A stretch of 41,070 bases of DNA, taken from contig JAJDUS010000073.1 of NCBI GenBank assembly GCA_022826535.1, forward strand, positions 1 to 41,070. The letters are read 5' to 3'. This stretch comes from Prochlorococcaceae cyanobacterium jk18x1bzbins.87. GTDB lineage: Bacteria; Cyanobacteriota; Cyanobacteriia; PCC-6307; Cyanobiaceae. This document shows positions 1 to 41,070 of the stretch, in pieces; within the stretch, counting starts at the first letter, position 1; the number at the start of each line of letters is the position of its first letter. The notes beneath the pieces are model-generated. The model was not told where the DNA came from. It did no database searches and worked only from the letters and a program-made list of their open reading frames with translations. Both the position numbers and the translations under genes were made by a program.

Positions 1-283
1 TGTAGAAGAGTTGGACGCAATGCACTCGCAAGATGGACTCCAGCAGATAGGGAACTCTCCCCTTGCCTGCTTTGGGGTAGTACGGCCTAATCTGCTCCAC
101 CAGCCGCTCCCAGCGGATGAGTCGATCCATCCCCTCCAGAAACAGCTCCCGCCCCGCCTTCCCCTTCTTGGTCTTGGTCTCCTACTCAAGGTCAGCAAAG
201 CTCTTCTCCAGGCTCTTCATGCCAGGGAAGCTCCAACCATCCCTTTATCTTACCACTTGTAGAAACTTGTTCAGAGATGCCAT
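1..283 (-). mobile_element. IS5-family transposase fragment, cut by the window edge
   Basis: Read on the minus strand from an ATG at 220, this encodes the N-terminus of an IS5-group transposase: 'MKSLEKSFADLE', a stop, then 'GRELFLEGMDRLIRWERLVE' and 'YYPKAGKGRVPYLLE'. This matches the family's usual opening (a FADLE stretch, then PW-type helix, PYYPKAG, RRPYPLE). An in-frame TAG at 182-184 interrupts it, so the copy is probably dead. Near 264-282 the sequence aacttgttcagagatgcca resembles the terminal inverted repeat of the small element at 40222-40332, which suggests this is the element's left end and that the two are related. The rest lies outside the window. Confidence 0.7.
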
Positions 284-443
284 AGATGCAGCGACAAGCC
301 ATTCAGACTGTTGAAATTAACTTGGTCTTCCTCCGTAAAGCTCAGTGTCGGACTCCTGTAAAAGTCTGTCTTTTTAGAGAATTCATCAAAGAATGATGCG
401 ACAAAGAACTGATTGCCGTTCTCTTCGAAGCGATCCACCGAGG

Positions 444-1094
444 TCAGCACTCCGTCTGGACCTGGTTCAAACTATCGTCGGATCGAAAAGCACCCCCAGC
501 TGTCAGTGCCAAGGCAGAACCCTCTGTATGGGGAAGGGCTTCCAAGTGGAAGGGGACGTCAGGGAGCCCGTTAGCGACCATTTTCTCCCACTCACGGTGG
601 CCACCATCTGTTGTGAAGAAAAGTCCCTGCTCCCCGGATGTCGCGTTGACGTAGATAATATCAGGGTTGACCGGAGAAATGCTCATGGCATGGAAATCAA
701 CGTCCTGCATAGATAGCGTCTTGAATGTCTTGCCATTATCTTCGCTGGTAATGAAACCAAGATTCCCACCGGATTCAGGATGTCCGCCTGCAGTAATCCT
801 GCCCAGAGCAGACCTGGAGATATCCATTGCCATGAAATCAGGACAGAACGAAGTTACATTTGCCCAGCTCTATTTTCCGTTTTCTAAGTAAACTAAGCCT
901 CGGTGAGTTCCGACAAATAAGCGTTTAGCATCAGGATCTAGCGCAATGGCGTGAATATGATTGTTGCTTAACCAATCATCTGCGGGGTAGATGTGACTCC
1001 CATCAGCGCGGATCAAGTTTGATTGACTAGAAAACAAGGCAGCCAGCAGAAGAGTGACTGGAATGGAGAGAAAAGCAAACCAGAGCTTGCACAT
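444..1094 (-). pseudogene. Exported F510_1955-like beta-propeller (BNR/sialidase-type repeats), interrupted by a stop
   Basis: The product starts with a signal-peptide-like segment (MCKLWFAFLSIPVTLLLAAL), followed by 'NNHIHAIALDPDAKRLFVGT' and 'THRGLVYLENG'. After an in-frame TAG at 870-872 the same frame continues with 'GHPESGGNLGFITSEDNGKT', 'DVDFHAMSISPVNPDIIYV' and 'LFFTTDGG'. These are the repeat signatures of the F510_1955 glycosylhydrolase-like family of secreted propellers, whose biochemical role is not established. The two halves are in exact register, so a single nonsense change (CAG to TAG would do) is the only lesion seen. The frame closes naturally at 444. Another open minus-strand stretch at 278-474 has no recognisable homology. 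Confidence 0.7.
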
Positions 1095-1320
1095 GGCCGT
1101 CAGGGTAGTGTGGGTTGACCGGAGGGCTGGAGGCACCAGGAAAATCCTGGCATTCCGGGATGAACGCAGGGCGCGCCAGGGGCAATGGGCCGGGGGCAGT
1201 TGCTTCAGGCAGGCAGTAAGTGGGTGGTCATTCAAATTAGCATGAGTTGCTCGATAAGGGACAGCAGTCCAAGGGGAAGCGGCTGATCAGTAGATCCCTT
1301 ACTTCCCTTATTTGCCGCTA

Positions 1321-2139
1321 GGGTTCAGGACTCATCATATGAGGAATGATCCTCTCACCAGAGAGGCCGCCCCAAGAGAGCACCAGGAGGGGATGGGTGA
1401 TGGCCCAGTTGTTTGGACTCAGCGCGGAGCAGGTTGATGGCATCCGCCTCTTGTTTCCCAAGGAACGTGGCGTGAAGCGGGTGGATGACAGGTAAGGTAT
1501 TCATGTCATTCAGAAGGGTCTACGCTGGGTGGATGCCCCTGCTGCCTATGGTCCCCACAAAACCCTCGCTGGTGAGACAAGGGTGTTTTTGAGCTGATCT
1601 TTTCTGAGTTGTCAGCATCCGATGTCACAGAGCCAGAGGTCCTGATGATTGACGCCACTGATCTCAAAGCCCATCCCACGGCGGTCCAGCCTCAACAAGG
1701 GGGTGCCCCCCCGCCTGATTGGTCGTACCAAGGGGGGCATGACCAGCAAGCTTCATGGGGTCTGTGACAGTAAAGGTGGTCCCCTGCAACTCCACCGGAG
1801 TGAGGGGCAATGCAGTGACTTCACCGGTGCTGATGGGGTGCTCAAAGACCTGCCGCCTGCGGCAACCGTGATGGGGGATCAAGGGTATGACAGGGACAAA
1901 ATCCGTAAGATGCTGGCCCAGCAGGGCATCACACCTTGCATCCTGCCCCATCGCTGCCGCAAGAAACCAGTCCACTACAGCAAGAGACTGGATCGCAAGG
2001 GTCACAAAATCGAGACGCTCTTTTCCCGACAGCAGGACTGGCGGCCCATTGCAACCCGCTACGACGGCTGCCGCCCCCGTCTTCCGTTCTGCCATCCTCC
2101 TGGCCGCCGTTGGCCTCTCCTGGTTATGAGTCCTGACCC
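1321..2139 (+). mobile_element. IS5-family (IS427-like) element, decayed
   Basis: An 819-bp element with readable ends. The left end is gggttcaggactcat (from 1321); the right end, read on the minus strand, is gggtcaggactcat (to 2139), the same with one T lost. Both ends lie inside CTAG (1318-1321 and 2139-2142), consistent with duplication of a TA target. It carries a broken transposase (1400-2129). The DNA to the right is a DUF499 fragment but the DNA to the left is not, so the insertion sits at a rearrangement breakpoint rather than in an intact gene. Confidence 0.75.
1400..2129 (+). pseudogene. IS5-family transposase, multiple frameshifts
   Basis: The start encodes MAQLFGLSAEQVDGIRLLFP then KERGVKRVDDR and a stop. 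Further on, in changing frames, come 'GLRWVDAPAAYGPHKTL', 'LIGRTKGGMTSKLHGV', 'MGDQGYDRDKIRKML', 'HKIETLFSRQQDWRPIATRY' and 'FRSAILLAAVGLSWL'. This is the full order of motifs of the DUF4096/DDE_Tnp_1 transposases of the IS427 group, including the DxGYD segment and the C-terminal IE-F-R-DWR-ATRYD block. Stops near 1493 and 1595 and a frameshift near 2060 make it inactive. The R-x-K of the usual 'GRLKDWRR' has become 'SRQQDWRP'. Confidence 0.75.
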
Positions 2140-2142
2140 TAG

Positions 2143-2811
2143 GGCCAAGGTGGACATCAGTGTAGCATTGGGGGCAGAGTTCACTGCCTTGATCAAGTCG
2201 GTGAGGAAGGGGGTGAGCTGCTCGGCGGCCTAGCCAATGGCAGCCCCCTTGAGCTTGCGCAAGTAAATGGAGAGCTCATCCATGAGGATCAGCACGGGCC
2301 GCTCGCCCATGAGTTCCCGCAGGGTTTCTGCTCCGGGGGCGCTGTCCCCAGACGGTCGCTGTTGCAGATGGGCCCATAACCGTGCCGCCCTGCCAACTGC
2401 ACGGCCAACTCCCCCCAGGTCGTCCTGGCCAGGAGGTCTCCTTCCATCCGCCGGCCGTTGGGGTCGGCGTTCTCCCCGTCAAACACCGCCACCGTCCCCG
2501 GCTAGTGGGGCAGCGTGGCTGGCTCCACAAACTCTTCCAGGTTGGGGATCTGCCGGGGCATGGTAAGGATGTGGTTGAGGCCGGTCAGGGTATGGGTCTT
2601 CCCGCCGTCATAATTTTGGTGTCCAGCCGGAGGATGCTGCCCAAGTGGCTGTCAGCGCCGGTAAAAAGAAGAGGGTGGGATTTCTGTAGAGTTCCGGTAC
2701 TTTACCCGTGAGCACCTGACTCAGGTCAGCGGCAAAGTCGTTACCATGGATCCGGCCTTCAAGAACATCCTGGCGAGGACGGCACAGGTCGTAGATGGTG
2801 GGGGGACGCAT
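2143..2811 (-). pseudogene. Eroded 5' fragment of the DUF499 ATPase gene
   Basis: The minus strand from 2811 reads MRPPTIYDLCRPRQDVLEGR, 'DFAADLSQVLTGKVPELY', nearly the same as the start of the DUF499 gene at 23373. About 60 bp present in the intact copy (around 23165-23235) are missing here, which removes residues after 'LFF' and shifts the frame. Later stretches ('DGENADPNGRRMEGDLLA', 'TWGELAVQLAGRHGYG', then the MDELSIYL region with changes) remain recognisable in other frames. The copy stops at the inserted IS near 2142. It belongs to repeat R1 (2143-3190) and cannot make a working ATPase. Confidence 0.85.
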
Positions 2812-3190
2812 GGGATCAGTGGTCAAGGCCCCCGGGGCTGATGGTGCTTGAGGGATTCTCCCACTGTGGCGCCAAGACCTTGTCCCTGGTGGACATAACA
2901 GGTGGCAGGAGCCAGCAGTAAGCCCCGTGGGAGACCATTTCATGCGATCTTCCGGCTTCAGGGGAGCCCGGTGGTTTCAGGGATCACCAGGTCTCTGTTT
3001 CTGAGTTGCTCCCCCGGGTCTTCCCGCCACCCCCGCCGCCCGGGAGCCCTGCGGATCCAGCCGGGCCTGAATCAACCGTTGGCGGCGTGGTGATGACCGT
3101 GGTAGTGGATGTGCTGGTGGCCTGGATTGATCCCCGGGTGCGGCTCTGAACCCCAGAATGGGAAGCCCCTGGGCGCTTGCCATGGCATCG
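2143..3190. repeat. Direct repeat R1 (partner 22646-23746)
   Basis: About 1.05 kb that aligns in the same orientation with 22646-23746. It includes the DUF499 5' part, the upstream spacer (shared stretches such as ctcccactgtggcgccaaga and ttcagggatcaccaggtctc) and the first four codons of the lyase gene. In both copies these read M-A-S-P (here ATG GCA TCG CCC then TAA). Homology stops at about 3190. The copies differ by scattered substitutions and one ~60-bp deletion, so the duplication is not recent. Confidence 0.85.
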
Positions 3191-6100
3191 CCCTAAAGCC
3201 TTCAGGAAGTCCTCCCGTGAATCGCTCCTCCCGCCGCTTCCCGCCAGTTCCATGGCCCGCTGTTGTGGAAACAGGGGGCTGCCGGGAACCCACAGTTCAC
3301 AGCTCTCGCTGTGGTGGTCGTAGTAGGTGGGATCACAGGTGATGCGGAGTTGCTGCCTCAGTCCGGGTTGGGTCCAGGCGAAGTCCCGTTGGCCGATCCT
3401 GCGGGCGCCGCAGCCTGGCGGCAGCAGCTCAGGGCGTTCAAGGATGGCCTCCAGATCCTGCAAGCTCAGGGGTGGCGGCTGCAGTTGGTTCACCACCTGC
3501 CCCATGGCCTCCGGATCCTGCCCATCGTCCAGGTCAAGGCCGTGGACTTCTGGCACCTGCTGCACCGCCGCCATGGCAAGGTCCCGTGCTGTTTGGCGGT
3601 GCTCCCGGCCAACCATGACGGCCCGGCCAATGGCGACGGAGGCAGCCTCGGCCAGGATCGGCTGCAGCGTCCCCACCACCTGCTCAAACATCTGAATGCG
3701 ATCCTTGAGGGCCTTGTAGACATCGGTCTCCACGGTGCCTTCCAGGTGAAGGTTGATGACCTGCATTTTGGGGTGCTGCTGACCGATGCGGTCGATGCGG
3801 CCAATACGCTGCTCCACCCGCATGGGGTTCCAGGGCATGTCGTAGTTGATCAAGGCGCCGCAGAACTGGAAGTTGAGGCCTTCGGCGGCGGCATCGGTGC
3901 AGAGAAGGATCCGGGCAGCCCCCTGGCGGAAGCGTTGTTTCGTGTCTTCCCGGGTGAGGCATTGCCACACTCCTCCCCTGTCGAGGAACTGGCCCCCCTT
4001 GCCGGTGAAGGCCATCAGGCTGGTGTGGCCTGCGGCCACCAGCAGTTGCTTGAGCGCATCCACCGTGTCGGTGTATTGGGAGAAGACAATCACCTGGCGA
4101 TAGCCTTCTGCCTGCAGCTCATCCAGGGCGCGCCGTAAGGCATCCCCCTTGCTCTCCTGCCCCATCAGGGGCCGGGCCTGCTCCAGCAGTTCCCTGACGG
4201 CATTGCGCTCCTCCCGCAGGGACATCGCCTCAAGTGTGTGCCCCATCCCTTCGGAGTCCATGGTGAGTTCACTGCCAAGGTCCTCGTCTTCGCTGGCGGC
4301 CACATCGTCCTCGTCCGGTTGCTGGAGTTGGCCGCTCAGACGCTTGTCCAGTGTGGCCACCAGGGCCGCCACGCTGCTGGCCAGCCGCCGGCGGTAAATG
4401 GTCATCACGAAGCCCACAGCAGATCTTGTCTGAGCATCGGCCTTGCCGTACTGGGTGGAAATGAAGTCCTCCACCGCGTCGTAGAGGACCCGTTCCTGGG
4501 CGCTGCTCTCCAGGAAGCAGTCCTCCACGTGCCGTTGGCCGATAGCCAGATCCATGGCCCCTCGCTGCTGGTAGGCCCGCAGCAGATTGCGGCTGTGGCG
4601 GGAGATCAGGCCCTGCACCGGTGTCCAGCGCCTGGCCAATGCCAGGACAGCCCGGCGCGACTCAATATCCAGATTGCGGCGGGAGAGGGGATCCCGATCC
4701 TCCAGGGCATGCAACACCTTGCGGCGCTTGAGTCTTGACTCCCGCAGCGCTTCAGGGAAGGCGGAAAGCGGCAGCGCACCGAAGTGGTCCACTGTGCTTT
4801 GCCAGAGCTGGGCCAGGGCGGCCATGGTGGCGTCATCCGGGTTCTCCTGCTCCACCCATTGAAAAAAGTGGCTGAAGGTCTCCTCCGTCCATTGCGGGGG
4901 CAGGCCCAGCAGACCCAGCAAATCCCACACCTCCAGAGGACTCACCTGCATGGGGGTGGCGGTGAGCAGCAGCAACCCCTGGGTGCGGGACCGGAGTTGT
5001 TGCATGAGTTGCATCATGGTGTTGGGCCGCTGGCGCTCTACGCCACAGCCGCTGGCATCCCGGCGGGTGCGGGCGTGGTGGGCTTCATCCAGCACCACCA
5101 GGTCCCAGGGTTGAGCGTCCAATACCTCCTGCTGGCGCTCCCGGCGCCGCAACAGATGACTGGAAACCAGCACACAGGGTTCCACCGTCCAGCCGGAGCG
5201 GTCCACCGGCTGGGACGTGCCGCAGGGCCGCAGGGGCGTGGCTTGCCACTCCAGGGATTTTCCGGTGTAGATGGGCCAGTCGAGGGCGAACTTCTCCCGC
5301 AGCTCCCGCTGCCACTGCTTGAGGATGGAGGCTGGCGCCATCACCAGGATGCGTTGCGCCCTGCCGCTCAGCCAGGCCTGGCGCAGCAGCAGACCAGCTT
5401 GAACCGTTTTGCCCAGACCCACCTCGTCGGCGATCAGCAGCCGGGGCGGCCAGCGTTGCCAGAGCCGCTGAAAGGCTCTGTGCTGGTGGGGCCATGGGGT
5501 GACAGCGCTGGTGGCTTCCCCAACGCGCTCGCTACCGGGCAGGCCACTGGCGGCCACGTGGAGCACGTAATTCCAGACAATGCGGCGGCGCTGGTCAATG
5601 TCTGACGGGGCAGCGGGCATCGACTCCGGCCGGGGCTCAGCCGGTGGCGGCGCCGTGACGTGGGCCCTGAGACGCTGGGGCAGCCCTTCCGTGGGCTGGA
5701 AAATGGCCAACTGCCGACGGACGGCATCGGGTAGGGTGAAGGTGCGGGCCCCGTCGTCCCGATTCTGCCAAAGGCGCAGAAAGCCGGCCTCCAACTCGTC
5801 AATGTCCTTCTCGCCATCGCGCTGCCAGGAACAGAACGTGGTCAAGGACTCGTAGTTGCTGCTCCAGCCGTTGGGGGTTTCGTTGACGCTGCCGCTGAAG
5901 GCCAGGCGCTGGCCATGGCAGTCTTCAATGATGCCTTCCTTGGCGTGGAAGATGGCGCCGTCATTGGCCACCTGCCCATGGTGGAGGGGCAGGGCCACAC
6001 GGATCTCCAGGTGGCCATGGTCCACCAGCCAGGCCAGCAGCTCAGCTCCCAAGGCCCCATCATCCTCGCCACCCGGTTGCACATGCCGGAACGGAAACGT

Positions 6101-6406
6101 GCGCACCAGACGATCACTCAGCACTTGCTCCACTGCCGCGCCGTTGGCAATGGCGGTGATGTCCTGCTGGCTGAGAAAAACACCGGTGATCAGCCGCATC
6201 TGACCATGGCCGCGCCCATCCGGCGTTGCGGCCGCCAACTGCTCCACCCCGTCCAGCACCTGGAGCAAGGCGCGGCTGGTGAAGTAGCCCGTACTGCGCC
6301 AGTAGCGCACCGCATCCATCAGCGCCGGCTTGTAGAAACCCTCCAGCAAGCTCTCCACAGAGCTGCTGAAACGCCGTTTCCAAGCATGATCGGCAAGCCC
6401 GGCCAT
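2984..6406 (-). CDS. PLD-like / SNF2-family helicase of an Hma- or DISARM-like defence set
   Basis: A large two-part protein. The N-terminal ~250 residues carry phospholipase D-like signatures (FHAKEG near 154, FSGSVNET near 171 followed by GWSSNYES). The rest is an SNF2/HepA-type ATPase: Walker A in ADEVGLGKT (~326), DEAH (~440), TATPMQ (~482), VIVFSQY (~772) and RIGRIDRIGQ (~867). It should translocate on DNA. Its neighbours, a DUF1156 methylase 57 bp upstream and a distant DUF499 ATPase, match the helicase-methylase-ATPase (Hma) grouping described from defence-island surveys. ATG 6406 is preferred over an in-frame TTG at 6430; neither has a clear ribosome-binding site. Residues after about 1072 are encoded by repeat R1, so the last ~70 residues, including a Thr run and a Gly run, are foreign read-through. 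Confidence 0.85.
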   Translation of the reverse strand: MAGLADHAWKRRFSSSVESLLEGFYKPALMDAVRYWRSTGYFTSRALLQVLDGVEQLAAATPDGRGHGQMRLITGVFLSQQDITAIANGAAVEQVLSDRLVRTFPFRHVQPGGEDDGALGAELLAWLVDHGHLEIRVALPLHHGQVANDGAIFHAKEGIIEDCHGQRLAFSGSVNETPNGWSSNYESLTTFCSWQRDGEKDIDELEAGFLRLWQNRDDGARTFTLPDAVRRQLAIFQPTEGLPQRLRAHVTAPPPAEPRPESMPAAPSDIDQRRRIVWNYVLHVAASGLPGSERVGEATSAVTPWPHQHRAFQRLWQRWPPRLLIADEVGLGKTVQAGLLLRQAWLSGRAQRILVMAPASILKQWQRELREKFALDWPIYTGKSLEWQATPLRPCGTSQPVDRSGWTVEPCVLVSSHLLRRRERQQEVLDAQPWDLVVLDEAHHARTRRDASGCGVERQRPNTMMQLMQQLRSRTQGLLLLTATPMQVSPLEVWDLLGLLGLPPQWTEETFSHFFQWVEQENPDDATMAALAQLWQSTVDHFGALPLSAFPEALRESRLKRRKVLHALEDRDPLSRRNLDIESRRAVLALARRWTPVQGLISRHSRNLLRAYQQRGAMDLAIGQRHVEDCFLESSAQERVLYDAVEDFISTQYGKADAQTRSAVGFVMTIYRRRLASSVAALVATLDKRLSGQLQQPDEDDVAASEDEDLGSELTMDSEGMGHTLEAMSLREERNAVRELLEQARPLMGQESKGDALRRALDELQAEGYRQVIVFSQYTDTVDALKQLLVAAGHTSLMAFTGKGGQFLDRGGVWQCLTREDTKQRFRQGAARILLCTDAAAEGLNFQFCGALINYDMPWNPMRVEQRIGRIDRIGQQHPKMQVINLHLEGTVETDVYKALKDRIQMFEQVVGTLQPILAEAASVAIGRAVMVGREHRQTARDLAMAAVQQVPEVHGLDLDDGQDPEAMGQVVNQLQPPPLSLQDLEAILERPELLPPGCGARRIGQRDFAWTQPGLRQQLRITCDPTYYDHHSESCELWVPGSPLFPQQRAMELAGSGGRSDSREDFLKALGRCHGKRPGASHSGVQSRTRGSIQATSTSTTTVITTPPTVDSGPAGSAGLPGGGGGGKTRGSNSETETW

Positions 6407-6478
6407 GGTTTCAGAGTTGCTTGTGGGCAAGGAGGGCGCTTCATCCCAACTTTAGGGGGAATCAGTCCAACAAAGCCG

Positions 6479-9463
6479 TCAGCGGGTCGCCAGGTCCCCC
6501 ATGGCCAACTCCAGTTGCTTGGGTGTGCCCACCTGCTCAGCAAAAGCCAGGCGGCGCAAGTTCTCCAGGGCTTCAAAATCGGACGCCGCCGGCAGCGCCG
6601 CCTTCACGGGATCAAAACCGGTGTAACGGGCCGAGAGGGGCAACACCTCCAGCACCGCCTCCAGGGCGGTAAGGAAGTCAACGCTCTTGGCCAGGTTGTT
6701 GTCGCTCACCACCTGCTGGGCGGCATTGAGGTCCGTGGCCCTGGCCCGGTGGGCGCAATGGTGCAGGGCGTCAATCCAGGCGCGGCCGCCGTCAGGCGCC
6801 CCCAGCTTGCCCTTGCCGGCCCGGGTGGAGCTATCCCAGAGGATCAGGTTGCTGGTCTTCTTCTCCGCCAACGTCCCCACCACCTTCTTGTCCAGATCCA
6901 GACCCACCACCCGGGCCAGGCGCAGGGCCTCATCGTAGGGGAACTGGGGCGCCGCGAAGGCATCCCAGGCCAGCACAAACCACTCCGTGAGGGGATCCAG
7001 CCGGGCATGCCGCCGACCGGACGCGAGGGTTTCCATGCGCCAGGCCTTCACCTCCCGCCGGGCGGCATCCAGGGCGTCATCAGGGGTAACGGCGTAGGGG
7101 TCATGGTCTGCCAACCGCTCATCCAGGGTGGTTTGACGCCGCCCCCGCCGCCTGCCCGTCTCATCCATGGGCTTGGGTTGGCCCCGTTTGATAGGCCAAT
7201 GGCGGGAAAATTCCTCCAGCGCCGGGCCAAAACAGGAGAGATACAGATCCACGCCGCGGATGCCCGCCGCCTGGAACTGGGCAATGCGTTGGCGCACGGC
7301 CGCCTTCAAGCGGGGTTCCAGGTCTTCCCAATAGCGCACCCCATCGGCAGGATCCTTGGCCGGTCGCGGGCGACACACCAGCAACACCGTGCTGTTGGCG
7401 GCGGACTTGTCCTTGATGTGCAAAGAGCCCTCCGCCTCGGTATTGATGGGCCAGGAGGCGGTGATGGCAAAACCGGCATCCATCAGCCCCTTGGTGAGGG
7501 CATCCCAGGCGCCGGTGGCCTTGTGGGTGAACATCACGGTCATCACCCCATCCCCCTTGAGCACCCGGCGGCACTCGGCAAAGATGGCCGCCATCTTCTG
7601 CTGGTAGTCCAGCCCCGCCAACGCCTTGGCACCCTTTTTACCCCGGTGCAGCGCTGGATTGGCCACTGCCTCGTTCTCCTTGTCGGTGAGCGGGGCCATG
7701 AAAAGATCGGGATAAAGCAATCCGGCGGTGCGCTTCAGCCACACATAGAAGAAATCGCTCAGCTCCCCATACATGACGTTGTCGTAGTAGGGGGGATCCA
7801 TCACCACCACATCCACCGCGCCATCCGCCAGGTGGGTCATGGAATCCCCGGAGCCGCAGGAGATCACCACGGGGGGTGCTATTTTGCTCCCAACTGCTGG
7901 GCTGGTTGTTGATAGTAAAGGGCCAGAGGTTGGAGGGACTGATGGGTTCGGTGAAGTCAACGCGATTAATTCACCAATACACTTGGCAACCTGATTGAAG
8001 GCCCAATCATAGCCAAGGCCCACAACAAGACATGCCATTTCCGCATAGGACCATTTGATCGGGAAAGCGTGCTGGCGGAAAGTGTGGTCCATAACCTCAC
8101 GTTTGGCGTGCCAAGTAACGCAGCGCGAATTATAGTCAAGTAGCTTATCCAACGCCAAAGCGATATACCCCAGCGCCGCCCGGGTGCAGTCACTCAAGCC
8201 TTCGGGGTTTGCAGACTCCTCATTCACCAGCTCCCGGAATATCTCCACGCTGGTGCCGTGGCACAGCAGTTGGCGGGGTGAGAATAAATCACGCCAGAGG
8301 GGCATCCCGTACTGGATGGGGCGGTCGTCGTTGCAGATTTCGGGAAAGCGCTCATTGGGTACCATGTCCAACGCCTCCCACTCCGGCAGCTTGTCGGCCA
8401 AGGCGGCGGCGATGGCGGCGCTGTTGTCGTCCTCCGGTCGTGGCGCCCGGTAGCCCCGCTGCCATTTGGCCTTTTTGGGCTTGCCCGTTTTGGTGTATTC
8501 CGTGGGCAATTTGCGTTTGAACACCACCGCGAACAACTGCTCCCCCATGCCGCCAGCCTGGGCCTGGGCCTTCACCTGCTGGCCGTCAATCACCCGGCCA
8601 CAATCGGGATAGGGGCAGGTGGCGTCTCCCCCCTTCACCGTGCCCGCGCTCTGCTCCCCCAGCGCTGCCACAATCTCGAACCCGCAGTGGCGGCTGGTAT
8701 CCCCCGGTCCGGCCCCCAGGTGGGGCGCCACCTTCACCCCCGTGCCGTCGGGCGCCAGCCGCCAGTTGGGGGAAAGGGGCACCCTGCCGCCGCAATAGGG
8801 GCAGGTGATGGTGCGGGTCCATAGATAGCCATCTGGACGGCAGTCGGCTAAAGGCTCAGGAGGAAAAACCCAACCCAGCCGCTCGCGCACACGACGCGCC
8901 AGTTCATGGCCAAGGCGTTGGACCTCATCCACCAGAGCAGAACCGAATTTCGTTGGCCACTCCAAGGTGGCTTTCTCCACCAGCACCGCCACTGGATTGA
9001 TGTCGTTGGCATAGGTGGTGCATCCCAGGCGCAGGGCTTCAAAGGGAATAGCGCCGCCTCCAGTCGTGGGGTCCAGCACAGTGGGCTTGGCGATACCCAG
9101 CTTCCGCGCTTCTTCCAACAGCCAGAATGCTTCCTTCTCGCTGGGCAGGTAGCTGAAAGCGCGGCTGTAGCCGTAGGCATCGGCCCCAAGTCGAACTCCT
9201 TCGCGTGTGGCCTTGGCAATGCGCCGCTTCGCCGCCACCGGATCCCCATGAATCCCCAGCATGTGCATGAAGGTTTTGCGGTCGGCATCAGCGGGCAGGA
9301 GGGAGGCCAGCACCGCCGCCCGGGAAGCCACCAGGGGCCGCCGTGCCCACCAGACATGGAGGTAGTAGATGGGTGGCAACGCCGTCATGGAGCGGCGCTC
9401 CCGCACGCTCTCCTCCCCCAACTCGGCGATGGGCAGCCACGACTCGATCAGGCGGTTGGTCAT
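6479..9463 (-). CDS. DUF1156-family DNA methyltransferase
   Basis: A protein of 994 aa starting MTNRLIESWLPIAELGEESV, the characteristic opening of DUF1156 proteins, followed by HVWWARRPLVASRAAVLAS. An SAM-binding motif is visible at ~131 (DPTTGGGAIPFEALRLG) with NDINPVA further on. A zinc-ribbon-like pair follows (CPYCGG ~221 and CPYPDCG). The catalytic DPPYYDNVMYGELSDFFY of an amino-methyltransferase is at ~554. The role inferred from the family is self-marking in a defence system whose effectors are the adjacent helicase and the DUF499 ATPase. The helicase starts 57-73 bp downstream, so the two are probably co-transcribed. An upstream in-frame start at 9523 would add 20 residues unlike the family; ATG 9463 matches homologues' N-termini. 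No internal lesion seen. Confidence 0.85.
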   Translation of the reverse strand: MTNRLIESWLPIAELGEESVRERRSMTALPPIYYLHVWWARRPLVASRAAVLASLLPADADRKTFMHMLGIHGDPVAAKRRIAKATREGVRLGADAYGYSRAFSYLPSEKEAFWLLEEARKLGIAKPTVLDPTTGGGAIPFEALRLGCTTYANDINPVAVLVEKATLEWPTKFGSALVDEVQRLGHELARRVRERLGWVFPPEPLADCRPDGYLWTRTITCPYCGGRVPLSPNWRLAPDGTGVKVAPHLGAGPGDTSRHCGFEIVAALGEQSAGTVKGGDATCPYPDCGRVIDGQQVKAQAQAGGMGEQLFAVVFKRKLPTEYTKTGKPKKAKWQRGYRAPRPEDDNSAAIAAALADKLPEWEALDMVPNERFPEICNDDRPIQYGMPLWRDLFSPRQLLCHGTSVEIFRELVNEESANPEGLSDCTRAALGYIALALDKLLDYNSRCVTWHAKREVMDHTFRQHAFPIKWSYAEMACLVVGLGYDWAFNQVAKCIGELIALTSPNPSVPPTSGPLLSTTSPAVGSKIAPPVVISCGSGDSMTHLADGAVDVVVMDPPYYDNVMYGELSDFFYVWLKRTAGLLYPDLFMAPLTDKENEAVANPALHRGKKGAKALAGLDYQQKMAAIFAECRRVLKGDGVMTVMFTHKATGAWDALTKGLMDAGFAITASWPINTEAEGSLHIKDKSAANSTVLLVCRPRPAKDPADGVRYWEDLEPRLKAAVRQRIAQFQAAGIRGVDLYLSCFGPALEEFSRHWPIKRGQPKPMDETGRRRGRRQTTLDERLADHDPYAVTPDDALDAARREVKAWRMETLASGRRHARLDPLTEWFVLAWDAFAAPQFPYDEALRLARVVGLDLDKKVVGTLAEKKTSNLILWDSSTRAGKGKLGAPDGGRAWIDALHHCAHRARATDLNAAQQVVSDNNLAKSVDFLTALEAVLEVLPLSARYTGFDPVKAALPAASDFEALENLRRLAFAEQVGTPKQLELAMGDLATR

Positions 9464-9804
9464 CCGTGGGGGCGAATCCTGGGTGGGAAGCCTGGGACCA
9501 GTGCATGACAGTCCTTGGGTCATCTCTTTGTGGGCTTAGCGCCAATGACAACGCACAGACACCCAACTGGTAAGCCCTTGCACCACCGGCCGATTCAAAT
9601 CAGTTGATGGAGAGCAGGAGCAACATGCGGCGAGGCATCCTCCCACGCCCCCCCCCAGAGGGCTCGCGGTGGGATGGCCATTGCCGAGTTGGCAGGCTCA
9701 TCCTTGCGGCCCCCAGCACACAGAGACTCCCATGCCTCCAGAGCCTGGGCAGATCCAGGGACGTGACCTCAGCGCACCTCGTTTGCCCTGGGGAGGAATC
9801 CGCC
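9464..9804. other. Spacer without a recognisable gene
   Basis: Between the methylase start and the first tandem repeat I see no convincing coding frame on either strand. The sequence is GC-rich with CCATGG-like words and a C run (9652-9657). The promoter of the methylase-helicase pair should lie here, but I cannot point to convincing -35/-10 boxes. Confidence 0.5.
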
Positions 9805-10870
9805 GAATCCTGGTCCATCATGTGTCCCATGGCCGTCATTGCCCAAGGGATGGAGCACAGGGCGCCAGTTCCCGGGCCATGGAGTTCCCATGCTCACTCA
9901 GCGAAGGGTGGCCCGCAGCCTTGGGGATGGAGCAATTCAGGGTCCAGGAAGCACGATCCAGGGCATCCCGGCAAGCGGGCACTTCATGGGACAGGACAAA
10001 GCAACCCTATGGGAAATCCTTCTCAATGGCAGGGATGTCGCCAGGCGCATGGTCCCACTGCAAGGGCTGCAAAGGCCACCAGAGGCAGCAAAGCCATGGG
10101 AGCGGAGCATGGGGTTGGAGATGGATGGCAAGCAGTCCCATGGAAAGGGATGAACCACTGAATCCTGGTCCATCACGCGGCCCATGGCCGGCATGGCCGA
10201 AGGGATGGAGCGCAGGGCAGCAGCTTCCAGCCCATGGGATTCCCGTACCCACTCAGCAAAGGGTGAGCCCACAGCCCTGGGAATGGAGCAGTTCAGGGTC
10301 CAGGAAGCACGATCCAGGGCATCCCGGCAAGCGGGCACTTCATGGGGCAAGACAAAGCAACCCCATGGGAGATGTTTCTCAACGGCACGGATGCCCTCAG
10401 GAACATAGTCCGCCACTGCAAGGGCTGTAAAGGCCACCAGAGGGCAGCAAAGCCATGGGCGTGGGGCATGGGGTTGGAGATGGATGGCAAGCAGCCCCAT
10501 GGGAGGGGATGAACCGCTGAATCCTGGTCCATCACGCGGCCCATGGCCGGCATGGCCGAAGGGATGCCTAGGGCGCCAGTTCCCGGCCCATGGAGTTCCC
10601 GTGCCCACTCAGCGAAGGGTGGGTGCTACAGCCCTGGGGGTGGAGTAGTTCAGCACGATCCAGGGCATCCCGGCAATAGAACCTGATCATGGGGCAGGCC
10701 CAAGCAGCCCCATGGGAAATCCTTCTCAACGGCAGGGATGCCAGTTAGGCGCGGATCTGCCACTGCAGGGGCCGCAGAGGCCGCCAGAGGCCGCGAAGCC
10801 ATGGGAGTGGGATGGGTTGGAAATGGATGGCAGAGGCAGTCCCATGCGCAGCGGGCTGGCATCAGCGCCA
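9805..10870. repeat. Three tandem ~355-bp degenerate repeats
   Basis: Three head-to-tail units begin with gaatcctggtccatca at 9805 and 10160 and the same word at 10519 (periods 355 and 359 bp); the last decays by about 10870. Shared words in each unit include ctcagcgaagggtg (or cagcaaag), ggtccaggaagcacgatcca, gggcatcccggcaa and ggttggagatggatggcaag. Each unit holds several CCATGG palindromes (about 13 in 1.2 kb). Open frames exist on both strands but their translations are low-complexity and repeat with the DNA, so I do not call a gene. The array separates the methylase from the cargo genes. Confidence 0.85.
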
Positions 10871-10967
10871 GGGCAGAAGCCAAGCTGCGCCCCTCTGGGC
10901 AGATCACCAGAACATCGGTGGCTTTGTGATAAGGTGGAGATAAAGGCCTTCTCTCCCGCCATTAACC

Positions 10968-11261
10968 ATGAAGTCCTGGCTGCCGCTCTTGATTTCCCTT
11001 CCCGCCTCGCTGGGGGTGATCTTGGCGCCCATGACAGCCCAGGCTGAGCATCCTCTTGTGGAAGCGGCTCGTGAGATGCAGGCTGAGCTTGAGCGGCTGG
11101 GGTTCACTTCCGAAGACGCCTTGATTCAAGATTTTCTTAAATGGCGAAGACAACGGCGCCAGAATCAAGACACTGCTACGATTCCTGATGACAAGGATTC
11201 CCTGCACCCCTTTTTGCCAGACAACACCCCCAGGAGGCCATTAGAGGCTGAACTTGTTTAA
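10968..11261 (+). CDS. Small protein upstream of a PIN gene: secreted protein or antitoxin
   Basis: The longest reading is 97 aa and begins MKSWLPLLISLPASLGVILA with an AQA cleavage-like site near residue 26, which looks like a signal peptide. An internal ATG at 11031 would instead give a 76-aa cytoplasmic protein starting MTAQAEHPLVEAAREMQAEL with 'GFTSEDALIQDFLKWRRQRR', a charged helical region of the kind seen in VapB-like antitoxins. A G-rich run (ctgggggtg) lies about 12 bp before it. The next gene, 41 bp downstream on the same strand, is a PIN-domain protein, so an antitoxin role is attractive but unproven. No database family recognised. Confidence 0.5.
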   Translation: MKSWLPLLISLPASLGVILAPMTAQAEHPLVEAAREMQAELERLGFTSEDALIQDFLKWRRQRRQNQDTATIPDDKDSLHPFLPDNTPRRPLEAELV

Positions 11262-11302
11262 TCAAGGATAATCATTAAACTTGCTTGGTCCAACTGAGCC
11301 CC

Positions 11303-11725
11303 ATGAAAAACCGCATAGATATTGTCATTGATGCAAGTGTGCTCATAGCATTAGGTTTTGAGAACATGGCAAAGCTTGTCATCACGTATAATGAGTCCGC
11401 CATCTTTTATGTTACACAAAAAAGCTTATCTGAAACCAAGAAGTATTATGAGAAAAACAGGGTGCTTGGGGAAAGACTTAAAAAGCTGTTGACCTACTTC
11501 CGTGATCTTGTCACTGTCATCCATGATTCTCAACTGGAACCGTTTGCCAAGGAAGCCCAAGCGCGCATTGGCCAACGTGATTGCAATGATTGGCAAGAAG
11601 TGGCCCTGGCCCTCAAGCTCGGGTGTGCAATCTTGACGGAAGATTGTGATTTCCTTGGGGCCGGAGTTCCAACATGGACGCGAGCCACCATCAACCATGG
11701 CTTGGGACGGAGACAGGACATCTGA
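11303..11725 (+). CDS. PIN-domain protein (VapC-like ribonuclease)
   Basis: A protein of 140 aa starting MKNRIDIVIDASVLIALGFE; an in-frame ATG at 11285 would only add a short unlike extension. The acidic residues expected for the PIN active site are visible: Asp in IVIDASVLI, the Asp/Glu of RDCNDWQEVALAL, and TEDCDF with the common closing VPTWTRATI. PIN proteins are Mg2+-dependent RNases, usually toxins in type II modules with a small DNA-binding antitoxin encoded just upstream. Here the upstream gene (10968-11261) has an odd N-terminus. The pair reads rightward, against the surrounding defence genes, and is AT-richer than the core genes. Confidence 0.8.
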   Translation: MKNRIDIVIDASVLIALGFENMAKLVITYNESAIFYVTQKSLSETKKYYEKNRVLGERLKKLLTYFRDLVTVIHDSQLEPFAKEAQARIGQRDCNDWQEVALALKLGCAILTEDCDFLGAGVPTWTRATINHGLGRRQDI

Positions 11726-11850
11726 TGATGATCAATCCTTTCCCCACCCATGATGAGCAAGTGCTTTATGGCCACGAGAAGCAGTCTCTGGCTATATCCT
11801 CCGCCAGGGGAGGATTTGTTGTGCTGCTACGGCTGGGCCAGTTTTGATGG

Positions 11851-12375
11851 TCATCGCTTTTTCCTGTCTGGCGATTGCCCCCGCCCGTCAAACAGTGCTT
11901 TTGCCAAATTCCTTGACTGGCCGCATTTGGCCGTCTGAATCGTCAACTGAGCCCCCCGAAAGCGAACTTTTGCCCTATTTAGTTTCTTTAGCTGATCCTT
12001 GTGCAGACCCCCGGCGTGAAACAAAATTGGATGGCAAATAGAACCGCATGACTCCGGGATCATACGTTCAGCAAAACACGCGGCGGCTTGCAGTTTTTCG
12101 CTGATGGGAGTTGCTTTCACTTCCCCAGTCTTAAATTCCAGGGGCGCAACCACCAATTTACCGGCGGGACTCTGGAAGAAGAGGATTGAATCGCATTTCT
12201 TCTCGTTATCGGGAAAATAATTGACCAGACCCTCACCCTCCTTACTTTCCGGGTCGACAATTAAGCGGGGTGATGGTGTGCCACTCAGATCAACTTTACA
12301 ATTGTCCTTAGAGCAAAACTGGCGGCAGTGTTCAGCCCCAATCTTGTCTTGTATGTACTTCAACATATCATTCAT
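11851..12375 (-). CDS. Putative PD-(D/E)XK-like partner of the adjacent ATPase
   Basis: A 174-aa protein of no named family that I recognise. It has a cysteine cluster (C17, C21, C26 in EHCRQFCSKDNCKV). It also has a segment CDSILFF...VVAPLEFKTGEV in which D62, E80 and K82 sit in beta strands spaced as in PD-(D/E)XK nucleases (D-x17-E-x-K). I infer a nuclease-like fold. Its ATG (12375) lies inside the end of the upstream ATPase gene (8-bp overlap), so the two are translationally coupled. Two-gene sets of an ABC/OLD-type ATPase and a nuclease (Septu, Gabija and PARIS are known examples of the general plan) are defence systems. This pair does not match any of those by its second protein as far as I can tell. 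Confidence 0.7.
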   Translation of the reverse strand: MNDMLKYIQDKIGAEHCRQFCSKDNCKVDLSGTPSPRLIVDPESKEGEGLVNYFPDNEKKCDSILFFQSPAGKLVVAPLEFKTGEVKATPISEKLQAAACFAERMIPESCGSICHPILFHAGGLHKDQLKKLNRAKVRFRGAQLTIQTAKCGQSRNLAKALFDGRGQSPDRKKR

Positions 12376-13951
12376 TGATGATTCCTCCTTGGCTTTTGAT
12401 TAGCTCAAGCTGATTCTGTAATTTCGCAGAATCATTGTACAGAGTCTCTGCCACGTCGGCGTAGTCCTCTGGTTCCAGGCCATCAACCCGGTCAAAGGGA
12501 ATTTCCTGCACCGTTGTCCCTTCTCCGTCTTGGCTGTCCTTGAACAACCAGACCCCCACCTCTTGGGGATCCAGCCATGGAGCCGAAGCATCCGGTTCAG
12601 AATCTTCCCCTTGCGCTTGCCTCAATTCCCCTTCCCTTACCAGATTGGCCATTTTCTGCAGCAGCCAGTCACTATGGGTGGTCACCACTACACGAACACC
12701 GGCACGCACAAGGGCGGCCAAGGTTTTCGCCATCTGGGTCTGGGCGGCGGGGTGCAGGTGGGCTTCCGGCTCTTCGATGATGAGCGTGTCTCCAGGCTTG
12801 AGATAGCCACGCATAAACAAGACAATTGGCGTCAACTCGGACACCATTGAGGAGGTGCGGTTCAACCGGATGCTTTGTTGTATTCCCTGGGGACGATAGA
12901 CAAACTCTGGGTAACCTCCAGTTGTAGATTGGTCGATAAGAATATCTCCAGAAAGTATATTCTTCTCAAGATCTTTTGCCAACTTGGCAATTTGCTCGGA
13001 AGCCGCCAGTCTAGAATTTTTTTGGCGTTCATCATACAGGATGAGCCTCCGCACAAAGTCGGCAATAGCGCCAGGGAGTGTGGGAATTTGTGGAGTGGGC
13101 TCAAAGCCCGCGTATGAAGAGCGGCCAACCAAAGCACTAGCGATAATCCGATGACTCTCCATGATGCCACCGCGCACTGCGGGCACATAGAATACGTCAC
13201 TGGCCCACTGATTTTCCGCATCTGGATTGATCAGCAACACCAGGAATTCATGCCAGGCCAAGGGAGGAATCTCTTCTGCCCTCTCGATCTGGCGAAGTAG
13301 CTGAAGCAACCTGTCGTTCCTTCGGCTATTGATTCCTCTGTTACCACCCTGTAAAAGAATGTCTTGAACACTACCGCTTACCGAAGCTTCGTCGCTGGAC
13401 GACTCCACAGCGAATTGCCAAAGGTCTCCGCTTAGATCATTAACATTCAAAGACACTCTCAATCTACCGGACGAAGACTGGCGCATAAGCTCTAGTTCTG
13501 ATTCAACATCAAAACAGTATCGGAGTCGATATAATAAATCAGAGCTAAATTGGTTAGGATCGTTAATATGAGATACTAACTCATTGTGTACAAAGTGAGG
13601 TAATTCCGAGAATTTAATTTGCCCTCTCTGGGTGATGAGCTTTTTACGCATCTCCTCAAGTGTCTTTCCTGGAATCTCTATTGGTTCCCAGTAACCCGGC
13701 GGCATGTGGAGATCCATGTACCAGCGTTCGGGCAGGGGAAACCGGGGAAAGCCTGCGAAAACACCATGCAGTGTATAGATCAGAAGGGCAAGATAGGTCT
13801 TCCCCGTGTTGCTTGGTCCCACAAATACGGTGAGCGGCCTCAGTTGGATGTTGGCATGCGCCACAGGCCCGAAGTCCTGCACCTCAAGGCGGACGTTGGG
13901 CTGCCCAAACTGCGGCGTCTCATTAGCGACGGAAGCCTCATGGTTAGCCAT
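12368..13951 (-). CDS. AAA/ABC-type ATPase (RecF/OLD-like) of a two-gene defence candidate
   Basis: A 527-aa protein with an N-terminal strand 'VRLEVQDFGPVAHANIQLRP' and Walker A GPSNTGKT at 45-52. Walker B is LIIEEPEAHLHPAAQTQMA at about 388, followed by VRVVVTTHSDWLLQKMANLV (D-loop/switch His in TTHS). The absence of a long Rad50-type coiled coil and the position of Walker B place it with the single-chain AAA_15/AAA_21 ATPases common in defence loci. There is no TOPRIM domain at the C-terminus, so it is not a complete OLD nuclease; the nuclease function may be supplied by the coupled downstream gene. The module is AT-richer than the phycocyanin genes, suggesting acquisition by transfer. Confidence 0.85.
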   Translation of the reverse strand: MANHEASVANETPQFGQPNVRLEVQDFGPVAHANIQLRPLTVFVGPSNTGKTYLALLIYTLHGVFAGFPRFPLPERWYMDLHMPPGYWEPIEIPGKTLEEMRKKLITQRGQIKFSELPHFVHNELVSHINDPNQFSSDLLYRLRYCFDVESELELMRQSSSGRLRVSLNVNDLSGDLWQFAVESSSDEASVSGSVQDILLQGGNRGINSRRNDRLLQLLRQIERAEEIPPLAWHEFLVLLINPDAENQWASDVFYVPAVRGGIMESHRIIASALVGRSSYAGFEPTPQIPTLPGAIADFVRRLILYDERQKNSRLAASEQIAKLAKDLEKNILSGDILIDQSTTGGYPEFVYRPQGIQQSIRLNRTSSMVSELTPIVLFMRGYLKPGDTLIIEEPEAHLHPAAQTQMAKTLAALVRAGVRVVVTTHSDWLLQKMANLVREGELRQAQGEDSEPDASAPWLDPQEVGVWLFKDSQDGEGTTVQEIPFDRVDGLEPEDYADVAETLYNDSAKLQNQLELIKSQGGIINE

Positions 13952-14678
13952 TGCTGCTCCTCAACGCCTTTGCCATCATGGGGATCAACCTGCGGAAGCC
14001 CACGGCGCTTCCCGTCTGTGGTGGGCTGTTTCCCGCCTTGGCAGTGCGGGCGCCATGGGCAAGGCGACGAGTGGGTGGTGGTGGTGCCAGCCTGACCACT
14101 GAACAGGCTTCTCTTGATCCCATGGGCTTGGTTCCAGGTGGAATGGCAGCCCAAGCTATCACAGCACCCCATGGAGCGTGGCATCAGTTGGAAATGGCTG
14201 ATGCCCATTGGTCTTCTGCAGTCAAGCAGCTTGGCCGCCACGACTGACTGGGCGCAACCGGGAGGAGCAGGATCACCAGCGTCTGGCGGGGTGTCTTGCC
14301 ATGCATGGCCCCATGCCCAACCAGCAGGCAGCTTTTTCCCCATGGCCCAATTCACCAAGCGTAGGTGAGGTTTTGCCAATGGGGCCTGGATGCAGGTTCT
14401 GAGTGATGGCTGGATGGCCCAGTTTGACGTAATGGGAAACCACTAGTGATCTCTACTTATGCACATCAGAGCGTTAAAGACCTGTCTCCCCGCCCCCTGG
14501 CAGCAGAAACGGCAAGACCACGCACACTTTGCCACGGGCTACATCTCACTAGTGTCGTAAAGGGCACAGTGCCGCTTGTTATCCACGCCTGCCCAAGGGC
14601 TGCCAGTCATGCCTCCCCATCTGGCATCCCCCCAACGCTACTTAACGCTTCGCAGATTAAGCCTTTCTCACCCTTACA
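13952..14678. other. Gene-free stretch between two defence modules, with a gene scar
   Basis: No convincing gene on either strand. The stretch is GC-rich and CCATGG-rich from 13960 to about 14400, then AT-richer. At 14283-14347 it contains a remnant of the 3' end of the small gene at 19863-20315 (see separate entry). The promoter of the ATPase pair (13951 leftward) is expected near 13950-14000, but no box is convincing. Confidence 0.6.
14283..14347 (-). pseudogene. Remnant of the 3' end of the DUF7680-like gene
   Basis: Plus-strand sequence ctggcggggtgtcttgcc then atgcatggcc, ccatgccca, ccagcaggcagctttttcc aligns with 19901-19964 (cccggcggggttttttgcgg, tgcatggcc, atgcccagccag, taggcagcttcttccc). 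The latter encodes the REEAAYWLGMAMHRKKPRR segment of the intact gene. Only about 65 bp are clear, with small gaps, in the same orientation. It lies exactly between the two cargo modules, as if one module had been inserted next to the gene together with a duplicated gene end. Confidence 0.6.
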
Positions 14679-15653
14679 TCACTTCTTTGTCAGCTTGGGA
14701 CCAATGTAGACCACATAGACTGGTTGTCCCGGTTGGATGGGCCAGGAGAAGTGGAGGCGAAGCTGTAAATGTCGCTCTTTACCATGGTAAGGGCAAAAGA
14801 GCTGATGGTCAGGACGCTCTGGATGGGGGAAGATCAGCTTCTCTTTGAAACGCTGCTTCTCCGTCTCTGATGAGTCACTAAACCATGCAGCCTTACCCGT
14901 AAAGTGTTTTTTGTAAATTTGTTGATCTTCTACTGATTGCGCTCCGTCTTTGTCACGTGCATCGGCAAGTTGACTAAGAACATCAAGACGTGCCACCAAA
15001 GTCTTTGCCGAGCACTGAGCAAAAGGAAGTTTAGCAAGTGGCTCAAAGCAGTCCTCTGCAAAAGTCAGTCTACTGAACTGGCTTAACGCAGTATTCTTTA
15101 GGGCGCTCCATGAACGAATTAGTGGCTCTACATCTTGTAAGTTGCTCTTTAATGTGCTGAGATCCAGAAAGTTGTCAATGTCCACCGATTGGCCTCCTGA
15201 TTGGCCATTACCGTCTCGATAGATAACATTCACAGGGGAGAACTCCCAATCGGAAGGCTTAATGCTGACAATTCCGCACGCAGAACCGCCCAACATTCGA
15301 AATGCAGCCTCACCAACTGCAGTATCCGTAACAACTTTGTGATCTTTATTGACACATTTCAGTAAATCGTTCTCGTTATGCTTGCGTTGTTCCTGGGCAT
15401 CCCAGAATGGGCCTTTAGTGAGCCAAAGCATGATTGCTCGGCGTTTATTCTTGTCCTCCAACTGATTGATCGTTTGCTGCATTGAGAATCTCTGATCAGG
15501 ACTGCTGTTGACAAGATTGCTATTGCAGTACACTTCCCGATCGAAACGCTTCGCAGCGGCACGCATTTCCATCAGCCGCTCAAGAGCCTGGTGAAATGAG
15601 TCGAGGTCATGAAATTGTTCGTGAATCGAGAGATCGTTAAACAGAAGATCCAT
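14679..15653 (-). CDS. Unknown 324-aa protein, last gene of the five-gene cassette
   Basis: The product starts MDLLFNDLSIHEQFHDLDSF. The ATG at 15653 is one base after the TGA of the ATPase gene, so translation is coupled; an upstream in-frame start at 15671 lies inside that gene. No named domain recognised. Visible conserved-looking blocks: MLWLTKGPFWDAQEQRKHNE, DTAVGEAAFRMLGG, PSDWEFSPVNVIYRDG, and a C-terminal HFTGKAAWFSDSSETEKQRF ... FCPYHGK ... LRLHFSWP ... PVYVVYIGPKLTKK. I believe similar hypothetical proteins occur beside ATPase/DUF262 genes elsewhere, but cannot verify it here. The C-terminal F-C-x2-H with nearby His and the invariant-looking acidic residues make a nuclease or effector domain possible. 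Confidence 0.75.
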   Translation of the reverse strand: MDLLFNDLSIHEQFHDLDSFHQALERLMEMRAAAKRFDREVYCNSNLVNSSPDQRFSMQQTINQLEDKNKRRAIMLWLTKGPFWDAQEQRKHNENDLLKCVNKDHKVVTDTAVGEAAFRMLGGSACGIVSIKPSDWEFSPVNVIYRDGNGQSGGQSVDIDNFLDLSTLKSNLQDVEPLIRSWSALKNTALSQFSRLTFAEDCFEPLAKLPFAQCSAKTLVARLDVLSQLADARDKDGAQSVEDQQIYKKHFTGKAAWFSDSSETEKQRFKEKLIFPHPERPDHQLFCPYHGKERHLQLRLHFSWPIQPGQPVYVVYIGPKLTKK

Positions 15654-15654
15654 A

Positions 15655-16809
15655 TCAGTCCCACCCCGCAAAATAGTTCATATCTTTGTCGAACTGGTCA
15701 AAGAACCCGTCTGGCCATCGATCAAGGTTGCCATTGGCATCGATAGCGGGACTTTCCACTTGCGGCGCCATTTGAGATGCCGTGCCTTCTGGCTGTTCAG
15801 ACCGAGGCCGAAAGAAATGCAACTTGACATCCTCACTGGGGAGAGTTTTGTCCTTGACGGCCCGCCGGATGCCGTTCAGCACATGGTCACTGTGGGTCTC
15901 AACCAGCACCTGCACCCCTGCTGCCGCCACCTCGGCAAGAAAACGCCCCATCCTGGTCTGTCCAGCAGGGTGAAGGTGTACCGCAGGGTTTTCAATGAGC
16001 AGCAGGTCTTCCCTCCGGGCCGATAGGGCAGCCACAACCACAGGAAGCACCTGGGTAAGGCCAAAGCCGGTATTGACGGGGCGATGATAGTCCGTAGCGC
16101 TGGAGGTGCGAATCCCCAGGGTGACACTGTTTGTGCGGGGAACCTTGTTGAGGTCCAGCACACAGCCGGGGAAGAACTGTTGCATACGCTTCTCCACCTG
16201 CCGGAGTCGGGTAGGCGGTCTATCGGGCAACACCAGCTTGGGGAGCACCTGATCGTCACGGCCAGAATAAAGGATGCTGATGGTAGATTCTCCCCAAGTG
16301 CCAACAACTGGGGTGTGCTGGGGTGCGTCAAGCGCATACAACTCTCGTGGTCCCATCCTTTCTGCCGTCAGGTAAGTGAGCCGGTGCAACCGTTGGGTCA
16401 GGGAGCTTTTCCCATGGGAAGATGGGAGCAATCTTTGCAGACTGGACGGATTCTTTACCTCCACATCATCAATCTTAACCTGGGTCACCGCCATGGCCAT
16501 GTCTTCACGCTCACCAGTAAACGTCCATTGATAAGGTGTTTCGTCATCCAGCAGGCCAATTATGCACTCTCGACGACCGTAAACCTGGTCAACCACATCC
16601 GCCACAGTGCCCAAATCAATGACAGAGCCATTGAGCATCAGCTTATCCGACCATTCATGGTCGTGCATGGTCTGATGGAGCAAAACCAAGGCCTGCATTA
16701 CTGACGATTTTCCCGAAGCGTTGGTGCCGGAGAGCAGGGTCAGTGGGGCCAAGGGTAGTTGCAGGGACGCGAAGCACTTGAAATACCTGAGATCAAGCTG
16801 TGTGAGCAT
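15655..16809 (-). CDS. AAA ATPase with DUF3696-type C-terminus
   Basis: A 384-aa protein starting MLTQLDLRYFKCFASLQLPL. An AGGAGG lies six bases before ATG 16809, which decides the start over an in-frame TTG at 16812. Walker A SGTNASGKSS is at ~28. Walker B/signature LLLIENPAVHLHPAGQTRMG is at ~267, followed by VQVLVETHSDHVLNGIRRAV. The tail (VKLHFFRPRSE ... IDANGNLDRWPDGFFDQFDK) is the DUF3696 region found on this class of SMC-like ATPases. The gene overlaps the end of the DUF262 gene by 17 bp and runs directly into the next gene. In defence loci such ATPases typically sense or regulate a nuclease partner; here the partners are DUF262 and the 324-aa protein. Confidence 0.88.
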   Translation of the reverse strand: MLTQLDLRYFKCFASLQLPLAPLTLLSGTNASGKSSVMQALVLLHQTMHDHEWSDKLMLNGSVIDLGTVADVVDQVYGRRECIIGLLDDETPYQWTFTGEREDMAMAVTQVKIDDVEVKNPSSLQRLLPSSHGKSSLTQRLHRLTYLTAERMGPRELYALDAPQHTPVVGTWGESTISILYSGRDDQVLPKLVLPDRPPTRLRQVEKRMQQFFPGCVLDLNKVPRTNSVTLGIRTSSATDYHRPVNTGFGLTQVLPVVVAALSARREDLLLIENPAVHLHPAGQTRMGRFLAEVAAAGVQVLVETHSDHVLNGIRRAVKDKTLPSEDVKLHFFRPRSEQPEGTASQMAPQVESPAIDANGNLDRWPDGFFDQFDKDMNYFAGWD

Positions 16810-17992
16810 CAAGAACCTCCTGAATTGCTTGTTGGGCTGCTTGGAAGCGGTGCATCACGCTCCTGGTGCTGCTTGTCCCAAGAGTGATAGCCGCATCAAA
16901 TGCTTGATCCGCCAGGAGTCGGTAGAGGACCTGACGGAGGGGCTTGACATGGTCTTGCACATGGTCCGTTGCATAGTGGGATAGACCGGTAGACATCACG
17001 TCCCACAAGGAGGCATTGATTGGTCTTCGCTTGTCTTGATTAGGTTTGTGCTTCCTGAAGGCATGTTTGTCGAACAGGATAAAGTTATTATTAAGACTTC
17101 TGTGTAGCTGTGCAGACAGTTCTGAAAGCTCAGCTTGTTGCATGTTGTTCATTTGCTTGAGGCAATTAGCAAGAAATTTATCCATGTCAGCACAGTAACT
17201 ATCATGACCAAGTAGCTGAAAAGCACAGAACCGATTCACGAATTCTCGATCTCTCATGGTTTTCTCATTGAGGCTTTTTCCGGTTGCCTTTAAGAAGATT
17301 TGGGACTTTGATTCCTCCTTAAGAAACCTTGTGCCTTCACCCATATACAGACAGTTGCGCATTTGTTGCCTGGTAAGTGGAACACTGTCATTCACCCTTT
17401 CAAAAATGTCTAGCTGGGCACTCTCTGACACTTTTGCATCAATAAGATAGAAGATGAGATTACAATCTTCGATTCGATTCTGGAGCTTGGTTGGCAGATC
17501 CATAAAGTAATTGCCGTTTAGAGAATCTCGATGTGGCAATTTCAGCTTTAATTGGTTCTTTAAAAATCGTTGAAAGGTGGATAGACGCTGCAATCCGTCC
17601 ACAACAATCATCCGCCCTTGTTTATCCTCTGCCAGATAGAAGACCGGCAGAGGAATACGCATAATCACTGACTCAATTAACTTGCTCTGCTTGTCTAGTG
17701 ACCAAATAAAATCCCTCTGGAAGTCGGGATTCATGATGTACCTGTCCTCCTGGTCAATCCGTCGAATCACCTCATAGATGGTCCGAACCTCATTGCGGAT
17801 TAGCAGTTCGTCCAGAGGATAGTCACCCCATGAACCCGGGTCTGAGTCCAGGCCTTCGACATCTTCACTGCGTTCATTGCCATTGGCCGCTTGGTCAAGC
17901 GGATCATCCCCCAGCGTCTTAGGCTCCAGTTGAGGGCCTTGTCCAGCTTCATCGTCATTGCCAGGCCAGGCGGCTGGGTCAGCTTGGGTCAT
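16793..17992 (-). CDS. DUF262-domain protein (ParB/GmrS-like)
   Basis: The DUF262 core begins around residue 70: TIYEVIRRIDQE, NPDFQRDFIWSLDKQSKLIE, SVIMRIPLPVFYLAEDKQGR, MIVVDGLQRLSTFQRFL and DLPTKLQNRIEDCNL, with ERVNDSVPLTRQQMRNCLY further on. The DGxQR motif is the ParB/Srx-like nucleotide-binding signature shared with the N-terminal half of GmrSD-type enzymes. There is no DUF1524 (HNH) domain, so it is not a complete GmrSD nuclease. ATG 17992 is preceded by aaagggag at good spacing. A GTG at 18079 overlapping the upstream stop is the alternative and would add 29 residues. The first ~60 residues are acidic and probably disordered. Confidence 0.85.
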   Translation of the reverse strand: MTQADPAAWPGNDDEAGQGPQLEPKTLGDDPLDQAANGNERSEDVEGLDSDPGSWGDYPLDELLIRNEVRTIYEVIRRIDQEDRYIMNPDFQRDFIWSLDKQSKLIESVIMRIPLPVFYLAEDKQGRMIVVDGLQRLSTFQRFLKNQLKLKLPHRDSLNGNYFMDLPTKLQNRIEDCNLIFYLIDAKVSESAQLDIFERVNDSVPLTRQQMRNCLYMGEGTRFLKEESKSQIFLKATGKSLNEKTMRDREFVNRFCAFQLLGHDSYCADMDKFLANCLKQMNNMQQAELSELSAQLHRSLNNNFILFDKHAFRKHKPNQDKRRPINASLWDVMSTGLSHYATDHVQDHVKPLRQVLYRLLADQAFDAAITLGTSSTRSVMHRFQAAQQAIQEVLDAHTA

Positions 17993-18075
17993 GGTGTTGC
18001 TCCCTTTCTCTTGCAGGGATAGCTTAACCATAGTTCTCTGCCTTGATCTGCCTTGACAGTATACTGGCTCATGGC

Positions 18076-19272
18076 TCACCCCGCTAACTCCTCACCTTCA
18101 GGTGCCACTTCCTCCTCGCTCTCATTGCGGAGGACACCCTCAACCTGGGCATTGAGCAACCGCCAACGCTGGCCTTTGCGTTCCAGGTCACCTGTCAAGA
18201 CCACCATCGCTTTGTCCTTATGGGCCTGAAGCGCTCTCCCATAGTCCGACTGTTCCAAGATTGCTGTAACAGCTTGTTGTTTGCCATCGATGTGGGTTGT
18301 GAGATGGACGGTTCCGTCATCCTTTGTTTCCGAGCGCTTCAAGAGTTGGACAAAGCCGGGGAGATGAACCCCCTCTCGCGGCGCCCGGTCCCGAAACCGT
18401 CGGGCCGCTTCCTGCAGGATGGGTGAATCTGTCCTGCCGAACTGAACAAGCGCTTCAGGCAAGGACGATAGTCTGGTTTGAGCCCAGGAGACGCCAATAT
18501 CCATTTTGGGGAAGGGTCCAATGAGTCGCACCAGGGCATCGCACAGATTCGCGCTGACACCGTTCTCTACCTGATTGGCAAAGGCATCAGTGTCACCAGC
18601 CATTGTTTTCTCGGTGCTTTCACGGGCTGCTTTCAGCGCCTCAACCAAGCGTCTCGTCATTTTGCGCTGGATGGGAGTATCCTCGCCCTCGCCCTCGTCC
18701 CCCCAGTCGTCTGATAGGCCTGGAAATAGCTCTTGCTGCAGTGGCTGCACTAGCGGCGGCACAACCGGTGTCAACACCGTAATGACAAAGCTGCCCTGAT
18801 GGGTCTGCCCCAGGCGCACCTGCTCTAATAAACTCTTCGCTTTTTGGTTTGCGCCAGCACGGTAGACTGGTTGTGGGTTGTTATCAAGGGAGCAAGCAAC
18901 CGACTGGATGAGATCGCGGGCGCCACCAACAAGGTCAACGCCCTCGTTGAGGCCCAAGCTGCCGTCGTCGCTATCGGCAACGCGGATGCGGACCACATCC
19001 CGGTCACCCGTCACCAAGGACCGGTAGATGGTCCGTTCGTCCTGGTCTGCCACCTGGGCAAAGACCTTGATCAGCGTTGAAACGACGGTTGCGTAGTCGC
19101 CCAGATGGTCCGTTCGCGGAACAATGATCTCTGGCCGATCCTGGCCGGCGTAAACATGGGAATGCACCCGGTAGATCTCGCCCCGCTGCCAGCCAGCACT
19201 ACGGGCATAGGCCGCAAGGGCCGTTGGGGAAATGGCTTTCAGTGCTTCCCGGTCGTGAATGGTGGCTTTCAT
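18076..19272 (-). CDS. Unknown 398-aa protein of the five-gene cassette
   Basis: The product starts MKATIHDREALKAISPTALA; the ATG overlaps the stop of the DUF4365 gene (TGATG), so it is coupled. No named domain recognised. Visible blocks: GWQRGEIYRVHSHVYAGQDR, PEIIVPRTDHLGDYATVVST, VRIRVADSDDGSLGLNEGVD, QPVYRAGANQKAKSLLEQVR, LGQTHQGSFVITVLTPVVPP. A central acidic linker (DDWGDEGEGEDTP) and a C-terminal region (AVTAILEQSDYGRALQAHKD, WRLLNAQVEGVL) follow. No membrane segment or signal peptide. Encoded between two nuclease-fold proteins and ahead of the ATPase, it may be a structural or sensor subunit; this is inference. Confidence 0.75.
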   Translation of the reverse strand: MKATIHDREALKAISPTALAAYARSAGWQRGEIYRVHSHVYAGQDRPEIIVPRTDHLGDYATVVSTLIKVFAQVADQDERTIYRSLVTGDRDVVRIRVADSDDGSLGLNEGVDLVGGARDLIQSVACSLDNNPQPVYRAGANQKAKSLLEQVRLGQTHQGSFVITVLTPVVPPLVQPLQQELFPGLSDDWGDEGEGEDTPIQRKMTRRLVEALKAARESTEKTMAGDTDAFANQVENGVSANLCDALVRLIGPFPKMDIGVSWAQTRLSSLPEALVQFGRTDSPILQEAARRFRDRAPREGVHLPGFVQLLKRSETKDDGTVHLTTHIDGKQQAVTAILEQSDYGRALQAHKDKAMVVLTGDLERKGQRWRLLNAQVEGVLRNESEEEVAPEGEELAG

Positions 19273-19775
19273 CAGAAGACCTCCCCCTTCCGAGACCGTT
19301 CCATAAGTGTTTGCAGCGCCTCAACATCCAATCGGTTGTCCTCAGGGATGTGAACGGTAACCGTTACCCTGTTGCTGACCTCCCCTTTCCCTTGCAGGCT
19401 CAGCCAGTAAGCCCGACGCCGCAGAGTGAGTTCCTCAGGGGTGACCATCATCCAACGGGACTCCTCCTGCGGTAGCTCCAACACCACCAATAGCCGAGGA
19501 GTCTGGGTTGGACAGCGGAGATCGTCGTAGTTTTTGATGCTCAATGAAGGAAATGAGCGGCAACCGTTCCGTCCTGCGCCCAGCGTTGCCGTCGCTTTCA
19601 GTTGCAGATCCAGAGCCGGATGCTGCGGCTCGCCTCCGTGAATGGACACATCAATACTGTCCCGGTCCAGGTCCCGTTCGGAGATGGTGAACCCTGCCCG
19701 CGCCGCTAGCGCCTTGACATAGACAAGAGATAACCTCTCCTTCTGGTCCGCCCCGGTGAGCATCTTTTGCGTCAT
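19272..19775 (-). CDS. DUF4365-domain protein, first gene of the five-gene cassette
   Basis: A 167-aa protein with the DUF4365 order of motifs: GADQKERLSLVYVKALAARA, then DRDSIDVSIHG, then ALDLQLKATATL, NYDDLRCPTQTPRLLVVLEL and the closing WLSLQGKGEVSNRVTVTVHI. DUF4365 is a PD-(D/E)XK-related family; the Asp of DSIDVS and the Q-x-K of LQLKAT are the expected metal-site positions. It is the first gene of the run and overlaps the following gene by one base in TGATG. The 87-bp gap upstream, to the small gene at 19863, leaves little room for a separate promoter, so the cassette may be read through from the DUF499 gene. Confidence 0.8.
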   Translation of the reverse strand: MTQKMLTGADQKERLSLVYVKALAARAGFTISERDLDRDSIDVSIHGGEPQHPALDLQLKATATLGAGRNGCRSFPSLSIKNYDDLRCPTQTPRLLVVLELPQEESRWMMVTPEELTLRRRAYWLSLQGKGEVSNRVTVTVHIPEDNRLDVEALQTLMERSRKGEVF

Positions 19776-19862
19776 TTGGCCTCCACGGATCTGAGACTAG
19801 CTTGTACTGGGGCCAATGGTCTTCCATCCAGAGCCGCCCTCCCATGAATGGCCCCTCCCCCA

Positions 19863-20315
19863 TCAGTGGGCGGAGAGCAGTAGCCGCAAAGCCGCCAGCA
19901 CCCGGCGGGGTTTTTTGCGGTGCATGGCCATGCCCAGCCAGTAGGCAGCTTCTTCCCGGGCCATGGCGTCAATGCCGCGGGCGCAGTTGTCCATGGCGAT
20001 CACGTTGCGCATGGGGGCCAGCAGCTTGAACAGTAACCCCATGGCCATGGCCAACTCCTCCGAGAGCCGGTCACGGCGGGATTCCCCCTTGCGGAGCTTG
20101 GCGAGGCTCACCTTCTCGGTGTTGAGGCGCCGCAGCACGGCCCCCTCCACCAACAGGAGCTTATGGCCGCCGAGGCCGGCAATCCGGCGGGGCTGCTTGA
20201 GTTCCGGGGTGGCGGTGCTGGGCACCTGCCACACTTCCAGCAGCAGGTCACTGGGACCCCGCTGGCGGCTGCGCAGTTCATAGGCGGGGCGGCCTGAGGG
20301 GATGGCAATGGTCAT
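19863..20315 (-). CDS. Small DUF7680-like protein coupled to the DUF499 ATPase
   Basis: A 150-aa protein: MTIAIPSGRPAYELRSRQRG, 'LLLEVWQVPSTA', 'RIAGLGGHKLLLVEGAVLRR', 'SEELAMAMGLLFKLLAPMRN' and a C-terminal REEAAYWLGMAMHRKKPRRV. I believe this matches the small proteins now called DUF7680 that accompany DUF499/DUF1156 genes, but I cannot check it. Its ATG overlaps the DUF499 stop as ATGA, so the two are translationally coupled. It would normally be followed by the DUF1156 methylase; here the two are about 10.4 kb apart because other modules lie between. A fragment of its 3' end recurs at 14283-14347. Confidence 0.7.
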   Translation of the reverse strand: MTIAIPSGRPAYELRSRQRGPSDLLLEVWQVPSTATPELKQPRRIAGLGGHKLLLVEGAVLRRLNTEKVSLAKLRKGESRRDRLSEELAMAMGLLFKLLAPMRNVIAMDNCARGIDAMAREEAAYWLGMAMHRKKPRRVLAALRLLLSAH

Positions 20316-23300
20316 GGACCGCTCAGCTCCAGGCCAATGGTGGCCATCTGGGTGCTCAGGCCTGCCCTGGTGAGGCGTCTGATCCAGTCCTCACCCTGAT
20401 CGCTCCAGGTGAGGGGCGGGGCATAGGTGAGCTTGTATTTGATGTCCAGGGACTTCTCGCCACCCCGCCGCCATTGTCCCTCAACGAAGTCGCGCAGGAT
20501 GGTGGCCTCCTTCGGCGTGCCTTTGAACTCGAAACTCCACTCTGCCGCGCCGTCGCCACTGCTCCAGCCCCCTTCCATCATCTCCACCTGCACCGTGGCG
20601 CCCGGCTCGGCTTTGAGCAAGGCCAGGGGCACAAAGCCGTCACCACTGTTCATTCGCCATGTGAGGGAGCAGACCCCCTTGCCGGAGTTGCCCACCTGCT
20701 GGGCCAACTGGGTGAGGACCGTCTTGATGTTGCCGGTGCGCTCCAGCATCCCTGGGGGTGTTGGGGTTGTGGATGGCGCCACGCCGTGGCCATGGCTGCC
20801 GGCCACCGCATTATTGGCGTTACTGCTGTCCCCACCTCCTGTGAACGCCAAGTCAGGCGCAACAGGTGACGGTTCAGGTGCAGCAGTGCGCGGTGGCCAG
20901 ACGCCCAGCTCCTCCGCCTTCTCCAGCATGTAGACCTTGGCGTCCTCGCTGATGTTCAACGTCCCTGGCGGCTGGTCTTTGCCCTCCAGCCGCTCGCCCT
21001 CCTTGTAGATAAACACCCCTTCATCCAGCCCCATCCGCAGACACTTCTTGAGCACCTCATTACCAAATTACCAATCAGGATGGGCAAGGCGGGGTCGCGG
21101 TGGTACTCATTGCGCAGATCCCGACTGCTCATCACCCCACAGCGCCGCAAAGGGGTTTTGTCAGCCATGAAGTTGGGCGCTGGCGGCGCGTCATCGGGAA
21201 GAATCAACTCCCCGGCTTCCCGCAACACCCGCTCCACCTGCTTTTGCCCCACGCCGGGCTCACTGCTGGCATTGGTGACGGTGATGGCGGCATGGACAAG
21301 GGGCGCCTCCGGCCAGGGGCCGCGCTCGGGGTAGAACACATGGCGATAGGCCTGCTGCACCGCCAGGGCAAAGGCTTGTTGCGCCCGTCCATGGCGCTCT
21401 TTCACCTGCTCCTGCTGGTGGATCTGCAGGCTGGCGAACAGGTCCCCCCGCTGCATCTGTCCCAGGGCCAGTGTGGTGCGGGTCTTGCGCAGCATGTCGT
21501 CCACCTGCAGCCCATCGGCACAGACAAACACCAGGTTGTTGCGGTTGCGCCGTGTGTTGGCGTTATCCCCCCTCTCCTTGAACAGCCGCACCACCAACTC
21601 CGGTAGATGCACGTTGTCTTGCGCCACCGTGTGGCCCTCCCAGTGGAGCACCGCCAGGTAGGGGCCATCCGTATCGTCGGGAATGTCCGCCGGGCTGACC
21701 GGGAACACCACCGGCTCAAAACACTGCCTGGCCTTGGCAAAGATGGCGGCAATGTGGCGGTTCAACTCCTGGCGGACCGTCTCCAAATCAAACTGTCCCT
21801 CCCGTTTTCTCACCATCTGGTTGAGGTTGGCTTCGGTGAGAACGCGCAGCTTGCTGGTGGTGCTGTCGTCCAGGTACTCCGACGCCTCCTGTAAGTGGCG
21901 CACCGCCTTGTCGATAAAGGCGGGATCCAGCCCCGGGGCATAAAGGCTGTAATTCAATTCCAGCCGGCTGAGACCCTTGAGGGGATCGTTGAAGGCCAGG
22001 GAGTGGAGCAGCACCGTGCGGGCTGTCAGGGAGCCATAGGGGGCAAGGCCTGCAAATTCACCCGCATCCAGTTGCTGGGCCAGGGCTTTACCGTCCTCGT
22101 CCGTGGTGCGGGCCACGTCAGCCCGGATTGCTGGAACGAAGGCCTGGAGCCCCAGCTTGGTGGAGATCTCCATGCGGATCCGTTCATTGCCGGGATCAAT
22201 GTGGTGCAGGTGGATGGCGGTGGCGTCACCGGGCTTTTCCCGCCAAAGCTGGGCAACGGTCTGGGCCAGCAGCCGCAACATGCCCCGCACCCGTTGGAAG
22301 TTCTCCAGGGTGGCGGTTTTCTGCATCAGGGTGTCGATGAGCTCCGGATGGAGTGGGTAGCCATTGCCCAACGCCTCGGCGCGATCATCCCTCTGCCGCA
22401 CGGGTGGCAGGGCCTCGACATGGCGGCTCCAGAGGTCCTGGTAGGCCCGCACCACTTCCCCCACCCGACTGCGGTCGATGGATTCAAACAGGCGACGGCA
22501 CAACACCTGCACCGTCTCGTCTTCACTGGTGGGGGTGAGGGCCGTGACCTGTCGTCCCGTCACGGATTGCAGTTCCGCAAAGATTCGATCAATCCGCTGG
22601 TTCTCCTCCCCATAGGCATCCACCGCCTGGCCACCACGGCCCAACGCCAAGGTGAACACCAGCACAGCGTTGGGGGCGGAGTTTACCGCCTTGACCAGAT
22701 CGGTGAGGAAGGGGGTGAGTTGCTCAGCAGCCCGGCCAGCGGCAGGACCCTTGAGCTTGCGCAAATAGATGGACAGCTCGTCCATGAGGATCAGTACGGG
22801 CCGCTCGCCCATGAGTTCCCGTAAGGTTTCTGCTCCGGGAGGCGCCGCACCCAACCGGTCACTGTTGCGGATGCGTCCATAACCACCCCGCCCCGCCAAC
22901 TGCACGGCCAACTCCCCCCAGGGGGTATAGGCCAGGATGTCTCCTCTCATCCGCCGGCCGTTCATGGGGTCGGCGTTCTCCCCGTCAAAAATCGCCACCG
23001 TCACCGGTTGGCCGGGCAGCGTGGCCGGATCCACGAACTCCGCCAGGTTGGGGATCTGCTCGGGTGCCGTGAGGATATGGTTGAGGCCAATCAGAGCATG
23101 GGTCTTGCCGCCGCCATAACTGGTGTCCAGCCGCAGGATGCTGCCCAACTGGTTGTCGGTGCCGGTGAGCCGCCCCACCACCGCCCTGATCAAATCCTTG
23201 AGGCCACGGGTGGGGTGGGTGTTGGCAAAGAATAGGGCGGGATCTTTGTAGAGTTCCGGCGCCGTACCCTTGAGCACCTGACTCAGGTCGGCGGCGAAGT

Positions 23301-23373
23301 CCTCATCCCGGATCCGTCCCGCAAGGACATCCTGGCGCGGTCGGCACAGATCGTAGATGGTGGGGGGACGCAT
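20312..23373 (-). pseudogene. DUF499-family ATPase, broken by an 8-bp tandem duplication
   Basis: The start MRPPTIYDLCRPRQDVLAGR is typical of DUF499. Walker A (DTSYGGGKTHALIGL) is at ~83-97 and Walker B (VLILMDELSIYLRKL) at ~193. The frame runs to residue ~770 (HRDPALPILIGN) and then goes out of register at 21059-21074, where ATTACCAA occurs twice on the plus strand. Removing one copy joins ILIGN directly to EVLKKCLRMGLDEGVFIYKE and restores a protein of about 1,017 aa ending LELSGP. Without correction there is an N-terminal 805-residue product with a scrambled tail, and a second frame (20312-21055) with its own ATG. The gene starts the leftward island. All ATPase motifs are intact, so reversal of the duplication would restore function. 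A sequencing error is the other explanation. Confidence 0.85.
21059..21074. repeat. 8-bp tandem duplication causing a frameshift
   Basis: Two adjacent copies of ATTACCAA (21059-21066, 21067-21074). On the coding strand this is TTGGTAAT twice, turning ILIGN-EVLKK into ILIGNLVMRC. Eight bases are not a multiple of three, so the duplication alone explains the broken frame. Confidence 0.9.
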
Positions 23374-23746
23374 GGGATTCAGTGGTCAAGGCCCCCAGGG
23401 CTGGTGGTGCTTGGGAAATTCTCCCACTGTGGCGCCAAGACCTTGTCCGTGGTAGAAACGACGGATGCAGGAGCCAGCAGTAAGACGCATTGTGACGCCA
23501 TTTCAAACGATCTTCCGGCTTCATGGGATCCCAACGGCTTCAGGGATCACCAGGTCTCTGTTCCGGGGTTCCCCGCCCAGGGTCTTCGCGTCACCCTCAG
23601 CTCCCAGGAAGCCTTGCGGACCCAACCGGGCCTGAATCAGAATTGTTGGCAGCGTGGTGATGACCGTGCTGGTGGCCTGGATTGATCCCCGGGTGCGGCT
23701 CTGCACCCCAGAATGGGAAGCCCCCTGGGCGCTTGCCATGGCTTCC
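22646..23746. repeat. Direct repeat R2 (partner 2143-3190)
   Basis: Same-orientation partner of R1, spanning codons 1 to ~243 of the DUF499 gene, the whole spacer and codons 1-4 of the lyase gene at 23738. This copy is the functional context of both genes. The left limit is set by where R1 is cut by the IS; the right limit, at codon 4 of the lyase gene, is a true end of homology. Confidence 0.85.
23374..23737. other. Divergent spacer between the defence island and the phycocyanin cluster
   Basis: Some 364 bp between two divergent genes (DUF499 leftward, bilin lyase rightward). No gene is convincing here. Promoters for both directions should be in this stretch, but I see no clear boxes. Almost all of it is repeated at 2812-3180, so the copy there may carry a stray promoter. 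Confidence 0.6.
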
Positions 23747-24268
23747 CCCATTGAGCACTTTGTGACCCGTTCATTCGGCGTCTGGACTGCCCAACGCAGT
23801 GGCCACAACCTGGCGTTTCGTCATGTGGAGGAGGTGGAGTCCGAGATTCGGATTGCACCCGTGGCCGCGGAAGATCCCCGGGTGCTGGAACTCCTGGTCC
23901 ATAACCATGTGGAGTCCAGCGCCATGTGTTGCCCCTTTTCCGTCACATGGCAGGGCACCTCCGACTGGGACGAGAATGCCACCAGCGAGGGCAGTTGCAT
24001 TCTGGCCCCCGTTCCGGAGAGCAACACCACCGGCCGCTTGCTCCGCAGCCAGGGCTATACGGAGACCATCCCCGCTGTTGGCCACTACCGCTTCAGTGAT
24101 GATGGGGCATTTGTGCTGGTCACGCCCTATGAGCGGGCCAGTGCGGAAGAGCGGGTATGGTTCGCCACTGATGACCTGCGCCTGCGGGTGGCGCTGATGC
24201 GCACCTCCTCGGGCCGCGGTGTGTTGCAGGCCTCCTTCTCTTCGGAGATCCGCCAGCGGGCCGCCTGA
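23738..24268 (+). CDS. CpcS/CpcU-type phycobiliprotein lyase
   Basis: A 176-aa protein of the CpcS/CpeS/CpcU lipocalin-like family, which delivers phycocyanobilin to Cys-82/84 of phycobiliproteins. Signs: FVTRSFGVWTAQRSGHNLAF with the usual W-x-Q/x-R-x2-H pattern, EEVESEIRIAPV, the mid-barrel FSVTWQGTSDWDENATSEGS, then GRLLRSQGYTE, GHYRFSDDGAFVLVTPYE, RVWFATDDLRLRVALMRT and a closing ASFSSEIR. The start ATG 23738 (MASPIEHF) fits family N-termini; the open frame extends further upstream only into spacer sequence. It lies directly upstream of a second lyase gene and of cpcBA, so chromophore attachment to phycocyanin is the likely task. Which paralogue (S, U or V) it is cannot be decided from the sequence alone. 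Confidence 0.8.
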   Translation: MASPIEHFVTRSFGVWTAQRSGHNLAFRHVEEVESEIRIAPVAAEDPRVLELLVHNHVESSAMCCPFSVTWQGTSDWDENATSEGSCILAPVPESNTTGRLLRSQGYTETIPAVGHYRFSDDGAFVLVTPYERASAEERVWFATDDLRLRVALMRTSSGRGVLQASFSSEIRQRAA

Positions 24269-24309
24269 GGCCAAGAATGGCACCACCCATCCCCCAGCCA
24301 TGACCCGCC

Positions 24310-24909
24310 ATGGATGATGACTGCTTTCTGCGTTTCTGCCGCCTCCTGGCAGGCCGTTTCACCAACCGGGATCAGGCAGCGGCCGATCCGGTGCATTTTG
24401 CCCATATCCACGTGGCCTTCCATCCGCTGGAGGGGGTCTTCTTTGGGCCGCTCTGGTACTACTCCGAGCAGGCCTATGACCATGACATGTGGTCCCCCTA
24501 CCGCCAGGGGGGCCATCGCCTGGTGCGGCAAGCCGAGGGGGTTCGCGTAGAGAACTACAGCCTCAAGGATCCCGTAGCGGCGGCAGGAGCCAGCTGGGAT
24601 GCCGCCATCCGCGCCACCATCCGGCCAGAACAACTCACGCCCCGCCTGGGCTGCGCCATGGATTTTCGCGCCAATGAAACGGGGGGCTTCACGGGCTGTG
24701 TGGAGCCGGGTTGCCGCTGTCTGATTCCCCGGGATGGTCAGCTCACCTATCTGGTAAGCGAGGTGGAGATGGATGAGGAGCGGTGGATCAGCCGTGATCG
24801 GGGATTTGATCCCCGAACCCATGAGCAGCGGTGGGGATCAGAGCACGGAGCCTTGCGCTTCCGCCGCACCGGGCATTACGACCAAGCCATTGGTCCCCAT
24901 TGGCTGTAA
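24310..24909 (+). CDS. CpeT/CpcT-family bilin lyase (first of two)
   Basis: A 199-aa protein of the CpeT/CpcT family. Signs: RFCRLLAGRFTNRDQAAADP, 'FHPLEGVFFGPLWYYSEQAY', YRQGGHRLVRQAEG, VRVENYSLKDP, the conserved GCAMDFR, GFTGCVEPGCRCLIPRDGQL and TYLVSEVEMDEERWISRDRG FDP. The family attaches phycocyanobilin to Cys-153/155 of beta subunits (CpcT) or phycoerythrobilin at the equivalent site (CpeT). A more canonical CpcT is encoded at 27856. This copy is clearly diverged from it (WYYSEQAYDHDMWSPYRQGG replaces LLLEQAYALDPSQPYRIRVL), so it may serve another beta subunit or be a chaperone-like variant. It starts 41 bp after the previous lyase gene. Confidence 0.8.
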   Translation: MDDDCFLRFCRLLAGRFTNRDQAAADPVHFAHIHVAFHPLEGVFFGPLWYYSEQAYDHDMWSPYRQGGHRLVRQAEGVRVENYSLKDPVAAAGASWDAAIRATIRPEQLTPRLGCAMDFRANETGGFTGCVEPGCRCLIPRDGQLTYLVSEVEMDEERWISRDRGFDPRTHEQRWGSEHGALRFRRTGHYDQAIGPHWL

Positions 24910-25024
24910 GGCTAGTTGGCAGTCTCCATGGGTACACGGGGTATCTCTGATTGTAAAGGTTAGACCGGCACGGGGCTTCGTTCTCCAAGAATAATGGAGC
25001 CTAAGGTGGACAGCCCCAAAGCCG

Positions 25025-25054
25025 TTCAGTGCTTCAGTGCTTCAGTGCTTCAGT
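25025..25054. repeat. 8-bp tandem repeat (TTCAGTGC x3.75) upstream of cpcB
   Basis: TTCAGTGC at 25025, 25033 and 25041, then TTCAGT at 25049-25054. It lies in the 250-bp leader before cpcB, immediately before a TTGACA hexamer. Copy number of such units changes easily by slippage. Confidence 0.9.
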
Positions 25055-25055
25055 A

Positions 25056-25061
25056 TTGACA
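25056..25061 (+). promoter_or_regulatory. TTGACA hexamer, possible -35 of the cpcB promoter
   Basis: An exact -35 consensus hexamer, 99 bp before the cpcB start and directly after the 8-bp tandem repeat. No good -10 box lies 16-18 bp downstream, so either an activator compensates or this is chance. A long untranslated leader is usual for cpc operons. Confidence 0.35.
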
Positions 25062-25159
25062 GTGTTTTTGGGTGCTGACCAGGTCAGGTGGATGCTCTAT
25101 CTGCATCTGTTTGCCAAACATCACTTCGACCCCCCGTCGAGATCAGGAGCTTTTCTTCA

Positions 25160-25678
25160 ATGTTTGACGCCTTCACCAAGGTTGTTGCCCAGGCTGATGC
25201 CCGGGGTGAGTTCATCAATGCTGGTCAGCTTGACGGCCTTTCCGCCATTGTTGCTGACAGCAACAAGCGTATGGATGCGGTGAACCGCATCACATCCAAC
25301 TCCTCCAGCATCGTTGCCAGCGCGGCCCGCAGCCTCTTTGCCGAGCAGCCTTCTCTGATTGCCCCCGGTGGCAACTCTTACACCAGTCGTCGCATGGCGG
25401 CCTGCCTGCGGGATATGGAGATCATCCTCCGCTACGTCACCTATGCCATCTTCACAGGTGATGCCAGCACCCTGGAGGACCGTTGCCTGAATGGTCTCCG
25501 TGAGACGTACCTGGCCCTGGGCGTACCTGGTGCTTCTGTTGCAGCGTCCGTCCGCAAGATGAAGGACACTGCCATCTCCATCGTCAACGACCGCACCGGC
25601 ATCACCTCCGGCGACTGCACCTCCCTCGTTGCAGAAATCGGCCTCTACTTCGACCGCGCCGCCGCCGCTGTGGCCTGA
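25160..25678 (+). CDS. cpcB: Phycocyanin beta subunit
   Basis: A 172-aa protein, the standard CpcB length, starting [20 protein letters not shown]. The start at 25160 is fixed by family alignment; a longer frame exists upstream but lies in the leader. The bilin-binding residues are in place: Cys-82 ([17 protein letters not shown]) and Cys-153 ([14 protein letters not shown]). So is Asn-72 ([11 protein letters not shown]), which is methylated in this family. It forms (alpha-beta)3 hexamers with CpcA in phycobilisome rods on the thylakoid surface. It is followed 45 bp later by cpcA, with lyase genes on both sides. Confidence 0.97.
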
Positions 25679-25723
25679 GCCAGGCCCTAACTTCAATCCC
25701 CTTAGCTCCTTTCATCGTTTTCC

Positions 25724-26212
25724 ATGAAAACCCCCCTTACCGAAGCCGTCGCCGCTGCCGATTCCCAGGCGCGCTTCCTCTCCAACAGCGAGTTGCTGTC
25801 CGCCTTGGGCCGCTTTGGCCATGCCGCTGACTGCCTTGCTGCCGCCAAGGCTCTCACCGCCAAGGCCGACAGCCTGGTGAACGGCGCCACCCAGGCCGTC
25901 TACAACAAGTTCCCCTACACCACCCAGATGCAGGGGAATCAGTACGCCTCCACCCCCGAAGGCAAGGCCAAGTGCGCCCGGGACGTGGGCTACTACCTGC
26001 GCATGGTCACCTACTGCCTGGTGGCTGGCGGCACTGGTCCCATGGACGACTACCTGATTGCCGGCCTTGAGGAAATCAACCGCACCTTCGAGCTGTCCCC
26101 CTCCTGGTACGTGGAAGCCCTGGCTTACATCAAGGCCAACCACGGCCTCAGCGGTAATCCCGCCACTGAAGCCAACACCTACATCGACTACGCCATCAAC
26201 GCCCTCATCTGA
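25724..26212 (+). CDS. cpcA: Phycocyanin alpha subunit
   Basis: A 162-aa protein, the standard length: [40 protein letters not shown] and the bilin-attachment Cys-84 in [20 protein letters not shown], closing [13 protein letters not shown]. It pairs with CpcB; the chromophore is attached at Cys-84, normally by the CpcE/F heterodimer encoded just downstream. No linker gene (cpcC, cpcD, cpcG) follows. A terminator-like hairpin separates it from cpcE, which should keep cpcBA transcript far more abundant than the lyase transcript. Confidence 0.97.
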
Positions 26213-26268
26213 GCTCAACCTGCTTGGGTTCGGCGTTCGGCTGGCTGTTCAGCCCTGAATGTCAGGAT

Positions 26269-26293
26269 GGAGCCCTCTCTGGGCTCCTTTTTT
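26269..26293 (+). terminator. Rho-independent terminator/attenuator after cpcA
   Basis: GGAGCCC (26269-26275), loop TCTCT, GGGCTCC (26281-26287), then six T. A perfect 7-bp GC-rich stem. It lies 57 bp after the cpcA stop and 13 bp before the cpcE start, so it must be partly read through for cpcE/F/T to be expressed from the same promoter. Confidence 0.85.
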
Positions 26294-26305
26294 CTGGTTT
26301 TTTCC

Positions 26306-27160
26306 ATGTCGCAAGGGACACCCCTCAATGAGGCCCAGGCTCTGGACTGGTTGCGCCAGTTGGAGGATCCTGGCCAGCGCTACTACGCCGCCTGGTGGCT
26401 GGGGCGGATGCGCTCCCATCATCCGGAGGCGGTGCCCCTGCTGATTCAGGCCCTGGCGGAGCGGGGTCCCCGTCCGGACCCCGCAAGCGGCATTGACGAA
26501 CCCAACCCCATTGCCCGCAATGCAGCCCGCGCCCTGGGCAAACTGGCGGATTCCCGGGCCACTGATCCCCTGTTGGAAGCCCTGGAGTCCTCTGATGATG
26601 GGTTGCGGGAGGCCGCTGCCCGATCCTTGGGCCAGTTGGGCGCCATCAAGGCGCGGCGGCCCATGCTGCGGCGTCTGGCGCCAGGACCGTTGGTGGCAGG
26701 GGCTCCACGCCCAGGCACCAGCCGGCTGATGGAACCCTGTGAGGCGCTCCTGGAAGCTCTGGGGGCCCTGGGGTGGCAGGAGGAGGATGGGTCCACAATC
26801 ACGGACCGCGAACCGCTGCTGGCGGTGGTGCGGGCCTATGCAGACCATGAACGCCCGCTGATCCGTTCCGCCGCCTGTCGCAGCCTGCTGCAGCTCACCC
26901 AGGAGGATGGCTGGGGTGAGCAACTGGTCCATCTGTTGCAACACAACGAACTCCAGGTGCGGCGGGCAGCCCTGCTGGATCTGGGGGCCACCGGCTGGCG
27001 CCTGGCGGGTGCCGCCATTGCCCGGACCTTGGCGGAGAACAGCCTGAAGCTCATCGCCCTGCGGGGCTTGGTGGAGAACAGCCCGGCACGGAACCAGGCC
27101 AGCCCATCCCCCTCACCGGAGGAGGTTGAGCTGCTGCTTGCCATGGATGATCTTCTTTAA
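26306..27160 (+). CDS. cpcE: Phycocyanobilin lyase alpha subunit CpcE
   Basis: A 284-aa protein built of HEAT-like repeats: YYAAWWLGRMRSHHPEAVPL, NPIARNAARALGKLADSRAT, DDGLREAAARSLGQLGAIKA and, later, LIRSAACRSLLQLTQEDGW. The YYAAWWLG and ARNAARALGKL segments are typical of CpcE. With CpcF it forms the E/F-type lyase that attaches phycocyanobilin to Cys-84 of CpcA. ATG 26306 (MSQGTPLNEAQALDWL) was chosen because a longer frame from 26267 runs through the terminator hairpin. cpcF starts 8 bp downstream. Confidence 0.92.
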   Translation: MSQGTPLNEAQALDWLRQLEDPGQRYYAAWWLGRMRSHHPEAVPLLIQALAERGPRPDPASGIDEPNPIARNAARALGKLADSRATDPLLEALESSDDGLREAAARSLGQLGAIKARRPMLRRLAPGPLVAGAPRPGTSRLMEPCEALLEALGALGWQEEDGSTITDREPLLAVVRAYADHERPLIRSAACRSLLQLTQEDGWGEQLVHLLQHNELQVRRAALLDLGATGWRLAGAAIARTLAENSLKLIALRGLVENSPARNQASPSPSPEEVELLLAMDDLL

Positions 27161-27168
27161 GCCCCCCT

Positions 27169-27846
27169 ATGCCCTCCGCGCTTCCTGATTCCCGGCAGGT
27201 GCAGGTCCTCATGGACGCCGTGCAGGCTGCCCAGACCGCAGATGACCTCACCGATGCGGTGGAAGACCTTTCCGCCTGTCCCCATCCCATGGCCATCCCC
27301 TGCTTGATTCAGGTTTTAGGCTTTAACAACCCTGGGGCAGCCGTGGCGGCGGTGGATGGCCTGGTGGCCATTGGTTCTGCCGCTGTGCCGGCCATCCTCG
27401 CCCATCTGGATGAGTACAACTATGGCGCCAGGGCCTGGAGTGTGCGGGCCCTGGCGGGGATTGGCGATCTGCGGGGGCTGCCGCTGCTGGAGCGGGCCCT
27501 GGCCCAGGATATTGGTCCCAGTGTGCGGCGGGCCGCTGCCCGGGGCATGGGTGGCCTTCAACCCCATGGCTTCACAGCCCAACAGCGGCAGGAGTTGGCT
27601 GAGCGGATTTTGCCCCAGCTCAAGGCCGCTTGCGGGGATGAAGAGTGGATTGTGCGCTATGCCGTGGCGGTGGGGCTGGAGAGCATGGAACACTGGTGGC
27701 AGCCCCCCGCTGCCCAGCGGCAGCGCCTGCTGGACATCCTTGAGCCATTGGCTGATCCTCAACGGGAAGCGGTGCCCGTGGTGTGGCTACGGGCCCGGTT
27801 GGCCCTCAACCGTCTGGCGGCCCCCTCCCCTGTGACCCGTGCTTGA
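27169..27846 (+). CDS. cpcF: Phycocyanobilin lyase beta subunit CpcF
   Basis: A 225-aa HEAT-repeat protein: VQAAQTADDLTDAVEDLSAC, PCLIQVLGFNNPGAAVAAVD, YNYGARAWSVRALAGIGDLR, GPSVRRAAARGMGGLQ and EEWIVRYAVAVGLESM. The GARAWAxRALAxIGDPR-type block is diagnostic of CpcF. It is the partner of CpcE for CpcA Cys-84. Placed 8 bp after cpcE and 9 bp before cpcT, so the three are one transcriptional unit. Confidence 0.92.
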   Translation: MPSALPDSRQVQVLMDAVQAAQTADDLTDAVEDLSACPHPMAIPCLIQVLGFNNPGAAVAAVDGLVAIGSAAVPAILAHLDEYNYGARAWSVRALAGIGDLRGLPLLERALAQDIGPSVRRAAARGMGGLQPHGFTAQQRQELAERILPQLKAACGDEEWIVRYAVAVGLESMEHWWQPPAAQRQRLLDILEPLADPQREAVPVVWLRARLALNRLAAPSPVTRA

Positions 27847-27855
27847 TGTTCTGCC

Positions 27856-28443
27856 ATGACCTTGATCGCCCGCCGCCTGCTGGAGCGCCTCAGCGGCGTC
27901 TTTTCCAATGAAGCACAGGCGGTGGCCAATCCACCCCTCTTTGCCTCCATCCAGGTTGTGTTCCGCCCCACACCCCAGTTGGCCCCCGGTTCTCTGCTGC
28001 TGGAGCAGGCCTATGCCCTGGATCCAAGCCAGCCCTACCGCATTCGTGTGTTGAGGGTCCGCCACCACCAGGAGCAGGGCCTGATCATTGAAAATTGGGC
28101 CCTCCACGCTGAAGAGCGCTTTTATGGCGCCACCATGGACCCGGAGCATCTGATCCGGATCCGGCAGCAGGATTTGACCCTGTTGCAGGGCTGCACCTAC
28201 CTGGTGGAGACGGCAGGAGATGGATTCCGGGGCGAGGTGGAGCCCGGTTGCAACTGCCGGGTGCAGCGGGCCGGCCGCGAGACCTATCTGGTGAGTTGCT
28301 TTGAAGTGGGGGAAGGCTGGCTGCGCACCACGGATCAAGGCTTTGATCCCCAAACCCACACCCATGTCTGGGGCGGCGTCGCCGGTGCGTTCGCATTTGA
28401 ACGCACCAGGAGCTTTGCGGCGGAACTGCCCGAATCCTGGTAG
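27856..28443 (+). CDS. cpcT: Phycocyanobilin lyase CpcT (second CpeT/CpcT-family gene)
   Basis: A 195-aa protein: RRLLERLSGVFSNEAQAVAN, SIQVVFRPTPQLAPGSLLLE, QAYALDPSQPYRIRVLRV, LIIENWALHAEERFYGA, LTLLQGCTYLVE, GFRGEVEPGCNCRVQRAGRE, TYLVSCFEV and the closing TDQGFDPQTHTHVWGGVAG. This is the canonical CpcT/CpeT pattern; CpcT attaches phycocyanobilin to Cys-153 of CpcB. It closes the cpcE-cpcF-cpcT run. The 24310 paralogue shares the fold but little of the central region. The next gene is convergent. Confidence 0.9.
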   Translation: MTLIARRLLERLSGVFSNEAQAVANPPLFASIQVVFRPTPQLAPGSLLLEQAYALDPSQPYRIRVLRVRHHQEQGLIIENWALHAEERFYGATMDPEHLIRIRQQDLTLLQGCTYLVETAGDGFRGEVEPGCNCRVQRAGRETYLVSCFEVGEGWLRTTDQGFDPQTHTHVWGGVAGAFAFERTRSFAAELPESW

Positions 28444-28469
28444 TCCCCGAAGCGTTGGCAGGCCATGGG

Positions 28470-30053
28470 TCAGTGGTGCCCCCCGGGCCACCCCTCATAA
28501 GACACCCGCTGACGAAACAGACCCTCCAACTCATCCACCACCTGCTCAACACTGATCCCATCAGTGGCCACGGTCACCCCATCCTCAGCCGGCCGTAGGG
28601 GCGCTTCCGTGCGGGTGCGATCCAGATGGTCCCGCTCGGCAATCTGGGCCTCCAGTGTGGCCAGCGGTGGGGGCGCCTGACCCCGCTGGGTCATATCGGC
28701 GGCCCGCCGCCGGGCCCGCTCCGCCACGGTGGCGGTCAGATACACCTTCAGCTCTGCGTGGGGGAAGACGGCAGTACCCATATCCCTCCCCTCGCTCACC
28801 AATCCCCCCTGTTGCCCAAGCATCCGCTGTTGCCGGGTCAGCACCTGGCGCACCTGGGGCAGGGCCGCCACCCGGGGAACAGTGGCGGTGACACGGGGAA
28901 GGCGAATGGCATCGCTCACATCCACCCCATTGATGCAGATCACCTGCTGCCCATGGTCTCCCCAGGCAAGCCGCAACTCCATGGCGTCCAGCAACTGCTG
29001 CAGGGCCCCATCGGGATGGATGGGCTGCTGGCGCTCCAGCATGAGCCAGGCCACAGCACGATACATGGCGCCGGTGTCCAGATGGAGGAGGCCCAGCCGC
29101 CCTCCCAGGAGGCGGGTTACCGTGCTTTTGCCCGTTCCCGCCGGCCCGTCAATGGCGATGATGGGCTTGCGGCTCAGCAGGAATTTGTGATCCAGCAGAC
29201 GGGCTGGGCCCACATGGGCCGCCACCCCCAACATGGCCACCCCATCCAGGTGCGGGCAGGGCTGCAGGGTGAGGGGATTCACCAGTTGGACATAGTCCAC
29301 GGGCAGCCCTGCAGACTCCAAGGGGGCGCGCACCAACTGTTCCAGGACCGTGGCGCGGCGCTCACCCCCATGCACCGCGGCCTCTGCGTTTCCCAGGGCC
29401 TGGGGCAACAGGGCGGCCTGCCGCCGCTGCGCCGGGCTGAGGCGGCTGTTCCTTGAGCTATGGGGAAGACCATCCTCCTCCCGCACCACGGGAACCGGCA
29501 GCAGACGGCAGCGCCCCTCGTAAAATGCGGGAAGGCAATGGCGCAACACCGTGAGTTGCTGCCAGTCCTTTTCCCCCATGGCCACCAGGGTGGGCCGCAC
29601 CCGCTCCAGGAGCCGCTCCATCACCATGAGCACCCCCGCAAAATGGCCCGGTCGGCAGGGACCGCAGAGGGTCCGGATCAGGGATGGCTTGAGCTGGGGA
29701 CCAGCCTTGGCGTGGCCAGCCTTGGCATCACCGTAAATGTCCTCCACCGCGGGAAACCAGATGGCATCGGCACCGGCGGCGCCCGCCTTTTGCCCATCTC
29801 CATCAGGATGTCTCGGGTAGGTCGTAAAGTCTTCTCCCGCTGCAAATTGGGTGGGGTTGACAAACACACTCACCAGGACCCGCGCCCCTGGGCCACGGGC
29901 TGCACGGATGAGCTGCTCATGGCCGGGATGCAGTCCACCCATGGTGGGAACAAAATGAACCGGGCCAGGGGCAGCGGCCAGCCACTGGTCCAATTCACTG
30001 TTGCTGTGCAGGATCACCACATCATCAACCCGAGACTTTGAAGGCTCCACCAT
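28470..30053 (-). CDS. panC/cmk: Bifunctional pantoate-beta-alanine ligase / cytidylate kinase
   Basis: A 527-aa fusion. Residues ~1-285 are PanC: VHFVPTMGGLHPGHEQLIRA with the HxGH ATP site, VSVFVNPTQFAAGEDFTTYP, and RTLCGPCRPGHFAGVLMVME. Residues ~295-527 are Cmk: IAIDGPAGTGKSTVTRLLGG (P-loop), HLDTGAMYRAVAWLMLER and GGLVSEGRDMGTAVFPHAEL. It makes pantothenate from pantoate and beta-alanine and phosphorylates CMP/dCMP. The fused form is typical of cyanobacteria. The PanC motif CGPxRPGHF and Cmk EGRDMGTVVFP are complete. The ATG at 30053 overlaps the divergent purM start inside one CATG. In-frame GTG codons at 30020 and 30017 may be the true starts, since homologues begin close to VVILHSNSEL. 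Confidence 0.93.
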   Translation of the reverse strand: MVEPSKSRVDDVVILHSNSELDQWLAAAPGPVHFVPTMGGLHPGHEQLIRAARGPGARVLVSVFVNPTQFAAGEDFTTYPRHPDGDGQKAGAAGADAIWFPAVEDIYGDAKAGHAKAGPQLKPSLIRTLCGPCRPGHFAGVLMVMERLLERVRPTLVAMGEKDWQQLTVLRHCLPAFYEGRCRLLPVPVVREEDGLPHSSRNSRLSPAQRRQAALLPQALGNAEAAVHGGERRATVLEQLVRAPLESAGLPVDYVQLVNPLTLQPCPHLDGVAMLGVAAHVGPARLLDHKFLLSRKPIIAIDGPAGTGKSTVTRLLGGRLGLLHLDTGAMYRAVAWLMLERQQPIHPDGALQQLLDAMELRLAWGDHGQQVICINGVDVSDAIRLPRVTATVPRVAALPQVRQVLTRQQRMLGQQGGLVSEGRDMGTAVFPHAELKVYLTATVAERARRRAADMTQRGQAPPPLATLEAQIAERDHLDRTRTEAPLRPAEDGVTVATDGISVEQVVDELEGLFRQRVSYEGWPGGHH

Positions 30054-31083
30054 GGACTATCGCAGCGCAGGCGTGGACATTGAAGCGGGCAATGCCTTTG
30101 TTGCCCGGATCCGCAGCATGGCAGCCAGCACGCGCCGTCCTGAAGTGGTGGGCAGTTTGGGGGGCTTTGGCGGACTCTGCCATGTGCCCGCGGGTCTGCA
30201 ACAGCCCCTGCTGGTGGCCGGGGCCGATGGGGTGGGCACCAAGCTGGCCCTGGCGCAAGCATGGGGCTACCACCGGCAGGTGGGGGTTGATCTGGTGGCC
30301 ATGAGTGTGAATGACGTGGTCACCAGCGGTGCAGACCCCCTGTTCTTTCTGGACTACGTTGCCAGTGGCCACCTGATCGCTGATCAGTTGGTGGCGGCCG
30401 TGGAGGGCATGGCCTGGGCCTGCCGCATCAGCGGCTGTGCCTTGCTGGGGGGAGAAACCGCAGAGATGCCCGGCTTCTATGACGACGGCCGCTATGACAT
30501 GGCCGGCTTTTGCGTGGGGGTGGTGGATGCCCCGACCCTAGTGGATGGACACCACATCCAGCCGGGGGACCAGTTGATTGCTGTTGCCAGCTCAGGACCC
30601 CACAGCAATGGCTTCAGCTTGATTCGACAGGTGTTGGACCACAGTGGCGTGGACCCCCATGCCCTGGGCCCGGAGCCGGGTATGACACTGGCTCAACAAC
30701 TGATGGAGCCCACCCGCCTTTATGCCCCGCTGGTGCGCCAGTTGCGCCAGCGGGGCATTCCCCTCCATGGGATGGTGCATATCACCGGTGGTGGATTGCC
30801 AGGGAATCTACCCCGTTGTCTTCCCGAAGACGCCAACCTGCATCTGGCCCTTGATACAGGCAGTTGGTCCATCCCTCCCCTGTTCCGCTGGTTGCAGCAG
30901 CAGGGAGGGATTCCAGAGGCCGACCTTTGGAACACCTTCAATCTGGGCATCGGCTTTTGCCTGGTGGTGCCTCCCCATAGGATGGATGAGGCCATGGCCT
31001 GCGGCCGGGATTGTGGTGAGCGGTGCTGGCGCCTTGGGCAAGTCCTGGCCGGTCGGGGACCCTTGGAGGGGCTGCCCTCCTAG
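30052..31083 (+). CDS. purM: Phosphoribosylformylglycinamidine cyclo-ligase (AIR synthetase)
   Basis: A 343-aa protein starting MDYRSAGVDIEAGNAFVARI, with GSLGGFGGLCHV, the nucleotide-binding VAGADGVGTKLALAQ, VGVDLVAMSVNDVVTSGADP, CALLGGETAEMPGFY and ASSGPHSNGFSLIR. It converts FGAM to AIR with ATP in purine synthesis. All family blocks are present at the usual length. It is transcribed divergently from panC/cmk, with essentially no space between the annotated starts. Confidence 0.95.
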   Translation: MDYRSAGVDIEAGNAFVARIRSMAASTRRPEVVGSLGGFGGLCHVPAGLQQPLLVAGADGVGTKLALAQAWGYHRQVGVDLVAMSVNDVVTSGADPLFFLDYVASGHLIADQLVAAVEGMAWACRISGCALLGGETAEMPGFYDDGRYDMAGFCVGVVDAPTLVDGHHIQPGDQLIAVASSGPHSNGFSLIRQVLDHSGVDPHALGPEPGMTLAQQLMEPTRLYAPLVRQLRQRGIPLHGMVHITGGGLPGNLPRCLPEDANLHLALDTGSWSIPPLFRWLQQQGGIPEADLWNTFNLGIGFCLVVPPHRMDEAMACGRDCGERCWRLGQVLAGRGPLEGLPS

Positions 31084-31223
31084 GCGCTGCTTTGTCCGTC
31101 GGGAAGAGGGAATTGAAAGGGGCCAGCGGTGGAGTCGAGGGCCGCCTCCCATGGCAGAATCGGCCTTCTATGGCAGAATGAAAGTGTGAACAGCGTTCAT
31201 ACATTCCCTAACCTGATTTAACG

Positions 31224-31820
31224 GTGACTTCCAGCTTCCCCTCCAATCGCATCACCCGCCGGCGCAGTTCCGCCGGTCTACCCAATCTCCAGCCCCCCAT
31301 CCGCCCCCAGCTTCGGCCTCCCCTGCGCAGCCCCTCTAGCGCCCCCGTCACGCCCCGGGCCCCCTTCCTCACCCTGAACGACCATGGCAGGGTCTATGTG
31401 GCGGATCTACCGAAGCTGAGTGATGGTCAACTGGCCAATCTGGCCCGGGAAGCCGGCGAGGTGTTTGCCAGCCTGGAGCAGCGCATTGCCCAGTTGGAGG
31501 CGGATCTGGACACCACGCCACGGGATGCGGTGATTCGCGCCTGCACCAAGCGGGATATCACCGCCCGCTTCATGAAGGCCATTGAAGAGGAGCAGAACAA
31601 CCGTCGCAATAATCCCCAGTTGATGGCCGCAGCGGGTGAGTCCCTCTCCCGCACCTTCATGGAAGTGGCGCGCCACCGGCTCCCGGGGGGGGCATTTGAT
31701 TCCTTGCTGCAAGAGGCCCTGACCCTTGTCCACCAGCAGGAGGAAGGGGGGCAACGGGAACGGGATTCTTCCCTGAGGAAGCGGTTGCCCGTGGTGGTGT
31801 CCGACATGTCCGCCACCTGA
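31224..31820 (+). CDS. Conserved cyanobacterial hypothetical protein with coiled-coil region
   Basis: A 198-aa protein with a GTG start (31224). The first ~55 residues are basic and Pro/Ser/Arg-rich, probably disordered. A compact part follows: PFLTLNDHGRVYVADLPKLS, DGQLANLAREAGEVFASLEQ, RIAQLEADL, RDAVIRACTKRDITARFMKA and IEEEQNNRRNNPQ. The LAREAGEVFASLEQRIAQLE segment is heptad-like. I recognise the type from marine Synechococcus/Prochlorococcus genomes but know no function. It ends 6 bp before yjbQ, suggesting co-transcription. Confidence 0.75.
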   Translation: MTSSFPSNRITRRRSSAGLPNLQPPIRPQLRPPLRSPSSAPVTPRAPFLTLNDHGRVYVADLPKLSDGQLANLAREAGEVFASLEQRIAQLEADLDTTPRDAVIRACTKRDITARFMKAIEEEQNNRRNNPQLMAAAGESLSRTFMEVARHRLPGGAFDSLLQEALTLVHQQEEGGQRERDSSLRKRLPVVVSDMSAT

Positions 31821-31826
31821 ACGCCC

Positions 31827-32276
31827 ATGGCCCAATACCTGCAGCAACTCAACTTCTCAACCTCTGGTCAAGGCTTCATCAACATCACCCGCCATATTGC
31901 TGCTGTTCTTGAAGACAGTGGCCTGGGGCAGGGCCTCATCTGCCTCAGTTGTCTCCACACCAGCGCCAGCCTCTCCATCAACGAGAACGCCGATCCCAGT
32001 GTGCTCACGGATCTACTGGCCCACCTGGATGCCCTCGCCCCCGCAGAAGGTGCTCGCCCCCTCAGTGGTTACGGGTCTGTTCGCACCTACGGCCACAGCA
32101 ATGAGGGGCCTGATGACATGCCTGCCCATATTCGCACCATGCTCACCAATACCCACCTCAATCTCAGCTTTACGGATGGACACCTGCTCCTTGGCCAGTG
32201 GCAGGGCGTCTATCTCATCGAGCACCGCACCAGACCCCAAACACGGGTGGTGAGTATTCACTGCCTGGGGGATTGA
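31827..32276 (+). CDS. YjbQ/UPF0047 family protein
   Basis: A 149-aa protein with the complete UPF0047 signature: GFINITRHIAAVLEDSGLGQ, GLICLSCLHTSASLSINENA, DPSVLTDLLAHLDALAP, GPDDMPAHIRTMLTNTHLNL, GHLLLGQWQGVYLIEHRTRP. The conserved residues of the family's site (HTSAxLxINENAD, the DDMPAHI His) are present. Members have weak thiamine-phosphate synthase activity; the physiological role is not settled. The length is normal. Confidence 0.9.
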   Translation: MAQYLQQLNFSTSGQGFINITRHIAAVLEDSGLGQGLICLSCLHTSASLSINENADPSVLTDLLAHLDALAPAEGARPLSGYGSVRTYGHSNEGPDDMPAHIRTMLTNTHLNLSFTDGHLLLGQWQGVYLIEHRTRPQTRVVSIHCLGD

Positions 32277-32290
32277 TGGGAGCAACAGGC

Positions 32291-32515
32291 TCATGCCCCA
32301 AGAAGACCTGTTTCCGCAAGAAAAGATGCAAGCCAACTGGGGACACCGTCACGCGCCCACCTCCACCACCGTCCTTGACCCAAATAAACGTCTTCCCCCG
32401 TAAGGTAGGCCTTGGCCAGTTCAGCCGAGGGGATAGTGGCAAGGCTATCGCCCCGGCTGACCCGCCATAGCCGTCTTGAGGCCAGGAGTTGAGGGGACGG
32501 CTGTTTGGGCGACAT
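32291..32515 (-). CDS. Small conserved-looking protein (74-80 aa)
   Basis: From an ATG at 32515 (an in-frame ATG at 32533 adds six residues): MSPKQPSPQLLASRRLWRVS, RGDSLATIPSAELAKAYLTG, EDVYLGQGRWWRWARDGVPS, WLASFLAETGLLGA. The composition (a WWRWA block between amphipathic segments) looks protein-like rather than random, and the gene sits convergent to yjbQ with 14 bp between the stops. Similar short proteins may exist in other Synechococcus, which I cannot check. No function proposed. Confidence 0.5.
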   Translation of the reverse strand: MSPKQPSPQLLASRRLWRVSRGDSLATIPSAELAKAYLTGEDVYLGQGRWWRWARDGVPSWLASFLAETGLLGA

Positions 32516-32611
32516 GGACAAACCCCATTCCAAGGCAACACCTATCCTTCTAACAACTGACCGGAAAAACGCAAGGGCAGATCAGCCGTTGATTCATTCC
32601 CATCCCCGTTG

Positions 32612-33745
32612 TCAGTTCCCATCCCGGATGCTGGACTGTCCAGAACACTCTTCGGGCGCTGGAAAGCCCAGTTGCTGGGCAGTCCAAGCGGCCGTGGCTG
32701 GTGCCAAAAGAATGCCATTGCGGTAATGGCCACTGGTGAGCAACAAGCCAGGGGCCAGGGTTGCCAACAGCGGTGCAGGGCGGCCTATGGGTCGGGCCCG
32801 GAGCCCCTGCCAGCGGCGCACCACCTGAGCCTCCTGCAGCCACCCTGGCGCTGCGCCATCCAGCTGCAGCATCTGATCCAGACAACGGGCCTGGCTCCGG
32901 TCCCCTGGCTCCACAGTGGCCCCAATCCACAGATGGTGGCGCTGCGGACGAGGAATCAGATGCACCCCACGCCACACCACAGGCCCTGGCAAGCCCTGTG
33001 GTGGCAACATGGGGCAGTGGAGTTCAGCCGCCTGGCCCAGCACAGAGCTCATGGGCCAGTTCAACTGGATGGCCGGATCCAGGGCCGCCAACAGCGGGCC
33101 GGCGCCCAACCCTGGGCAAAGCACTACGGCTGAGACCGAGAGGGTTGTGGGGCAGTCGGGATCGCTTGCCTGCAACTGAAGGCGCCAATCCTGACCGCTG
33201 GGCTTCAGACCCGTCACTTGGGCGGGCCAACGCTGGACGCCCAAGCGCTCAGCCCCCATGGCCAAGGTGGCCAGGAGTGGGCCAGGATCCAGTTGTCCAT
33301 CCTGGGGAGACCAGAGACCACCCTGCAAATCGGTGGCCGCCAGGGCAGGCCAGTGGTTGAGGAGTTGGTCGCGGGTGCGCCAGGCCAGGGGACATCCCTC
33401 CCCTTGGCGCTGGCGCGCCAGCGCCTGAAGCTGTTCCACATCATCCGGTTGGTGGCAAAGCACCATAAGCCCCCATTGCTGGGGGATAGAGTTGGGATCC
33501 AGTAATGGCAACCATTGGCGCCACAGGGCAATGGAGGCACGCCGCAACCGCCAACTGCGGCCCCGGAGGCGCCGGCTACAGTGGCCCATCAACACCCCCA
33601 GAGCCGCCAAACTACCGCGTTGCGGACCGGTACCCTGGGGCGCAATCCACACCACCTGGGCGCCACAGCGGGCCAGCCACCAGGCGGTGACGCTACCTAC
33701 GCCGCCGGCGCCAACCACGGCAACGGGTCCATGGCAAATGGGCAT
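32612..33745 (-). CDS. FAD-dependent oxidoreductase (DAO/glycine-oxidase-like)
   Basis: A 377-aa protein: VAVVGAGGVGSVTAWWLARC is the N-terminal dinucleotide-binding GxGxxG motif, followed by 'SLAALGVLMGHCSRRLRGRS'. The substrate half shows GGLWSPQDGQLDPGPLLATL, VSAVVLCPGLGAGPLL and RGVHLIPRPQRHHLWIGATV. The C-terminal FAD motif is RWQGLRARPIGRPAPLLATL then LLTSGHYRNGILLAPATA. This is the D-amino-acid oxidase fold, close to ThiO glycine oxidases. yjbQ nearby would fit a thiamine link, but the substrate cannot be told from sequence. ATG 33745 (MPICHGPVAVVGAG) is more likely than an in-frame start at 33769. Confidence 0.85.
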   Translation of the reverse strand: MPICHGPVAVVGAGGVGSVTAWWLARCGAQVVWIAPQGTGPQRGSLAALGVLMGHCSRRLRGRSWRLRRASIALWRQWLPLLDPNSIPQQWGLMVLCHQPDDVEQLQALARQRQGEGCPLAWRTRDQLLNHWPALAATDLQGGLWSPQDGQLDPGPLLATLAMGAERLGVQRWPAQVTGLKPSGQDWRLQLQASDPDCPTTLSVSAVVLCPGLGAGPLLAALDPAIQLNWPMSSVLGQAAELHCPMLPPQGLPGPVVWRGVHLIPRPQRHHLWIGATVEPGDRSQARCLDQMLQLDGAAPGWLQEAQVVRRWQGLRARPIGRPAPLLATLAPGLLLTSGHYRNGILLAPATAAWTAQQLGFPAPEECSGQSSIRDGN

Positions 33746-33780
33746 GAATGGTAATCTCAGCAAGTTCACTTAACACATCC

Positions 33781-34176
33781 ATGGGACCCTTACTGCCGCG
33801 TCTCTTCACAACCCTCTTCAAATTCATTACGCTGGTGGTGGTGGCTTTTATTCTCTTGGGGTCCCCGGTCGCCCCCGGTTTTGCGTACATCGACACGCAG
33901 GGGGAAATCATGCAGGAGATCATTGACCCTTGCTTTCTCGCCGCTGCCGAGCAAACCAGGCGCAGGAATCCTGAACTTTATAGGGGCATGAGCAATGATG
34001 ATCTTCTCAAGATGATGAAAATGCTGAGCCCGGAGGACCCGCTGACGCTGGCCTCAAACTTTGAGGACTCGGTGGACCTGCAGAGCATGACCCACCAGGA
34101 GCGTTTCAAGCTGTATGGTGTGGGTAGGGAGATGTGTATCTCCAAAGTCACGGGAGACGAAGGAAAGCGGGAATGA
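33781..34176 (+). CDS. Exported hypothetical protein, tandem paralogue 1
   Basis: A 131-aa protein from ATG 33781: MGPLLPRLFTTLFKFITLVV then VAFILLGSPVAPGFA, a signal peptide or membrane anchor. The mature part reads YIDTQGEIMQEIIDPCFLAA, 'ELYRGMSNDDLLKMMKML', 'FEDSVDLQSMTHQERFKLYG' and REMCI. Two cysteines (DPCF and EMCI) could form a disulphide. The family is unknown to me. The next gene encodes a close relative with the same plan. It reads away from the FAD oxidoreductase gene, the starts being only 35 bp apart. Confidence 0.75.
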   Translation: MGPLLPRLFTTLFKFITLVVVAFILLGSPVAPGFAYIDTQGEIMQEIIDPCFLAAAEQTRRRNPELYRGMSNDDLLKMMKMLSPEDPLTLASNFEDSVDLQSMTHQERFKLYGVGREMCISKVTGDEGKRE

Positions 34177-34192
34177 TGCAAGGGGGCGCGTT

Positions 34193-34651
34193 TTGAGGTT
34201 TTTCAGTGATTTCCCCAGAACGAGGGGGCATGGGCTCAGCCAGGAGTTTCATTGGTGGGGTCGCGCTGCGCTTGCCAGTTTCCGACGCATTACGCCATGG
34301 CTTGTCATGGCTTTCCTGCTGCTGGGTCCCCTTGCCCCTCCCGGTTTTGCTGTGATTGATATCCAAGGGGAAATCATGCGGCAAGTGATTGACCCCTGCT
34401 TTCTCGCCGCTGCTCGGCAGAAAAAGCGCAACAAACCTGAACGTTATCGGGGGACGAGCGCTGAGGATCTTCTTCATGCAATGAAAGTGCTGGCAGGGCT
34501 CAGTTCAGAGGGCATGTCCGAGTTCGTTGCCGATTTTGAGGCCTCGGCAGACCTGGAGAGCATGACCCACCTGGAGCGTTTTGACGTCTATGACGCTGCT
34601 CGGCAGTCCTGCATCGCCGCCGGCAGAGACGAACCCTCCAGCAGCAGATAA
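34193..34651 (+). CDS. Exported hypothetical protein, tandem paralogue 2 (start uncertain)
   Basis: The mature part parallels the preceding gene: VIDIQGEIMRQVIDPCFLAA, 'ERYRGTSAEDLLHAMKVL', 'FEASADLESMTHLERFDVYD' and RQSCI, with both cysteines kept. The signal-like segment is ITPWLVMAFLLLGPLAPPGFA. A TTG at 34193 is preceded by aaggggg at fair spacing and is taken as the start. An ATG at 34115 would overlap the upstream gene, and an ATG inside the hydrophobic segment would shorten the signal. The two genes are a tandem duplication that has diverged. Function unknown. Confidence 0.65.
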   Translation: MRFFSDFPRTRGHGLSQEFHWWGRAALASFRRITPWLVMAFLLLGPLAPPGFAVIDIQGEIMRQVIDPCFLAAARQKKRNKPERYRGTSAEDLLHAMKVLAGLSSEGMSEFVADFEASADLESMTHLERFDVYDAARQSCIAAGRDEPSSSR

Positions 34652-34721
34652 GGTGAATACACTTGCGGGATCTTTGCGGCCCCAGGGGCTGCAAATCCTG
34701 CTCGCTCCTGCCAGCGCCACC

Positions 34722-36158
34722 ATGTCCGGCTTCGCCAAGCTCACCCCATCTCAACAGGGGACCCCCATCCGCTTCGAGGCGGGGCGCCCCATTGTTCCCG
34801 ATGAGCCCATCATTCCCTTCATTCGTGGGGATGGCACCGGCGTGGATCTCTGGCCTGCCACCCGGCGGGTGTTGGATGCAGCCGTGCAGGCCGCCTATGG
34901 CCCCAGGCGGCGCCTGGTGTGGTTCAAAGTCTATGCCGGCGATGAGGCCTGTCAGACCTATGGGGACCTCCAGTATCTCCCGGAGGACACCCTGAACGCC
35001 ATCCGCCAATACGGTATTGCCATTAAAGGACCCCTTACCACACCCGTGGGGGGCGGGATTCGCTCCTTGAACGTGACGCTGCGGCAGTTGTTTGATCTGT
35101 ACTGCTGTGTACGGCCCTGCCGCTACTACACAGGCGTCCCCAGCCCCCACAGACGCCCGGAGGAGCTGGACGTGGTGGTATATCGGGAAAATACGGAAGA
35201 CATCTACATTGGCGTGGAGTGGGCCGCTGATGATCCCGTCGGTCAGGACCTGCTGCGCCACCTGAACGAGACGGTGATTCCGGCCAATGGCAAACTGGGG
35301 AACCGCAAACTGCGCCCTGGCTCCGGCCTGGGCATCAAGCCGGTGAGCAAGGCGGGCACCCAACGCCATGTACGCCGCGCCATCCAGCATGCCCTGGGGC
35401 TGGAGGGCCGCAAACGCCATGTGACCCTGGTCCATAAGGGAAACATCATGAAATTCACCGAGGGAGCCTTCCGGGACTGGGGCTACGAACTGGCCACAAC
35501 GGAGTTCCGCACCGTCTGTATCACGGAACGGGAAAGCTGGGTGTTGGACAATGTGGCCAAGGATCCCCAGTTGTCGGTGGAAAACAACGCCCGCAACATT
35601 GACCCCGGCTACGACAATCTCACCCCCGCCAAACAGCAGGCCGTCTGTAGTGAGGTGCGGGCCATCCTGGATGCCATTGGCGAATCCCATGGTGGAGACC
35701 GTTGGCGCCAGATGGTGATGGTGGATGATCGCATCGCCGATAGTGTGTTTCAGCAACTGCAAACGCGACCGGGGGAGTATTCCGTTCTGGCGACCCTCAA
35801 TTTGAATGGGGACTACATCTCCGATGCCGCCGCGGCCATTGTGGGGGGCCTGGGCATGGCCCCCGGCGCCAATATCGGTGATGATGCCGCCATCTTCGAG
35901 GCCACCCACGGCACGGCCCCCAAACACGCCGGCCTGGATCGCATTAACCCAGGCTCCTTGATCCTCAGTGGTCAGATGATGTTGGAATTCCTCGGCTGGC
36001 ATGAGGCCGCTGCACTGATCAACCACGGGATGGGCCAGGCCATCGCCAACCGCTGTGTCACCTATGACCTGGCCCGCATGATGGAGCCCCCCGTGGATCC
36101 CCCGCTGAAGTGTTCAGAGTTTGCCGAAGCGATTATCAACCACTTCCCCAACCACTGA
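34722..36158 (+). CDS. icd: NADP-dependent isocitrate dehydrogenase
   Basis: A 478-aa protein, the usual length for cyanobacterial Icd. MSGFAKLTPSQQGTPIRFEA (34722) is preferred over an upstream in-frame ATG at 34581, which lies inside the preceding gene. Visible are IIPFIRGDGTGVDLWPATRR, KGPLTTPVGGGIRSLNVTLR (substrate loop with the phosphorylatable-type Ser), VVVYRENTEDIYIGVEW, LVHKGNIMKFTEGAF, and the nucleotide-site NLNGDYISDAAAAIVGGLGM. It makes 2-oxoglutarate, the nitrogen-status signal and carbon skeleton for GS-GOGAT in cyanobacteria. The 3' end overlaps uppP by 23 bp, tail to tail. Confidence 0.95.
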   Translation: MSGFAKLTPSQQGTPIRFEAGRPIVPDEPIIPFIRGDGTGVDLWPATRRVLDAAVQAAYGPRRRLVWFKVYAGDEACQTYGDLQYLPEDTLNAIRQYGIAIKGPLTTPVGGGIRSLNVTLRQLFDLYCCVRPCRYYTGVPSPHRRPEELDVVVYRENTEDIYIGVEWAADDPVGQDLLRHLNETVIPANGKLGNRKLRPGSGLGIKPVSKAGTQRHVRRAIQHALGLEGRKRHVTLVHKGNIMKFTEGAFRDWGYELATTEFRTVCITERESWVLDNVAKDPQLSVENNARNIDPGYDNLTPAKQQAVCSEVRAILDAIGESHGGDRWRQMVMVDDRIADSVFQQLQTRPGEYSVLATLNLNGDYISDAAAAIVGGLGMAPGANIGDDAAIFEATHGTAPKHAGLDRINPGSLILSGQMMLEFLGWHEAAALINHGMGQAIANRCVTYDLARMMEPPVDPPLKCSEFAEAIINHFPNH

Positions 36159-37023
36159 CCACCAGCAGCACCCCACCAAAGCCCAGGCGATACACCACAA
36201 ACACCCAGGTGCTGTGCTGCTGCAGGAAGCGCAGCAGCCAGGCAATGGCCAGCCAGGAAGAAAGGGCAGCGCTCAACACCCCCACCACCAGGGGCAGCAC
36301 TCCCCCCAGGCTGGGGTTGGTGATGGCCTCCCCCAATTCCGCCAGGCCCGCCATGGTGATGGCCGGAATCCCCAGCAAAAAGGAGAAACGGGCGGCTGCC
36401 ACCCGTTGCCAGCCCATGAGCAGCGCCGCTGTGAGGGTGCTGCCGGAGCGGGAGACCCCCGGCACCAGGGCCAACATCTGCGCCAGTCCCAGGAGCCAGC
36501 CCGCAGTGATGCTCACCTGCTTAAGACCGTAGCGGCGCCGCCCCATCCGCTCAGCCAAGGCCAGCAGAGCCGCCATCACCATGGACACCACCCCGATCCC
36601 CGCCAGGCTGCGGAGCACCGATGCCCCGTAGGCGTCATAGAAAAAGAGCCGGATGGCGAGGCCGGCCACAAGAATGGGCAAGGTTCCCGCCGCAATGGCC
36701 AACCCCAACCGCGCCTCCGGGGCATCCAGCCGCCCTTGCCGCAGACCCCGCAACAACTCCAAGCCCAGTTGGCGCAAATCCTTCCGGAAATAGGCAATCA
36801 CGGCCACAATGCTGCCCAGTTGCAACACCGCTGTGACCGCCACGCCAGGATCACCCCAGCCCAGCAGGAGGGGCACCGCCTTGAGATGGGCCGTGCTGCT
36901 GATGGGGAGAAACTCCGTGAGACCCTGCACCAAGCCCAGCACAAAGGCACGCCAACAGGCCAGGGCCAGGCTTGGGTCACCATGGTCTGTGGGATTTAAG
37001 GCAGCCAGATGGAGGGGAAACAT
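36136..37023 (-). CDS. uppP: Undecaprenyl-diphosphatase UppP/BacA
   Basis: A 295-aa multi-pass membrane protein. The two family signatures are complete: VQGLTEFLPISSTAHLKAVP near residue 33 and LVPGVSRSGSTLTAALLMGW near 187 (catalytic Glu, Ser and Arg in these). Around eight hydrophobic segments follow the usual pattern (AVLQLGSIVAVIAYF, AAGTLPILVAGLAI, GVVSMVMAALLALA, WLAIAWLLRFL). It recycles undecaprenyl pyrophosphate to the monophosphate carrier for peptidoglycan and other envelope polymers. Convergent with icd, sharing 23 bp at the 3' ends. Confidence 0.95.
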   Translation of the reverse strand: MFPLHLAALNPTDHGDPSLALACWRAFVLGLVQGLTEFLPISSTAHLKAVPLLLGWGDPGVAVTAVLQLGSIVAVIAYFRKDLRQLGLELLRGLRQGRLDAPEARLGLAIAAGTLPILVAGLAIRLFFYDAYGASVLRSLAGIGVVSMVMAALLALAERMGRRRYGLKQVSITAGWLLGLAQMLALVPGVSRSGSTLTAALLMGWQRVAAARFSFLLGIPAITMAGLAELGEAITNPSLGGVLPLVVGVLSAALSSWLAIAWLLRFLQQHSTWVFVVYRLGFGGVLLVVSGWGSG

Positions 37024-37184
37024 GGGGCGCAGGGGCTGGGGGATTGCCTGTGGGGGAGGCTAAGGGGCCAGGGTTGGCGTCAAATGTGTTGCAATTCATA
37101 ACAGATACTGGCAGAGTTGCAAGACAAGCCAGGTGCTGGACAGCTCTTCTACTAAAATTTCAATAACTCAGGGTAGTTCCTGCG

Positions 37185-39437
37185 ATGTCTAACCTCATTG
37201 ATCAAGCCTCAAAAGGTAATCTAAAAGCTGTTAGAAATCTAATTGACGCAGGAGCTAATGTTGACGCACAAGACGAACAGAAGCGCACAGCTCTAATGCT
37301 TTCTTCTAAAAAAGGTTATCTGGAAATTGTCAAGGCTCTTGTTGGTGCAGGAGCTGCTCTTAATTTACAGGGTAATGAGAGGTCTTATGGAGGGAATACC
37401 GCTTTAATGTACGCCTGCAGGAATGCTCATCTGGGAGTTGTGAAGACTCTTGTTGAAGCAGGAGCTAATCTTAATTTACAAGGTAAAGAGCGGGCCAGAG
37501 AAGAATATACAGCTTTAATTTATGCTACTTATAATGGCTATCAAGAAATTGCCAAGACTCTCATTGATGCAGGCGCTAATGTTAATGCAAAAGGCAAATC
37601 GTATAAAGTGACTGCTTTGATAATTTCTTCTGAGAAAGGTTATCTAAGAATTGTCAAAGCTCTTGTTGACGCAGGTGCTGATGTTAATCTACAAAATACA
37701 CATGGAAAGACTGCTTTAATCCATGCTTCTAGACATGGACACCTGGAAATTGTCAAGTCTCTCATCCAGGCAGGAGCTAATCTTAATCTGCAAGGTCAAG
37801 CCGAAAATACCAGTGAAAAGGGATGGACTGCTTTGATTCATGCATCCAGAGTAGGACATCTAGAAATTGTAAAATCCCTTGTTGATGCAGGCGCTGATCT
37901 TCACTTAATAACGGAAAGGGGATGGACCGCTTTGATGCATGCTTCTGATCAAGACCACAAAGAAGTTGTCAAAATTCTTCAGGCTGCCGAACCTGGAAAG
38001 GCTCATCGTTCAGACCCAAGCCACATGTCTGATCTGATTGGCCAGACCTCAAGAGGTAATCTAAAGGCTGTTAGAGATCTAATTGACGCGGGAGTTAATG
38101 TTGACGAGAAAGATAAACATGGAAGAACTGCTTTGTTTCATGCTTCCAGGGAAGGCCATCTGGAAATTGTGAAGACTCTTATTGATGCAAGAGCTGATGT
38201 TAATGTACAGGACAAATATGGACAGACCGCTCTGATGCAAGCTTCTAGGAAAAGCTACAGAGAAGTTATCAAAGTTATTGAAGCCGCAATTAGAAAAGCT
38301 CGTGATTCAGATGCAAGAGACCACAGATCATTGATGATGTTTACGAGCGTCTTCACGGCACTGGGACATCTTTCTAAAATCGATGGCAAGGTTTCTCAAG
38401 AAGAGATCAGCTTTGCAGCAAATTTAATGAATAAAATGCAACTTGATGGAGAACAACGTCGCCAAGGGGAAGATTTATTCCGTATGGGCAAACAAGCACC
38501 CACCATCGCTTTAATTACCCTGCTTAGTAATTTAAAGAATGAATATAAAGATGACTGTGAATCACTCCATGAATTGATGAAAACTCTCATGCAATTTGTT
38601 TATCTAGATCATGTCATCAGTGAACAGGAACGACTTGCCATGAAGGAAATAGCTACACAGCTTGGAATTACAAAATCTGCCTTAGATACTATAGAGGCGT
38701 CACTTCTTGTAAAGTCTAAAGATAATAAAGAAAGCACTTCGTCAAGCCAGAATCCATATTCTGAGAAAGCAAATCAGTCTACAAGAAAAACAGAGGCAAC
38801 TAATTCTAATCAATCTAAGTTGGCAAAGATCTCAGCAAACTTATTTGAAATCAGTGGATATCTTGCTAAATTAGATGGCAGAATTTCACGAGAAGAAATT
38901 AAAGCCATAACGAATCTGATGAATGAGATGCAGCTTGAAAGAGACCAGCGTTGCCAAGCAGAAGATTTGTTTCGCTGTGGCAAGCAAGCATCTGAAAAGA
39001 ATATGATTGCCCTGGTCAGTAATTTGCAAGACCAATACCATGAGACACCGGAAGTTCTCAATATTTTGGTGATGATCCTGATGGAAATTGCCTATTCAGA
39101 TGGAAACATGACTAACCCAGAACAACAAATGATTAGGACAATAGCCCTGCAGCTCAGCCTTGATGAGATCACACTGAATAGTATTGAAGCAACAGTGTGT
39201 TGTGAGCTTCACAATATTAAATATCTTGACTTGCATGATGCCTACAAGATGCTTGGGGTTTCCGATGCCGCTTCCCATCGCGACATCAAGCAAGCCTATC
39301 GCAATTTGCTAAAAACCTACCACCCACATGCCTTGCAATCCAAAGGCCTCCCCAAAGAAATGCTGGTCTTTGGCAAGCGGTTGTCTCAAACATTTAATTT
39401 AGCCTATGATCGGATTAAAGTAGAACATAAACTCTAG
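37185..39437 (+). CDS. Ankyrin-repeat protein with two TerB-like domains and a degenerate J-domain
   Basis: A 750-aa protein. Residues 1-275 are ankyrin repeats (GNLKAVRNLIDAGANVDAQD, KTALIHASRHGHLEIVKSLI and others). At residue 281 the array starts again with MSDLIGQTSRGNLKAVRDLI, near-copying the N-terminus. Residues ~380-505 and ~545-675 are TerB/DjlA-like helical domains (LGHLSKIDGKVSQEEISFAA; ISGYLAKLDGRISREEIKAI). Residues ~682-750 are a J-domain (AYKMLGVSDAASHRDIKQAY, GLPKEMLVFGKRL) in which HPD is HPH. TerB plus J is the C-terminal plan of DjlA. No signal peptide or membrane segment. The gene is visibly AT-rich compared with icd and uppP, which suggests transfer. Ankyrin proteins of symbionts can act on host proteins; whether this one is exported is unknown. 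Confidence 0.88.
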   Translation: MSNLIDQASKGNLKAVRNLIDAGANVDAQDEQKRTALMLSSKKGYLEIVKALVGAGAALNLQGNERSYGGNTALMYACRNAHLGVVKTLVEAGANLNLQGKERAREEYTALIYATYNGYQEIAKTLIDAGANVNAKGKSYKVTALIISSEKGYLRIVKALVDAGADVNLQNTHGKTALIHASRHGHLEIVKSLIQAGANLNLQGQAENTSEKGWTALIHASRVGHLEIVKSLVDAGADLHLITERGWTALMHASDQDHKEVVKILQAAEPGKAHRSDPSHMSDLIGQTSRGNLKAVRDLIDAGVNVDEKDKHGRTALFHASREGHLEIVKTLIDARADVNVQDKYGQTALMQASRKSYREVIKVIEAAIRKARDSDARDHRSLMMFTSVFTALGHLSKIDGKVSQEEISFAANLMNKMQLDGEQRRQGEDLFRMGKQAPTIALITLLSNLKNEYKDDCESLHELMKTLMQFVYLDHVISEQERLAMKEIATQLGITKSALDTIEASLLVKSKDNKESTSSSQNPYSEKANQSTRKTEATNSNQSKLAKISANLFEISGYLAKLDGRISREEIKAITNLMNEMQLERDQRCQAEDLFRCGKQASEKNMIALVSNLQDQYHETPEVLNILVMILMEIAYSDGNMTNPEQQMIRTIALQLSLDEITLNSIEATVCCELHNIKYLDLHDAYKMLGVSDAASHRDIKQAYRNLLKTYHPHALQSKGLPKEMLVFGKRLSQTFNLAYDRIKVEHKL

Positions 39438-39496
39438 AAAACGACTGGGAACTTCTCGCCTCCGCTTTCCTCTCCTGCATTTTCCGCGCCTCTTCT

Positions 39497-39524
39497 TCGT
39501 CATTCCCGCGCAAGCGAGAATCCA
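39497..39524. repeat. REP-like palindrome
   Basis: The sequence cgtcattcccgcg-caagcgagaatcca closely matches the widespread bacterial REP type CGTCATTCCCGCGAAAGCGGGAATCCA. The arms ATTCCCGC and GCGAGAAT pair with one mismatch. It is the only copy I noticed in the window. Confidence 0.65.
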
Positions 39525-39557
39525 CCACCCTCTTTGCTATTTTGGCGCCTTGCATCA

Positions 39558-41070
39558 TCAGCCCCTGGAGACCGGTAAATTGAGCTGCCCTGGCGCTTTA
39601 CCCATGACGCCAGGCGTCTGGAAACGATGTCCATTCAAGATCTCTGCCACCGTTAATAGTTGCATCCGAGGATATGGGACACCACAGACATTTAGATCAC
39701 CAGCTGCTGCCATTTCCTGCACAAAATTCCCCCGTTTGCGAGGTCCTATACAATTTAGGATGATCAGCCCCGCCATGGACGCCGTATCACGCTCCAGGAC
39801 GCCTCGCAGATCACGCACAGCACCTATGCTAACACTTGCACTGCCCTTTACTTCTAATACCATCGAATGAAGATCTTTGCGCCCCGGTTCTGCAAAATAG
39901 AGTCGCCCGTCTATGCCGCCATCCCCCGTACGTCGTGCTGTAACAAAGCCATCCACTTGCTCAACAGCCCACTTCTGAAACTGGTACTTGTCACGTTCCC
40001 ACAGGTCGCATGCACCTTCCAGGCTGCGTGGGATTCCCTCAATCATGAAATCTTCTCCTTCCACTAAACCAAGTCGCCCCTCAAGCCGCATTTTGGCAAC
40101 CCGTTTCACTGTATGAATAGCAATATCGCAGCCTACCCAGCGCCTCTGAAGCCTCTGCGCTGCTTCCAGCGTTGTTGCACAACCACAGAAGGGATCAAAC
40201 ACAAGATCACCAGGGTTACTAGGGAACCTCTGAACAAGCCGGAGTTGTCCGCCATCAGACTCCTGCTTTCCCTGTCTCTACTGAGCTTTCAATAGCTCTC
40301 AGAGCCTCAAGGGGACTTATTCAGATGTTCCCTAGATGCTTGAATGATGCGCTCCAGGAGTGCAACGGGCTTTTGTGTATCGTAGCCCATGCGCTCACCT
40401 CCGGTATTGGGAATTCTCGGTATATCTATCCAGATATTTTGCAGAACCTGCCCTTGGGATTCATGTAGGTATCGCTTTAAACCGTCTTGGCGTGGCGTTC
40501 CGTCTTGTTTGGTCTGAATAAGGCCAGCTTTCCACCACTCTTCTAGTCGTTCAAGGGTATAGCCCCAGCCCCTTTTGGGACTGGGCAGAGTCCCGCGCCA
40601 TTCCCACTTACCGGAATTTGAATTAGGACGAGGTGCCGTCAAATCATCAAGCCGATACTGACCTTTCTCATCTCTGTGTCTGTGGCGTGCTAACTGCTTT
40701 TCGCTATATTCTGAGTATTGTGGGTTCCATGTTGCAGAATCTCCACATGTGTAGAATAATATAATATCGGCAATATTTCCGTAACCTTTTGCCGTGTTGT
40801 GAGAGTCGGTACGTTTCCATGTAATCTCATTGCGAAATCGCCCATGTCCAAAAATGAAATCCATCATCACTTTGATGTAATGACTAGCTGTCGGATCACA
40901 GTGGAGGTAGATTGATCCGGTGGACTTAAGGGCACCACGAAAAAAGGCAAGATAAGGAATCAAGAAGAGAAAGTAGCTATAGGAATAGGTGAGTAAAATG
41001 AGCATGGAACTCCCATGATTCCCCCCAGGGACTTCCAGGATTTCCTGGGGCACTCGCAATCCTCTTAACG
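39558..41070 (-). pseudogene. DNA methyltransferase fused to Mrr-like nuclease, split by a MITE and cut by the window edge
   Basis: The right part (40307-41059, open to the edge) is a beta-class amino-methyltransferase: STGSIYLHCDPTASHYIKVM, MDFIFGHGRFRNEITWKR, NIWIDIPRIPNTGGERMGYD and TQKPVALLERIIQAS. The left part (39558-40202) continues with MFDPFCGCATTLEAAQRLQR RWVGCDI (SAM motif), then an Mrr-like nuclease: YQFQKWAVEQVDGF, RRTGDGGIDG and MVLEVKGSASVSIGAV (D and E-x-K site). Deleting the element at 40222-40332 plus one TA joins RIIQAS to SNPGDLVFDPF in perfect frame. The fused enzyme would have been a single-chain restriction-modification protein. Residues before STGSIYLH look unlike the family, so another lesion near the edge is possible. 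Confidence 0.85.
40222..40332. mobile_element. 111-bp MITE inserted in the methyltransferase gene
   Basis: Terminal inverted repeats: GGGAACCTCTGAACAAG from 40222 and, on the minus strand from 40332, GGGAACATCTGAATAAG (two mismatches). It is flanked by TA within CTAG on both sides (40219-40222, 40332-40335), so a TA duplication is the likely target repeat. It encodes nothing. The ends resemble the end of the IS5-type fragment at 264-282, so an element of that family may have moved it. Confidence 0.85.

Follow-up and report, generated by a model that had tools for sequence, protein, structure and literature searches.

The locus considered here raises the question of whether two overlapping genes of a cyanobacterial contig encode a two-gene anti-phage system and, if they do, whether that system is of a new type. 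The stretch of DNA analysed, hereafter the window, comprises 41,070 nucleotides of contig JAJDUS010000073.1 (assembly GCA_022826535.1, positions 1 to 41,070) of Prochlorococcaceae cyanobacterium jk18x1bzbins.87. A first-pass annotation, made from the letters alone, had described an ATPase gene followed by a gene for a 174-residue protein with PD-(D/E)XK-like residues and a cysteine cluster, had compared this plan with known two-gene ATPase-nuclease defence systems, and had suggested that it may be a separate type. From sequence comparison and by analogy with described systems, we consider it likely that the two genes form a coupled anti-phage module, an own branch of the PD-T4-4/PDC-M47/WonAB kind carried as an accessory cassette in a DUF499/DUF1156/helicase (Hma, "BREX-related") locus, in which the ATPase would license the nuclease.

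Both genes are encoded on the minus strand. The ATPase gene (component A, the presumed sensor; 527 aa) occupies positions 12368..13951 and the gene of component B, the presumed effector (174 aa), positions 11851..12375; these coordinates, as well as the overlap of 8 bp, were recovered exactly as first annotated. The start of B and the stop of A share the sequence ATGAATGA (12368..12375, minus strand), and a Shine-Dalgarno-like AAGGAGG (12384..12390, minus strand) is found 8 bases upstream of the B start, within the 3' end of A. Judging from this layout, A and B are translationally coupled.

Component A is, by its sequence, an OLD-type ABC ATPase. In Pfam it matches AAA_15 (1.8e-21) and AAA_21 (3.3e-10), with no TOPRIM, HNH or helicase family being reported by that database, and in PADLOC its best match is PD-T4-4_A (4.7e-35), PDC-M47A (4.7e-28) and Old (2.1e-12) being matched as well. 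Along the protein, the motifs follow in the order Walker A (GPSNTGKTY, residues 45-53; 13793..13819), a signature-like motif (SSMVSELTP, residues 367-375; 12827..12853), Walker B/D-loop (LIIEEPEAHLHP, residues 390-401; 12749..12784) and H-loop (VVTTHSDW, residues 422-429; 12665..12688), all on the minus strand; SSMVSELTP is what we take, from general acquaintance with OLD and ABC motifs, to be the ABC signature. The sole PDB sequence relative at E<=0.001 was the OLD-family entry 6p74, aligned with an E of 1e-4 over a short stretch (residues 388-428). No relatives of A were found in plasmids or phages at E<=1e-10. Partial copies of A are present elsewhere in the same genome (G000:C11:225-389 and G000:C18:17061-17426) and in a relative (G002:C58:6377-6568), and these may be remnants or ends of other pairs.

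As for component B, both patterns that had been noted in it are present: D-x17-E-x-K, made up of the catalytic-type D62 (12190..12192) and the ExK of E80-F81-K82 (12130..12138), and the cysteine cluster C17-x3-C21-x4-C26 (12298..12327), all on the minus strand. In 5000 shuffles of the 174-residue sequence, the exact D-x17-E-x-K had a chance of 4.9%, the looser D-x8-25-[DE]-x-K of 75%, and C-x2-4-C-x2-6-C of 13%; since shuffled sequences yield such patterns often, the motifs by themselves are weak evidence, and their value therefore depends on conservation. D62, E80 and K82 are invariant in all 31 rows of the alignment A6, which represent 30 distinct genes (the L022 and L085 rows being one gene) and of which 8 were picked by motif, whereas 20 obtained by PADLOC profile search, the G004 row and L062 entered without motif picking. 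That profile search gave 29 loci, 20 of them used directly and 9 left out as duplicates, near-copies, truncated or stop-broken. Loss of E80 or K82 among homologues, which it had been proposed to look for, was seen in none of the 31 rows. The relative from genome G004 is 57-58% identical to the window B and keeps D, E and K together with all 8 cysteines. Four of these, C17, C21, C114 and C151, are cysteines in the window and G004 proteins alone among the aligned rows; C61 and C100 are common to many rows and C26 to some. C110 faces a gap in most rows of a second alignment, A1 (18 chosen B proteins), yet is aligned to a cysteine in 22 of the 31 A6 rows, and because the two alignments disagree its status is alignment-dependent. 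In these alignments, the window and G004 proteins are thus marked by cysteines that are missing from the sister lineages.

B has no family match in Pfam or NCBIfam, and in PADLOC at E<=0.1 the window protein matches PDC-M47B alone, weakly (0.038), with no match to PD-T4-4_B at that threshold; the G004 protein matches PDC-M47B (8.2e-5), PD-T4-4_B (0.0031) and Cas4c (0.027). When the two-row B family was compared with other nuclease sets by hhalign, the PDC-M47B set gave an E of 7.5e-6 with a probability of 84%, the PD-T4-4_B-like set 2.1e-4 with 46%, and the A3 set, composed of the nuclease partners of the ATPases nearest to the window A by score and tree path, 0.0079 with only 5%. A scan of 386 genomes with the two-row profile yielded, self-matches aside, 8 matches with E up to 0.01. 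Three of these lie in long frames (G376, G458 and G354:C290), are all of PDC-M47B type and adjoin an ATPase; the other 5, in frames that are short or interrupted by stops, were not considered further.

For the structure of the 174-residue protein, the AlphaFold2 model of the window B, built on the 18-row alignment, was poor (pLDDT 52.5), and a PDB search with it returned no match at E<=0.001, for which reasons both were left unused; the single PDB sequence match to the 18-row alignment, 7bpn (E 0.054), was discarded. The model of a PDC-M47B-type relative, L062 B, for which A6 served as the alignment, reached a pLDDT of 87 and a pTM of 0.86. It has a helix at 3-10, strands at 52-56, 79-84 and 89-97, a helix at 103-127 and a strand at 138-145, that is, the order alpha-beta-beta-beta-alpha-beta with D and ExK on adjacent strands, and its D78, E95 and K97 are the aligned counterparts of D62, E80 and K82 in the window protein. 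With this confident model, Foldseek gave no match at E<=0.001, and the best VIA match had a Z of 5.0, the tool cautioning that below a Z of 8 the likeness may be no more than a widespread arrangement. Going by their titles, some 42 of the 50 VIA rows belong to PD-(D/E)XK nucleases, many being repeats of the same proteins and each with a weak Z. The fold of the window B is therefore read by homology: the model of the relative displays the nuclease strand order, that of the window protein itself being of too low a quality for a verdict. The conservation of D, E and K, the profile comparison with the partners of sister ATPases and the predicted fold of the relative support window B as a PD-(D/E)XK nuclease, and with it the original description of an ATPase with a coupled PD-(D/E)XK-like partner.

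Whether such pairs recur can be seen from their distribution in cyanobacteria. A search of 149 genomes for B gave 2 that contain it, its own included; among genome contigs the G004 protein is its one close relative, none was found in viral contigs, and in plasmids none was found with the window B, the G004 B giving one match at E 0.4. For the ATPase, a match at E<=1e-15 was obtained in 28 of the 386 genomes of the phylum, again including its own. Outside this genome there were 40 ATPase places, of which the 28 with loci were examined and the 12 without loci left out. In 22 of these 28 cyanobacterial loci, the gene next to the related ATPase is intact and carries the D...E-x-K pattern, so the search for co-occurring pairs that had been suggested did reveal a recurrent association of the ATPase with a nuclease-motif gene. 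In 3 of the 28 the second gene is broken or truncated (L017, L020, L024), in 2 there is no second gene (L007/L060 and L008/L061), and 1 has another arrangement (L026). A genome of the same genus, G001, carries a different pair, of PD-T4-4 type (L052:1013-2224 and 2169-2786, G001:C42), its ATPase matching PD-T4-4_A at 1.9e-100 and its nuclease PD-T4-4_B at 3.4e-9. Three second genes are well above the usual length, at 307-316 aa (L018:2111-3061, L021:363-1292 and L025:2141-3061), and carry the nuclease motif in their first half; for the second protein of L018, neither Pfam nor PADLOC gave a family match.

When 31 ATPase rows were placed in a maximum-likelihood tree, those of the window and G004 grouped on a branch of their own (length 2.52, support 100/100), distinct from the rows of PD-T4-4/PDC-M47, from those of A3 and from those with long nucleases. 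Nuclease types mapped on this tree change 3 times, the fewest possible, against a shuffled mean of 14.8, the group labels having been assigned by the analyst according to nuclease type, except that the ATPase decided the label of L007 and L008, which have no nuclease, and the broken nuclease gene that of L017, L020 and L024. The outgroup, NsnB, is long, its join with the window branch was flagged as possibly false, and for this reason the deep branching order is unsure. On these sequences, the ATPase branches track the nuclease types, and the window pair forms a deep ATPase branch of which two members were found.

How far this branch differs from described systems can now be considered. PD-T4-4, an E. 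coli defence system (PMC9519451), is listed in PMC10952713 as having an AAA_15 domain together with a PD-(D/E)XK nuclease. The window pair resembles it in combining an AAA_15-type ATPase, which matches PD-T4-4_A, with a PD-(D/E)XK nuclease, but differs from it in that B lacks a PD-T4-4_B match at E<=0.1 and has extra cysteines, and in that A falls outside the branch with the PD-T4-4-type rows. To the PADLOC candidate PDC-M47 the window pair is linked by A, which matches PDC-M47A, and by B, which weakly matches PDC-M47B, although the window and G004 ATPases stand in their separate, fully supported branch and not in that of PDC-M47; no paper with the name PDC-M47 was found in the literature searched, a statement confined to that literature. 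Of WonAB, PMC12137116 reports that this ABC ATPase with a small PD-(D/E)xK nuclease protects V. cholerae, that changes in the ATPase or K71A in the nuclease abolish defence, and that infection is aborted by translation inhibition without chromosomal degradation; the same source assigns WonAB, along with PD-T4-4, to a broader family in which ABC-ATPase sensors are paired with nucleases. The likeness of WonAB, as described there, to the window pair is one of architecture only: in both, a small nuclease accompanies an ABC ATPase that has Walker, signature and H-loop motifs. In PMC12839542, OLD-ABC ATPases with HNH, PD-(D/E)XK or PIN nucleases are presented as backup effectors in BREX and in DUF499-centred BREX-related (BR) loci, and 594 taxa are given with such pairings; the window pair shares with the PD-(D/E)XK modules reported there both the pairing and the DUF499-centred address.

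Component B also departs from other systems of this general plan. PARIS, Septu and Gabija join an OLD/AAA_15-type ATPase to a nuclease or helicase partner. For PARIS and Gabija this pairing is also stated in PMC12839542. Unlike those partners, B has no DUF4435/TOPRIM, HNH or UvrD-like family in Pfam or NCBIfam, in agreement with what had first been claimed, and the AriB-type DUF4435/TOPRIM partner of PARIS was likewise unmatched by B in PADLOC at E<=0.1. The general plan proposed at the outset is thus shared with PD-T4-4, WonAB and the BREX/BR modules. Because the pairing of an ABC/OLD ATPase with a PD-(D/E)XK nuclease is already described in these systems, with PDC-M47 as a further candidate in PADLOC, the suggestion of a separate type is not upheld; as judged by sequence, the window pair is a divergent sub-lineage of a known ATPase-nuclease kind, with extra conserved cysteines.

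The genes around the pair bear on what it may be for. On the minus strand the window reads, in order, a HmaC-like DUF499 ATPase (20312..23373; PF04465 2.7e-27, HmaC 4.3e-100), DUF7680, the defence-profile pair PDC-M02A (DUF4365) and PDC-M02B (18076..19775), NsnA, NsnB and NsnC (14679..18079; PADLOC 3e-114, 4.1e-106 and 8.5e-116, respectively), A, B, a HmaB-like DUF1156 DNA methyltransferase (6479..9523; PF06634 2.6e-15, HmaB 9.1e-74) and a SNF2/PLD helicase that is HmaA- or PLD_Helicase-like by family matches (2984..6430). The Nsn genes, a defence module in their own right, with DUF262/GmrSD_N, ATPase and NsnC domains, sit between PDC-M02B and A, and a gene with a Pfam PIN_2 domain (11285-11725, plus strand) lies between B and the methyltransferase. 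Between this PIN gene and the methyltransferase, roughly three tandem copies of a repeat of about 356 nt occupy positions 9800-10900, and the density of CCATGG in the gene-free stretches here is about four times that in the genes; the idea of CCATGG as a genome-wide iterated palindrome was dropped, its 73 occurrences in the window facing 73.3 expected from its 5-mers. The remnant of a second DUF499 gene (2131-2844, minus strand) overlaps a DDE-transposase ORF (1649-2233, plus strand), and a 750-aa protein with ankyrin repeats and TerB and DnaJ domains is encoded at 37185-39437 (plus strand).

The corresponding locus of G004 runs DUF499, DUF7680, PDC-M02A, PDC-M02B, A, B and DUF1156; it holds no Nsn genes, the weak NsnB match there lying in the ATPase A itself. 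That of G009 has neither A nor B: it comprises DUF499, DUF7680, a truncated PDC-M02A and DUF1156. As the three gene orders differ, the stretch from DUF7680 to DUF1156 is read as one that carries exchangeable defence cassettes in the window genome, G004 and G009, and since the G009 locus lacks the pair, A and B are taken as accessory and not as part of the Hma core. From these gene orders, one Hma locus carries A+B as a removable insert, which two related genomes have and a third does not. It could be supposed instead that B serves the Hma core as a restriction subunit, cutting under the guidance of methylation and without an effector role of its own. Such a role would suit the G004 arrangement, where PDC-M02B and the DUF1156 methyltransferase immediately flank the pair, with all of these genes on one strand, and the presence of PD-(D/E)XK nucleases near or inside some BR loci, as reported in PMC12839542. 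However, the pair is missing from the G009 locus, in which DUF499, DUF7680 and DUF1156 are present, the helicase already bears a PLD-like domain, and the GC contents of A and B (0.51 and 0.49) lie under that of the methyltransferase (0.64), so that a core subunit seems to us quite unlikely.

The locus may also show signs of wear. The HmaC-like DUF499 gene of the window is split over two frames of 805 and 247 aa, as seen by tblastn with the G009 protein, and is a single ORF of 1025-1047 aa in G004 and G009; the split may be a natural frameshift or an assembly error. At position 94 of B, 30 of the 31 A6 rows have Q and the window protein alone has K, so that reduced activity is conceivable, and K94 may indeed weaken the window nuclease. 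With the split DUF499 gene, the partial ATPase copies elsewhere in this genome (contigs C11 and C18), and the broken, truncated or missing second genes at 3 and 2 of the 28 related loci, this substitution would fit a protein of PD-(D/E)XK fold that is losing or has lost its activity, a decaying cargo in a decaying Hma locus. Yet the A and B ORFs are intact and D, E and K are kept, the overlap and the ribosome-binding site are still present, and the comparison with G004 points to purifying selection on both genes (pN 0.229 vs pS 0.518 for B, 0.251 vs 0.540 for A), pN being less than half of pS in each. Decay is, on this balance, an unlikely account of the pair.

For the anti-phage module that we favour, a course of action can be proposed. 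A would dimerise through its ATP sites and bind B, holding it in check or stable; a cue from infection would alter the ATP-dependent state of A, and B would thereby be licensed to cut nucleic acid, either phage DNA or host RNA, the latter as suggested for WonB. This cutting would end the infection, perhaps abortively, with the pair probably serving the Hma core as a backup. By analogy with WonAB, A would license B and both would be needed. A small second gene that overlaps the first and has a nuclease motif would also be expected of a toxin-antitoxin pair, in which A would merely hold the toxin B and no phage would be sensed. The toxicity of WonB, according to PMC12137116, requires WonA and its ATPase activity, a dependence that speaks, by analogy, against a simple antitoxin role, and we regard a toxin-antitoxin function as very unlikely.

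A further and highly speculative proposal concerns the cysteines of this branch. The nuclease could bind a metal, zinc or iron-sulphur, with C17, C21 and C26 joined by C110, C114 or C151 in a switch, structural or redox, that the ATPase would set; the cassette would stand guard over the Hma locus around it and would fire upon inhibition of Hma by a phage. What the anti-phage module described here would add to the known defence pairs of ABC ATPase and PD-(D/E)XK nuclease is a deep, cysteine-rich branch; and, the pair being present in two related genomes and missing from a third, Hma loci with and without A+B would offer a natural comparison bearing on the backup role of such pairs.

What the first reader, a model, noticed from the sequence alone, without database searches (positions are those of the whole stretch)
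21059..21074. 8-bp tandem duplication switches off the DUF499 ATPase, possibly reversibly
ATTACCAA x2 is the only lesion in a ~3-kb gene whose motifs are otherwise intact. Tandem octamers can contract by slippage, so this could act as a phase-variation switch for the whole system, or be a young inactivation or an assembly error. An unrelated 8-bp tandem repeat also lies upstream of cpcB, so octamer duplication may be common in this genome.
Basis: partly seen in the sequence, partly recalled or inferred. Interest (0 to 1): 0.65.

Follow-up and report, generated by a model that had tools for sequence, protein, structure and literature searches.

The report
Recent frameshift in a cyanobacterial antiphage gene
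One strain of a sponge-associated cyanobacterium carries a private, apparently recent 8-base duplication that cuts short a gene of a BREX-related antiphage system; all sequenced relatives with the site have one copy, and nothing points to a true on/off switch.

Summary
The octamer duplication (ATTACCAA x2, 21059-21074) is real and exactly placed. It lies in the DUF499 AAA+ ATPase gene (23373-20312, minus strand) of a DUF499/HmaC-DUF7680-DUF1156 methylase-helicase operon, a known BREX-related ("Hma") type. Seventeen cyanobacterial homologous loci covering the site carry one copy, in an open frame wherever the whole gene is present; the closest is 98.4% identical over 3,062 bases, and this is the only gap between them. 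Against that relative the coding indels in the shared 16-23 kb defence block are all in frame except this one. The product keeps 769 native residues, then 36 wrong ones. It breaks off inside the last winged-helix and loses the C-terminal RRM-like domain; loss of function is inferred. Phase variation is not supported: two copies only, one state seen per genome, three quarters into the gene, no other 8-base indel in 217 kb aligned. Conserved residues downstream of the break have begun to change on this lineage (1 silent, 5 replacement; p=0.04, weak). "Isolated lesion" holds; "switch" does not. Assembly error is unlikely but untestable here. Best reading: an ordinary, young loss-of-function allele.

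The parts
21059..21074 (-). 8-bp tandem duplication (TTGGTAAT x2 on the coding strand) causing a frameshift after codon 769
   Evidence: sequence, TRF, single copy in all homologues
20956..23373 (-). 5' part of the DUF499/HmaC AAA+ ATPase gene: 769 native codons plus 36 off-frame codons
   Evidence: HmaC E=4.3e-100, Pfam DUF499 E=2.7e-27
20312..21055 (-). 3' part of the same gene, out of frame (end of last winged helix, linker, RRM-like C-terminal domain); 97% identical to the intact relative
19863..20315 (-). DUF7680 protein; its ATG overlaps the DUF499 stop (ATGA), conserved next gene in the operon
   Evidence: Pfam E=2.5e-40, conserved in relatives, overlap
11851..19775 (-). cargo slot between DUF7680 and the methylase: PDC-M02A/B (19272-19775, 18076-19272), NsnA/B/C (16793-18079, 15655-16812, 14679-15671), AAA ATPase (12368-13951) and partner (11851-12375)
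   Evidence: PADLOC and Pfam; content differs between relatives
6479..9523 (-). DUF1156 DNA methyltransferase (HmaB-like), about the same length as in relatives
2984..6430 (-). PLD/SNF2 helicase (HmaA/PLD_Helicase-like); open, with a roughly 70-residue tail absent from relatives
2131..2811 (-). decayed 5' fragment of a second DUF499 gene (83-84% identical), with in-frame stop

Best explanation
A chance 8-bp tandem duplication arose recently on the lineage of this strain and frameshifts the DUF499 (HmaC) ATPase gene of a BREX-related methylase-helicase defence operon. Shown: the insertion is private to this genome among those sampled, it is the only frame-breaking change, and it replaces residues 770-1017 with 36 wrong residues. 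Inferred: the truncated protein keeps the AAA+ core but loses the third helix and wing of its last winged-helix domain and the C-terminal RRM-like domain that has been proposed to recognise invaders; early termination reduces coupled translation of DUF7680, whose start overlaps the DUF499 stop; restriction is therefore off or weakened, while the methylase may still be made. It is a young loss-of-function allele, not an evolved switch. It could still revert at a low rate, as any short tandem duplication can.
For: Single copy at the site in 17 cyanobacterial loci, with open frames of about 1021-1075 aa in the genomes scored. Closest relative L040/L049: 98.4% identity and one gap in 3,062 bases. 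Coding indels in the 15.7-23.4 kb block shared with that relative: +12, -6 (in frame) and only the octamer out of frame. Low dS in this block (0.03-0.14) against 0.14-0.5 in the flanking cpc-region genes, so the block was recently shared and the insertion post-dates it. Window-lineage substitutions: upstream piece 9 silent/3 replacement, downstream piece 1/5, including changes at conserved columns V786, E952 and D982. Break at residue 769/770, the start of a predicted helix (769-782) in a winged-helix fold; [quoted passage not shown] Domain roles from PMC12839542.
Against: Substitution counts are small (Fisher p=0.043; the contrast with the other lineage p=0.08) and part of the downstream piece is a fast-evolving linker. 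No expression or activity data. The downstream ORF has a GTG start (21055) and could in principle be made as a separate protein. No reads, so an assembly or consensus error remains possible. The structural model is of moderate confidence (pLDDT 71 for the C-terminal part) and the PDB fold search gave no match with E<=0.001.
Confidence: 0.77

Rival explanations
1. Phase-variation switch: the tandem octamer expands and contracts by slippage and turns the whole defence system on and off.
For: Two perfect tandem copies can contract by slippage; defence methylases and the BREX-related Pgl system are known to phase-vary (references listed; review); gene otherwise intact.
Against: Two copies only, no array of variable length in any relative; late position in the gene; one state per genome; conserved downstream residues changing; no other 8-bp copy-number change in 217 kb. 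In a study of silenced resistance genes, reversion by slippage rose with tract length (PMC6819657), so a two-copy tract should revert rarely.
Confidence: 0.06
2. Assembly or consensus error; the real genome has one copy.
For: Draft assembly in 145 contigs; no reads available; the gene is otherwise as conserved as a functional one.
Against: Not a homopolymer; no second full-length copy of the gene in the assembly to cause a chimera; it would be the only 8-bp indel in the 217 kb sample; downstream replacement changes at conserved sites fit a real break.
Confidence: 0.08
3. Functional split gene: both pieces are translated (the second from GTG 21055) and work together.
For: The downstream ORF stays open for 247 codons at 97% identity; the break lies upstream of a flexible linker and a separate domain; the ORFs overlap.
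Against: The break is inside a conserved predicted domain, not in the linker; no Shine-Dalgarno-like sequence at the usual distance before the GTG; none of the close relatives is split; replacement-biased changes downstream.
Confidence: 0.06
4. Scar of an insertion sequence: a transposon with 8-bp target duplication inserted and was excised, leaving both target copies.
For: 8 bp is a usual target duplication size for several IS families (own knowledge); transposase remnants exist in the genome.
Against: Only degenerate IS256-type pieces in this genome; no ISL3- or IS6-type transposase; no other 8-bp footprints in 217 kb. It would lead to the same loss-of-function outcome.
Confidence: 0.03

Closest known systems
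Hma system (PADLOC; HmaA helicase, HmaB methylase, HmaC ATPase), regrouped as DUF499-centred BREX-Related (BR) systems (PMC8565338, PMC12839542)
   Same: DUF499 AAA+ ATPase, DUF1156 adenine-methylase-like protein and SNF2 helicase in one operon; C-terminal winged helix plus RRM-like domain in the ATPase
   Different: Helicase has a PLD/HKD-like N-terminus as in Type-2 BR, but the conserved small gene is DUF7680, not DUF3780; other defence genes sit between DUF7680 and the methylase; the ATPase here is frameshifted
Phase-variable restriction and BREX-like loci (for example Pgl of Streptomyces, type III mod genes)
   Same: A length change in a repeat alters the reading frame of a defence gene
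   Different: Those have repeat tracts with several observed states; here there are two copies in one genome and one copy in all others
Ordinary frameshift pseudogenes
   Same: Private, recent out-of-frame indel; downstream conserved sites starting to change
   Different: Very young; both pieces almost unchanged and theoretically revertible

Membership tests
DUF499-centred BREX-Related / Hma system | DUF499 AAA+ ATPase with Walker A | tested here: met
   Pfam DUF499 E=2.7e-27; HmaC E=4.3e-100; GGGKTH conserved in all homologues. The gene is truncated.
DUF499-centred BREX-Related / Hma system | DUF1156-bearing DNA methylase in the locus | tested here: met
   Pfam DUF1156 E=2.6e-15; HmaB E=9.1e-74
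DUF499-centred BREX-Related / Hma system | SNF2-type helicase in the locus | tested here: met
   Pfam SNF2-rel_dom E=6.5e-19, Helicase_C E=7.5e-19; PADLOC PLD_Helicase E=1.3e-79
Type-2 BR system | HKD/PLD nuclease domain at the helicase N-terminus | tested here: inconclusive
   PLDc_2 E=2.3e-4, below Pfam's cut-off; best PADLOC model is PLD_Helicase
Type-2 BR system | Standalone DUF3780 gene | tested here: not met
   The small core gene is DUF7680 (E=2.5e-40), conserved across relatives; no DUF3780 hit among the ten proteins of 11851-23373 that were scanned
NCBIfam anti-phage DUF499 equivalog NF042962 | Score over curated cut-off of 1200 bits | tested here: not met
   217.6 bits
Phase-variable (simple-sequence-repeat) locus | Repeat tract of several units | tested here: not met
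   2 units here, 1 in all relatives
Phase-variable (simple-sequence-repeat) locus | Both states observed in close relatives or within a population | tested here: inconclusive
   Across genomes only one state each; the one-copy state is ancestral. No reads for the population.
Phase-variable (simple-sequence-repeat) locus | Reversible switching at high rate | not testable with these tools
   needs reads or cultures

The most novel reading that the evidence does not exclude
A minimal two-copy octamer acts as a low-rate, reversible off-state of a BREX-related defence system in a sponge symbiont population, so that defence is lost and regained by single slippage events.
Probability: 0.06. Interest if true: 0.5.

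Novelty: new member of a known kind. Interest (0 to 1): 0.2.

Why it matters
It is one clean, datable example of how an antiphage system is switched off by a single small duplication soon after the island was shared between close lineages, next to older decayed copies of the same gene. It fits the known rapid gain and loss of defence genes. The more general point is a warning: a short tandem duplication in a defence gene is not by itself evidence of phase variation.

Tried and rejected
Two DNA searches failed on length. Searching viral contigs for the one- and two-copy site found nothing. Programmed frameshifting was considered and rejected: no canonical slippery heptamer at the site and relatives need none. 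IS scar: only degenerate IS256-type pieces and no ISL3 or IS6 transposases. Full-length structure prediction was poor (pLDDT 55); a C-terminal model was better (71), but the PDB fold search was not significant, so the RRM-like label rests on element order and on PMC12839542. Literature searches for precedents of two-copy octamer switches surfaced none; I judged this from titles and abstract starts and read only selected papers.

Full report
What is there. The sequence ATTACCAAATTACCAA stands at 21059-21074. The gene runs on the minus strand from 23373 to 20312. On the coding strand the octamer is TTGGTAAT, twice. Translation gives an 805-aa ORF (769 native codons, then 36 off-frame) ending at 20956, and a second ORF of 247 aa (21055 to 20312) holding the native C-terminus.

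Is it more than chance. A perfect tandem octamer alone is not remarkable: 3 in this window with 1.0 expected, 30 in a 623-kb sample of the genome with 9.8 expected. The comparison with relatives is what matters. All 17 cyanobacterial homologous loci that cover the site have one copy, and those with a whole gene read straight through. The nearest, a Prochlorococcaceae bin (L040, the same contig as G008:C23), is 98.4% identical over 3,062 bases with one gap, which is this octamer. So it is a true insertion, private to this genome among those sampled. Other close matches are named Candidatus Synechococcus spongiarum, so the window is taken to come from that sponge-associated group.

The only lesion. 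A base-by-base alignment of 15001-28619 to that contig lists every indel. Within 15.7-23.4 kb the coding ones are in frame (a 12-base expansion of CCTCGC, a 6-base difference of ATCAAT) except the octamer; a further 1-base difference lies between genes.

The system. The ATPase matches HmaC (E=4.3e-100) and Pfam DUF499; downstream are DUF7680, a cargo of other defence genes (PDC-M02A/B, NsnA/B/C, an AAA ATPase and partner), a DUF1156 methylase and a PLD/SNF2 helicase. In relatives the core DUF499-DUF7680-methylase-helicase recurs in most loci where the contig is long enough, with the cargo between DUF7680 and methylase varying from none to several genes. PMC12839542 describes such loci as DUF499-centred BREX-Related systems and regards Hma (PMC8565338) as the same thing. 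The present locus resembles Type 2 in its helicase, but carries DUF7680 where Type 2 has DUF3780; the main text of that paper does not mention DUF7680.

What the break does. Native residues end at 769. In the predicted C-terminal structure of the intact relative, 769 is the first residue of a helix (769-782) in the last winged-helix fold; a disordered linker (828-871) and a domain with RRM element order (from 873) follow. PMC12839542 suggests these last domains help recognise invaders. The truncated protein therefore keeps the AAA+ core, with a broken winged helix and no RRM-like domain. The DUF499 stop overlaps the DUF7680 start as ATGA; early termination some 640 bases upstream should reduce coupled translation (inference). 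That restriction is off or weakened is inference, not shown.

How old. dS between this strain and its nearest relative is 0.026 and 0.046 in the two pieces and 0.03-0.14 across DUF7680 to NsnB, against 0.14-0.5 in the flanking cpc-region genes. The block was probably exchanged recently; the octamer came after. Polarised with four relatives, window-lineage changes are 9 silent/3 replacement before the break and 1/5 after it; three of those five fall at conserved columns (V786, E952, D982). This suggests relaxed constraint after the break, but the counts are small (p=0.043).

Is it a switch. Features expected of phase variation are missing: a tract of several units, different lengths among relatives, an early position. 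In the sampled genome-wide comparison (217 kb aligned, 197 indels) this is the only 8-bp indel. A two-copy tandem repeat can revert, but probably rarely: in PMC6819657 slippage reversion rose with tract length. The period-8 excess in this genome comes in part from long arrays of GGCGATCC-type octamers in a dispersed element, often at contig ends, unrelated to this site.

Limits. No reads were available, so assembly error cannot be excluded. The genome comparison is a sample, not the whole genome. The structure models are of moderate confidence and the PDB search gave no significant match.

Verdict. Observation confirmed; inactivation likely; phase variation not supported. An ordinary young loss-of-function allele in a known kind of defence system.

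Noticed in passing
2131-2811 (-): Decayed 5' fragment of a second DUF499 gene just beyond the helicase; a relative (L026/L051) conversely has methylase and helicase fragments just upstream of its intact DUF499, so repeated duplication or replacement of this operon with decay is likely.
   Followed up: partly
19863-20315 (-): DUF7680 is the next gene after DUF499 in the cyanobacterial loci with the full gene and in two non-cyanobacterial loci (L042, L043), taking the place of DUF3780 in Type-2 BR systems; possibly an undescribed core component.
   Followed up: partly
2984-6430 (-): The helicase reads about 70 residues past the end of its relatives (1148 aa against 1071-1082), into sequence that precedes the DUF499 fragment; probably a lost stop.
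   Followed up: partly
15.7-23.4 kb: The defence block is far more similar to the G008 relative (dS 0.03-0.14) than the flanking cpc-region genes (0.14-0.5), with divergence jumping in NsnC (dS 1.27): signs of recent exchange of the island.
   Followed up: partly
L072:7409-7544, L142:1-136, L147:16776-16911, L059:103-173, L061:103-141: Long arrays of octamers (GGCGATCC, GATCACCG, GGCGACCC), 17 copies at three contig ends, next to a conserved dispersed sequence (CCCTTGACATGACGGCCATCAAAA, 7 places in this genome, 1 in G008, 0 in seven other close relatives); candidate octamer-repeat elements that break the assembly.
   Followed up: partly
25025-25054: TTCAGTGC x3.75 upstream of cpcB; the perfect tandem form is absent from the nearest relative.
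   Followed up: no
9790-10846: About three copies of a 356-bp tandem repeat between the methylase and the cargo genes.
   Followed up: no
37185-39437 (+): Ankyrin-repeat protein with TerB and DnaJ domains in a sponge symbiont genome.
   Followed up: no
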